Shown: positions 1 to 64,000 of the stretch, piece by piece
Layout of the letters: each line of letters begins with the position of its first letter
Position numbering within the stretch: position 1 is the stretch's first letter
Assembly: GCA_951230915.1 (NCBI GenBank)
Contig: OX579635.1
Span: 42,408,001-42,472,000 of the forward strand
DNA length: 64,000 nucleotides
Direction of reading: 5' to 3'
Source of the DNA: Antitrichia curtipendula
Lineage: Eukaryota > Streptophyta > Bryopsida > Hypnales > Leucodontaceae
The notes under the pieces: generated by a model
Databases searched by the model: none
The model's input: the letters and a program-made list of their open reading frames with translations, nothing else
Told to the model about the DNA's origin: nothing
Program-made: the position numbers and the translations under genes

Positions 1-2
1 TC

Positions 3-569
3 CGCAGCTCAGAGGCAAGCTTGGTCACGCGGGACTCAGCTGTGGTAGCAAGTTTTTCCCGTCAACTTCGATGGGGCCTTCACAACGGGAGGCCTGTAGA
101 AGCCACGCAGGAGTATGTGGGTTATATTGAAGAAATATTAGTTCTAGATTATAGAAACCATTGTGTCACAGTGCTCTTATGTGATTGGGTAAGGGGTACA
201 CGCGACGCACGGCAACCAAGCATACAGAGAGATGCATATGGCTTCAGCATCGCGAACTTCAATCACATGGATGGTGGGGTCCATGCTGATTCATTTGCCT
301 TTCCTCTGCATTGCCAACAGGTTTTCTTCTCGGATGATCCACAGCGTCCTGGGTGGAAGGTGGTGTGCCGCACAGATGTTAGGGGTAGACGTACAGCGCA
401 AGAAGGCGCCGATGTCATGGCAGAGATGCTCGTAGTGCGCAATGATGATGACTTTGTGGCACTGCAACCAATAGCAAGAGAGGCAGATCCAATACGACGT
501 CCGAGGGAAGACGAGGAGGACTTGCCGGACATGTTTGAAGACAATGTCCTGTCAGAGGATGAAACATAG
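3..569 (+). CDS. DUF4216-like C-terminal region of a CACTA TnpD-type protein (5' truncated by window start)
   Basis: This frame is open from base 3 to the TAG at 567-569, so the start lies upstream of the window or in an upstream exon. The pattern is that of DUF4216, the domain at the C-terminal end of plant CACTA transposase polyproteins: GYIEEILVLDY, then a VLLCDWV strand, then FSIANFNHM, then QQVFFSDDPQRPGWKVV, followed by an acidic tail ending EEDLPDMFEDNVLSEDET. The same sequence signature occurs in the complete copy at 7821-8553 on the minus strand. Function is unknown; these proteins travel with the Tnp2 transposase domain. No stop or frameshift is visible in the part present. Function of the element cannot be judged because the transposase domain itself is outside the window. 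Confidence 0.65.
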   Translation, partial: RSSEASLVTRDSAVVASFSRQLRWGLHNGRPVEATQEYVGYIEEILVLDYRNHCVTVLLCDWVRGTRDARQPSIQRDAYGFSIANFNHMDGGVHADSFAFPLHCQQVFFSDDPQRPGWKVVCRTDVRGRRTAQEGADVMAEMLVVRNDDDFVALQPIAREADPIRRPREDEEDLPDMFEDNVLSEDET

Positions 570-1374
570 TGCAGTCCGGACCGCCTCCAATAGGTGACTG
601 AGGCATGAAGAGGACGTCCAGAACGACGTCTGGAAGATGTAGGGCATTGTCGACCACGATGTCTAGCACGGTTATTCCTGCCCAATTTGGAGGATAAGTA
701 CTATGAGTCCTTTGCCTAACTATTTTTAGGCAACCATTCTATATAGGAATACCAGACATGCACGCAACGTCCTTGAACTTAGTGTACGACTTCTCTTGTC
801 CTCAATGTTTAAATGCATGTTTGTTAAAAAAATTATTGCATTTTTAGTCTTCGAGCTCCACATGCACTCTTTTGTTTTCTTGCAATGATTTTGTAGGAAG
901 TGCATGCATCTTGATACATTAATGTGCAGTACAGGGAATGAGTAATTTCTATTTGTTTGTTTGAATAGAAATTTGCATGTCATTCATTTAAATAGCTTGA
1001 ACTTAGTGTACAGGTAAGATGCTTGAAGTGCTCAATGTATTTTAGATACAAATGAAGTGTTGAAGATGGTTGTGCATAGCAAAGCAACCACTAATAAGAT
1101 AATGACTGTAAACGAATAATGTCATTGTTAGGAAGTACTCCCTTGTTCGTTTACTTCGTTGTTCAGGCTGCTCACTCTTCACTAAACTAGTAGAACAATT
1201 GTGCCGCAAAGAAAACAGTGCAATGCTCGAAGACAACGATGTCACAATGAAACCAATGTATCTCAAGACATTTACATGTTACTGTTAACATCAGTATGAA
1301 CACCGCAGTGCTTGCCAAGAATGCCCTAGCTTTGTTAGACATTTCAAGCAACATCCATACTAACATGAACATGT
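570..1374. other. Non-coding DNA inside the CACTA element, no gene seen
   Basis: AT-rich sequence with only short chance open frames on both strands. No repeat or RNA gene is apparent before the motif-rich subterminal block that begins near 1375. Confidence 0.5.
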
Positions 1375-2070
1375 CACTTGAGACATGTAAAAAGATGTCA
1401 CATGTGACACTTGAACATGTAGTTTGAGGTTCTTGAAAACAGGAAGGTCAACATCGTAGTGCTTGTACAGAAGTCTCCAGGAATGTGAGGACATCGCAGT
1501 TGACGTCTACACTGACATTGAGATGTCCTTTGAGACATCTAAACAAGCGTCACGACGTCTCAGTGAATACCGTCCACAGGAACATGGAAGCCATTAAACT
1601 CAGTACTTCGAAATCTGTGCTGACGTGGCCGGGCCACGTCATCAGAATTTCTGCCACGTCAGCAAACTTCCCTCCATATTGACATGTCATCTGCCACATC
1701 AGCATGTCTACAATTTTTTAAGATCGGGCACTGCCCGGCCCTCCTTTGTTTCATGGCGGGCAAACGTTTTAATTAAAGAAAAACAAAAAATTCAAAATTT
1801 CAGCTGATGAAAAAAGGTCAACGATGCTGACGTGGCAATTCCAATTTTTACGGACACTACTGCGAACATGGTTATGTCCGCAAACATGTCCAAAGAAAGG
1901 AGTATGTCAGTGGAAACAAGAAGCTGTTATCACCAAAATTTTGGCCTGTCCGCTGCAACAGCCACTCGGATCTGTTGGAAATGGCAAACCATCTTCCAGA
2001 CACAAAGACATCTCCTTGGACATAGTGTGTCCAACCTCGGACACTCTACGTTGAGTGCTCACTGTCCAAA
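1375..2070. repeat. Subterminal motif-rich region of the CACTA element
   Basis: Short direct and inverted motifs recur at irregular spacing: GACGTC or GACATC, GATGTC, ACATGTC and CCACGTCA or CCACATCA (for example 1497-1560, 1620-1710 and 1820-1890). Clustered short motifs near the ends are where the TnpA-type protein binds in known CACTA elements. That these particular motifs are binding sites is inference. Similar motifs recur in the small CACTA element at 33867-35156. Confidence 0.45.
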
Positions 2071-2095
2071 AAAACACGGGTTTCTTCTAGGGTAC

Positions 2096-2348
2096 AGACC
2101 CTTTGGAGGGCGTGGATGGAGCAAACTTGATGCAATGGGTTTATAAGAGAGTATTGACACCAAAAGGGTTGTGTGAGATCCTAGACTCCAAGTGTGCGAC
2201 AAGTGCACAAAATGAGATGGTTTAAGTCTTGAAAATTGCAATGTTGTGTACTAGTTATATGCTTGCAAATCGTCCATCTATGCGTGAGGTGGTGAAGTTG
2301 ATATGTAATATGGCTCCCAAGTCCAGTGTCCAAGCAAAAATCAACTAG
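2096..2348 (+). pseudogene. C-terminal fragment of an LRR receptor-like kinase
   Basis: Read in one frame, this piece gives GANLMQWVYKRVL, EILDSKC, VLKIAMLCTSYMLANRPSMR, then EVVKLI, ending at TAG 2346-2348. This is the end of a plant receptor kinase domain (subdomain XI, the invariant Arg in the NRPSM region) of the LRR class. One in-frame stop, TAA 2223-2225, interrupts it. The fragment starts directly at the inferred CACTA terminus at 2092, so the upstream kinase sequence was either displaced by that insertion (it would lie left of the window) or deleted. Nothing upstream of the kinase tail is present here. Confidence 0.6.
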
Positions 2349-2577
2349 GTTGGGGGTGGTGAGTTTGGTGTGGTTGCCATAAGAATGCGTGCACTATTGA
2401 ATACTTACATCAATAGAGTTGCATTGGTTGTCATTATAGTGAGGTGAGCTTTGGGTAGATATGCCATGCATGTGTTGGACTAATGATATGTGTAATGTAT
2501 CGTAATCATCTCTGATTGTGTGCATCTATTTGCTCAAACATGTTTCATCCACAAGCAAGATAGTTTCATTGAAAGAA
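2349..2577. other. Intergenic, nothing recognised
   Basis: No open frame, repeat or RNA gene is evident in this short interval between the kinase remnant and the foldback element. Confidence 0.4.
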
Positions 2578-2812
2578 AGTATCCCCCCTTTGAAACAATA
2601 TTGTTTCAATGGTTTCACAATCCAATATTGAAAGTATAATATTATTGTACAAAAAATATACTATAAAAAAATAGTTTTAATGGAAACGCATTGTTCCTAC
2701 TGAAACTATATTGTTGCAATATTACTTTTGAACTCGAGTAATACACTTTCAATACTGAACTGTGAAACCATTGAAACAATATTACAATAATACTAAGAGA
2801 GTAGGGGGGGTA
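2578..2812. mobile_element. Foldback/MITE-like inverted repeat
   Basis: The left half (from AGTATCCCCCCTTTGAAACAAT near 2578) and the right half (to TAGGGGGGG near 2812) are imperfect reverse complements. Shared blocks are ATTGTTTCAATGGTTTCACA on one arm and TGTGAAACCATTGAAACAAT on the other, with TTGAAAGTATAA against the inverse of GTAATACACTTTCAATA. The loop is about 60 bp. The structure is that of a small non-autonomous foldback element. No clear target duplication could be identified, so the superfamily is unassigned. Confidence 0.5.
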
Positions 2813-3573
2813 GTTCCTGATCACACTATATTCATCTACAAAGGGAATAATTACGGGAGTTCTCATCCAGAAATAGAGTTGGTTACGCCCAGTAACCCAC
2901 TCACCACCTCCCCACAACTCAAAGGTTACCTAGTCCATAGAAACTTGTTCACAAGCAACTGTTCACATTTGACGTGACGTGATTGGGCAAAAACTTACAC
3001 AAAAACTGAATATATTTGCCTACCATGTACTTTCAGCATGAACGTCTGAAGTCATGAATCTTTAACTGTGGCATGAACGAATAGAGATAAAATCCGCATG
3101 ACAGAAGCCTCTTGTAAACTTTTTATCCGGGCTTTTTATTAAGATTGTACTAGGATGTCAACATCCAATAAAAACACAGAAAGTTTGCTCTTTCATTCAA
3201 GCAGCCTGGAGCCATAATGCAAGATTTCTATTTTGTACTCTGGATCACAACCCAGGGTTGCTAGCATGTGAGCCTGTGAGCGGGAATTTATTTCGGAGAA
3301 ATTTTTCTGCCGGGCCCTATGACCGTGGACGTAGGTAATTAGAAATTCTCATAAATGTGAGTGAAAATATTGGAAGTTTATGTTACTTAGAAATCATTTT
3401 CAATTTAGTTATGTCAATCACTAATTCATATCAATTGAATTGAAATCACGCATTCTAGAAGAATAAAAGGATAGAAATGATGTCCAAAATGTAGCCATAA
3501 AACACACAAATCCAATCATAATGAAAATCAATACACAATAGTTCAACTCATAAGATATGTCAATCTCATGAGT
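2813..3573. other. Intergenic, no gene seen
   Basis: AT-rich DNA without a convincing open frame. It lies downstream of the minus-strand methylase-like gene and may hold its 3' untranslated region and polyadenylation signals, which were not pinned down. Confidence 0.4.
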
Positions 3574-6541
3574 CTAAGTGGCAGTGGACTCAGTCTCAGA
3601 ATCCTTGTTAGTAGATGAATCTGATGTCTCTCTACCCTCAGATGCTGATCCATCAATAAACTCTAAAACATTTCTAGCGTAAGAAGGTTTACGGGGCTTT
3701 GGAATTGAGCAACCCAAATCCGCAAATGACAATGCCATCTTCTCGGCATACACCGGAAGATGAAAAGACTTCTCTGGACTAATGAGAAGTCTACGTTTCT
3801 TCAACAAAGAAACTGTCGGCATCAATCCCTCACGACTGCAAACACAAATGACACAATGTTAGACTCATAGAGAAAAAAGCACCATGCATTCACAAAATAT
3901 TTATAAATGAAGAAACTTACTTACTGGCTCTATTCTTCCGAGCAAACTTCCGGGGCACCACCGTCATGGCGTCCGGATCTTGGGAGGCCTCAACCGGTGC
4001 TGGTGGTTCTGTCACTTCCGCTGTCACTACAACCGGAGTACTCTTCTTCATGGGTAGAAGGAGGACGTTAAAAATATCTTTGTCCTCCTCCAAAGCCACA
4101 ATGTGGCGGCCTGTGCCGCGACAAGCTGTAATGGATGCACCTGCGATGAAGAATGTAAATGAAATGATTCGAAATCATGTAAATGATATGATTCGACAAT
4201 ATGATAAACAAATGAACTGCAACATCATTGAATTCAAAACTTACCAGTCGATGCTGTGCAGTCAACCACTAAATCTCCTTCACTGGTAGTCCCTTCTATC
4301 AAGAACTGAAAGAATCTAGGGTCCTTCTCGCGAGCCCCCCGCCATGGTATTTTCTCGTTCATCAACATGGTCTCCTCCGTCGTGTAGTTAATGAGCATGT
4401 CGTCCCTTGCGAGGTCTACTTTCGCCTTCTGCATGGACTTTGTGTGCATGTAAGAGAACTTTGATTTTCCATTTGCCCCAAGGTCCTTCACCAAAAGGGT
4501 GATTCCAAACTTCAGAGTCTGCAATCACGAAAACCAAAAAATTGTCAGAAATTAAGAAGTTTCATCACTAATGCCAAATACTTACCAAACGAGCATTAAT
4601 TCAAAAATCATACCGTAGTGCTTTCATCCAATGGGGAGGTCAAGTGCACACGGTTAATGCCCAGCCACTCTTTCTTCACCACCAGCGTCGGGTATGTGAC
4701 ACATAAACCCTTAATGACGTCTTTTGAATCTGCGCAGTACGAGTGGAATACTACCATGCAGCCATGGTCTTGCAAATGGTCCTCTGCAAAAAGAAATGCC
4801 TGTTGAATGTCATCGTACTCCGGGTCTGAGTTCCATGTAGGCACTGCATTTGCTGGAAATGAGACGTCCGGCACGGGCAAATTCTCTTGGCAGTCGAAAA
4901 AAATAAGATCCACTAGTGGCGCACGGCTCACAATGCCGTCGTGTGTGCGTGCTTTTCCTGCTGATGACTACAAAACAAATTTCCTCTAATTAATGAATGA
5001 ATAATCAATCAATAATTGTACAAGTATACAGTGTTCAAGTTCATCATTGCAATACCGAATTACAAAATTTGAAATACTAATACCTTACCTTCTTCATGAA
5101 CTCCATGACCTCATTGTAGCATGTTGCCGTTCTGCATCCACGTTATCCATGACATCCACAATGGAGATGTTCAAGATCAACTCCTCGGAGTTGACCTCAG
5201 CATCATCACCAATCACAATGACATCCGTCCCTTGCGTAACCAAGTCCGTCGTCACCTCAGACAGTACCGCCTTCCTCTTCAGCCGTCTACCAGATCCAGC
5301 TTGCATAGCCGAGCCCTGGTCCACCGTTGAAGTTGCAAGCACTTCGCCACCTCCATCCACCTTCTTCTTCCCTATGCTCTTTCCCTTCCCCTCCAACTCC
5401 GCCTCCTTCTCTTTCTCAGCCAACTTCGCCAAGCGGTCCGCCTCTTTCTTCTCCCTGTTTGCTATGATGTCTTCCAAAGTTGTCTCTTTCTTCTTGTTTG
5501 AAGTAATCCTCCTCGCAATGGCCCTCCTCCTCTTTTGGTCATTGAGGTCAGCGAACTCTGCAACCTCCAAGTCAATCACTCCAATTCCATCAAGTGACTT
5601 CCGAAGGTCTGCTTCCAGAGGATGAGTGAATGTTACATGACAATCCAAATACCACCCTCCTCCTATCAGATGAGCTGTCGTAAACGTCCGAAGCTGGCTT
5701 TGGGTGTACATGCACTCTTCGGAACTGCGGTCCAGCCAAGTAGACAAGAACGGAGGAAGATCCTCCCGAGCGATTGCGGCCTTAACTAGAAGCTCATGCT
5801 TCAAGTAACTGCAATAAACACAAACAGAGACAGAACATTAGGCATGCCGAACAAATAGTCATTCCCATTCACATTTGAATACTCCTACATAAGCATGAGA
5901 TGAAGAATATAGTTGGAACTCAACCTACACTAAATTATAAAGGATTATAATATCCAGTCATCCCTCTATATATTTTCGACTTCATGTAATTAAGAAATAC
6001 GTATGTGGATACTATATTAGAGAATAGTCACATGTACCTAGAACATATTGCTAGTGTGACACTCGCATTGATCAAAGTAAGAGGAATATGTAGGCTGTGA
6101 AAGTCATACCGGAAAATAACTCGTTGAATAGCAAGCTTTGATCCGTCATAACTCGAGAAGGAGTTTGACTTCTTGAATGCATTTGCTCCCTTCATCATGG
6201 GACCAAACCCGTGATCCCAAATTTTCCTCCTCCACCCTTCAATGTACTCGGCGAGTGTCTCTGCCTCAAGCGGGGTTGCCATGTTGACCTGGAGGTTGTC
6301 TTTCTTGGCAATATTTTCGAAATACTCCGACGCACCATTCTCAATTTGTGGCATCAACAATAAATAAGTTCCATTTGAGTGCCTTGGAAGTAAATAAGTA
6401 CTGAAAATGGCAAACCAAATCAATTAAAAAATCAATCCAGATATGCTAATAGTTTAATAAAAACTCATAAATGAACTTACGCCCGCCCACCAGACAAACT
6501 TGTTGAGGAATGGCAACAGTTTCTCCTCTGAAACAGGCTTT
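3574..6541 (-). pseudogene. ParB/DNA methylase-like gene, 3' half (exons 4b-10)
   Basis: Minus-strand exons with GT/AG borders: 6541-6481 (continuing the exon cut by the CACTA element), 6400-6110, 5808-5089, 4967-4614, 4518-4245, 4140-3921 and 3835-3574 (TAG/TAA-side stop at 3574). The order of motifs fits a beta-class amino-methyltransferase. A motif IV-like strand, LVDLIFFDCQEN, comes first; then a strand CMVVFHSY; then motif I-like GDLVVDCTASTGAS split by an intron; then HIVALEED, whose Glu is where the family binds the ribose of S-adenosylmethionine. The catalytic DPPY/SPPW motif is replaced by DCQE, so amino-methylation activity is doubtful. The 5808-5089 exon encodes a lysine/glutamate-rich, probably coiled-coil linker (KKEADRLAKLAEKEKEAELE). 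Lesions: an apparent extra base near 6341-6345 changes frame, and the last part of the 5808-5089 exon needs another frame shift. A Ser/Thr/Glu-rich tail ends the protein. Confidence 0.65.
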
Positions 6542-6544
6542 GCT
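6542..6544. repeat. Target-site duplication GCT, left copy
   Basis: GCT directly precedes the CACTA terminus at 6545 and the same GCT follows the other terminus at 25037-25039. Three base pairs is the duplication length of CACTA elements. Removing the element and one copy restores an open, exactly divisible exon of the methylase-like gene. Confidence 0.85.
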
Positions 6545-6599
6545 CACTAGAAGGAAAAGGGGGGTTTCGTAACCCGCTGTGATGCAACTACGGGCCTAT

Positions 6600-7440
6600 G
6601 CAACTGAATTTCAACTAACATGCAACTAATATGCAACTGCGTCCCTCTGTATTTGCACCTAGTTGCAGTATTAGTCGCGAAGTAGTTGCATAACGAACAG
6701 TGGGGTTACGAAGAAGTAACAGAAGGTATTCTACATCCGCTAGTTCTCTACGTGGACAACTACTTTTTGCGTGGACTCCACGCTGTCAAACGGCAATCGC
6801 GCCAATTACACCTGAACTAACAAACGACTGCACTGCAACTAACAAATGACTGAAATGCAACTAACAAACGACTGGACTGCAACTAACAAACAACTGCACT
6901 GCAACTAACAAACGACTGCACTGCAACTAACAAATGACTGCACTGCAACTAACAAACGACTGGACTGCAACTAACAAACAACTGCACTGCAACTAACAAA
7001 CGACTGCACTGCAACTAACAAATGACTGCACTGCAACTAACAAACGACTGGACTGCAACTAACAAACGACTGCACTGCAACTAACAAACGACTGCACTGC
7101 AACTAACAAACGACTGCACTGCAACTAACAAACGACTGCACTGCAACTAACAAACGACTGCACTACAACTAACAAACTTCTGGGCTGCAACTAACAAACA
7201 ACTGGACTGCAATAGACTACAACTACAAAGCGACTGGGATGCAACTAGAAAACAACTGTATTGCAATTGCCATGTCAACTAGAATGCAATTAGAAGTTCA
7301 CTGAAATGCAACTAGGAAACAACAAGAATGCAACTGCAGAATGACTAGACTTCAATTACAAAATCACTGAAATGCAACTAGAAAACAACAAGAATGCAAC
7401 TGCAGAATGACTAGAATTCAACTACAAAATCACTAAAATT
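6600..7440. repeat. Left subterminal repeat array of the CACTA element (22-bp unit)
   Basis: From about 6807 to 7200 the unit ACTGCACTGCAACTAACAAA plus CG or TG (22 bp) repeats in tandem with few changes. Looser TGCAACT copies extend on both sides. The TGCAACT motif faces the opposite way to the AGTTGCA motifs at the right end, giving the inverted arrangement typical of CACTA subterminal regions, where the TnpA protein binds. Binding itself is inference from the family. Confidence 0.8.
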
Positions 7441-7820
7441 TGACTCCAAGACAAACGTAGTAGTCTGAGTTCAGTCGAAATGCTGTGGAACTTGCTGTTT
7501 ATAAATTGTAGTCACAACCTCGTTTTGCCATATAGTTGTGACCAAATGTTCACCATAAGTTCATTGTGGGATGCAACCTAACATGTGCATGCATGAAGAT
7601 CATCCACAACTAGTTACTGCATACACTTGAATAGACCAAAGAAGTATGGCTTTATAATATTAGAAGTTCTACAATCTGTAATGGTCTGTTTCATTTCTAG
7701 TTGCCTAAACCCATTAATGGAGAGTATGCACATATGCATGCAGTTGTACACTAACTGTATTTGAATTGAAAAACACTGCAAAGTTAGTTTCAAAGTAGGA
7801 AACATTTTCTGCTAATAATT
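7441..7820. other. Non-coding stretch between subterminal repeats and the TnpD gene
   Basis: This interval has no credible open frame. It lies immediately downstream of the TnpD stop codon and probably contains the 3' untranslated region. Confidence 0.4.
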
Positions 7821-8689
7821 TCAATATCCAGCTGATGCTAAGAGATTGTCCTCCTCAGATAACTCTATGGCTCTGACTAAAGACGGGATAGCAGATAGAG
7901 GATGCACATCCTCTGGAGTAGCTAAACCAGAAGCTTGTACAGTGGTGTTGACGAACACATCTGATGTGTCCACAAATTCTCGTCGAGCACGGGCTTCTTT
8001 ATGTAGTACTACTTTCCAACCCTCTTTCTTTACATCATTAGCAAAAAAAACTTGGGTTGCCTGGCTTGAAAATATAAAAGGATCCAGCATCCTGCTCATT
8101 TTGTGGCGGAAGTTTACTACAAGAAATCCAGCTTCATCTCTAATATATGTCGGATTTCCTCGATTGTCTGTTTTCTTCACCCATTCACACTGCATTAATA
8201 TCACAGGGTTGCTGACAGGCCCATAATCTAGTTTCAATATATCTTTCACCAATCCAACACAGGAGTCACTAGAGACATCTCTAAGATCAGAGGCTGGAAT
8301 TTGGAACACAGATGCAACACCACAATCATATGTCTGCAATTGGTTGGAGGCGTTGTCTTCCACTCTGAAATGGTTTCCAAAAGCTTTCATACGAGAATAT
8401 CGAAGTGCCTTCTGTGATGGTTTCCTGGCTAATAACATCCTATCTCTGTCCTCAGGAGTCTGTGCACCGCTGTCATTGTTGCAAACAGCCGTTTGTATCC
8501 ACACCTCAAGGGGTGCTGTGTATGGATCTATCTGACATTCTTCCTTCCACTTCCTGCACGCGTATGAAAGAAGTTAAAGCCAACACTATCAAAATTTGAC
8601 ATGTAGGAACTACTACAACTCTTCAAGCATTTTGTTCAAGTTACCTTTGATTACCTCAGACATTTTGGTCGGCTGTGATAAATTATGAC

Positions 8690-8965
8690 TACCTCAGATA
8701 TTGTGTAGTTACAATAGTTGCACAAAAGAGTCGCAGTGTCCTTGTTGCAGTTTTAGTTGCACAGTACTCGCTTTCTAGTTCCACTGTAGTTGCATTATAG
8801 TTGCATTGTAGTTGCATGTTAGTTGTATTCTAGTTGCATTGTAGTTGCGTTCTAGTTGCATTGTAGTTGCATGTTAGTTGTATTCTAGTTGCAATGTAAT
8901 TGCGTTCTAGTTGCATTGTAGTTGCATGTTAGTTGCATTCTACTTGCCTCTGTGCTACTGAAAGC
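8690..8965. repeat. AGTTGCA motif array inside TnpD intron 2
   Basis: About two dozen copies of TAGTTGCA-like words occur in short order, many as TTGTAGTTGCATGTTAGTTG. The array lies wholly between the splice sites at 9040 and 8553. The orientation is opposite to the left subterminal array. Confidence 0.7.
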
Positions 8966-10084
8966 AGTTGCGGCAAACACTTACATAACTTTGTTCCACT
9001 AATTGGGTTGTATAAGATGATGATACTACTGCAACTTACTTGATGAGTGGCTCCAAAACGGCAACGTTGTTCAACACATAATTGTGCGCTGTATCCCGTA
9101 GCGTAGTAGGCATCACGAACTGCCGACCTGCACCTTCTAGAACTTCTTCAGCATCGCCAAACTCTTCTTCTGCATCCCACACGCGTCTCTTGACCAAATC
9201 AAATCTTTGCAAATACTCTGTCACAAAGCCCAGACCTTCTTCCTTCACGTATCCTTCTGCCATGCAAGCCTCTGGTCTAGCCATGCTCCGAACATAATTC
9301 TTCAATGTTTTCATATACCTTTCAACTGGGTACATCCACCTTGTACTGACAGGCCCACACAAGTCAAGTTCTTGAACCAAGTGATATGGAAGGTGTGTCA
9401 TCATGTCAAAAAAAGACGGTGGGAATTCCATCTCTAATAGTGCCATAGTCTCAGCCACATCTAATTGAAGGGACTCAAAATCTGCTGGATTATAAGCTTT
9501 TGTGCATATTCTCCTAAACACCTTGTACATCCGCATGATGGCCATACGTGGCCCAGGTTTCAATAAACCCCTCATAGCCAATGGCATCAATTGTTGCATT
9601 AACACGTGATAGTCATGCGATTTGAGGCTTCCAAATTTTTTAGCCTTCATATGCTTACCAAATGCCGAGGAGTATCATGAAGGAAGCTTCACAGATGCAA
9701 TAATGTCTTCAAACTGCTCATACTCTTTCTCTGATAGCACATACCCTGCACTTGGTTTCAACATCTTATCAGCTCTGCGAGGGTTTGGTGTCAACCACAA
9801 ATGCCTTCGTATACCTCTTCTTTGAAGATCTTGTCGCACCTTCACAGTATCATTTTTCCCGCTTATTGTTTTTAAGAAATTCTTTGCAAGATTCATCTCG
9901 CAATGCATGACATCCAGCGTGTAGCGGATAAGAAGCCTCTGGACACATGAATAGTACTCTGCAGTTAGTTTTGGATTGACAGAAGACAAAGACAAACAGT
10001 ATGTAGACATATCTGCATCCCAGATGTTTTTCTAATCACTTTAAATCTTCCCAAAAAAATGCTTTGCTACTTTGGTAGGATATC

Positions 10085-10515
10085 ACATTTATTGAAAGCT
10101 GATTGTAGATGCTTCAATGGCGACTACAGACGCTCATGACAAACACTGTACTACCACTGCTCAAAACCAATGCAGCACAATTTCTATGCGAATATTGCAC
10201 GGCTGCTATGCGACTACAACACAACTAATATGTGACTATGACACAACTAATATGTGACTACGGCACAACTGATATGCAACTACGGCACAACTGATATGCA
10301 ACTACCGCACAACTGATATGCAACTACAACACAACTGATATGCAACTACTACACAACTGATATGCAACTACTACACAACTGATATGCAACTACAGAACAA
10401 TTGATATGCAACTACGGCACACCTGATATGCAACTACAGCACAACTAATATGCGACTATGACACAACTAATATGCAACTGCATTACAACTAATATGCAAC
10501 TACATAACACTTGAC
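10085..10515. repeat. TGCAACT motif array inside TnpD intron 1
   Basis: The unit CACAACTGATATGCAACTAC (about 20-21 bp) repeats roughly 15 times with changes such as CTAATATGCGACTATGA. The array is confined to the intron between 10617 and 9938. Confidence 0.7.
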
Positions 10516-12452
10516 ATCCCACTATTCTACTGAACACTTTCACTTCGAGAACTTAGGTTGCGAGTAACCCACGGTTGCCTTTTAGTCCTTTTACTTGAAA
10601 GACTTGAGGATCTCACCTTCCAATAAGGCAATTTGAAAAGAATGCTAGTCCGCTTTACTCCATGCAATTTGGACGGATCCCCTGGAGCACCTTCTCTGTT
10701 CCCTGCTGCCTTCCATGACTTATACTGCTCCGCATATTCCAGTTGTTCCTCCACAGATACAACTTTGGGTTTTCCTCGTGTTTCCAATCGCCCATCAAAG
10801 TGATCTTTCATATGCTCCGAGCGATAAGGATGATCAGCAGGTAACCATCTACGAGTCCCTTGATAAATTTCTTTACATAGCTCCGTTGAATGCTCTGCTC
10901 CTAAGTCAACACCACACCATGTACACCCTGCATATCCTTGGTGTGCAAATCCTCCTACAGTGCCGTATCCAGGATAGTCATGTATTGTCCACATAAGAAC
11001 TGCTCTAAGGTTGAAAGAACGAGCACCAACTTCTTGTACAACATCATATGCTGGCACTCCTTTCCACAATTCCAACAATTCATCCACCAAGGGTTCTAGA
11101 TACACATCAAATACTTCCGCTGTTACAGATTGCTTTCCAGGAATCAACAAAGCTAACATCATGAAGAATTTTTTGGTGCACAACCAAGGGGGCAAATTAT
11201 AATTTAGCAAGGTTACTGGCCAAGTAGACCAACTTGACTTGGTCTGCTTGAATGGATTCACTCCATCTGCGGCCAGAGCAAAATGGACATTTCGAGAGTC
11301 TTCATCAAAGCTTGGATCCACATTGTCGTGAAAGTGGCGCCATGCTTTTGAATCGCATGGATGTTGCACTAAATTGTCTCCCCCTGGACGATTACTTCCA
11401 TTCTCTGAATGCCACAGTAACAATTTTGAGAGTTCTGGGCTGCGAAACATGCGCTGCAATCTTGGGATGATAGGGAAGTGCCTCAACACTTTCACTGGGA
11501 ACTTCTTCCTAATCTCATCCCTGTATCTTGGACCATTACACTTTGGACAACGTATAAGCTCTCTAAAATCGCCTCTGAAGAGTACACATCCTTTCTCACA
11601 TGCATGGATGCTATTATAACCCAATCCTAATTTCCCTGTTAGTCTTTGAGCTGCGTAGTAATTCTTAGGCAACGTATTGCCTTGTGGCAGGATGTGTCCT
11701 TCCAAAAGAGTAAACAATTCATCAGCAAAGTTGTTACTCACCCCATGGACAGTACACACATTCATGATAAGAATGGTGGCTGCCAATTTAGTACATTGAG
11801 CACCTTCATATAGTGGATGCAAAGCCTCTTCCAAGATGTGAGCATCAAAATTGATTTGACCTTGAAGCTCTGGCTGCTCATTGGTATCACCTATGGGTTC
11901 TTCCTGTGGCAACGCATTTTCGACCTCCGCTTCAGCTCCTTCATTTTCAGCAGAATTTGCCGTACCCCCACTTGCTCTACAAATGCATTCGTTGTTTACG
12001 CAGTCTGCTACTGTAAAGGCCTCCACTACTGTGTCATGTAGTCGTTCTTCCATAGCCTCTGTGTCATGTACCTGTTCTTCCATGGTCTCTGAGTCTCTGA
12101 AGTCTTGGAACACATTGGAGAGCATGTTTCTAGTGTCCACTTCATTATCAATTTGTACTTCTTGACTTCCTGTTGAATTCCAGAAATCAGCCTTCCATTC
12201 TTCATCTGATGTCTCCCTACTCCCAGGTCCTCGCCACACCCTAAAATTTGAATTCCTCCCATATCGAAGTAGATGCTGCCCCACTTTGGAAACACTGAAC
12301 TTCCTGGCGCCCTTACATTTACAACACGGGCAATTCAATCTTTGCAAATTTAACAACGTAGCTCAGCGATACTCTCTCACCCAGAGTCTATCATCACGTA
12401 ATTTTTGTCGCCGCTCCTGTCCGACTAATACGTGGTCATTTCTTGTATCCAT

Positions 12453-13434
12453 CCCCCTTGATAGACCTCCAATCTTGCGCAGTGACTACAGTTGCTTCAA
12501 GAATGCAGAAGTACCCTAGAGATGGAGTACTAAACTAACATAAGAAGACCCCCAAGTAAGGTAGCCTTCTATTAGAAACCCTAAACCTTCTCAAATAGCC
12601 TTGAATCTTTAGAAGAACACAGAAAATCATGACACAAAATGAAAACAAAGCGCATAATGTTACTTCTTCTGCTGTGAAAGATATGAGTCGCTTTCGGAGG
12701 TTGCCTACAGCAACGCCTCGAGCGAACTTCTCTCCAAGAGGCGGCCTTGCCTTCTCCGACGGTGCTCTGGAGTCTTCAGGGGTAGAAGCGGTATTTCCAT
12801 GATGTTTCATTCATGCCCGTGGATGAAAGTTGGCTCATCACACCAGTGAAAGATCCGGCGCTTTCTTCCTTCACTAACGTAGATGAAATGAATCAAACCC
12901 TGCTTGAGCCCGTCTAAATTCAGTTAGCAAGGAACGAGCTCTCTCAAGTGCCTGCCTGCCAAGGTCAGACTCCCTTTTCTTGTTTCGCCGCTGCTGAAGC
13001 GATCATCCGCTTGGGAATTTGGATGCTTGTGTTTCCTAGGAATTCGTCAGTTTTTTGTTAATTTCTTGTCAACTTCTGGAATTTCTTTGAGAATTTGGCC
13101 GCTCCTACGACAAAGAATATAGATCAGCCCACTGGTGGTGCAAACGGTTTAAACTGAACCCTAATCTCTCGTTGTCATGAATTCTCGTTCGATTCGAGGC
13201 TGTCCTTTGCCGGGATTCTCGGATAAGCAGGGGTTCGTGGTTTTGGTGCAGGACAGACACCATTTTGAGGGGCGCAGAGGATTCCTAGGTCCGTGGATTT
13301 TAGAACTTCCAGTTCTGCTATTGTCACTCAAGGCCTCACCTAAACCCTGGATTCTTAAAACACCGTTGTTTTCGTGCGAATTATACCGCAGCTGTACTGC
13401 CCGAGTGCTCCTGGAGAAGATCATCAAAACCCTG
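12453..13434. promoter_or_regulatory. Central divergent-promoter region of the CACTA element, TnpD side
   Basis: This lies upstream of the TnpD start. No open frame with recognisable content is present. The part from about 13190 to 13434 is a diverged copy of sequence at about 20095-20240 (shared: GTGGATTTTAGAACTTCCAG, then TCACTCAAGGCCTCA). A transcription start could not be placed. Confidence 0.4.
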
Positions 13435-16400
13435 TGTGAGCGCTTATTTACCCACCCTTGGTAAATAAGTAAACACAACCAGGTTCTTAGTATTTCGAGA
13501 AATTCTAACCTATGGGTGTCCTAACGTCGGTCCATTGTGCCTTCCAAGCAATGGATCTTTTTTTCTAAGTCCCTAAATACCAACAATTGCGATCAAACTC
13601 AAAAAGAATGCAACAATTACAATTTCTACCAAAACTACTTCAATCAAAGAGGCCACGGTGATTTTTGAACGAAACTAGCTACAGTCTAAATTTAGCAATC
13701 CTAAGTTGTAGAGAATCTCATGCCATTTCTAAAAACATAAAATTCATCCCTATCCCCTTCTCCTAGCAAAAGATATCAACGGATGAAGTTTTAGCCTTTC
13801 CGGGGCAAATTAAACTTCATCCATGACTTTGGACTTGTTCCCTATTTCAATTAATCGTTAAATTTAAACCCTAGTTTGATATAGTGAAACTCTAACTAAA
13901 TTCTAAGTTTAGTCTTAATTGGACTAATCTAAGTTGACTTCATCCGTTTCCTGGTCCAAATTTCATCCTTCTATTTCTTCTAGGTAACTTGGTATTTCTC
14001 AAAGCTTGAACTACGATTGGAACACTTGAAGTTGTCACTCTAACATTCTAATGCTAACTTTCTTCCTTAATCACGTTTGGACACCCTAATTCTATCCCCC
14101 CTTGCTCTTTGAAGCTTGGAATGGATTCTGGTCAGTTGCTATTTTTAGTACTTTGAAATTTGTTCCTCAAAGAGGCTAATTCAAGCTTTCCAAAATGGTC
14201 TCTAACTTGATTTTAAACTTATCCTAGCAAAAGTTATTGATGGATGAAGTTTGACCGCTAATCGGTTCCTCAAACTTCATCCGTTGATTACTACTAATCC
14301 TACTTTTGAATTTTACTTTTAATTCCACTCCTATGATTCAGATTACTTCTACTTGCTAATTTTCTAATTAACTTCCACTTGGACACTTCTAAATCTTTTT
14401 CATCCGATTTTTACTCTAAACTTCATCCAAAGCTAACTCCTTCGTTTTAGATCGAAATTCTAAGTTTAAGGTGTTTTCGGAGAGCTCTAATCATAATCTA
14501 CCAACTTTGACAGATAAACTTGGGAAAAATCCTAATTTAGACTCTCTGAATCGACCTTGAAGTTCCGGCTAAGTATTTAGTTGCTAATCTAAACAATTCC
14601 AAAAGAAAGGTAAAAGTTAGTAAGTTACCTCAAGTTGAGCTTCATCCGCCGTGTTGTAGATGAGCTCATCCAAATATTCTTGGTCCGCCATGGTTGAGAG
14701 TGCTTTTGTATTTTTGCTCACCGCTTAAAGTTTGGGTTCTAATACAAATTTTCCTATTCTTTCCTTTTCTTTCTACACTATTCTTACTCAATTATTTAGT
14801 TATCCCAAAGGTTGACTAGTTGGAATAAATAATTGACTCTTGACTCCTAAATAATAATTGACTCCTATCTTCTTCTAAGTCAATTATTATTTTATCCAAA
14901 AACTAATGGTCCAAATTGACTCTTCAAGATTTCTTAGCAATTCTCCCTAATCCTAATTTCCCTTCAAACTTCTAACTCCCCATTCTCAACTCATTCTACA
15001 ATTGTGGTTCTCAAGAGCTTGAAGTGTACTATGAGAGTTTTAAGTGGTTTTTCCTTCTATGATGTTTTTTGGGCTCTCCTTTGGTGATGGAAACGTTGCT
15101 AATTGAGACTTTTCTCTTCCTATTTCTATAATCTCTAATGGTTTCTTCTCCCTTTTGACTTCTTACAAGTTCCTATCCAATTTTGAATTCGAATTGCAAC
15201 TTCAATCTTAGCTTGAAAAGATTGAAATTGGCATCAAATTCCTAATTTGGTTTTGGGAGAAGGTATTCCCAAAATTCTGACTTCCCTATGAGAACTCGAA
15301 CCTGTCCAGGCAGCTCAAAACCTGGAGCACCGCCCCTCCAGTCGGAAGCCCTCAATCGCAAGCCAGCATCGGGACCTCAGTCGGAAGCCCAGTCGCGAGC
15401 CCCTCTCCCGTACTCCCGGTCAGTTGCTGCCACGTGGCGAGGCGCCACTGGCCAGGACCCTCAGCCGCAAGCCGACGTCGAAACCCTTCTCCCGTACCCC
15501 CGGTCAATTGCTGCCACGTGGCGAGGCGTCACTGGTCCAGTCCCGGTGGCTGGCCAGAGGCGCTGACTGGACAGGGCCGGTGACCGGACAGGGCCGGTTT
15601 TGGTCAGGCTCTCGTCCTGGTCAGGCTCTCGTTCTGTCAGGCTCTTGTTCTGGTCAGGCTCTCGTCATGGTTAGGCTTCCGATTACTCCCAACTGGTGGG
15701 ATTTAACCACCCACAGGTTTGGTGATGGTTTTCCCCCTAACTCTTACAAAATACTTTGAAGATGATTTCTAAGACTTGACAAGCTCAAGCTTCACTTAAA
15801 ATTCTAGTCCTTCCAACAACTAGTGGTCTCTTTAAAACATCCTGAGTCAAAGCTTCGCCGTTGTTCTAAAAATCACTAAAAATCACACAAGCTAGGACCA
15901 AGGGGGTCCAAAGCTTCGCCGTATTTCAAAAATCACAAAAAATATTCCACAACTAAGACCAAGGAGGTACAAAGCTTCGCCGTACAAGGGCAATATATAA
16001 AAAAAAACAATAAGTGTTAGTTTAACGAGGATACTCCTACTACGTGTGTTAGTGGAGGTTAGTACTTCAAGACTTCTAAACACAAGTTAGTAATGCTCAA
16101 ATCTACCCAAGAACTTAGAATTAGAGCACTAGAGGTTCCCCCAAGCGGCAAGCCGGACATAAAGAGGATTCCCTAGGATTAGTACAAGGACTTCAAAAGT
16201 TCAACAAAGACACAAGTAGTACAAAAAAAACACAAGAAAACCAAGGCAATCTTTGAAGGGACCCCAATGTCCTTCAAAGAGAGCTTGAGAAAGAGTGACA
16301 ATGGAGCTAAAAATGCTCCAAAAACACAAGAATTTGGCAACGTGGCCTAAAATGGCCAAATCCAACTAAATGGACCCAAAACTTGAAAAGAGGTTCAAAA

Positions 16401-17709
16401 TGAACCTAAAGGGGTGAAATGAGAGGAAAATGAGAGCCCTTATATAGTTTTCCAAGGCCCTCACCCCCCTCTCTTTTCCTACATGGTAATCTTATCAATT
16501 AAGATTTTCATCCTAATCTTCTAGATTTTCACTTTCTACGCTGGATTAAAACTCTAACTTTTGGAGGTTTACTCCAAATCACAAACGGATTGCGCCATTG
16601 GCTTCAGAAGGCCATTTTTAGTCCAAGGGTCCCCCTACCCCCTATTTTGACGCTAAAAACTCAACAAAACTTAGCGCTAACTGAACACCAAATTAAGGTA
16701 AAAACCCAGTTTTTGGAGTTTGACCTTTCTGAGAAAAGTAACTAGCCTAAGTTCTCTAAAAGGTATAAGGGAGTAAGAAAAGACCCAATTTTGACCTCAT
16801 TCCGATTCCGTATGCTCCCGGGACGCCGGTCAACTTTCCCGCATTCTTTAAATTTGTCAATTTCCGGGGAATCTTGCCGGTTCGGGTACTTCTGACTATC
16901 GGAATGTCTTGAAACTTGTTGGGGCATCTTATTAACATAAAAGATGCTATTCTAATTTTTAGTGAGATTTTACCGCAACCTGGGTAATTTCCAAGAATTT
17001 CCCATCGTAGGTTTTGGCGGTTGACCGTTCGGAAAGACATTTTCTGCAAGTTAGAAAATTCCGAAACTTTTTATGGAACCTCTCATGGAATTCCACAAAG
17101 GATGTGCAAGCTAACATTCTTACTTTGCACAAGGGTCGGAGGAGAACCAAATCTTGACTTCTCCTTCAAAATCCGGCCACCAGGGAATCTTCTTTGTCGG
17201 GGGGAATCTTGGCAAACCGATTTCGCCGTTGATCTCCAAATGTGATTTCCACCCCAAAATGACATGCGGCATCCTCCGATTCCTCCCAGGCGTCGGTCAT
17301 GAGGTTGTAACTCCTGCAGGCTAACAATTCGGGGTTTCTGCTATTTCGTCGGTAAAATGGGGAAAGTGAAACCTATCGTCGGGAATGGATTATCTGACCT
17401 CAACGGTGTTCCTTCGGACCAAATCTAGCCCTAAGAGGTTACCTAGCCCTCGGTTTGGCAGTTTAAGCCCTATTTACCAAAAACCCGTTTTAATCACTCG
17501 GAATCCCGATTTTAGTCTATTTACAATGGGAATTGGGTTTAGTTTGAGGGGATTATAGATATAAGTGACCAAATGCTATATGGGTATGTGCCACACCTAT
17601 TTTGGTCTTACACTCTTTTTAGGTCTTTTTACGTTTAAACTACACTCAAAATCATAATAATTAACAAAAAGAAAAGCGTGAGTCCCGAGTGACGAATCGG
17701 GGGCTCACA
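13435..17709. mobile_element. LTR-type insertion (probable solo LTR or non-autonomous element), 4275 bp
   Basis: The insertion begins TGTGAGC (13435) and ends GCTCACA (17709), that is TG...CA with a 7-bp terminal inverted repeat. It is flanked on both sides by CCCTG (13430-13434 and 17710-17714), a 5-bp target duplication of LTR-retrotransposon length. The second copy of the host sequence at 20095-20350 lacks the insert at the corresponding place, which supports the boundaries. No gag, protease, reverse transcriptase or integrase was recognised in any frame, and no second internal copy of the termini was found. A very long solo LTR is therefore the simplest reading; a large non-autonomous derivative is the alternative. 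Confidence 0.7.
15285..15690. repeat. GC-rich short-repeat segment within the LTR-type insertion
   Basis: This is much more GC-rich than its surroundings. A block containing CGGTCAGTTGCTGCCACGTG and GCGAGGCG(C/T)CACTGG occurs twice about 95 bp apart (near 15417 and 15510). It is followed by four or five copies of TGGTCAGGCTCTCGT. The open frames across it are produced by the repeats and show no known domain. Confidence 0.55.
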
Positions 17710-20475
17710 CCCTGAAACACCGTTGCAGGGTGCGGCTGCAGTACTCAACCTCGACTGTAGAAATCGGGGCTTACGGTTGGTTGGTTGGGTCTCGCCATGT
17801 CGTCTCCCTCCCAGATTTACCTGTCCGCGCGCTGAGTCTCCACTGCCAGGTAAGCCGAACTTCCTCATTTCAATTCCTCACTGCAGCATGATATCTTTTC
17901 TGTACATTGAAGTTAAATTTGGAAGCTCTTTGGATATGTTGGAAGTTGTGGGCGTTGTGGGTTTACGGTTCCTGCTGGAGTTGGAGGTTTACTCGATTGG
18001 AGGGGGAAGCTCAGATATTGGGGTTTAGGGTGTACGATGTTGTGGTTCAGGTTTAGGGTTTTTCTTCAGTTGCAATATCTGTTGCAGCTTTCTTGCTGCC
18101 TTTAGAAGAGTTTGTACGGGATTAGAGAATATTAGAGATTGATACTTTCACATTTGAGGGTTTAGGGGACTCCGTTCCAATCCAGTTTTCTGAATCTGAA
18201 GTCATTTGAAGTTGTTGAATAACTTGAGGTCAAGCGCTGCAGTTGTTCTTTCTTTTGTGCTTGGTGGCTTGAGAGTTCCGGGTTGAGCAGTGTGACGAAT
18301 CGAGTAGACATAGATGCAAGGGAGCAGAAGGCCATTATTTTTTTTACTGAAGCTAAATATTAAGGCTCCATACATCGGCGGTGGTTGATGCAGGGAACTA
18401 ATGAGTGTTTTTTTCTCTCAGAACCGTGAGGGCTGGGCAATTTGGAGGGGTTTCCGAAAAACAGGAGGAGATCATTTTCAGTTAACGGGGAGCGGAAGAT
18501 CTCAAGACAGGGATACATATGTAGAACTTTTGTGTGGACTGAATTGAACTTCTTCTCTCTAAAATTGGAAGCGGCAGACCTTGGAATTATTGGTGCTGAA
18601 GGCCGGGAAGGAGGTATGAAATCAGACAAGCAATTGGACAGACTTGAGGATATTACCAGTCATACATGATTCTTTGTCTCTGCTGAAGTTGAGTTTCATT
18701 GTGTTCATTGGACGTTGCTGATGTTGAGGTTGGGGTTGGTGAGCCAAACTGGAATTTCTCTTCCTGCCTTTCAGTTTAGCAAATGCTCAGAACTAAGTCT
18801 GCCTGACATTGGGGCAAGCAAGTTCTGATCGGTTGTCATGCATCTTGTTGATTTCCGTTGTCTTAATTAGTTGGGTAGATAGTACAGGGCAGGAGGCTCA
18901 GCCAGTTTGCGATTTACGATTGCCTTGCCATGGGCAAGTGATCTAGTGCGCCACAACAACGGCTTGGGTTCTTGGTCTCTCTATAATTATTGCTTTAGGA
19001 TGACAGAGTGTCTTGTGAATCATTTGCTCAGGTCTGGTCTGGTATTTTAGTTTTGAATTGGAGAAGTGATTATGCTCGACTTGCAATTTTTTATGTGTGG
19101 CGATGTCCCATCTTGCAGATTCGTGGGGTACATAATTTTCTTGGGCGAGAACAAGGAAGACTGTTTGTAGACATAGTACTGTAGCAGTGGTGGTGTCGTC
19201 CTGGGCACACCGAGCTTCTTGAGAGAGCCGAGCTTCTTGAGAGAGCCGAGCTTCTTGAGAGAGCCAAGAGACCCTTTCCTTGTTCTCCGACGTCGGTACT
19301 CCACGGCAAGGGCCGCTGCATTCTTGAGGAACGCAGTGGAGGCTGCCCCGCTCGCGGAAGGCCGGATTCAAGCTCTCTTGCGAATTTCAACTAGTGGGTT
19401 GTGTAGATGCTTGTCGATCGTGGTGAAGTCTCCGCTCTCTTGGGCTTATCAACAAATTAAACTGAAGCCCTCTCTGAGATATATTCATGCAGAAGAGCAG
19501 CTTGTATTGTGAGTTGTTGTGGTACTTGTCACACGGTACTTGTCACAGGTTTCCTCGTTTGGCGTTACGCATCAGGCTTTGGGAAACAGGTTTCCCTGTC
19601 TGGCGTTACGCATCACGCTTTGGGCACGCGGTCTTGGTGGTCTGGGAGTTTAGGGTTTCAATTTTGGTGTGCGGAAGTAGATATGCTCGATCTTGGATAC
19701 TAATCTATGGTGATATTCTCTCTTGCAGAGTCGTGAAGCCATTGAGGGGTACAAAAGCATGCAAGCTCCGTGCGAATTCTCACCTCAAGGTACAGGTGGC
19801 TGCATTTGCATCTTTGTCGGTATGGAACCTTGGGATTGAGACGTCTGTCTTGGTCAATTGATTCGTTTGAGTGTGCCTGACATTGGGGCAAGAAGTTCTG
19901 ATCTGTTGTTATGCAATTTGTTGATCTCCGTTGTCGTATACAGTTGGGTTGATTCTATAGGGTAGGACTTAGCCAGTTTGCGATTTAAGGTTGCTTTAGT
20001 GACCTAGATGTAACCACCGCAACAACGGCTTGGGTTCTTGGTCTCTTTGTAATTATTGCCTTACGGTGACAACGTCATGTGAATCATTTGCGAAGAGGAT
20101 TGCTTAGCTTGTGGATTTTAGAACTTCCAGTTCTGGTGTCACTCAAGGCCTCAAGGGATCCTTGGATTCTCAAATTCGAACTATCTGCCTTCATGTACAA
20201 CAGCTATCTTGAGGCTCCTGAAAAAGACTATCTGAATCCTAAAGCGCCGTTGCAAAGTGCGACTTTCACTGCTCAGCCTCGACTGTAGAAATCGGGTCTT
20301 AGGGTCTTAGGGTTGGTTGGTGAGGCTGACGCTTTTGGTGTCTCGCCATGTCCTCTTGCTGCCAGTATCTGCTGCAGGGTTCTTGTAAGGGATGGAGAAT
20401 CTTAGAGATTGATACTTTCACAGTTCAATTTTCTCTGTCTACGTTCCATTTAAGTTTTGCTGAGTCTGAAGTCAC
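17710..20475. promoter_or_regulatory. Central region of the CACTA element upstream of TnpA, with internal duplications
   Basis: No protein-coding content was recognised. Diverged direct duplications are visible: 18800-18990 matches 19870-20065 (CCTGACATTGGGGCAAG, CAACAACGGCTTGGGTTCTT), 17715-17800 matches 20243-20350 (CCTCGACTGTAGAAATCGGG), and 18070-18220 matches 20365-20490 (TTAGAGATTGATACTTTCAC). It probably contains the TnpA promoter and leader; exact start sites are not visible. Confidence 0.45.
19207..19268. repeat. 18-bp tandem repeat, about 3.4 copies
   Basis: The unit CGAGCTTCTTGAGAGAGC repeats head to tail, with the last copy diverging to CAAGAG. A second small tandem pair of about 42 bp (TGGCGTTACGCATCA core) lies at 19555-19630. 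Confidence 0.8.
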
Positions 20476-20489
20476 TTGAAGTTGTTCAT

Positions 20490-20800
20490 GTAGTCGCAAG
20501 TAGCAAATTGATTGCATTGTAGTTGTAGTTGCAAGTTGGTTGCATTGCAGTGGCAAGTTGGTTGCATTGCAGTGGCAAGTTGGTTGCATTGCAGTCGCAG
20601 GTTGGTTGCATTGCAATCGCAAGTTGGTTGCATTGCAGTCGCAAGTTGGTTGCATTGCAGTCGCAAGTTGGTTGCATTGGAGTCGCAAGTTGGTTGCATT
20701 GTAGTTGTGACTTAGTTGCAGAATGGTTGACCCTGAGTTGTATATCACTAGTTGCAATGAAGTCGCAAATTAGTTGCAGTGTAGTTGCAGCTTAGGTTAA
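20490..20800. repeat. GTTGCA motif array upstream of TnpA
   Basis: The unit AGTCGCAAGTTGGTTGCATT (about 22 bp with variants) repeats about 9-10 times, ending some 75 bp before the TnpA start codon. The same core word AGTTGCA/GTTGCA occurs at both element ends, so this could be an autoregulatory site for TnpA. That is inference. Confidence 0.7.
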
Positions 20801-20875
20801 TTTCAGTCGCAAAGTCTGAGCAGTTGGTCATTCAATTTCAACGTTCTAACTGTTCATTCCTTTCAATAGAGTGAA

Positions 20876-23608
20876 ATGGACAGAGGAGCTTCAATAGCGG
20901 GGCAGAAGAAGACGAAAGAACGGCAAACTACTGGTTTGCCATTGGCCACTCGTAAGAGTGTAGAAGTTGTTAGCAAAGACACAGTACCTACCATTGTTCA
21001 TGGAAGTTCTGAAGATATCACTTCTGAGTATGAGCACTCCAAACCAAGTGATTGTGACAGCAGCAAAGAAGGTGAGTCAAACACATTTTATAGAAATGAG
21101 TTTGCTTTACGGAAAGTCAAATTTTCAATGACTAGTATTTACTGTTTTATACATTTTGTGTCATTCTACTAATTTTGTTGTTTTTCTAGGGAATGAAGAG
21201 GACCTATTTGGAAAGGATACTGAAGAAGCATTGGGTAGTTGTCGAAAACGTCAAAGACGTCAGTCAGACAGCAGAGAGCGTTCAGCAAGGCGCAACAAAT
21301 CCCAGAAATCTGAGAAGACTTCAGTAGAGAGAAGCGGGAGTGCCCGCAAACCGAACGAAGTCCACGTGAACTCAAACGGTGAAATCAGTACCTCTTCTAC
21401 CGGGAAGAGTGCGTGGGATCAAGGCATGAGGGCGTATGCTCCCTTGGTACTTGATATGAGTGTCATCAACTGGAATGACCACAAACCTCAAACTTTGCAA
21501 AAACTCCGCACCATTTTGGACGAGGACTTTGAGTATTTGGAGCACCCCCTTAACGGTAAGGGTTTCCGCAGTGCAGTGCAAAGATTTTTGAAGGCGGAAT
21601 GTCACCGGTTGAAGAAATTATTTGATTCAGGAGAAGATGCTGAATGCCCAGTGCATATTTTTCCTGAGCAATGGAAGCGGCTGAAGGCATACTGGGAGGG
21701 AGGTGCCTACGTGAAGAAGTCTGAGCAGATGTCCAATATGAGAAAACAAGTGCAGAATCCCTCTAAGCACGGTAGACGAGGAAAGGCAGGCGATCTCGTT
21801 GATGTGGTGAGCCTCTAATCGAAGAATTTTTGTAGTCTTGCATTTCAATCAATTTGTTACTGCTTTGTTCTATCTTTTCCAATCATTCTAACAACAGTGT
21901 GGCATTGTTGATGTTATATCAGTCAGGAAAAAGGGCAAGAAGTCCAGGACTCACAGAACCATCAGGATCATCGGTAAGTTTTGGTAATTTGTTATTGGTC
22001 GCTGAAGTTGCAATTTTAAGATGAAGAAGTCATAGGAGTCCTGGAGACGCATGGAAGTTGTACGTGTAGTTGTAGAGTAGTCTTTAGAAGCTCTTGCAAC
22101 TAGTATGCAGCCGGTATGCAACTGGAATACAATTAGTATGCAACTGACATGTAACTAACATGCAACTGGTATGCAACTTAATTGCAACTAATATGCAACT
22201 GACATGCAACTGGTATGCAACTGAATTGCAACTAGTATGCAACTTAATTGCAACTAATATGCAACTGACATGCAACTAATATGCAACTGGTATGCAACTG
22301 AATTGCAACTAGTATGCAACTAGTATGCAACTAACATGCAACTGGTAGCCACGTTCACAACGTTGCGGCTCTTATATTATGCGTTTGCATTTGTCATGTC
22401 TAATCATTGTTCTTATGTGTGTCATAGGTGGTGACTTCAGGCTTGCAAGGAAAATTAACCGCCATGGAAAGCAGATTACTGGATATGGAGAAGTTTAGGG
22501 TTGAAGTCCTAGCTAGTACAGATCGCAATACGAAGGCTGTGGAAGGGTTGCAAGAGACATTGTTGAAGTTTCTGCAGAAAGGAAACACTGTTGAAGGCAC
22601 CCATGAAGTATTAACCAACCCTGTTGAAGACATCAAGGATTCCAGTGATCCATGGGATTTCGATGGATCCCCTACTTTAGAGCCTATTGTTGACCTGGTG
22701 TGGAAATCAACTGCTCCTCCTGACCTGCAGGTTGAAGAACACAAGCGGGCATCTTCTGAAGACAACAACAAGAACAAGAAAGAGAGGGATCCAAAGGAGA
22801 CAGATGGAGAGCAAGAGCAACCTCTTGGAGATCCACAAAAAAAAGATAGTGGAGAATGCGGTGGGAACAATGACACCTTCACACTTCAACCTGAAGTTCA
22901 AGGCACAGCTAATGCCACAACCAAACATACAGAATTTTCTATGCAACTCCGGAGAGGGAAGGATCGAGAGGTGAGGGAAAATAACGTAATATGTGTTTTA
23001 CACTTTTCCAAGTTCTTATAAGTTTTTACATGCCTCTAATATGGAGCAAAACTGTGGTATACAGGTGCAGCAGCCATTTGCCAAGAAGGAGATCTTAAGG
23101 AGGACGAAGCAACCTATTCAAAATCGGAAGGTGAAACCTCCACCAAAATTCAAAGTGAGTAACCTACATGTCTAATCTCTTGCAAATGTCCTTGTTGACA
23201 TTGTTTCCTTCACTCATCACAGACTTTGTTGAATAAATGTTATCCTTTACTCATGAATGTTTTGGTTTTATGTGATGGCAGTTTGAGGTTGGACAACAAG
23301 TTTCACTTTTGAATCCATCAGCCCCAAAGCAAGTGGTGGCATCCGGAACAATTACTGCTATTGGTGGTGGAGGTGGCCCACAGATGTATCATGGGTTCCA
23401 AATTTCAAAGGGATGGTACAGACTTGACATTGCACATGCACCAGGAGGGTTTGTTGATTTGATGCATCCAAATCCAGCTGGAGATGAATACAAGTTGAAA
23501 GATGTGGTGGGAAGTAGTACACTTTGGAATGAGCAATTTGTAGTCTTCATTGCCCGTGTTGCAGGCGAGATTCCTTCAGACTGCCAGGGGAAAGTTGGAG
23601 GCAAATGA
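20876..23608 (+). CDS. CACTA TnpA-type protein (Ptta/En/Spm Transposase_24-like), six exons, frame intact
   Basis: Exons with consistent phases: 20876-21071, 21190-21806, 21898-21973, 22441-22970, 23065-23154 and 23282-23608. These sum to 1836 bases, or 611 residues, without a stop. The N-terminus is low-complexity and rich in Ser, Lys and Arg (RKRQRRQSDSRERSARRNKS). Exon 2 carries the plant Ptta/En/Spm pattern, with KSAWDQGMRAYAPLVLDM and later FPEQWKRLKAYWEGGAYVKK followed by a basic stretch. Exon 4 begins with a short probable coiled coil (LTAMESRLLDMEKF). The last exon (FEVGQQVSLLNPSAPKQVVA, then FQISKGWYRLDI) resembles the C-terminal domain of these plant proteins. TnpA binds subterminal motifs and works with TnpD in excision. 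It is divergent from the TnpD gene. The start was chosen as the first ATG after the motif array. Confidence 0.75.
22075..22350. repeat. TGCAACT motif array inside a TnpA intron
   Basis: Roughly 20 copies of (T)ATGCAACT separated by GGT, GAAT, AGT or GACA words lie wholly between the splice sites at 21973 and 22441. They are oriented like the left subterminal array. Confidence 0.7.
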
Positions 23609-23739
23609 TCACCAATTCTGTTTATCCTAATTGTGCAAGTAGTTTGTTCTTCCTATAGTAGTCGTAGTGGATGCAGTTGTTTTGTAGAAAATCAACTTTG
23701 TTGATGCTTGTATAGGAGTAGTTAGAGTTGCAAGCCATA

Positions 23740-24560
23740 GCCAGACAGTTGCACATGAGTTGCGTAGACCAGTTGTATATGATCTGCAGCACACTATATT
23801 TTATAGTTCATACAGCAAATCTGTTAGTTGTATTCAAGTCGACTATAAGTTGCAAGTAAGTTGCAAACCAGTTGCAAAGAAGTTGCTCATCAGTTGCAAA
23901 CTAGTTGTATGCGTGTCGTTGTGCGTTGCATATTAGTTGCAAAATCGTTGCATAGAGGTTGATCGTAAGTTGCATATTAGTTGCAAAATAGTTGCATAGA
24001 AGTTGGCCATAAGTTGCACAGTAGTTGCAAAATAGTTGCATAGAAGTTGGCCATAAGTTGCATATTAGTTGCAAAATAGTTGCATAGAAGTTGGCCATAA
24101 GTTGCACAGTAGTTGCACACCAGTTGCATAGAAGTTGATCCTAAGTTGCATATTAGTTGCAGAATAGTTGCATAGAAGTTGGCCATAAGTTGCACAATAG
24201 TTGCACAACAGTTGCATAGAAGTTGATTCTAAGTTGCATATTAGTTGCAAAATAGTTGCATAGAAGTTGGCCATAAGTTGCACAGTAGTTGCACAACAGT
24301 TGCATAGAAGTTGTTCCTAAGTTGCATATTAGTTGCAAAATAGTTGCATAGAAGTTGATCATAAGTTGCGTATTAGTTGCACAACAGTTGCATAGAAGTT
24401 GATCATAAGTCGCGTATTAGTTGCAAAATAGTTGCGTAGAAGTTGGTCATAAGTTGCACAGTAGGTGTACAACAGTTGCATATAAGTTGCACAGTAGTTG
24501 CACAACAGTTGAACATAAGTTGCACAGTAGTTGTACAACAGTTGCATATAAGTTGCAAAT
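23740..24560. repeat. Right subterminal repeat array of the CACTA element (88-bp higher-order unit)
   Basis: AGTTGCA occurs at about 11- or 22-bp spacing, for example ATAGTTGCATAGAAGTTGGC followed by CATAAGTTGCA. Blocks repeat every 88 bp between about 23930 and 24370. The motif orientation is inverted relative to the left end. Short minus-strand open frames across it are repeat artefacts. Confidence 0.8.
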
Positions 24561-25017
24561 TAGCATTCTGTGACCAACGATGCAGCGTGAAATGAAGGTC
24601 GATCCTAGATTTTTGAAATCTACAACTTCCCTAGATATCTGAAATCTATAAATTTCCTATATTTTGTAAATCACATGGTCTGAAATCTAAATTTGTCATA
24701 GATTTTTGAAATCTACAAATGTTGTAGATCTCTATAATCTATACTAGTTGTAGATGTCACTTTGTATATGAAGTTGAACATATTCCTCAATATCCCGCGC
24801 AAATAATACCACGTAGGAAACCACGTAGGAAGAATTCATCGATCATCGTCCTCTGGCAATCCAAAAATGTGACGATTTATGCAACTACGATGCAACTGAA
24901 AAAGTGTCCGGTTGAACTACGGGCTCATCCATCCCTCTATCACTATCACCCAGTTGCATCGCAGTTGCATAAACCCATTCGCGACTAAAAACGTAGTTGC
25001 ATTGTAGTTGGCAAACT
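24561..25017. other. Right end of the CACTA element between repeats and terminus
   Basis: It contains a small cluster of GAAATCTA/TAGATTT words (24600-24760), then further TGCAACT/AGTTGCA copies (24880-25010) close to the terminus. No gene is present. Confidence 0.5.
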
Positions 25018-25036
25018 CCCCCGTTTTCTTCTAGTG

Positions 25037-25039
25037 GCT
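25037..25039. repeat. Target-site duplication GCT, right copy
   Basis: Matches GCT at 6542-6544 on the other side of the CACTA element. Confidence 0.85.
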
Positions 25040-26563
25040 GGGAATCGTCTCGCATCTCGAGAGGGCATGGAGGAATTCCACCACTTCAGAAGTTTCAACT
25101 TCTGTGCTGCCGTTGTATTGCAAGTTGCAATCATCTGTAGCTTCTCCAGGGTCATTTTGGGGACCTCATTTGTGGTCCACTGCTTCTCAATCTGCGAAAT
25201 CGAAACTTCTCAAGTGAACAACCGAACATAAAATCCAATTACAAGAACTGTTAACATTGATAGTTTGCAATTACTTCTCACCTCCTCTAGAAATCCGGGA
25301 CCATGAGCTGGGTTTGCAACCGCAATCAACTTCCCCATTTTCACCTGCAACTTTGAGGCTCTCTCCTTCGCTCCCAATCTCATGGCATTCGCAACTCCTT
25401 CTACCGATTTCTCCTCAATCGGTGTGCCCTCGTTGTATTTTCGCACTGCAGCATCCGATGCCTGTGCAATCTCTTGCTGCAAATACATGTCATCAACAAC
25501 CATTTCAACAAACAAAGGCCACTATCGTAAAGAAGTTCAAGGTGGAAGTACTCAATATTAGATCCCAGACCATCAGAGAAGCTCACCCGGAATAGAAATG
25601 TCGTAAACACTTCCACAGGCATAGAAAACCACGTCTTCCTCCCCGCGGCCTGGGCAACACACCGTTGCCTCTCCAAAGGCCTTAACATCTCCTTAAATCG
25701 CTCCAAGGAGAGAAGACCATACTTCTGCACGCGGTGAAGAGTGTGCACAAGATTGGACTTCACGTGAGAGTCCTCTGTTGATCTGAAACGGAATGTAAAA
25801 GTTTAGTGACGTGAATCATGTACGTAATAACACATACTCCTAAATAATAGATCAATAGAGGATATATATACAACATAAGAAGCAATAATGCTTACTTGTT
25901 CACATCATGCATCACCTGCATGACCAATTCGGTTCTCCCCTTCGTATCCAAGATAATATTGTCAACTACAAAGTGAAATAGCGGGTTCGCCGTATGTAGC
26001 CTAGAAATGTGATTCATCCAAACTTGAAGGCGATGATTCCCATTGCATACGAAGAACTTCAAGTTCTTCATGAATAGAAGCTCTGGAACCGACTCAAGAT
26101 ATTTCTTGAAATTCAGGTTCGCTTTCTTCCACCATGTATCCCATCCGTTCATCTCCTCCTCCGTGAAGTCCGAGCTCTCACTAGCCTCATTGGTTATGGA
26201 CACGTAGAACACCGCTGCGCCTTCTCGGTACCCAAAGATGAACTCCTGTTCTAGTTTGACGAGGTCGGATGCAAGCGTTGGCCTCACCATTGGCATGGAC
26301 ACAAGTCTGCATAGTGGAATGCGCAGTCGGGAGAGTTTCTCTGGCTTCATCCTCAAACTCGCAATGGTGGACACCGAGTCCACCTTCTGCCATCTCCGAA
26401 GCTCATCTTCAAGCAATTATTTGGCCTCATCGTCATCATCCACAACATCCATAGCCAAATCCTCACCATCGTCACCTCCAATCTCTGGCTGTGTCAAATC
26501 ATCAGTAGGTGGTGTCACCGTATGTCTCTCAGCCTGGGTCCGACTAATAGGTGACTCTTCCAT
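25037..26563 (-). pseudogene. ParB/DNA methylase-like gene, 5' half (exons 1-4a)
   Basis: Exons by GT/AG borders: 26563-25896, 25782-25587, 25476-25282 and 25191-25037. The last is cut by the CACTA element and continues at 6541. With one GCT copy removed, the joined exon is 216 bases with no stop. Exon 1 has LKFFVCNGNHRLQVW, matching the ParB/Srx-like signature (V-x-G-N-H-R) used by ParB-type nuclease domains. In bacteria and phages this domain often precedes an N4/N6 DNA methylase. The following exons (FGYREG upstream, then WFSMPVEVFTTFLFR and MRLGAKERASKLQVKMGKLI) show no recognised domain. A TAA at 26419-26417 interrupts exon 1 after an acidic N-terminal segment (DVVDDDDEAK). ATG 26563 directly follows a possible acceptor, so upstream exons may exist. 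Together with the insertion this makes the copy non-functional. Confidence 0.65.
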
Positions 26564-26725
26564 CTGCAAAATGGACGTCCACGAAAATCATAAAGTCCGA
26601 CAATTCATAATGAAATGCATGGAATATGCTGTGCTAGTTCACGTATGAAATATGACAGATGTCAATGAAACACAGATAAAAAATCAAAATGTACAAGTGA
26701 TATCACTAACAAATTATATGAATTC

Positions 26726-27187
26726 CACCTAAATGGAATCAACATCAACATCAACATCATCATCTGAGTCAGAACTCAGGTGAATAATAACCACATCGTG
26801 CTTGCCCAAATTGTGACTGCAAGCACAGTCACAAAACTCCTGAAAAAGAAGACTAGAAATTGAGACTGAAGAGTGACATCTAGACCTATATTCCATGCCG
26901 GAGCTCCTAGGGGAGAACACGGGATTCCTCTCTCGGGTCCTCTCTCCACTAACATGGCTTTCATGTGGCTACTCTACATAATCACAGGCACGGTCACACG
27001 CATCTAAGATGTCATCGAGGCTTACGAAGTCCAAATTCTCATTTGCAATGGACTCCTCTGGCACCTCAATGCTAGCACCCATCGGAGTCAATGGTAAGGA
27101 TGGTCCCGCCATGTCAAGGGCCGTCACAGTCAAAGTCTCAGCATCGGACAAAGATCCCTGACCTCTGGGACCTTCATTTACCTCCAT
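26726..27187 (-). other. Possible upstream exon(s) of the ParB/methylase-like gene or of a small separate gene
   Basis: Two open segments are seen: 27187-26969 (starting ATGGAGGTAAATGAAGG, encoding SLDDILDACDRACDYVE) and about 26844-26730 (EFCDCACSHNLGKHDVVIIH followed by an Asp-rich tail ending in TAG). The second is preceded by a plausible acceptor. They carry no recognised domain. Whether they splice to the ParB exon at 26563 is undecided because the second ends in a stop. Confidence 0.3.
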
Positions 27188-27432
27188 CTAAACAACACAC
27201 AATGTAAACTGTATCAATAAAACCAAAAAACTAGTAACATGAGAATGCTTATTAAGAGGACACAATAATGATTTAAGAGAAATTCAAAATCATAATTAAA
27301 ACTCTTAGAAATACAATTAGGATTATATTCACGACAAGTGCATATTAGATTAAACATAGATGGACATTTGAAAAGCATACCCCTTTTAGATTTGAAATGT
27401 CTACTTCGAGTGCTTTAACGACCAAGTTCCAA

Positions 27433-27480
27433 GACCCCCGTCGGGTCTGACGGGGGTCATGAGGGTAGCTCACGCTACCC
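27433..27480. repeat. Partial copy of a GTCGGG/GGGTAGC hairpin
   Basis: GACCCCCGTC-gggtct-GACGGGGGTC forms a perfect 10-bp stem (27433-27458). It is followed by the palindrome GGGTAGCTCACGCTACCC (27463-27480). Compared with the complete hairpins downstream, the left outer arm is missing. Confidence 0.6.
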
Positions 27481-27664
27481 CCAAAATCGGGACGACGAGA
27501 GATTCTACATTTCAATTCTTCAAGCAGAATTGCTAACTCTCTTAAAGTGTGCTCATGATTATTTAATTATGGTCGTGCAACTTGGATGATGAAGCACTTC
27601 GACCATCATCAAGAAAGGAAGAATAAAAGTAACTCGACACTTTTTGAAGGCCTTCAAGCATACA

Positions 27665-27780
27665 GTCCCTGTCAATGAACCAAAAAGAGGAGTAGCGTGA
27701 GTTACCCCCGTACCCCCCGTCGGACCCGACGAAGGTCTTGGGGGTAGCTCACGCTACCCTTCTTTTTCGTTCACAGACAC
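27665..27780. repeat. Long hairpin with GTAGCGTGAG core
   Basis: The left arm (GTCCCTGTCAATGAACCAAA, then AGTAGCGTGAGTTACCCCC) pairs with the right arm (GGGGGTAGCTCACGCTACCC, then TTTTTCGTTCACAGACAC). The centre is CCCCCCGTCGGACCCGACGA. The stem is about 42 bp and imperfect. Confidence 0.65.
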
Positions 27781-28096
27781 GTACTGCATGCTCTAATGGC
27801 AAAGTGAACAGTAAACGGATGGATTTCACAAGATGCAGCGATGCGGATTTACCAAAAAACGATGTGTTGAAATTGTCAGCTGTGTTTCCCTCACAGAGAT
27901 TAAATCTCTCTGGTGAGCTATCCAATACGGGTGTTGCTCAACACCCGAGACAAGCGTGATCATTTTAATGTAATGTGATAACAAATGCTTATTAACTCTA
28001 TCTAGTGAATGGGGATTGTGCAAGGGTTATGGCCCAATTGGATGAAACCCGGTGAGATACCCCGTAGGATTATAAGAAACAACCTTGCAGAAGGCA
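27781..28096. other. Spacer between hairpins, no gene seen
   Basis: A short open frame at 27738-27959 has no recognisable content. Nothing else stands out. Confidence 0.35.
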
Positions 28097-28216
28097 GTCC
28101 CTCTCCGTGAACCAGAAAGAGGGGTAGCGTGAGCTACCCCGCAGACCCCCGTCGGGTCCGAAGGGGGTCTGGAGGGTAGCTCACACTATCCCTCTTTCTG
28201 GTTCACGGAGAGGGAC
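28097..28216. repeat. 120-bp near-perfect hairpin
   Basis: GTCCCTCTCCGTGAACCAGA at the left end is the reverse complement of TCTGGTTCACGGAGAGGGAC at the right end. Inside are GGGTAGCGTGAGCTACCCC and its inverse GGGTAGCTCACACTATCCC, around the centre GACCCCCGTCGGGTCCGAAG. The stem is about 50 bp. Confidence 0.75.
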
Positions 28217-28239
28217 CGACTAGTGCAACCATCAATCTG

Positions 28240-29000
28240 TCCCACTATGTCACGGAAGCAGAATTTGCCTTGACAGCCACAAGGGGTCCCGAGAGACAAA
28301 AGCTCTGTCCTGCTGCTATCTTGGACACAGCGACTGCCATGACAGTGCCACTCAATTCGTTTCGAGAAAATTCTGTCTCGCTGCTGTCATGGAAGCAGAA
28401 ACTGCCTTGACAGCCTCCAGCCATCCCGAGAGAGAAGAATTTTGTCCCGCTGCCATCATGGACACACCCACTGCCTAGACACAACCACTCAATTGGTCTC
28501 GAGAAAACAAAATTCTTCCCCGCTACTGTTATGGACACAGCCACTGCCTAGACAAGACCACTCAATTGGTTTCGAGAAAACAAAATTCTTCCCCGCTACT
28601 GTCATGGATACAGCCACTGCCTAGACATGACCAGTCAATTGGTTTTGAGAAAACAAAAATCAGTCCCACTGCTGTCATGGACTCAGCCACTGCCTAGACA
28701 TGACCATTCAATTGGTTTCGGGAAAACAACATTCTTTCCCGCTTTGTCACGGAAGCAGAAACTGCCTTGACAACAAGAATCCATCCCGAGAAACGAAATT
28801 CAGTCCCGCTGATGTCTTGGTCACAGCGACCGCCATGACAGTACCAGTCAATTGGTTTCGAGAAAACAAATTCCTAACCCGCTGCTGCCATGGTCACGGC
28901 CACTAGCTAGACCCGACCACTCAATTGGTTTCGAGAAAACAAAAATCGATTCCTCTTTGTCACGGAAGCAGAACTGCCTTGACAACCGAAGCCATCCCGA
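28240..29000. repeat. Diverged tandem array, unit about 70-75 bp, between two hairpins
   Basis: The recurring order is CATGGACACAGCCACTGCCTA, then GACCACTCAATTGGTTTCGA, then GAAAACAAAATTCTTCCC, then CGCTGCTGT. About ten copies are seen. A second variant carries GTCACGGAAGCAGAAACTGC. The array is bounded by hairpins at 28097-28216 and 29002-29176, so hairpin-array-hairpin may be one mobile unit. Confidence 0.6.
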
Positions 29001-29001
29001 G

Positions 29002-29176
29002 AAAAAAATTCAGTCCCGCTGTGGCGGTCACCCTCCCCGTACCGAAAACGGGGGTGGCGCGAGCTACCCCCAGGACCTTTGTCGGGTCCGTTGGGGGTCT
29101 TGGGGGTAGCTCGCGTCACCCCCGTTTTTGGTACGGGGAGGATGACAAGCCGCAGCGGGACTGAATTTTTTTTTTT
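29002..29176. repeat. 175-bp hairpin with a diverged arm sequence
   Basis: AATTCAGTCCCGCTGTGG at the left pairs with CCGCAGCGGGACTGAATT at the right. CCTCCCCGTACCGAAAACGG pairs with CCGTTTTTGGTACGGGGAGG. The inner GTGGCGCGAGCTACCCCC pairs with GGGGGTAGCTCGCGTCAC, around GTCGGGTCC. The core matches the other hairpins, but the arms differ while staying self-complementary. Confidence 0.75.
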
Positions 29177-29269
29177 GCGAGATCGATGAACATATTGAAA
29201 GGGATAGTGGCCATGAACACACGCCAATGACCATGTTGAATCGAGTAAATGGATTTCCGTTTGGACTTA

Positions 29270-29400
29270 CCTGCTCCTGAGTGGCTGATGTCGGACGGCG
29301 CCGCGATGGGATGATGATCTCCCCCGGCGGGCTGGTCGCGTCTCAAACTCGGCTCCGGAGTTTCCTCATCATTGTGATTTTGTGGTTTTGCTGCACAGTC
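29270..29400 (-). other. Possible captured exon
   Basis: On the minus strand an open segment (with RRDQPAGGDHHPIAAPSDIS) ends at a good donor, GGAGCAG|GTAAGTCC. It is more GC-rich than the surroundings. It could be an upstream exon of the minus-strand gene to its left, but no linking evidence was found. Confidence 0.25.
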
Positions 29401-29559
29401 AAGGCGATTCGGTTACGAACTTCTATAAGCCAGAACCCCTAAACCATGCAACAACTGGGTCTGGATTTAGAGACCGACTACAAGAAAACCTAAACTCTAA
29501 ACCAAAAGAGAAAACCGACGCAGACCATGCGGACGCAGAAGCGGACCACGCGGAGAAAT

Positions 29560-32500
29560 AGCCCTTTCGGTGGCGGATACCCTCACCACGCTGGTCACAC
29601 GTTCCCTCAATGACCGAAACCGGAAACCCTCGCCAGTGCCGAAATGGAAGCAAAACACAGTCCTTTCGCTGGTTGGTTCACTCACCGCGCTCGTCACCAG
29701 TTCTCTCAATGACCGAAACCCCAAGCCAGTGCCGAAATGGAAGCAAGACACAGCCCTTTCGGTGGCGATTCACTCACCGCGCTGTCACCAGTTCTCTCAA
29801 TGACCAAAACCCTCGCCAGTGCCGAAATGCAAGCAAGACACAGACTTTGGGTGGCGATTCACTCACCGCGCTGTCACCAGTTCTCTCAATGACCGAACCC
29901 CTGAGCCAATGCCGGAATGGAAGCAAGACACAGCCCTTTCGCTGGCTGGTTCACTCACCGCGCTCGTCACCAGTTCTCTCAATGACCGAAACTCCAAGCC
30001 AGTGTCGAAATGGAAGCAAGACATAGCCCTTTCGGTGGCGATTCACTCACCGCGCTGTCACCAGTTCTCTCAATGACCAAAACCCTCGCCAGTGCCGAAA
30101 TGCAAGCAAGACACAGACTTTGGGTGGCGATTCACTCACCGCGCTGTCACCAGTTCTCTCAATGACCGAACCCCTGAGCCAATGCCGGAATGGAAGCAAG
30201 ACACAGCCCTTTTGTTGGCTGGTTCACTCACGGTGCTCGTCACCAGTTCTCTCAACGACTGAACCCCCAAGCCAATGCCGAAATGGAAGCAAGACACAGC
30301 CCATTCGTTGGCTGGTTCACTCACCGCGCTCGTCCCCAGTTCTCTCAACGACCGAACCCCCAAGCCAATGCCGGAATGGAAGCAAGACACAACCCTTTTG
30401 TTGGCTAATTCACTCACGGTGCTCGTCACTAGTTCTCCCAATGACCGAAACCCCAAGCCAGTGCCGAAATGGAAGCAAGACATAGCCCTTTCGGTGGCGA
30501 TTCACTCACCGCGCTGTCACCAGTTCTCTCAATGACCAAAACCCTCGCCAGTGCCGAAATGCAAGCAAGACACAGACTTTGGGTGGCGATTCACTCACCG
30601 CGCTGTCACCAGTTCTCTCAATGACCGAACCCCTGAGCCAATGCCGGAATGGAAGCAAGACACAGCCCTTTCGCTAACTGGTTCACTCACCGCGCTCGTC
30701 ACCAGTTCTCTCAATGACCGAAACCCCAAGCCAATGCCGAAATGGAAGCAAGACATAGCCCTTTCGGTGGCGATTCACTCACCGCGCTGTCACCAGTTCT
30801 CTCAATGACCAAAACCCTCGCCAGTGCCGAAATGCAAGCAAGACACAGACTTTGGGTGGCGATTCACTCACCGCGCTGTCACCAGTTCTCTCAATGACCG
30901 AACCCCTGAGCCAATGCCGGAATGGAAGCAAGACACAGCCCTTTTGTTGGCCGGTTCACTCACGGTGCTCGTCACCAGTTCTCTCAAGGACCGAAACCCC
31001 AAGCCAGTGCCGAAATGGAAGCAAGACATAGCCCTTTCGGTGGCGATTCACTCACCGCGCTGTCACCAGTTCTCTCAATGACCAAAACCCTCGCCAGTGC
31101 CGAAATGCAAGCAAGACACAGACTTTGGGTGGCGATTCACTCACCGCGCTGTCACCAGTTCTCTCAATGACCGAACCCCTGAGCCAATGCCGGAATGGAA
31201 GCAAGACACAGCCCTTTCGTTGGCTGGTTCACTCACCGCGCTCGTCACCAGTTCTCTCAATGACCGAAACCCCAAGCCAGTGCCGAAATGGAAGCAAGAC
31301 ATAGCCCTTTCGGTGGCGATTCACTCACCGCGCTGTCACCAGTTCTCTCAATGACCAAAACCCTCGCCAGTGCCGAAATGCAAGCAAGACACAGACTTTG
31401 GGTGGCGATTCACTCACCGCGCTGTCACCAGTTCTCTCAATGACCGAACCCCTGAGCCAATGCCGGAATGGAAGCAAGACACAGCCCTTTCGCTGGCTGG
31501 TTCACTCACCGCGCTCGTCACCAGTTCTCTCAATGACCGAAACCCCAAGCCAATGCCGAAATGGAAGCAAGACATAGCCCTTTCGGTGGCGATTCACTCA
31601 CCGCGCTGTCACCAGTTCTCTCAATGACCAAAACCCTCGCCAGTGCCGAAATGCAAGCAAGACACAGACTTTGGGTGGCGATTCACTCACCGCGCTGTCA
31701 CCAGTTCTTTCAATGACCGAACCCCTGAGCCAATGCCGGAATGCAAGCAAGACACAGACCTTTTGTTGGCTGGTTCACTCACGGTGCTCGTCACCAGTTC
31801 TCTCAACGACTGAACCCCCAAGCCAATGCCGAAATGGAAGCAAGACACAGCCCTTTCGTTGGCTGGTTCACTCACCGCGCTCGTCCCCAGTTCTCTCAAC
31901 GACCGAAACCCCAAGCCAGTGCCGAAATGGAAGCAAGACATAGCCCTTTCGGTGGCGATTCACTCACCGCGCTGTCACCAGTTCTCTCAATGACCAAAAC
32001 CCTCGCCAGTGCCGAAATGCAAGCAAGACACAGACTTTGGGTGGCGATTCACTCACCGCGCTGTCACCAGTTCTCTCAATGACCGAACCCCTGAGCCAAT
32101 GCCGGAATGGAAGCAAGACACAGCCCTTTCGTTGGCTGGTTCACTCACCGCGCTCGTCACCAGTTCTCTCAATGACCGAAACCCCAAGCCAGTGCCGAAA
32201 TGGAAGCAAGACATAGCCCTTTCGGTGGCGATTCACTCACCGCGCTGTCACCAGTTCTCTCAATGACCAAAACCCTCGCCAGTGCCGAAATGCAAGCAAG
32301 ACACAGACTTTGGGTGGCGATTCACTCACCGCGCTGTCACCAGTTCTCTCAATGACCGAACCCCTGAGCCAATGCCGGAATGGAAGCAAGACACAGCCCT
32401 TTCGCTGGCTGGTTCACTCACCGCGCTCGTCACCAGTTCTCTCAATGACCGAAACCCCAAGCCAATGCCGAAATGGAAGCAAGACATAGCCCTTTCGGTG

Positions 32501-32935
32501 GCGATTCACTCACCGCGCTGTCACCAGTTCTCTCAATGACCAAAACCCTCGCCAGTGCCGAAATGCAAGCAAGACACAGACTTTGGGTGGCGATTCACTC
32601 ACCGCGCTGTCACCAGTTCTCTCAATGACCGAACCCCTGAGCCAATGCCGGAATGGAAGCAAGACACAGCCCTTTTGTTGGCTGGTTCACTCACGGTGCT
32701 CGTCACCAGTTCTCTCAACGACTGAACCCCCAAGCCAATGCCGAAATGGAAGCAAGACACAGCCCTTTCGTTGGCTGGTTCACTCACCGCGCTCGTCCCC
32801 AGTTCTCTCAACGACCGAACCCCCAAGCCAATGCCGGAATGGAAGCAAGACACAACCCTTTCGGTGGCTAATTCACTCACTGCGCTCGTCACTAGTTCTC
32901 CCAATGACCGAAACCCTTGCCCATTGCCGAAATGG
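29560..32935. repeat. Satellite of ~90/93-bp monomers with a 273-bp higher-order repeat
   Basis: Each monomer contains CCGAAATGGAAGCAAGACA-like, TTCACTCACCGCGCT and CACCAGTTCTCTCAATGACC blocks. Three monomer types (90, 93 and 90 bp) alternate to give a 273-bp unit. One marker (GTGCCGAAATGCAAGCAAGA) recurs at 29819, 30092, 30551, 30824, 31097, 31370, 31643, 32009, 32282 and 32555. Steps are 273 bp, except 459 and 366 where two and one extra 93-bp monomers are inserted. Open frames of about 85 codons recur because 273 is divisible by three; they show no domain and are treated as artefacts. Confidence 0.85.
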
Positions 32936-33866
32936 AAGAGAGTGCAGCGGGAACATCGGTGGGTACTTTCGTTTCTCAAGTGTCTCCGCTTAGTTTGGGG
33001 ATACCGCCAAGTTCAGCAAATATCACCGCCTTTCTCATCAGCCGAGTGAATGGCCGGTACTCACGAGAAGTCACGATAGAATTTCGAAATTTCCAACGCT
33101 AAAAATGGCGGCTAAACCAACAGTCATGACTTTAGTACTGAATCTGGACTTCCTCGGGCATGCAGTAACATGCATTCGCCTTGGATTTACCTCATTACTC
33201 GTTTCATTAGGTGATTTGTAAAATTGCAAGTGGACTGCCTTATAGAATGATTTAGAAGATCAGCGAAATGACAAAGAATGACCTTTGTTAACTGAAGCTG
33301 CCAACCGCCCTGTTCTGCTTTCCACGTTACATTGAAATGATATTTAGGCTTTCCATGCATGAGAACAAATTGTACTTGAAAATGCTAACCTGTACAACTC
33401 CCTCATCTTCTAAGTGATGTTGAATGCTTGTGATATCCTCCGATATTAATGCCCAATATCATGCATCTGAGTTCCAACAGCCTCCTCTGGGCCCGTATCA
33501 CCTCCTCCATAGGAAAAGACTTTCTTCAAGTTCCCGTCTGAATGCTGACTCGCTTTAGACACTACTCTCTTGGAGATCATCCTAGATCTCCTTAGAGCTT
33601 TGGAAGACGAGAAATACAAAGATATACGCCTCATACGATGCTTGGGACGCTCTGAAGCATTACAAAGAGAGATGTGGTTGCCTGAGTGCATGTGGTCAAA
33701 CCTTACCTCTCCCTAACTCTCACTTGGCAAAGCAAACGGTACACAACTAGAATGGGACTAAGACTGCGATCCCGGTAAGTGCATATGACTTTTGTGCTCT
33801 TTGAAAGCCTTCTGCACATAGGCACAGACGGCACAGCCCAGAGTAGGCTCACTCTTGTAGCTCTCT
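32936..33866. other. Intergenic, nothing firm
   Basis: Two short minus-strand open frames (33691-33446 and 33915-33703) show no recognised domain. One contains KALRRSRMISKRVVSKAS and is basic. They may be remnants of a gene interrupted by the CACTA element at 33867, but this is not supported further. Confidence 0.3.
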
Positions 33867-35156
33867 CACTATAAGAAAATCCCGTTTTTGCTGTCGTTGG
33901 ACCGAAACGTGCCATGTTTGTTGAGATGTCACGCGTTAAGCAGTGAATGGGTGCAAAAGAGTGAATTTGATTTGATGTTGCAAAAAACGTGTGAGATTAA
34001 GTTGGAAAACAAGTAGATGTCACCGTAGACAGAGATGTTTTTAACAATGTTTAAAAAAACAAGCTGATCACATGTTGTGACATCTCAAGAAACATAGACT
34101 GCCACGTCAGCATGAAGCCCACTTTCATTATGGATAAATTACTAAAAATTACTACGGTCAATGGAAAAATATTGACCTTATATAAAAATTTAGGAAAAAG
34201 GCAATGACGTGGCATGCTTTCCAAAAAAAAAAAACCTGGATGGATGAAAATGGATGTGTTCCATGGATGAAAACATAAAGTCTTTATACAGGTGGGGAGG
34301 TGGAAGAGAGACAATTGATATGGGATATATAAAAAAAAAATTGTATTCAAAGTGAAATGTCTACAAAAACGTCGAGATGTCTGAAACAACATCTCTATGT
34401 TTAAAAGAACATATACACGTCAAAAACAACATCATGTAAACAAGTGAAATAACCATATTCTACTTATCCCATATTGTTTGTCTTTCCATGGGCAGAGTAT
34501 GGATATAAATACAATGTCCTTATCCTTCATTTTTATTAACTTTTAATGAAGTAATTCCTTCATTTGGCCATTAAAAATTCCCTTAATGGTTGATGGTAAG
34601 TTTTCTTCAATTTTTGTTGAATTTTTTTTTGTTCATTTCATTTTTTTAATTTATATTAAATTTTTATTGATATTGCCTTGTAGGTAGGGTATGTAGCAAT
34701 TGATGTTTGAAAAAACGTCTAATTTTACGTTGCAAAAAATGTCTAATTTGACATCTCAAAAAACACCATTAAATTATTCAAATGACACAAAAATGAGCTG
34801 ACGTGGCCTCCACGTCAGTGACCACGTCACAATTTCCCGCCTCCACGTCAAAGACCACATCAGCAATGGCATGGATGGAAAAAAAGATGACGTGGCAGTG
34901 GTCGAGCATGTGGCGCTGACATGGCGCTTACGTGGCCTCCACATGTCGACCTCTGCAGACCTTTATTCACCTTGTCATGTGTGACATCAAGAAAAAACAA
35001 GCTTGGAAACGACGCATTTTTTGTGATTTTTGTACGTTTTTTGCCCGTCAATTCAAATGGATTTTAGGAGACGTCTAAGCTGATTACTTCCGCGTCAAAC
35101 AAGACGCCGTCTCATGTTTTCTGCAACATAAAAAAAAAAATTGTTTTCTTATAGTG
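33867..35156. mobile_element. Non-autonomous CACTA element, 1290 bp
   Basis: The left terminus is CACTATAAGAAAATCCCG (33867). The right terminus read inward is CACTATAAGAAAACAATT (35156). Both are flanked by TCT (33864-33866 and 35157-35159), a 3-bp duplication. There is no coding capacity. The subterminal parts carry repeated GATGTC/GACATCTC and CCACGTCA words that resemble those in the element at the window's left edge, suggesting the same or a related transposase moves both. Confidence 0.85.
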
Positions 35157-35587
35157 TCTTTTGAATTTGAAAAGAATGACAGCTATCAATTTCAGTCATG
35201 AATGTGCCGTCAAATTTGAATAGTGTTCACCAACATCTTTATTAGCAAACTCTGAATTAGCTTTTCCTGTCAATCGTAGTGTAATAATGAAGTGTCCGGA
35301 ATATGGAGGCGGTGCGGAATTATTAAACGCGCCCCTACATTAACTATGCACTTATTTAATTGCCAGATGACGACGTTAAATTTGTGATTGACATGCAGTG
35401 TGACAGCTTTCCTATAAGTGATTAGTAAATATTCCACTATTTGCTTCCATCGTGCGAGGTTCTTTCTATTTTGCCGGTAGGGGAATCCTCTAGGCTACTC
35501 TGATTCACAATAGTTCTTTGCTTATCATTTTCCATTAAGGGGAGACTTTGTTTGCTTCCATTCCTCTCTTTGTACATACTCTGCACT
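35157..35587. other. Upstream region of the MULE-like gene
   Basis: No gene. It would contain the promoter and leader of the plus-strand gene that follows. No MULE terminal inverted repeat was identified here. Confidence 0.35.
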
Positions 35588-38500
35588 ATGGCTTCCATTC
35601 GAGTGGATGGCCACAAAGTTCCCCTTGTTTTCCCAGTGCATGACAAAGGACATGCTCGTGTCATGAGTCACCTACTTCACATCCGTTTTAGATTTCTGGA
35701 AAGTTCCATCTATGTTGAAGAAGAGAGGAAGTCAGATTCAGGTGAATTACAGCAGTTTGTTCCTGTCGTGAGGTCAGCAGAAGGTGATTGTTGGTACCTT
35801 GCTTCTGGAAACTACAGAGCGTATGGCCTTCCTCTATCTTTACTAGCTGCTTCAACTGAGATTAGAAGTCGTCAGTTAGATTCGTCGACAGTGGATATGC
35901 CATATGTCACCCATTCTATTTCACCTGGTCCTCAGCCGGATTTAATTTCGAGATTTTCAGAAGGTGCTCTTCTACGTAAAGTTAAGGTTGAGAAACTTTA
36001 TACTATCATAGAGTTGTCTAGTGAATCAGAAGGAGAGTCACCTGACTTAACGCTTCGGAAGCAAACATGCTCTATCCAAACTACATCGGAAGATGTTGAG
36101 CTTTCGAAGTCAGTGTCTGTCACCCCGTCAAATTGTCCAGCGCAGTCACTAGTGACTCGCCCTCCATTTCATCCAAATGTAGTCGACCGTGTGAGCATAA
36201 TGGAGTGCTTGAGGAGGCTTGCCAGTATGCATCGCTCTAGGAACGAATTGTCGACAATGGATCTAAACACTATAAAGCATCACCGAGTACAATTTCTGCC
36301 ACCGATATTCAACGGGGATGTCATCTTCGAATTGCCTGCATGTTGCTCATGTCCGTCTTCGTCGGCGGCTAGGAACTTGGAAGGAATGGACAGGCGGTAC
36401 GATGGACACCCGTGGTGCAAGGTATTGACCACGAACATTCACAACTCCGACAATCTGAGGTTCCGTAAGTCTTATTGCGCGGGTCATCTTGTCTGTGAGA
36501 ATCCTGATTGTGATTATTTGAAGAGGTCTTCTAAACGCAATGAGACAGAGTGGAGCGGTTATACAACCTTCCCATTTGCACTTAGGAGCGCTTCACCTAA
36601 AGATTGCACTCTAGTTTGCAAGGTCTGCAAGATTGCACCTTCATGTCTGGACACCTGCACTGGTAGGATGTACTACTGCTATAGTGACAACCCAAAAATG
36701 AGTAAGGCCGCAGTTCACTTTGGAAATCATGCTCATCCTGTTGCAAAGGGCATGTATAGAGATTCCACAGAGGAAATATATGGACTTATTGCAGAGCAAG
36801 TAACCAAGACGCCAAAGGCAACCAACTCTGCAATTGCTCTATCTGCAAGCAAAGAGTTCCTAACCAACTATCTCTTCCACAACGGAGAGGGAGACAAGAA
36901 GATGTTGAAGGGGGAGGAGTTGGAGGAAGTCATGGACCGTTTCCAGTACTTGAGCAGTCCTAATATACGGAACGTCATATCTTCATTTCGATCAAACAAT
37001 CGAGGAGGGGTCATCGACAACATAATGACGATGAAGAAAGAGTCGAAGTTTGAGTTCATACATGACAGCGTCTTCCCTGGCCAAGGGAAGGAGAAGGTGT
37101 ATATTTTCAAGATGCTCACTGAAGGACCGGGAAGTGGAATGGACCTGGTGAGACGCATGCAATCCGGAGGGAATCTTGAGAATGCGTGGATGATGTTCGA
37201 CCATGTGAAGCGCGTGAAGGAATGGACCACGATGGCGTGCCACGTGTACGACCCACAATACAAGAAGGTGATGACCATATCAACGTGCGATATGCAATCC
37301 AAAGATACCGAGATCCAAGTACAATTCTGGAGATGCTTGAACGCGGTCATGTCAAAACACGGAGTAGATCATCCAAATTTCAAGGGATTCATGGCGGATA
37401 GCGCCATGGCTAATTGGAATGCGGTCCGCATTGTCTACGGAAGTGGTTCTACAGACAAGAAAATGGAAAATCGGGAGAGGACATGCTTATTGCATTGGAG
37501 TACTTCTCTTCTAATACACACACAGAAGTACATCAAGGAAGCATTCCAGCAGCAGCACAATACATTATGCAAACAATACAAAGATGCAAAGACTCTGGAC
37601 GAGGCGGAGACACGTTACCTTGCTATTCGGTCGTGGTGGTTATCATTAGGAGCTGCCACAGAAGATGCGCTTCATCACTTAGACCACTGGCTTGCATTTT
37701 GGCATTTCAGGTATCGCCAATGGGGGGGCTTCATGCAAATGGTAAGATCATGTTCAATTCGAATTTCCTACATTTTTTTTTGTCTACTTCTGTTCAAATA
37801 GACAGAAATGTTTTGTAAAATTTGTTTTGATGGTCTATATGATTTGGTTCAATGAAAGGATTTGTGAGTTACCATGACTTATGCAAATTTGTGGGATTAT
37901 TACATAAGGTACTCTATGACCGTATGACATATTCATTTTGTGGATGAATTATTAGGATTTGAATTTGGAAGAGATGGCAGACATGCCGTCATGCAATTTG
38001 TCAGAGATAGTTCACAACAAGTGGCTTCAAATGTCCGGAAATAGAGGAAACAATTTGTTTGACGCCACCTGCGATGATAGTATCCGTGCGTGGATGCAAA
38101 TGACAAACTACCGTGCTTACTTAAAAGGCCATGCAAGTGGATCGGGTCCATCAAAAGGGGAGTTGAAGTTGAGAGCTGCAAGACGAAGCGGAGACCCCAA
38201 AAAAATGGCAGAAGCATTGAACACATTACCTGGAGCCAAGGGAGTTGGAACCCGAATACCACATTTGGAAGGAGAAGAAATATTTGGAAGGAGAAGAAAT
38301 ATTTGGAAGGAGAAGAAATATTTGGAAGGAGAAGAAATATTTGGAAGGAGAAGAAATATTTGGAAGGAGAAGAAATATTTGGAAGGAGAAGAAATATTTG
38401 GAAGTACGAAGAGGAAGTTGGACGTCTCCATTGGAGATGAAGGAGATTCACATCGTCTGGACAAGGTCAATTTTTCTCAACCTCGTGTTCGAACAAGGTC

Positions 38501-39457
38501 CACTGCGGTTTCAGTAGAGTCTTCCGAGGACAAAGGAAAACAGCCTGAGGTATAGTCATCACGACATGTTACGGTTGCATTTGAAAGTGACTGCGACACA
38601 TCAAAGTGGCACATTGCCAGAATCAGCCACAAATCTAACGCAAAATGTCAAGCGCAACAACGTGGATCAAATCTGAAGTGCATTGCCAGAATTGCTAGAG
38701 GACGGAAGGGAACCCCAGCTCCCACGTATCGTGGAAGAAAGGAAGATTACGGGAGTAAGCGGGTGGTAGTCGCGGACTTCTGGTTCTGTGGGGATGACAT
38801 TGAACGATGTGTCAAAGGAAACAAGCGAAAGTGGGTTCTGATTGGCCCGAGGTGCCCGAGGTATGGCCTGTCTTGACAGATACAAACCTAAGTCGGGAGG
38901 AGACTTTGTTGTTGTAGCACGCGGGATTTGGTCTGCAGGAGCGACCTACATTGTCACCGTGTCGTCTCTTTAAAATGTCAAAGATATTCAAGAGTGTTCT
39001 ATATGACCAGACGCCGCCAGATAATGCAGATGTATATCCAACGGTGAGGAACAACCGATCCATACGCCGACTTCCAAATGCACCAACTCCAGAACATCGC
39101 AACAAGTGGGAGAGTGCTGGGAACGTGAAAGGACAAATACTAGAAGTGACCTTGCTTCCTTTCACGGGCTTAGGTGCGATAGTGTCGCTTGAAACGGGGG
39201 CTGAGCATAAAAGATGTGTCTATTGAGTTACAGTGGGTATGTTCCCCACCTGTACATGTCCGGACTTTGCGAATATGGTTGTGTCAGCTATTGGAGGTCG
39301 TCAGCAATATGTCAATTGCAAACACTTGTACTACCTGTACAGGTACTTCTGCAAAATGGACATCCACGATGACAAATTCATTCATGCACCGAGTTATAGC
39401 TTCAACGAATTGAAGTTTCTTCTACTTCGAGCAGAGATCATCACCGTTCTAGAGTAG
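35588..39457 (+). pseudogene. MULE-like transposase with zinc cluster and SWIM finger
   Basis: Exon 1 runs from ATG 35588 to donor ATG|GTAAG at 37741, and exon 2 from 37956 to about 38549. Further 3' pieces lie at about 38690-39457 and need frame changes. Residues around 270-400 have a WRKY/GCM-like zinc cluster (SYCAGHLVCENPDCDYL, CKVCKIAPSC, VHFGNHAHPV). The next part has the MULE RNase-H-like core (HVYDPQYKKVMTISTCDMQS, then FKGFMADSAMANWNAVR). The last piece contains a SWIM finger, CTCPDF followed by NCKHLYYLY. MULE transposases cut and insert Mutator-like elements; SWIM and such zinc clusters are usual companions. A TGA at 39224-39226 directly before the SWIM finger, plus the frame changes near 38850-38950, indicate decay. 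A 19-bp minisatellite lies in exon 2. Confidence 0.65.
38264..38404. repeat. 19-bp tandem repeat in coding exon 2 of the MULE-like gene
   Basis: The unit TTTGGAAGGAGAAGAAATA starts at 38264, 38283, 38302, 38321, 38340, 38359, 38378 and 38397 (seven full copies and a part). Since 19 is not a multiple of three, three units encode one 19-residue period (LEGEEIFGRRRNIWKEKKY), and all three forward frames remain open. Confidence 0.9.
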
Positions 39458-40389
39458 AGATGTGCACATTTTTCTATGTACTTAATTCGTATGGTATTAA
39501 TTTTACATTATATACGATTGAAATGATTTGAATCATTCGGAATTTAAAAAATTTATATTTTCATGACATATGGGAGTATGCCTTATTAGCCAAATGTTTT
39601 GAATGAAGAAGGTACCTAAACCCTTGAAGTACATTTGCGACTTGTCATGCACAAATATACTTTCATTACCATTTTGGTTTCCCATTTTTTCCCTGTTTCC
39701 TACTTTTTTAATCTTTAATTTTTTTATTTTTCATTTTTTTCCATTTTTTTCCAATTTGTTTTGCCATTTTTTTTTCATTTTTTTTTCATTTTTTTTTCTA
39801 TTTTTTTCCCATTTTTTTCCCCTTCTTTTGGGGTGTGGAGGGACACCTATACTGCATTTTATTTTTTTCGACCAGTAGTCATTCCTTCCCCTTGGATTAC
39901 ATTGAAGAGTGCCCTATGAGACTTCTATGTGACTGTGCGTATTCCAAATCCAATGAGGCTCCAAATTCAGCTATTGAACAAGGTCTCTATGATAAGTCTC
40001 GTATTAAGTGTTCATCCACAACAGCTAGAGTGAAGTTCAAGTTTTAAACACATTCAAATTTTACTTTTGGCACCCTAAACCTTTTGAAATAAACTGCTTG
40101 CACGGTTATAGGTGCCACGGTCATAGGTCCTCAATTTTACTATAAATAGTAAAATTTTCACTTTTTAAAGTAAAAAAATTTGGAATGAAAAATTGGGCCT
40201 CAAAAAGTGAAATATTTTGGGGGGGGGCTCTAGGCTCACAAGCTCCACGGTCGCAGCTCACAAGCTCGCCGCTCCACGCTCACACGCTAGCGTCGTTGGA
40301 TCACAACCCAAAGAGAGAGAGAGAGGGGTTATTGATTGACCATCGAAGGTAACAAAAATCCTAGCTAGCCTAGCTACCTATATACACAC
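39458..40389. other. Intergenic with a T-rich low-complexity tract
   Basis: From about 39665 to 39830 the plus strand is almost pure pyrimidine, built of CATTTTTTTC-like words. The 91-codon open frame over it is an artefact. A G-run lies near 40210, and no gene was recognised. Confidence 0.6.
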
Positions 40390-43300
40390 GTGCACAAGGG
40401 GATCATTTCTCCATTTAAATTTCAATGCATGCATGCGTCTGCACTCTGCAGGATTGGCATAGTCAGAATGCTTCTCTTCTACTTCCACCTCATCTTCCTG
40501 TTTGTGTTTCTTCACTCGGTTGCCAGTGAAGACACGCTAATCGCCTTCCACTCCTTCGGTGAAGAAGACAACATCACGGCATTCGGAGATGTTGCACACA
40601 CAGGCGCCAATCGCTCCTACACCATCAACGGGCGAGCGACGCACTCGCGAGGGTCTTGTGGAGCATTGTTGTATGGGAAGAAGGTGCGCATTCAAGATAT
40701 CGAAACTGGAAGAGTTACTTCGTTCAGCACCTCCTTCTCATTTAACTTCAAAACTCAAGGCTTGCTCGGCATAATAGCACAGTACCCAGGAGCAGCGAAG
40801 GGTACACAATGGCCTTCGTTTTCGTCTGCACCACGATGTTTGCGAAGATGCACGACTATATCTTCGAAGCAGCTTGACGGTCTGATGGATGCAAAATTTA
40901 TCCTTATTGAAACGATCGATACCATTTATTCTCGCCTTTAACCTTTACTATCATTTTTGGCATGGATTACATCATGCTAGGAAAATGCTTGGACAATGAC
41001 TATGACGTCCCCAGCATATATGTACAACCTCTGCGGCAACGATACCCGCTGCTCGTATTTCTCCAATCGCAGAATTTTCACAGTCTGGATTGATTTCAAC
41101 AGCTCATCCCGGACACTCGAAGTGCGACTGGGGAATGGGTCCAATCCCAGCGTGAAGAAACCTGAGCAACCTCTGCTGCGTGTCCCCAACTACACATTCG
41201 CCAAGCTCCTTCAAGACGAAGTGACCCTCTCATTTGGTGAAATCTCTGATGTCTCCGCATCGAAGCTCATGAGATCTTGACCTGGAGCTTCTTCAGTACT
41301 CCGATTTCAGAGTCTAATGTCTCCTCCCAAACCCTAATTCCTGTTTGGGCTGGAATCAGCACGGGAGTGGTGGGAATGGCGATTCTTTGGTCCATCTCTC
41401 GGTTTGCAAGTCCATCGAGAAGCTTACGCTATAGAGCGTTGGGCTAAAGTGCAGGATCACATGTGATCTCGTATGGAGAGCTCCAGAAGGCCAATGACAA
41501 CTTCGATGAAAGAAATTTGCTTAGCAGAGGCGGATCTGGATCTGTGTACAAAGAATCCTTTGAGGTTCTGGGTGGGGATGCGCGTTTGGTGGCCGTGATG
41601 CAGATCAATTTTCAGGAGCCCAAGCAGGCGGAGTCGCTCTTTCATGCGGAAGTGGCCAGTCTGGGCCAAATTCTGGGAATGTGGTGCAGTTGCAGGGCTG
41701 GTGCCAAGAGAAAGCGGACGCCTGTTGTTGGATTACGACTACATGCCCAATGGAGACCTCAATGAATAGGCTACGCACATGAGGCTAACGAGGAGCGTGC
41801 GATGTCGAATATGAGGGTGTGGAAACGCGCTCCTTACATGTATCAGTGGGTGGGAGGAGTCAACATGGTCAAAATATAAAAAGCATTTTTATGCTCCTTC
41901 TATAGTGTCTAATACACTGATATCGGTGGAACTCTCTCTCTCTTACTTTCACGCTTGCTGATCATCGGTGGCATTGTTCTTATCTTTTAGTTGCTTTCTT
42001 TGCCCACCGGGCTCACATGTAAGCTGGCCCTTAGCTTTCACCAGCAAGCAAATGAAATTTGTGTCGTTGGGCCCTCATAATATTCTTACTACTATAGTTC
42101 ACTTGCTTGCTATTCTTTGGACTGCAAAGAAAAAAGATCACCTCTAAACTTAGTGCTCCAAGGTTTGTATGCCAACAAAACTTTGTTTGCATGCCCCACA
42201 ATCCACCCTGGATTTATCTTCCGTAGCTTGAGGCAAATTGGAAGGAGGGTTGGGCGCGTCAGATGAAGGCAGGTGGTGGGACAAGTGCTATAGCAAGAGT
42301 TTTGGATATGGGGGCCCACATGTAAGCTCCAACTCTCACTAGCCCTTACTTGCACAAGCCTAATGACCAAGATAATGCACTTTCTTTCATGCAACAATAC
42401 TCAATTCTTGATTCCATTCTTGAGGGGGGGATACAATTCTACAATATTTGCACAAGGATTGTTTGAGTTGCATTTTGCATCAAGACATCAAGTCAAGTAA
42501 TGTGTTGTTGGATGTGAATTTTAAAATCCATCAATAGGCTTTGGACTTGTTCACTTGGAAGATCACTACAAGGTGGAAAAAATCACTTTGGTTGTGGGGG
42601 CTCTTGACTACATGGCTCTCAAGATGTCCTACATTGGCAAAGCAACCAAGGAATGGGATGTTTATAATTTTGGCATCTTGGTGCGTGAATTAGTGTGTGG
42701 AAGGCATCCTTGGATTTGTGAGCAATAGAGCTTGAGGATCTAGATTTGTTGCACACAATATGGCAAGCTCAAGAAGGTGGGTCTCTTCTCTATATGGTAG
42801 ATCCAAGACTACTTTAACCTCTTCAATCTTTTAACCCCTAAAACCCCGTTTGTCTCCTCGGGGGACAATTTGGGTCCGGGTAGGTTCCTGTGACCTCAAT
42901 TTGTAGAGAAATTTTTTGGGATTTTTTGCGGTTGTCCGGTTTTGCGAGAGCTTTGTGGATATATAATTTTTATTTCAATTGGTGCCTGAGAGAAAAAATT
43001 ATGCCGAAAATAGAGTTTGGCGGGTAGCACAAAAAAATCACAGAAAATCAAAATAAATTTCTTAAATATTTTTTTCAAAATTTTTGTCTTTTTGTCTACA
43101 TTTGAAGCTTTGATTCATTCGATTTGAACTAATAATGAAAAAGTTATGGACAATCTTAGTTGTTCGGGCAATCTAAGCATCTTCTTGAAAAAATAACTTT
43201 TAGGATTCATTTTTTAATGCAATTTTTACAATTTTCAGAATTTTCTTTTAGATAAGGTTGAATTTGCTTTCTAGAACAATCTCACCGTTGGGATTATGGT

Positions 43301-44000
43301 ATTTCAATTTTGTCTTAGAGCTATTAACAATTTAGTTATTCCTTCAATCTTGAACCTACTTCTACTTAACAATTTTTTAATGAGTAAAAATTTAGTGTTT
43401 TTTTCTTGAATTTTTTTCCTAGATTCTCAACTGAAGTATTCAACATATAAACTTAGAAAATCAAAATCAACAATACAAAAAATTTACGTTAAATAGGTTC
43501 AAAGCCCAAAAATCTAGTCAAGTAAGGTGCAAAAACACTTGTTTTCTTCACTTTGAATGCAAATATCTTGCAATCTATTTGTTCAAAGTTTCTGAAATTT
43601 CTTGCGCACGTTCTCATACTAGTCTAGTATAAGATGCTACGGTTAGATATGCAAAAAAAAACAATTTTTATAGTTTTTTGCTCTTTGCAATAGGAGTGGC
43701 AGTTTTGAGTGTGTTTTGATGGAGAAAAGACCTCGAGGTTTTAGGGGTTAAGATGAGTACCATGTGAGGTCACATATCCAATAGGACCTCCTCCTTTACC
43801 TTTAAATTTTAACAATTTAGGTTATGACAACAATGTATTCATAGCAATAGGTGTGTGGATGTTGATGTCTATAATTGTATGGTTGTCAATTTCTTTTGTT
43901 TGGAACTTTTGTGTAGCCTTCCCAATCCAAAAGCTCAACCATCAATGGGACAAGTGAACGGAATATTGCAACAGATTTGGGACGTACAATAAATGGAGAA
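40390..44000 (+). pseudogene. L-type lectin receptor-like kinase, broken in several places
   Basis: The signal peptide (MLLFYFHLIFLFVFLHSVAS) is followed by legume-lectin strands DTLIAFHSFG and TSFSTSFSFNF. The lectin frame is lost near 40800 and reappears from about 40996 (FTVWIDFNSSSRTLEVRLGN, LRVPNYTFAKLLQDEVTL). A short membrane-like segment (TGVVGMAILWSI) lies near 41360. The kinase begins ISYGELQKANDNFDERNLLS, RGGSGSVYK, but the VAVK lysine is Met (VAVMQI). Then comes a frameshift within VVQLQGWCQE. About 700 bp later, catalytic-loop remnants appear near 42485 (HQDIKSSNVLLDVNF, GALDYMALKMSYIGKATKEW). A TTAA element (42835-43747) separates them from the last helix (LPNPKAQPSMGQVNGI, near 43920). 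Such proteins are plasma-membrane receptors of land plants. With frameshifts, stops and a lost ATP-binding Lys this copy is dead. Confidence 0.75.
42831..43751. mobile_element. TTAA-flanked (piggyBac-like) non-autonomous element, copy A
   Basis: TTAA 42831-42834 and 43748-43751 flank a 913-bp element with inverted ends CCCCTAAAACC and GGTTTTAGGGG. It has no coding capacity. It sits within the kinase part of the lectin receptor pseudogene. Its interior is the reverse complement of copy D (for example TTGACTAGATTTTT against AAAATCTAGTCAAG). The TTAA target and CCC ends are the hallmark of piggyBac-type elements; no transposase is present to confirm it. Confidence 0.7.
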
Positions 44001-44539
44001 TGTATTTACCATCACTAATATAGCTATGCCTTCTCATCAAGCCTTTGAGACTTTATCATTCATTCTCTTAGTTTGAATTCAAATATTCCTCTTAATAGTA
44101 TTTCAAGAGCTCATACCAAGGGCTTGTGGATAATTCTACATTGCACCATGTTTGAGGCAATTTTCATAAAGACAACTAATCATAGTTGTCATTGCCATTA
44201 GTATTTCTACCCCCTATTTTGGACTATCAATTTTGAATTCATATTTGGAATTCTAAACCTTGAGGCCATTGTAGTAGAGGTTATGAAATCCAAAATTGAT
44301 GGCCTAAAATAGGGGGCAGATTTGTATATCTATGACAAGTGTGGGAAAAATAATTTCTCAACCTTCTTTAAAAGGCTCGTAGCACTACTTTCGACAAACC
44401 CTATTTTTCCTTTGGGAGTGAATGAACCCAACCCCCCATCCAACATCAAAACACACTACAGTGGATGTTTTCTCCACAAGCCCTGCACCAACGGGAAGCA
44501 CCCAAAAGGCCAGCCACGCCATCAGAGAGCGGAACGGCG
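44001..44539. other. Intergenic between the lectin-kinase remnant and psaF, no gene seen
   Basis: AT-rich DNA with a short inverted similarity around CCCCCTATTTT (44210) and AAAATAGGGGG (44310). This may be a small foldback insertion. No coding region was recognised. Confidence 0.4.
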
Positions 44540-44714
44540 ATAGGCCAACAATCCAATGAGGCTAGATCTTCTGGATAAGATTGTGCCTCACACAAGCCCA
44601 AGTAAGCTCTGCCCGCGCTTCTCTTCGCTCAGTGCCCATCCCATTCCTTTTCCTCTCCTCTTTCCCCTGGTTTTGTGAGGGTCCTCTCTCTCCCTTCGCA
44701 GCTTTTCTGTAGCT
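44540..44714 (+). promoter_or_regulatory. psaF promoter-proximal region and 5' leader
   Basis: It contains GGCCAACAATCCAATGAGG (a CCAAT-type element, near 44542) and GATAAG (an I-box-like word near 44574, common in light-regulated genes). These are followed by a strongly pyrimidine-rich leader (CTTTTCCTCTCCTCTTTCCC). No clear TATA box is seen, which is known for some nuclear photosynthesis genes. The promoter role is inferred from position. Confidence 0.4.
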
Positions 44715-45458
44715 ATGGCGTCCACGGTCTCCATGGCCGCTCTCGCCCCCGCGGGTCTCATTGCGCCACTCGACTTGAGCTCCCGCTCGGCCATCTCTGG
44801 CGCTCGCGCCTCCGTGTTCGTGAAGAACACCCGGGCCAGGACTACCTGCTCCGCCTCATCCGTCGACACCACTGAGACCACATTTGCCCAAACTGCAGGG
44901 AAGTTCGCCACTGCAATGGCGCTGGCTGCCGTCGTTGGGACCAGTGACTTCGTGGTGCAGGAAGCCCGCGCCGATGTCGCCGGGTTGACGCCTTGCAAGG
45001 AGAGCAAGGGCTTCGCCAAGCGGGAGAAGCAGGAGATCAAGAAGCTTGAGTCGAGGTTGAAGCTGTACGCGCCTAATAGCGCCCCGGCGTTGGCCATCAA
45101 TGCGACCATTGAGAAGACAAGGAGACGGTTTGCGTTCTATGGGAGGGAGGGCTTGTTGTGCGGAACCGACGGGCTGCCTCATTTGATCGTGGACGGGGAC
45201 CAGAAGCATTTGGGCGAGTTCGTGTACCCGGGGCTCGTGTTCTTGTACATCACAGGGTGGATTGGGTGGGTAGGACGTGCCTACTTGATTGACGTCAGAA
45301 ACACCAAGAAGCCCACCGAGAAGGAGATCATCATCGACGTGCCGCTGGCGCTCCGGATCATGGCCAAGGGCTTTACGTGGCCCGTGGCAGCTCTAGGAGA
45401 GCTCAGGAACGGACAGCTGTTGGAGAAGAACTCCAACATCACCGTCTCCCCCAGATAA
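44715..45458 (+). CDS. psaF: Photosystem I reaction centre subunit III (PsaF), nuclear, single exon
   Basis: The 247-codon frame is uninterrupted. The first ~80 residues form a bipartite plastid transit peptide: a Ser/Ala/Arg-rich stroma-targeting part and then a hydrophobic lumen-targeting part ending at EARA. The mature protein starts [20 protein letters not shown] and has the Lys-rich N-terminal region that docks plastocyanin on the lumenal side. It then has [20 protein letters not shown], the membrane helix [20 protein letters not shown], the conserved RAYLIDV loop, and the tail [10 protein letters not shown]. Its role is electron transfer from plastocyanin to P700 and structural contact with the antenna. 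No intron is present. This is the only conventional gene in the window that looks intact. The start is the first ATG in frame, in a good plant context (GCTATGGCG). Confidence 0.97.
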
Positions 45459-45518
45459 ATAACTACTACTCATCCTAGTGTATGATTATCAACTACTGTA
45501 ACTGTGCTTAATTGGTGT

Positions 45519-45524
45519 AATAAA
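45519..45524 (+). terminator. Probable psaF polyadenylation signal AATAAA
   Basis: AATAAA lies 61 bp after the stop codon in an AT-rich 3' region. It is a plausible near-upstream element; the cleavage site is not visible. Confidence 0.55.
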
Positions 45525-46180
45525 CACGACATTGTAGCTTTACTTCATCACAATGGCTTCTCTGTATGTGCATGGTCTGTATGTGCATGGCAACAGTAGT
45601 ACTTTACCGGAAGCGTTTCTTGGAGAGTCTACATTCACATGTAGACTTACGCTGTGCTCAACGATCCTCTTCGCAATCTATGAAGGTTTGTTTTTGAAAT
45701 GGATTTTGATGGGAATGAGACTTGGTGATTGCCAAAGTAGTGTAATTCAAACAGGTTAGTTCGAATGCCGCATGGCTGTTCTTTGCTGTCTGTGTTCCTT
45801 CTGAATCTTCTCTTTCAAGTGCCGCTTTTGGATGCGTTTGCATATATAACGTTTGCTCTGAACTTTTGCTGAAACCTCTCCTGGCTGGTACTACCTACCT
45901 TTGAGAGAAGCATACTTTGAGCTGCAATTGTGATATCAGGTTCACGCCAATTTTAGCTGGAGCTAACCAAGTAGAGACTTCAGCTGACTGGAATTAGTTA
46001 ATGGTTGACAGATTGATGTTTATTCATGCTACGACATTCACTTCAACACAACTGAACTCACCGAATGGTTCATAGGAATGGTGTGGTTCGAATGGTTAAC
46101 CCTCACCAAATCTTGAACCGATGACTCTAATGTCCTGTCTGTTGTCTTAGTGCAGATCAGAAGAGATACTTAACTTCCAA
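45525..46180. other. Intergenic downstream of psaF, nothing recognised
   Basis: Only short, featureless open frames are present (the longest 68 codons at 45553-45759). Confidence 0.4.
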
Positions 46181-47126
46181 TTAACCCCTAAACGTCCTAA
46201 AACTGCCTTTTTTTTTGGCAACATAGCGATTTTGGGCAGCTCATTGCGTATGGAATTTTTATTGTTTTTTGCTGGAATTTTCACACAATATGGGGACGAG
46301 GTTTATCTTTAAGGCCCAACAATTTTCATAACTTTTGACTTCATTGTTCAAAAGTTATTGAATGATCTGTAATTTTCAATGCTCGACGGGCAGCCCAAAA
46401 AAAATTCTAAAAAATCTAAAAAAAACTTTTTTTAAAATAAAAATTTGAAACTGGCTCTTTAAATTTATATATACTTGGAAAGCTTTGAATCATTCCATTT
46501 TGATTTATGAGTTGAGAGTTATGAGGTGCACTAGTTTGTGGGTAGTTATGGATTCCCTACTCAAAAATAAACTTTGGAGTCCTTAATTTAACTCAATTTT
46601 TAATATTTTTTGAAAACAACTACAACATATAATTAAACTGTTTATTACTATATTACCACCGTTGGGATTAGAATTTTTCAACTTTATAATTAAATTCTTA
46701 ACAATTTAGTGTTTTGAATCATTCTCTACTTCTTTCTACTTGCTATACTTTTTCTATATGTTAACCAATTCCAAATGATCTAAAATTTTTTAAGCATGTA
46801 GCCAACTTGCCTTGAAGAATGAATCCAAAGAAGCACAATCATTTTGGAGATTTTTTCATACAAATGTGACCTTGTGAAGTGCAGCTGCCCGTATTTTTAC
46901 AGGGCTAAAAAAATGAGTTTTGTCACTTCAAACGTTAAAATCTTGCAATCTACACGGTGAAAAATTCTGAATTTTTTTTCACATATTTTCAAACTAGTGT
47001 ACTACAAGATCCTACGGTTACTTGGTCCAAAAATGTTTATTTTTTCTAAAATTTGGTGCTTGTATCAGAAATGGCAGTTTTGGACTGTTTTTGGTGAAAA
47101 CATAGTCTCCGACGTTTAGGGGTTAA
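46181..47126. mobile_element. TTAA-flanked (piggyBac-like) non-autonomous element, copy B
   Basis: TTAA 46181-46184 and 47123-47126 flank 938 bp with inverted ends CCCCTAAACGTC and GACGTTTAGGGG. A block beginning AACATAGCGATTTTGGGCAG near the left end is shared with copy E in the same orientation. Confidence 0.75.
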
Positions 47127-47132
47127 CAGTCC

Positions 47133-47677
47133 TTAACTCCTAAAAGCCCAAGGGGTTTGGACAAAACACAAATGTGTTATAAAATATAAGTTCTACAACT
47201 TTTTTGAAGTTTGCATTAAAATAAATAATGTGAAGCACAAAAAGAAAAAAATATCTGTATGGTCAAAATTATAAAATTATTCTTAGATTCTCTTCAAATG
47301 AATTTTGAAGATATAACTTCAAAAATTCACCAAAATTACAATTTCTATCTTTAGCAATTGAATTTTTTTTTGATTGGTCAAAATTGTGGTTTCTATTGAT
47401 TTGTGAAAAAATGCATAAGATCCAGTAATGAAAACACCAACACTTTCCCCAAATAGTAAGTTTTTCAACACTAGGCAATATTAGACTCTTTGTGCTATTT
47501 CTCTTATAGTTTTTGTTTGACCGTAGCGATCTTAGTTTTGAATATAAATATTGAAAGACAATCCAATCTCTTAAGAAAAAAAAAAAAAAAAATTGAAAAA
47601 AGTTTTTTTCTGCCCGAAAAATCTGCCCGAAGTTGGGCAGCGACCATAAAATGGTCGTTTGAGCGCTTAGGGGTTAA
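47133..47677. mobile_element. TTAA-flanked element, copy C (shorter, different interior)
   Basis: TTAA 47133-47136 and 47674-47677 flank 537 bp with ends CTCCTAAAAGC and GCTTAGGGG. It begins 6 bp after copy B. Near its right end CGACCATAAAATGGTCG is a perfect palindrome. The short minus-strand open frame inside shows nothing known. Confidence 0.6.
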
Positions 47678-47995
47678 TGCATCACCTACCTTACTGGCGC
47701 TACGTGTTTGGCACGGGCGTGGCCTAATTGGGATATCTTTTTTGTCCCAGTGTGAATAGCATTCAATGGGATATCAGATCATGCCAATTTCTTCATTTTC
47801 TGACAAGAATGTTCATCGTCCTGTGGCTTTCGCTCGCTAAGAGCATCCCCACTCCAACTTGGCAAAAAGATACTCCAAGTGGCTTTTTGGCGTGTTGCAG
47901 AAATGCGGCCGGCTCGTGGGAAGGGAGTGTGGTCCACAGGAACACGGTGAACCTCACATTGTTCGAGAATTGCACTTCGCCCTATGCACATGAAG

Positions 47996-48292
47996 TCAGC
48001 ATGTCAGAGCTTGTTCCGAGATTTCTTCTTCGTTGAAGCCACTAGCCTGGGCGTACTCCTCCAGTTGAATGAAGTTGCTGAAATTTAGTTGAAGTGCCTC
48101 ACTTTCTGGTTTCACAGATTCGTTTTCTGAAGCAAAGAGTGTGCGTGCCATTTCTTGTTCATGTTGGAAGGTCCAATTCGTGGTGAGACAATTTTTGTGT
48201 GCACAGAAGATGATTTTTTTTGAAGAAAGGTGTTCACATAATTGCTTCTTGAGTTGCTGGAGGACGTGGAGCTTGCTGTTGCTAGAGGTCAT
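47996..48292 (-). other. Small open frame near the Harbinger left end, unrecognised
   Basis: 98 codons, moderately acidic at the C-terminus (LQLNFSNFIQLEEYAQASGF). No domain was recognised. It could be a decayed exon of an element gene or chance. Confidence 0.25.
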
Positions 48293-48299
48293 TCATTCA

Positions 48300-49213
48300 T
48301 GTGGAGCTTGAAGTCGAATTTCCAAACAGAAGATTAGGAGCAAAACTTACAGGTGATGATGGAACGTGGAGCATATTACTTTTTGCAGAGAGTTTGAGAT
48401 TGATTCCTTCAGTTGCAAACATTGATTATGTAGTTGTTGTCTAGATGACCTTCATGAGGTGGCCTTCAGTAGGCAGTATTTTAGAAGACTGAAATTTGTT
48501 TTGAATGAGGTCTCCGTGTATGTGTAATGAACAATCATGAACTCTGGTAAGTTAATTATGCAGCATGCCTTCATTAGTGGAGCAACAATCTGTGGAACTG
48601 TATTTGAACACATGAAAGCAAAAGGCACTTAATTTTGATTTGAACAATACTTAGAGGTTCCATGCCACATTTTGATTTTTAATTTTTAATTTCGTTGAAA
48701 TATCCCTCCGTTACTGTATTTAGCATTGAATTTCCTATGGAAACTGAAAGGGGAAGTCTGGGAATGTGACAGTTCTTGAAATATTTTGGAGTCAATTGTC
48801 GTAGAAAGACCACTGGAATCTGCATCTAACTCAAGTCGTTTCATATATTTTGGAGCTTTTCGTAATTACTTATGCCATTTCAAACTTGAACTGGCATACG
48901 GCTTTAAAATCACCTACCACCTTAAATGTATATATTTTTTACATTTCTCAAGGCAACAAACATTAAGCATGTATAATAGTGTACAATTGGAGAGGTATCT
49001 GATTTTCCAACTTGTATACTTTTTTGAGCTTGGATCGTCCATACTTTAGAAACTTAAATTCTTCTCATCATGCGTTATTTTTTCTAAGAAATTGAGCATA
49101 GAATTTGAATAATTGGAGTTCATCTTGAAGTTCTAATACACGCCCTCATGATCAAATATTTTTATCATAAAATGCACCTTGTCTTATTATCAATATTAGT
49201 TGTGCATTCTACC
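48300..49213. other. Harbinger interior, no gene seen
   Basis: AT-rich DNA with only short open frames. Confidence 0.4.
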
Positions 49214-50126
49214 TTAACTCCTAAAGGACCAAGGTGATTTCCTTTCAAAATCCACTTGAAACTGTCATTTCTATTGCAAAGAAAAAAGAGCTTTAAAACT
49301 TCTTTTTTTGGCATATTCAACCGTAAAATCTTACACTTTACTAGTATATGAATACGAAGAGAAAATTTCAAAAACTTTGACCATGTAGATTGCAAGATAT
49401 ATGAATTTAAAGTGAAGAAAACAAGTCTTTTTGCACCTTGCTTGACTAGATTTTTTGGCTTCGAATCTGTTTAGTTCAATTTTTTGCACGACTGATTTTG
49501 GTTTTCTACTTATTTATGTAAAGTATTTCAGTTAAAAATCTATCCAAAAAATTAGGAAAAAAAAGCACTTAATTTTCACTCATTAAAAAATTATTAAGTA
49601 GAAAAAAAACTAAATTGTTAATAGCTTTTAGATGGAATTGAATCGCAATAATTCCAATGGTGACATTGTTCTAATAAGAAAATCTAACCGTGTCTATTAA
49701 ATTTTTTTTTTTTAAATTCTAAAAATTGCATTGAAAAATTAATTCTACAAGTTCTTTTTTCAAGAAGATGCTTAAATTGCCCGAAAAACTAAAATTGTCC
49801 ATAACTTTCTCATTATTTGTCCAAATTAAATGAAACAAATCTTCACATGTAGACAAAATTAAAATATTTGAGAAAAAGATTTGGAAAAAAAATATTTTGC
49901 CTTTTTTATAATTTTTTGTACTGCTCGCCAAACTCCATTTTTGCTTAATGTGCTATAACTTTTGCCACCGGGCATCAATTAAAACAAAAATTATATGTTC
50001 ACAGAGCTCTTGCTCACATACACAACCTCAAAAAATTCCAAAAATTATCACTAAAAATTGAGACAATAGAAACCCGCCTACACCCAAATTGTCCACCAAG
50101 GGAACAAATGTTCCTTTAGGGGTTCA
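49214..50126. mobile_element. TTAA-flanked (piggyBac-like) element, copy D
   Basis: TTAA 49214-49217 on the left and TTCA (one change from TTAA) at 50123-50126 flank 905 bp with ends CTCCTAAAGGACC and CCTTTAGGGG. The interior is the inverse of copy A. It is nested in the Harbinger element. Confidence 0.65.
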
Positions 50127-51265
50127 GGCTTACAATTTTGTAGTAGTTCAGGCTTACAATTTAGTATTCGTTGAGATATATGCTAATTAAGTCAAATGCA
50201 TAGCAATCATTGTAGTATGTGAATGGAAGAAATGTGATTTATCACTTAATAATAATATCTTTAGCTAATCAGGTAACAACACCTACTTCAGACCTACTCG
50301 TGAAACTATCCAATCTACACTCTCGCTTAAAAAGTAATTTAAAGCTACATAGTTTCTTCTAAGGAAATTGCAAGAAATGCCTTTGATCTAACTCATAATC
50401 CCTTACCAACTACAACCAAACTTATTTAATGGGCACAAGTACTTTAAAATTCAATTCAACCTTTGTATGTTCCTATTTCTAATTTGTGAAATTCTTCACA
50501 AATGCTTCATAAAGTCTAATTTGAACATGTGTAGTTATATTCTGCAAAATAGTGATTATGATTTTTTGTTTTCGAGATTTTCAATAACAATACACTTTGG
50601 CAATCTTAATTTCTTAGTTTTGAGAAATTAGAATAATTTGGCTCACTTACAATTCAAGTTGGATGACAACTGCCTATATTGCATCATAAATATATGAGAG
50701 GCCTTGTCTATATGTAGAAGCAATCACTTTTGTGATTTTTCCTTAATTGTATTGGCTTCTAGTTACCTCATTCCTTACCTCTAAATACCCTTATTCTATT
50801 TTTGACATGTACAAAGAGGATTTGAAGAATTGAATCAGTTAGACTATTGCATTGCCCTCACGATCTAACATTTCCATGTCTACATTTATAAGTGATAACT
50901 TTGCATTCTCTTAGTGCATGTGAGCTTTGGCATACGAAGACCTTTAACGGGGTACATTGGAAAAAAAATAGAACTTTTCAAAACCGTTCACTTCATGGTT
51001 GATTTAGAAGAAATACCACAAATCTTAGTGAAATGTGGACTTATAGGAATGAACTCATGAACTACACTTCATTCTTTTGTTATGTTTTCTTTTCTTACCT
51101 TACAATTTGATATTGTGCCAGATTCTTGAGTAGTGTTTGCCCAATAGCAACTAATTCCCTATCACTTCACATTGCTCACAATATTTTGCATGTTATGTAC
51201 AGCATTCTATAAGTGTGGAAGATTGATATTACCGGATCCAAAATCTGTGCCACTACTGCATTAAT
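50127..51265. other. Harbinger interior upstream of the transposase, no gene seen
   Basis: AT-rich DNA without convincing coding content. The transposase promoter should lie towards 51265. Confidence 0.4.
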
Positions 51266-52576
51266 ATGGATGCTTGGAGAGCAAGAGTAGCGGCTTTACA
51301 ACGAGAGGTGCGTGAAGATGACAAACAAGAGGACCTCCTCTTCGACAGTTACTTGGATCAGGTTCGTGATTATTCCATTCTTGAAACTGAAGGAACCAGT
51401 ACGCTTGGAGGATCCAGGCCTGGTCGACGTGGCAATATAGAAAGATAAAGGGTGGAAGGACATGAACGCCTATATGCTGATTACTTTTCAGAGACTCCTG
51501 TTTATGGAGCAATGCAATTTCGACGCCGCTTTCGAATGCAAAGATCACTATTCTTATCGATCATGGCAGGGGTTTGTAGACAAGATAGCTATTTTCTTCA
51601 AAAACGTGATGCTCTTGGGAAACTAGGACTTTCATCACTTCAAAAATGCACAGCTGCTCTTTGCATGCTTGCATACGGGGTCACTGTAGACGTAACAGAT
51701 GAGTACTGCAGAATTGCAGAGTCCACAACTACGGAGGCCATGAAGAGATTTTGTGTTGCCGTTCGAGCTGAATTCGGCCCTCACTACTTGAGACACCCAT
51801 CAAGATCTGATTTTGAAAAGCAATTGTCTATAAACGCAGAGCGGGGCTGGCCTGGGATGTTTGCCTCAATAGACTGTATGCACTATGAGTGGAAGAACTG
51901 CCCCGTGGCTTGGCAGGGAGATTAAGGTAACAAAGATGGGGCAAGATCAATAATTCTAGAAGCCATAGCCGACCAAAGTTTACATATATGGCATGCATTT
52001 TTTGGTCTTCCAGGTGCAAACAACGATGTCAATGTCCTAGACCGTAGTCCTCTAGTCCACAACATGTTGACTGGTGAAGGACACGACCTGGAGTTTGTTG
52101 TAAATGGTGTGCAATACAACAGGTATTACTTGCTTGCTGATGGAATCTACCCACCATGGTCGTGCTTCGTACAGACTATTCATGCACCAGATGACGAGAA
52201 GCGGGCTTACTTTGCACAACAACAAGAACGTGCTAGGAAAGATGTTGAAAGGTGCTTTGGCGTTCTGCAAGCACGTTTTGCAATAATCCAGAATCCTTGC
52301 AGACAGTGGAGTCTAGAGTGCATATCTAACATCATGTTTGCATGTTGCATTCTGCATAACATGATTGTAGAAGATGAAGCAGATGAAGGTCTTCATTTTC
52401 CTTTTGATATTCACCGAGTTGTGCCTTTGCGTCGAGATCTTTCTTATGACGATTTAGTGATGGGCACTGTGCAATTAGAAAATGAAGACACATACTACAA
52501 TCTAAGAGGGGACTTGATCGAGCATTTGTGGGCATTTAAGGGAAGTAGAGCCCTCAACTACATTGGTTGTTTATAG
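51266..52576 (+). pseudogene. PIF/Harbinger DDE transposase, two in-frame stops
   Basis: A single frame runs from ATG 51266 to TAG 52576 (436 residues) with only two interruptions: TAA 51446-51448 (after GRRGNIER) and TAA 51923-51925 (in WQGD*GNKDG, where relatives have Tyr, one base change). Matches to the plant PIF transposase are GHERLYADYFSETPVYG, FRRRFRMQRSLF and GMFASIDCMHYEWKNCP (first catalytic Asp). FGLPGANNDVNVLDRSPL (second Asp), FVQTIHAPDDEKRAYFAQQQ and DVERCFGVLQARFAII (catalytic Glu) follow, and the gene ends with the CCILHNMIVEDE motif. The enzyme cuts and pastes the element with help from the Myb-like protein. Otherwise the frame is well preserved, so inactivation looks recent. 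Confidence 0.9.
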
Positions 52577-52734
52577 TTTTAAATGCCTCGATGCTTGCGT
52601 CACCAAATTGTTCTTTTCATAGAGCAACTTCTGTACAGCACATCTAAGAACTCACTTTTTTCAAACTACTTGTTTATATTTTATAAAAACCTCCCATAGC
52701 TCTTTTTTTATGCTTGACACAAGGAAAGAACCCC

Positions 52735-53265
52735 TTAACCCCTGAGCGCCCCTAGTTTGAAACGCAAAATACTGCCGGGGAGGACCGCTCTCCAAAATGA
52801 GGCCATTACTTGCCCTATGGTAAGATCGGGAAGACTTCAACGTTGAAGTTGCGAGCTCATTACAGATTCCGTGTTCTAGAAATTTTTTGGAACTTTCCAC
52901 CGTCTAGATTTGAACATTATAGCAGTCAACCTAGCGTTGAATATTCGGAAAGGGATAGAATTTTGGGGCGACTGTAGCTTCTGAAATGGCTGGCCAACTG
53001 TACAGACCCCAATTTGTCCTCAAATTTGGGCAAAGGGTGGGGGTCGGAGGTAACTTCTGGCCTGCAAAATTTTAGGATTGCATGACATTGGGAGGGCCCA
53101 ATTCTTGGCGCTTTTGCCGAGGACCTTGTCGTTGTATGCCTGAAACCAGACCGGCTGATAGACACGTAGGACAAAGTCCTTGGGGTACAACAGTGCGGAA
53201 GCTTGCCGTATCAGACCTCCCGCCATTCAATGCCAACTACTCCTTTCAGCTGAACTCCTAACGGG
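52735..53265. mobile_element. Partial TTAA-type element, copy F
   Basis: The left end TTAACCCCTGAGCGCCCC at 52735 matches the family, but no matching right end was found. A similar start-like word AACTCCTAACGGGGC at 53253 suggests a truncated or rearranged pair. The interval is more GC-rich than its surroundings, and its open frames have no recognised domain. Confidence 0.4.
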
Positions 53266-54020
53266 GCACAAGCGTGGGAAGGATTGGACAAACAGATGGG
53301 GGCAACACTTTGCCAAAATGCTTGGCCAGGATACTTTATTAGTATATACATTGTACATGAATATTGTGCTTGTAAATTGATTGTGCAAAAAGTATAAAAA
53401 TATAATTTTACTACATTTTCCTTTCCTTTCTGTAAATCAATTTTATTGCAAATATTATAAGACAATGCATATGAAGATAATAGAATAATCATGGCATAAA
53501 TATTAGTGCACATATATTTTACATAAATATAGAGCAAGTGAAATGAGATAAGAAATTATAGCACAAGCATACTTTAAAAAAAAATCTATTCCAGTGCAAT
53601 TTGTTGACTACAATGTATATAGAAATAATTGACCAATTTCTTGACCAATTAATAGTTCATGAATATGTAACAAGCATTTCCTATATATAAGTTTATAGAA
53701 AGAAAACCATGTAATTCATGAAGAAAATTGCTTTTTTGAATATAGAGGAATCAATGATGTGAATATGAATCTAAAGTACAAACATAATATACAAAACAAG
53801 CACAAATTACAAAGACAGGATTTAGGGACACAAATAGGGACCTACAACTCATTTTAGGTGAAAATCATAAATAATTCAAAAATGCTTGGAACAATACAAA
53901 ACCACTTGTGTTAGATTCTTCATCTATTTCTCTTTATCATGCATATTTGTTTTCCCTAGCCTGGGCTACTCTATGTTATGTCATTAGTGACAATACATGG
54001 TGAGTTGGTGACATGTCAAG
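53266..54020. other. Harbinger interior, no gene seen
   Basis: Very AT-rich. Nothing recognised. Confidence 0.4.
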
Positions 54021-55549
54021 CTACTGTTTCTTTTTCTTTGCTTTCAAATTCTCAAGAATTTCATCATACAAATGTTTGTTAGATTTGTCTTTGGCTCTCC
54101 GAAGCTCATCAATTTCTTTGGTAATTCTTTCAAATGAATCTAAAGTAGACTTCTTGTTTAGAAGAGCAACTCCAATTTGGAAGAATCTAATATTTGCTAT
54201 TGTTCCATGCCTTACATGTGTTGAATCCAATAGTAATACTGATCCGGTTCTGGATTTAATATAATACCCATAGTCTGGTAGACAGGACTCCCCACCTTTT
54301 CTTGATATTCCATAGGAAAATTTTACAAACACATTATTGATAAAACTTAGTTACTTTATTCCAAGGAAATTAAAAGATGCTACAATAAAATACCCCCTTC
54401 CACCAAATGTAAAGTCTTTCTTCCAATCATATGAATTCACTTTTAAACAAAAACAAAAATTCAAATAAGAATTCAAATATAACCTTTGGTAAACCACATG
54501 ATGAAACCCATATGGGTGTCATTTTCATCTTCATGTGGTGATACCCAGTAGTTTTTCGTAATACCTAATTGGGTAAAAGACGCATCCCCAATTCAACCAT
54601 ATTGTCTAGGAACTGTAGTGGGGTATAGGTTTTCAAGCAATGTTGTCTAAGATTGAAACGCCGGTTGTAGAAGCTTGTACACATCTTTCACAAAGAATTC
54701 CCCAAGCTTGTGGATCTCTTCTGCTAAAGGTTTTATATTGTGATTTGTTTTTTTTGCTTGAGCATACCTATAAGCATTGATGTGTAGTCAGTATAAATAC
54801 TAGATGGCTTGAGCTTATACATATGCTTTGCCTATAAAGAAAATGCATTAGCAAGTACATGTCAAACTAATCATGAAGTACATGGAATATACTCACAACA
54901 TTCAACATGTTAGATGAAAGTTAATGTACTTATAAAATATGTGACATGAAAAATCAAAGTGATCATACTATTGAATTGTCATTCAACAATGAATTGCTTT
55001 CTCATTTAGATGTATAAAAATGAATAAGAACATGGAATGTTCTTACGTAGCAATATTGTTAGTAAAAGAATCCATCCTCCAAGCACACATCACCATGTCG
55101 CCACCAACTTTTTAACATCCTCAATCCACTATGCCTCCATGCTCATAAATGAATTCTACAAGATTATAGTCTTGCTGGCACTTGTGACTTGGAAAAAAAA
55201 TTTGAACATAGATGCCAAGTACTTTTTCACCTTCCGTAAGAACACATAAATCTGAAATTTCAATCATTTTTGAAGTGTCCATTTTACATGTTTTATTTTT
55301 TATTTTCCAGCACTTGATGACTTGGTTGACAACTTTAGTAATTGACAAACCTAGGGCTCGTAACTTTTTGATATTTTCATGAATGTTAGGAGTGTTCATA
55401 GAAATGATTGAATTATGTTCTTCAACTTTTCCTTTTATAGACATCTCATGATTTTTTGCGTGTTTTTTACCCCTCAAATGAGCTTCACATTGCTCTGCAG
55501 AGTTGAAGGTTTTACTACAAAGAGAACATGTGTGTGTCACTGGATGCAT
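54021..55549 (-). pseudogene. U1-type zinc finger plus 2OG-Fe(II) dioxygenase-like gene relic
   Basis: At 55549-55121 a U1/matrin-type zinc finger is seen (CSLCSKTFNSAEQCEAHLRG, then KKHAKNH), followed by a Lys-rich segment. Around 54620-54480 another segment reads IGDASFTQLGITKNYW, VSPHEDENDTHMGF (an H-x-D pair), IMWF. At 54332-54021 it continues FVKFSYGISRKGG, GSVLLLDSTHVRHGTI (a second His) and IRFFQIGVAL (an Arg where the cosubstrate is usually held). This order, HxD...H...R on beta strands, is the jelly-roll fold of 2OG-iron oxygenases and resembles the TET/JBP-like branch. A TGA at 54595-54593 and uncertain splicing suggest decay. Whether the zinc finger and oxygenase parts are one gene is inferred from strand and spacing. 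Alternative: two unrelated fragments. Confidence 0.45.
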
Positions 55550-56880
55550 TGCATTTGTTGAAGAAAACTATACTCTAAAAGAAAATGAACTCTCAAGATA
55601 TAGTAATCGATCAAGAAGTAAGAAGGTGTATTGCAAGTGTAAAAAACGACTACATACTATCTAGCTCCATGCTACAACAATGTGCTTCAAGTACCTCCAT
55701 TAATTACCAACACACTATTCTTCACAATACAAGCTAATGGTACACTATGAGCATACTGATGTTGTGATATGCTTCATCAGAATGGAGATACAAGCTAAGA
55801 GCATCCGCAGCCTAGTACAACAAAGGGTCCCGGCGAGGGTGTGGGCCGGCCCGACGAGGAAAAATCTGCCACAACGGCACTGTGGCAACGGTCGGCAGGA
55901 AGACGGGCTCCTCAAATGGAGTGGTTTTCACACCAATTTGAAGTCACTTGGCGGGGTCACGGCACATCCTCGGGAATCACGTCCAGGGTATCTGCAGGCT
56001 TGACCATGTGACGTGTGAGGTTGACGAAGTTCAAGTGCGATGGCGGGAAGGGGAGGTGGAGCTCGAAGGGGATCTGCAACTCAAGTTTTGGAGAAGGCCC
56101 TGGACACAACAATGAACTACTCTCGATGAACTACTCTCGGCAAAGCATCACCACCAACATCGAATTGGCCGGCTACAAAGTTGAGCATGACCTCGTCTTC
56201 ATTGTCATCCTGAAATAATCGTTGCCTCGAGGCTGCAAGTCGCACTTGCCAAGCTTCCATTGTGGCCCAAAGAAAAAAAAATCACTACTGCAGTTGCTGG
56301 ACTTGCGAACAGAGAGAGGGGGGCTGAGATTTGAACTGCAGTGCGAGACGAAGTGGCGGGACCCCATGTGAGCAAGTGTAGGGTGTATCAAAAGGGCTAC
56401 GTTCTGTCATTCAGGGTGGAGGTTGGATCACCTGAACTGGAGGTCGGTTTAGGGTTTGGAGGTCTTTCTACATCAAGTTTTCTGCAAATATTCAAAGAGA
56501 ATGTATATTAAGATAAAATATTATTCTGCAGAATAATTATTAATAGTTCTATATTCTACATAAATATCTTGCATATTAATTAATAGAAAAGACAAAGAAC
56601 AAACATCTAAGTAATATATAAAAAGCTTAATAGAAATATAAAGAAGAATACAAAATATACAAATTCATTGCAAGCATGGTCTTTTTATACTACTTTGATG
56701 AAGCAAAGTAAAAATTAAATTTTATTATTTTAATAAATGTACAATTAAAATAGAAAAAATAACAAAAATAACAAAAATAAAAATGAAATAATTAAAATTA
56801 AAATATAGTAGTTAATACAAAAAATCTTTTACTTTTGGTTCTAATTTCATTTTCAGAATGTAATTAAGTAAAGTAAAGTA
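55550..56880. other. Harbinger interior with a Tourist-like terminus, no gene seen
   Basis: TAAGAGCATCCGCAGCC at 55797 looks like the start of a Tourist/Harbinger-type MITE (TAA plus GAGCATCC), but no matching right end was found. A GC-rich segment runs 55820-56360 and an AT-rich one follows. No coding region was recognised. Confidence 0.4.
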
Positions 56881-56884
56881 AAAT

Positions 56885-57855
56885 GGTCACATAGGAAGTT
56901 TGGGTCCCCAACATGGGTAGTTTGGGTCCCCAACATGGGAAGTTTGGGCCCCAAAGATGGGAAGTTTAGGTCTCCAACATGGGAAGTTTGGGTCCCCAAC
57001 ATGGGAAGTTTGGGCCCCAAAGATGGGAAGTTTAGGTCCCCAACATGGGAAGTTTGGGTCCCCAACTTGGGAAGTTTGGGCCCCCAACATGGGAAGTTTG
57101 GGTCCCAACATGGGAAGTTTGGGTCCCCAACATGGGAAGTTTGGGTCCCCAACATGGGAAGTTTGGGTTCCAACATGGAAAGTTTGGGCCCCAAAGATGC
57201 GAAGTTTGAGTCCCCAACATGGGAAGTTTGGGCCCCAAAGATGGGAAGTTTGGGTCCCCAACATGGGAAGTTTGGATCCCCAACATGGGAATTTTGGATC
57301 CCCAATATGGGAAGTTTGGACCCCAAAGATGGGAAGTTTGGGTCCCCAACATGGGAAGTTTGGATCCCCAACATGGATAGTTTGGGTCCCCAACATGGGT
57401 AGTTTGAGTCCCCAACATGGGAAGTTTGGGCCCCAAATATGGGAAGTTTGGGTCCCCAACATGGGAAGTTTGGGCCCCCAAGATGGGAAGTTTGGGCCCC
57501 GAAGATGGGAAGTTTGGGTCCCCAACATGGGAAGTTTGGGCCCTAAAGATGAGAAGTTTGGGTCCCCAACATGGGAAGTTTGGGCCCCAAAGATGAGAAG
57601 TTTGGGTCCCCAACATGGGAAGTTTGGGCCCCAAAGATGAGAAGTTTGGGTCCCCAACATGGGAAGTTTGGGTCCCAACATGGGAAGTTTGGATCCCAAC
57701 ATGGGAAGTTTGGGTCCCAACATGGGAAGTTTGGGTCCCCAACATGGGAAGTTTGGGTCCCCAACATGGGAAGTTTAGGTCCCAACATGGAAAGTTTGGG
57801 CCCCAAAGATGGGAAGTTTGGGTCCCCAACATGGAAAGTTTGGGTCTCCAACATG
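56885..57855. repeat. 22-bp satellite, about 43 copies
   Basis: The unit is GTCCCCAACATGGGAAGTTT plus GG, with a second variant having GCCCCAAAGATG in place of GTCCCCAACATG. Copies alternate irregularly, and a few lack one C (21 bp). Because 22 is not divisible by three and the unit lacks stops, several overlapping frames on both strands stay open for 100-278 codons. None is regarded as a gene. Confidence 0.9.
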
Positions 57856-58143
57856 AGTAACTTAGAAGAACAAGAATTGTAGAGATAGCAAAAACTGAGA
57901 TAGTTCCCTGTATGACAAGAAAACTTTTATAAAATTTGTGTGCTCCTACATTTTTGAGTGCAAGGGAAATGATATAACTTCTTGACAGTCACTACTGCAC
58001 TTCAGTGAGTTTAGGATGTGTTTTTGTTCATTCAATTTTCAAAATATGCACTCATGGTCCTTTAGAAGTTAAAGTACAAGGGTCAAATTTAGATCAGGCA
58101 TTCTGAACGGACATGACACAAAGGTACATTTTGCTTTCTTCAA
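57856..58143. other. Spacer between satellite and TTAA copy E
   Basis: Nothing recognised. Confidence 0.35.
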
Positions 58144-59091
58144 CTAACCCCTAAAGGACCAAACACCGTTTTTTGACAACATAGCGATTTTGGGCAGCTC
58201 ACTATGACTGGAATTTTTTTTTTTTTTTTTTCTTTTAAATTTTCACATAAGATGTGCCCGAGGAGTAGCTTTAAGGTCCAACAATTTTCATAACTTTTGA
58301 CTACATGGTTAAAAAATTATTGCATGATATGTCATTTTCATTGTTCGGCGGGCAGCCGGGGCAGCCAAAAAAACTTCTTTAAAAATCACTTTTAAGAAAA
58401 AATAAAATTTGAAATTGGTTCTTTAGATTTATATGTACGTGGGAGGCTTTGAATCATTCCATTCCGATCAATGAGTCAAAAGTTATGAGGATTCTTAGTT
58501 TGAGGGTAGTTATGAAATCTCTACTCTAAAATAAACTTTGAAGTCCTTTATTTAACTCGATTTTCAATATTTTTGAAAAAAAATAAAAACATTGGGTGTA
58601 GATTGTTTATTACAACATTTCAATCGTTGGGATTGGCATTTTTCAATTTCATAAATAAATTCTTGACAATTTAGTGCTTTGAATCATTTTCTACCTCTTC
58701 CTACTTACTATTTTTTTCCTATATGTTGTACAATTCCAAATGATCTGAAATTTTTCAAGCATGTAGCCAACTTGCCTTGAAGAATAAATCCAAAGAGTAA
58801 CCATCATTTTGGACATTTTTTCATACAAATGTGACCTTGTGGAGGGCAGCTGCCCGTTTTTTCGCAGGGACAAAAAAAAGGATTTTTGTCAATTCAAACG
58901 CTATTATCTTGCAATCCACTTGGTGGAAAATTCTGAAATTTTTTCCACATCTTCTTAAACAAGTTTACTACAAGATCCTACGGCTACAAGTGTCCAAAAA
59001 TGTTTTTTATCTAAAATTTGGCACTAGTATTAGAAATGGCAGTTCTGGAGCGGTTTGGGTGAAAACATAGTCAAAAACCTTTGGGGGTTAA
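58144..59091. mobile_element. TTAA-flanked (piggyBac-like) element, copy E
   Basis: CTAA (one change from TTAA) at 58144-58147 and TTAA 59088-59091 flank 940 bp with ends CCCCTAAAGGACC and CCTTTGGGGG. It shares long stretches with copy B, in the same orientation (AACATAGCGATTTTGGGCAG; AAGCATGTAGCCAACTTGCC). Confidence 0.7.
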
Positions 59092-59394
59092 CCAGAATGG
59101 ACAAATGGTGTACATTGTAGGAGGTGGTTGCTTTTAGAGCCCTATGGCATTTCAACTTCAAAATTTCATAACTAATTCCACAAAGCTCTAAAAAATATGA
59201 AACAAGTTGAGCCACATGTCATTTTGTCTTGTTAAGGAAAATTTACTGAAAAATATTTAAAGATATTTCATCTCTCCAAAATTCAGTTACAACCTATATA
59301 CATATCACATGCGTATATACTCGTACATTTTATATACATATCACGTCCGTCATCCACAAATGTACACATGGCAAAGGTGCAACGCCAAGGGTAA

Positions 59395-62300
59395 TCACGG
59401 TAGATAACAACCAGCATTTAAATCAAAGCATGCACTGCCAAGGCTATTGTACTCCTGCGACTCGTCATAGTCGTCACCTTGAAATCCTTGACTCCCATAC
59501 TGATTTTCTTGACCGCAAATTTCTACCTCTTCCTCTTCTTCGGTATCATTCCACATCTCACGCCTACTCCGCTGAGAATTAGCTGCAATGTGTGAATGTG
59601 CACCAGAGTGTTCCCGAGCTTCTTCCACCTCTTTACCATGCCCTCGTCGGCTTTGGAGTGTACGATCCGTGCTGACGAAGTCATTTACTTGCATCTGTGT
59701 ACCCTGCTGCCTCGAGCTAAAGAGTGGAATTTGCAAGTCTTGGTCTTCGTCTCTGTCCTCCTGCCCATCTGTAGTGTCATTGGCAGCTGCAGCAGTAGTA
59801 TCATCTTCAGCACATGCATCCTCCTCTTCCAGGTGATGCTCAAAATGAGCCTCACTTCCTCTCATCACAAGACCCATCATCTAGAGTCACAAAAACAAGA
59901 AGGCATATGAACATGGACTAGTTGAAACACCAAGTGGTTTACCTGAGGCCCTTTCACTTGTGCTGGCACCATATTATCAATCTATTCCTTCCAGCTATGA
60001 CAGCATTCAAGTACATCTCTGTAACTACAGAAATATGTAACTACAGAAATAGTTCCTCAAAACTTAAATTGGAAAAAAGAGACAAAAAATAGTTCATCTT
60101 ATAAGTTACCTAGCCAGTTGAGACACTGGAAGAGATTGAAAGCAAAACGGTAGTGAAACTGGACCTTCTCGAAGTGAACGAGTAGAACGGTTCTGCGCGT
60201 AGCTGTGTGCAGCTGCCACTCGACGTTGCAATTCCTCCGATGTCTCTACGAGAATTGGTGACGGAGATGGTTGTGGTTCAGTTCTGAGGGCACGCTTCGC
60301 TGCCCGACGGTCTTTCAGTTTCTGCAGCTCTTCTTCTTGACGTATTTGGAAATACTCTTCCGACGCGTTTGAAAGGACACCATTCTTAGAATGTGTCATG
60401 AGCATGAATAGATTTTGGTCTTCCATGACTTCCATTTTCTTCAAGGTGGCATCTGCCAATGCTTTTGTGGCACTCGCTTGTGCTAAAGCTGTTTTCTCCC
60501 TAACGTCTGTCAGTCGTCTCTCCTCCTTCGCATGTTTGGAGCCTTGAGGTCGTGACTTCAGCAAGGTGGAGGAACCACCAGCGGCATCACCAGAACTGGA
60601 AGGCTGCAAGAAAGTGCTGCTGGAGTCAGAGGGGGCATTTTTCCTCTTCATGTTTGCAACGTTGTTCTTCTCTTGTGTGCAACCGAAATTCCAGCGCGGC
60701 ACTTCTTTGACAATCTCCCACACATGTAAGTAAAAAAAGTCTGTATTTTTTGGTGATTTGATTCGATACAAGTCTAAAGCCTTTCTCTGCAAATCAGCAG
60801 CATTAGTGCCACTAACATTTAAGTTTGAGCATTGCTGCAATACACCTATAAACTTTGCAACATCATGCTTTATGGCGCCCCACTTTGTCTCTAATGAACG
60901 AATGGGCCTGAACGCAGTTGAAGCAGATCGATGATCATTATAATGCCTAGAAATTCTCTCCCAATAAGTGTTACCCTTTTGGCCATTCCCCACAATAGTG
61001 TCTTGTGATATGCTGATTACGCTACGTGCTAATTGTTGTTCCTCATCTCGTCTGAAATTCTTCCCTTTCCCTGGTTTCTCTCGTTGCTGTCCTGGACTAC
61101 TTCCATCAAGTGTCGTTGCTTCTTGTATGTTGTCCTCCTGTAAAAAACCCAATGCAAAGCAAGTTAGAATGGACAAGGACTAACTAGGACAGATGGAGCC
61201 ATACCCACAAGTCCTAGACGTTCATGTAATGCCACAAAGTGTTGCTTAGTTTAAGTGTTAAATTCAGCTATAGCATGGGGTTGTCCTTGCAAACTTGTGT
61301 AATGTTGTTTACAAAAAGTACATTTGGCAAATGTCGATGCCGTGAACAGAACGAGCTGCAATCCATCGATGGATTACTGATCAATTGCAAAGCAAGACTT
61401 CCTAAATTCTCAAAGAATTCTCTCAAGGTATAAATGACTTCATAAACTCCTCTTGAAGTTCCCTAAATTTCCTTGTTAATAACTTCAACAGGATTGCTGT
61501 AAAAGCAACCTCTTCTGGTTCTTCTCTAATTTCCTACAAGTTTTGATTCAACAGTCCGTATTGCTCATTTCTCCTTTAGCTTGCTCGTCTCTATCCCATG
61601 ACTCAATCACGACCTTCATTCTCTTGAAGCTTGCAGTCCTAATGGTCGTTCAAGGTTGAGTTCTCAGCAAGTGATAAATGCGTAATGCTTCAATGTGTCC
61701 CATAGCTGATTGGACATGGTTCAGCATCTTCTATTACAAATACAATACAATAGCAGATCTTTCATCATTGATCACGGACTTGGAAAATGAAAAATATAAA
61801 CCTTCTGGATTCTCACTTGATCTGATTGATCAGTCTGCTGTTGATCGCTTCTGTTTTAGCTATTCTGTTGTTAATTTTGTTGTATTCAAACCTAGTACGT
61901 CAAAGCATGAGTCGTGGCAGATGAAGCAAGAAGACTGAATCTTCTTTTCTTTAATCAAGAGAACAGTTCATGCGGCAATGAGTCAATTAAGATGGACAAC
62001 AGGAGAGCCGCAAACCCTAAACCTAAATTGTGAATTCATCCTACCGTATTCAAATCTGAAATTGCTATGCACCTGGTTGCAGAGCGCCCTCGGAGATGCA
62101 CCACATTCTTGCGCTACGCCGCCTGCTTGACTCGCACGCCTTCTACCAACTCCTGCACCGCCTGCCACACCTGGATGAACCGCACCTTGGAAAGCTACGT
62201 TGCGTCGCCCGCGACTCAATGTAGTTGCACGACTTGTCCTCCCTACGGTTGCTGGAACTTCTCCTCTTCTGCCGGGATCCCGATTGCGTGGCTCTTCTCC

Positions 62301-62484
62301 AGTATATCGAGACCCTGAACTAAACCCTCCCTCCCACTCTTGTGAAACTCCTCTGTTGTTGCTCAACAACGGAACTCTCTCACCTGGGCTTGCAATTTGC
62401 CCATCACCTCGCCCACGTATGGAATCATTGACGTCGTCGTCGTTGAATCTCGCTCCACGCCAATCTCCTCTCCTCCCAGACATC
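59395..62484 (-). pseudogene. PIF/Harbinger Myb/SANT-like partner protein, one in-frame stop
   Basis: Exons by GT/AG borders: first exon from ATG 62484 (MSGRRGDWRGARF, Arg/Gly-rich) to near 62070, then 61137-60110, 60018-59943 and 59880-59395. The second exon has a trihelix/SANT-like region (GKNFRRDEEQQLARSVISIS, GNTYWERISRHYNDHRS, LETKWGAIKHDVAKF). It then has a Lys/Glu-rich helix (QEEELQKLKDRRAAKRALRT), as in the NAM-associated C-terminal family. PIF/Harbinger elements carry this second protein, which binds the element's subterminal DNA and helps the transposase into the nucleus. TAG 59984-59982 interrupts the small third exon. The last exon is acidic (EEEDACAEDDTTAAAAN). It faces the transposase gene, about 7 kb apart because of nested insertions. 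Confidence 0.7.
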
Positions 62485-62750
62485 GTGACGCACGTTCCAG
62501 GACTGGCCCGCACAGTGCTGTTGGTACTGGAAACCTGCCTGAAAACGTGCACTCCGTACCTCGATTCTCGTGTCTTCTGACATACCCAGCCACGGGGAAC
62601 GAACAGTATTTCCCCGTCTGCTCTCCAGTTTCTACCGCGCCCGGCTACTCTCTGGGACTTGGCGTGCCTGCCGTGGAGCACACATTATGGCTGGGCACGG
62701 CCATTTGCCCAGTTTGAGTCACTTTTTGAGTTGGAGTGGGGATGCCCTAA

Positions 62751-64000
62751 GCCGAAGGGTGCAGGCCGACCCTGGAGTGTGTGCACTATATCTGCTTCTC
62801 AATCTCCAGTAACTTACATGTTGTCTTTGAATCCCATTTTGTCTTGACGGTTCGTGATGTTGCCTGGTTTTGAACAAACAGATATTTTGATCACCCAATG
62901 CGTACTTGGCTTGAAATATTAGGGGTAGTCACACCTTCTTTGCCCTGAGTTCAATTCTCGGAGAATTGAGATATGGCGCTCTCTGTGAGGTTGTTCATGG
63001 CTTCCAGAGCTGGAGCTCTCAATCTCTAAGGCTTTTGAAGTGCCATTCTTCTCCTCTGGAGCTCTCAATCTCTAAGGTTTTTGAAGTGCCATTCTTCTCC
63101 TCCGGAGATGAAGAAATGGGTTGAAGAAAATTTTCTTGAAGAATGTTTTACTCCTCCGTAGCTTTTTTCACCACAACACAATGCATTTCTGCTTTGTTAC
63201 AATGGAGTTTTGTCTGAGTTCCACGTTGCTTGTGCCACCTATGAGTGCATCGCGGCATTTTTAGTACTGAATTTAGTTCTCCAAGAAAATTTTCTATGTG
63301 GCTTGTGTTTTGAAGGGGTGTTGTACCTTCTTCATACACAACAGCTCCCCATTGGCTCCTCTTTTCTCTTAAGGTAGTGTGCTCTAAAAGCGCCCATCTT
63401 CTTGAAACCACCCCTATTTTTAGGTGAAAAATGGAGATGGGGTGATCTTTAAATGGCCCGGTTTAGCAATTGAATGCAATGAGGAAAAAATATTTTTCTA
63501 TTGCAAGAGCCAATCATTGTCTTTGATCTCTGCACATCTCTTTACAAGTTGCAAGTGGACAGATTTTGGAAGACCTATGGTCACAAATAGGTGCCTATGC
63601 CCTAAATCTTTGAAAATTCACAAGTAATTCAAAAATCCTTGAAAACATACAAAACCACTTGTGTTAGGTACCACATCCATTTTTCTTTCTCTAAAAAATG
63701 ATCTAAGAATATTTTCGCCCATGAAAGCCTGTGAAAAAGGCGGACCAGACCTTAAATGGTCGCTTTAAGAGCATACTACCTTACCACTTCTCATTCTTCA
63801 AGAGAATTTGCTTCTCGAAAGAGGTGTGACTACCCCTATTGAATCCCATTCACTCTTTCTTGTGTCTTTTCAGGTATGTGTAAGAAATTGGAGTTGCAAT
63901 TCCTTCCAAATACTTGAAAAGATGTGTAAAAGAGGAGAGTGGGATTCAATGTTGTCCTACATGCTCTGTTGAGGAACTAAAGGTGTGATTATTTGATGTA
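62751..64000. other. Flank right of the Harbinger element
   Basis: No gene was recognised. A 47-bp block (GAGCTCTCAATCTCTAAGG, then TTTTGAAGTGCCATTCTTCT) is tandemly duplicated at about 63010-63105. Near 63740-63770 CCTTAAATGGTCGCTTTAAG resembles the right end of TTAA copy C and may be another decayed member. Confidence 0.45.

Follow-up and report, generated by a model that had tools for sequence, protein, structure and literature searches.

The broken gene and the transposon inside it

The window, by which we mean the whole 64,000-nucleotide stretch of DNA that was analysed, carries on its minus strand a gene whose exons 2 to 12 span positions 26563–3574. These exons are separated by nine GT..AG introns, the shortest 80 bp and the longest 301 bp, and an 18,492-bp transposon is lodged within one coding exon. 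The features are as follows.

26978..27187, minus strand: tentative exon 1 (70 aa), an open frame with an ATG before a weak donor, GTAGAG
25896..26563, minus strand: exon 2, acidic N-terminus and ParB/sulfiredoxin-type fold, with GNHR as its GxxR motif
26417..26419, minus strand: in-frame stop TAA in exon 2 (..DDDEAK*LLEDEL..)
25587..25782, minus strand: exon 3, bordered by GT..AG and in frame with exon 2
25282..25476, minus strand: exon 4, open and bordered by GT..AG
25037..25191, minus strand: exon 5, left part of the transposon-split exon, open to the target-site copy AGC and joining exon 6 in frame
25037..25039, minus strand: upstream copy of the target-site duplication AGC, beside the CACTA element
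6545..25036, minus strand: CACTA (En/Spm) transposon of 18,492 bp within the coding exon, with terminal repeats CACTAGAAG(A/G)AAA(C/A)GGGGG
10527..12362, minus strand: tnp2 transposase ORF of the CACTA element (PF02992, E=1.1e-65; PF13963, E=3e-6)
7821..8573, minus strand: DUF4216 ORF of the CACTA element (PF13952, E=1.4e-13)
6542..6544, minus strand: downstream copy of the target-site duplication AGC, beside the CACTA element
6481..6544, minus strand: exon 6, right part of the transposon-split exon, open and ending in a GTAAGT donor in phase 0
6110..6400, minus strand: exon 7, with a frame break; the phase-0 frame closes after 19 codons and the remainder is open in another frame
5089..5808, minus strand: exon 8, conserved central region and charged linker, with a frame break near its end
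4614..4967, minus strand: exon 9, motif IV region of the methylase-like domain, with DCQE where DPPY is expected
4245..4518, minus strand: exon 10, methylase-like domain as far as motif I
3921..4140, minus strand: exon 11, last part of motif I plus the acidic ALEED
3574..3835, minus strand: exon 12, C-terminal tail and stop

The peptides quoted in the original prediction were all recovered on the minus strand: VCNGNHRLQVW in the ORF at 25892-26416, LVDLIFFDCQEN and CMVVFHSY at 4967-4614, GDLVVDCTAST at 4518-4245 and GASITACRGTGRHIVALEED at 4140-3921. About ten properly bordered introns had been proposed; nine are firm, and the remaining gap of 18.5 kb is instead the CACTA transposon lying inside an exon. 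Introns at the locus contain 25-40% GC and exons 43-54%. The intron between exons 1 and 2 is tentative. Three of the nine relatives of exon 2 that we inspected by eye (P0003, P0014 and P0031) carry a Q, as from an acceptor CAG, at the position where exon 2 starts, and an upstream exon is therefore expected. Sequence similar to exon 3 was found downstream of exon 2 in P0002, P0008 and P0117, and the YLKHELL..WYLDC segment of exon 8 aligns with P0001, a relative of the methylase-like half.

Most of the length of 3574-26563 is taken up by the CACTA element, which has the terminal inverted repeats, 3-bp duplication and tnp2 gene of its class. The element starts with CACTAGAAGAAAACGGGGG, closes with the matching inverted repeat ..CCCCCCTTTTCCTTCTAGTG, is flanked by AGC on both sides and contains arrays of 22- and 44-bp repeat units. 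Sharing CACTA ends, a 3-bp duplication, tnp2 and DUF4216 with CACTA / En-Spm transposons, it is an ordinary member of that group; it is the interrupter of the ParB–methylase gene and not the gene itself. When exons 5 and 6 were joined with one copy of AGC, 72 open codons were restored, ending at the GTAAGT donor in phase 0. Since this join forms a single open exon up to a phase-0 donor, we conclude that the insertion occurred in coding sequence and that both halves probably belong to one gene.

The locus is not a working gene but a pseudogene, as indicated by the stop in exon 2 (where the relative P0003 is open), two frame breaks (one within exon 7, one near the end of exon 8) and the CACTA insertion. 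Within the ParB-like exon, the window differs at 6 of the 72 positions that are ≥90% conserved (median of 1 over 121 sequences; leave-one-out), which is a weak sign of decay because 10 of 120 relatives depart at more positions.

A psaF reading frame lies in the same window at 44715-45455. Its closest match is 8htu_F (441.7 bits over the whole length), followed by 9lut_F (385.6) and then by the shorter chains 6l35_F (322.5) and 7ksq_F (320.7), with the following match at 266 bits. We take 8htu, 6l35, 7xqp and 7ksq to be Physcomitrium patens entries. The psaF comparison supports the plant host that had been proposed for the gene, most likely a moss, and led us to reject the alga Chara as a candidate.

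A ParB/sulfiredoxin-type fold with many relatives

The product of exon 2 is a member of the ParB/Srx fold. In a survey of ParB-CTPase folds (PMC12704722), the P motif GxxR is Box II of this fold; the window reads GNHR there, and among the 120 relatives listed the G is kept in 119 and the R in 114. A search with the Pfam ParB profile, PF02195, had been proposed as a check; this profile is absent from the 21 Pfam families matched by 121 members (the window's exon 2 and the 120 listed relatives), among which DUF1015 occurs in nine, DndB in one and DUF6551 in one. Searching PDB sequences with profile A4 returned only apparent chance matches (best E 0.13). The motif of ParB is GERR. The moss family differs from the CTPase domain of ParB, Noc and KorB, and from sulfiredoxin and SerK, in its GNHR motif, in leaving PF02195 unmatched and in its probable fusion to a methylase-like domain.

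Relatives of exon 2 number at least 120 among the matches listed (E<1e-36); unbroken relatives that end at the same splice site are widespread in public sequence data. One group, formed by single linkage at 70% identity, comprises 20 listed proteins; all of them come from 'ena' contigs (14 to 619 kb), and a single protein, P0031, represents 48 member sequences. So many relatives, in addition to the TE-rich surroundings of the locus, would fit a gene that is the cargo or product of a DNA transposon multiplied in moss genomes and here struck by a second transposon. We regard this as unlikely, given that no convincing terminal inverted repeats were found around the gene (comparing 1-3600 with 26600-36000, the best inverted pairs have a length of 26 bp and 85-88% identity) and that the member counts may come from several species or from loci sampled more than once. 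The presence of introns is not informative here, as plant transposons can carry them too.

A CcrM-like domain with a degenerate motif IV

The exons at 4967-3921 show similarity to beta-class DNA methyltransferases, in agreement with the original prediction. The match to the methylase profile PF01555, proposed as a check, was weak (exons 9-11: E=0.021, 15.2 bits, under the gathering score of 26.7). The same exons matched the NCBIfam CcrM model at E=1.5e-4 (20.8 bits, far under the model cut-off of 830) and methyltransferases in PHROG (best E 9.3e-7). A relative of this half, P0001 (596 aa), aligns with 97% of the 244-aa query region at 39% identity (E=3e-37) and itself matches PF01555 at E=4e-4 (20.8 bits, likewise under 26.7). 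P0001 was the sole match in the methylase-region search, a scarcity that says little because exon-sized ORFs fall outside the length window used (0.55-1.75 x 697 aa). Joined exons 7-12 as a query gave no match at E<=0.01 among 7,996 candidates scored, perhaps because low-complexity words filled the candidate list. An AlphaFold2 model of P0001 had a pLDDT of 37.

A two-sequence profile built from the window and P0001 and run against the PDB set matched HpDpnA (E=0.0012) and CcrM (E=0.0019 over 20-243, nearly the whole domain), followed by a DARPin at 0.043 and by the N4-cytosine methylases 8s9m/8s9n at 0.66-0.73; the window's methylase half alone reached E 0.36. The motif IV region of exon 9 aligns to VDLIFADPPYNL of CcrM and to ADLIIADLPESL of P0001, such that the DPPY of CcrM falls on D(C/L)(Q/P)E: DCQE in the window and DLPE in P0001. 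The order, motif IV before motif I, is that of the beta-class adenine methylases CcrM and HpDpnA (6pbd, 5hfj); in the window, as had been predicted, a ParB-type fold lies upstream. In contrast to CcrM and HpDpnA, which have DPPY, neither the window nor P0001 carries the canonical motif IV, (D/N/S)PP(Y/F/W), and in both, motif I has only STG where G-x-G is expected. The proposal that the DPPY-type motif was lost and the cofactor-site Asp and Glu kept is supported. Being common to both sequences (n = 2), the degenerate motif IV is not simply decay of the window's copy.

Phage relatives of this half are distant. By tblastn, four of 12 listed phage records matched at E 2e-5 to 8e-5 and the other eight at 0.2 to 2; the four comprise three Brochothrix phage DNA methylases (4e-5, 8e-5 and 8e-5) and an unannotated stretch (2e-5) with an ORF that reads as a methylase with DPPY. 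P0001 alone reached only 0.3. Aligned by hhalign with these four phage methylases, which had been chosen by their match to the window's methylase half, the domain gave 97.6% probability over 73 columns around motif I, compared with 0.1% for a ParB-half control profile.

A rival reading is that the family still methylates DNA amino groups, writing 6mA or 4mC in moss DNA with an altered motif IV (D-x-x-E) that works or is compensated. It would fit the retention, in both sequences, of the acidic ALEED and of the Asp in each of motifs IV and I. The fourth residue of (D/N/S)PP(Y/F/W) is an aromatic that stacks on the flipped base, and its replacement by Glu in both sequences, along with the reduced motif I glycines, makes such activity quite improbable.

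Fusion, origin and possible function

Each relative seen carries one half, the exon 2 set the ParB half and P0001 the methylase half; in the window both lie on the same strand, with an in-frame exon across the insertion, in a copy that is broken. The one-half relatives are what two unrelated adjoining genes, ParB-like and methylase-like, merely aligned by the transposon, would predict, but the shared strand and the exact one-AGC join into a single 72-codon exon with an in-phase donor leave this very improbable. Chance resemblance, or non-coding DNA read as a gene, agrees with the lack of an above-cut-off Pfam match for either half and is refuted by two independent homologue sets at E<1e-36 and by the methylase matches. 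Both domain identities and the pseudogene status of the window's copy are well supported.

The reading we prefer, at a probability of about 60%, is that the locus is the remnant of a moss gene with an N-terminal ParB/sulfiredoxin-type fold, a central region and a C-terminal CcrM-like domain, whose ancestor and function we infer. Phage fusions of a ParB-CTPase to an N6_N4 methyltransferase are known (PMC12704722), and with that precedent the architecture would be most simply derived from a phage- or bacteria-type ancestor. As described in the survey, these fusions share with the moss gene a ParB-type fold, a DNA methylase domain and the GxxR P motif, whereas the moss gene is eukaryotic and intron-split, with a long central region, a charged linker and a degenerate motif IV. 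Transfer is only deduced, since the searches turned up no direct prokaryotic or viral relative for the ParB half: it had no detectable sequence similarity to phage records, and pattern matches were confirmed in 0/95 cases in viral_contigs and 0/156 in genome_contigs (methylase half: 0/142 and 0/36), with patterns drawn from alignments that can miss distant relatives. For the methylase half, only distant prokaryotic or viral relatives were found.

Literature searches over open-licence PMC papers listed no description of a plant ParB–methylase family. To our knowledge, sulfiredoxin is the main eukaryotic case of a ParB-type fold, and eukaryotes have few beta-class amino-methylases. The N4-cytosine methylase of bdelloid rotifers is named N4CMT. 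It is reported as a bacterial-type amino-methylase in a eukaryote, linked to 4mC (PMC8885841); the moss family shares this bacterial type, with the weak match to the DNA cytosine-N4 methyltransferase chains 8s9m/8s9n, and differs from the rotifer enzyme in missing the canonical motif and in having a ParB-type fold.

On the preferred view, a spliced moss gene family would have arisen from a ParB–methylase protein of phage or bacterial type; it would keep nucleotide binding through GNHR and perhaps SAM binding, and would probably have lost amino-group methylation. Because GNHR is conserved whereas motif IV is degenerate, the expected activity would be DNA binding that depends on a nucleotide, or a partner role, in place of methylation. 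The family might bind DNA under the control of a nucleotide switch or serve a methylase as its non-catalytic partner, a tentative proposal. Rather doubtful is the wider picture, in which mosses carry an expanded, spliced family of domesticated ParB–methylase proteins of phage type that gave up DNA methylation in favour of a nucleotide-switched role in DNA binding or on chromatin.

The window itself displays a route of gene death, marked by a stop codon, two breaks of the frame and the CACTA insertion of 18.5 kb. If the wider picture is true, a ParB-like switch would be at work in a plant nucleus. A plant family that fuses both domains, has a conserved splice site and departs from the canonical catalytic motif in both methylase halves found would be a clear example of how a DNA-modification protein from bacteria or phages can take on another task. 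With such a family, a transformable moss could be used to test whether ParB-like nucleotide switches operate on the chromatin of eukaryotes.

CACTA-type sequences and other transposase-related reading frames

Within the CACTA element, the transposon inserted in a coding exon of the ParB–methylase-like gene, we observed reading frames on the opposite strand from the element itself (21132-23021, plus strand). Since the first of these matches Transposase_24 weakly (E = 0.022), the frames may represent a second, TNPA-like gene of the element. A partial CACTA-type reading frame, the second such sequence in the window, lies at the left window edge (3-566, plus strand), and its match to DUF4216 (E = 1.1e-5) falls slightly under the Pfam cut-off. 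Two further transposase reading frames, which we take to be of PIF/Harbinger type, share a frame at 51449-52573 (plus strand), are separated by a single stop codon, and match Plant_tran (E = 7e-15 and 2e-64) and DDE_Tnp_4. On the minus strand, a reading frame at 60109-61179 carries a NAM-associated domain (E = 2.4e-7).

Tandem, inverted and direct repeats

Upstream of the tentative exon 1 of the ParB–methylase-like gene, short inverted repeats cluster at 27432-29172, around GGGGTAGC..GAGCTACCCC. Tandem arrays include ~37 copies of a 93-bp unit at 29560-32938, an array that can also be read in higher-order units of 273 and 366 bp, and ~44 copies of a 22-bp unit at 56889-57855, where both strands carry long open frames. 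The psaF reading frame is flanked by an inverted pair of ~0.9 kb repeats (42833-43752 and 49213-50124; 75% alike), and a direct pair of ~0.95 kb (81% alike) occupies 46178-47127 and 58141-59092.

Lectin and kinase-like reading frames

A reading frame with a legume-lectin domain (40369-40938, plus strand; E = 1.2e-6) is accompanied by one at 41448-41762 that appeared kinase-like by eye and had no match at E ≤ 0.01 in a Pfam search. Together, the two are perhaps remnants of a lectin receptor kinase.
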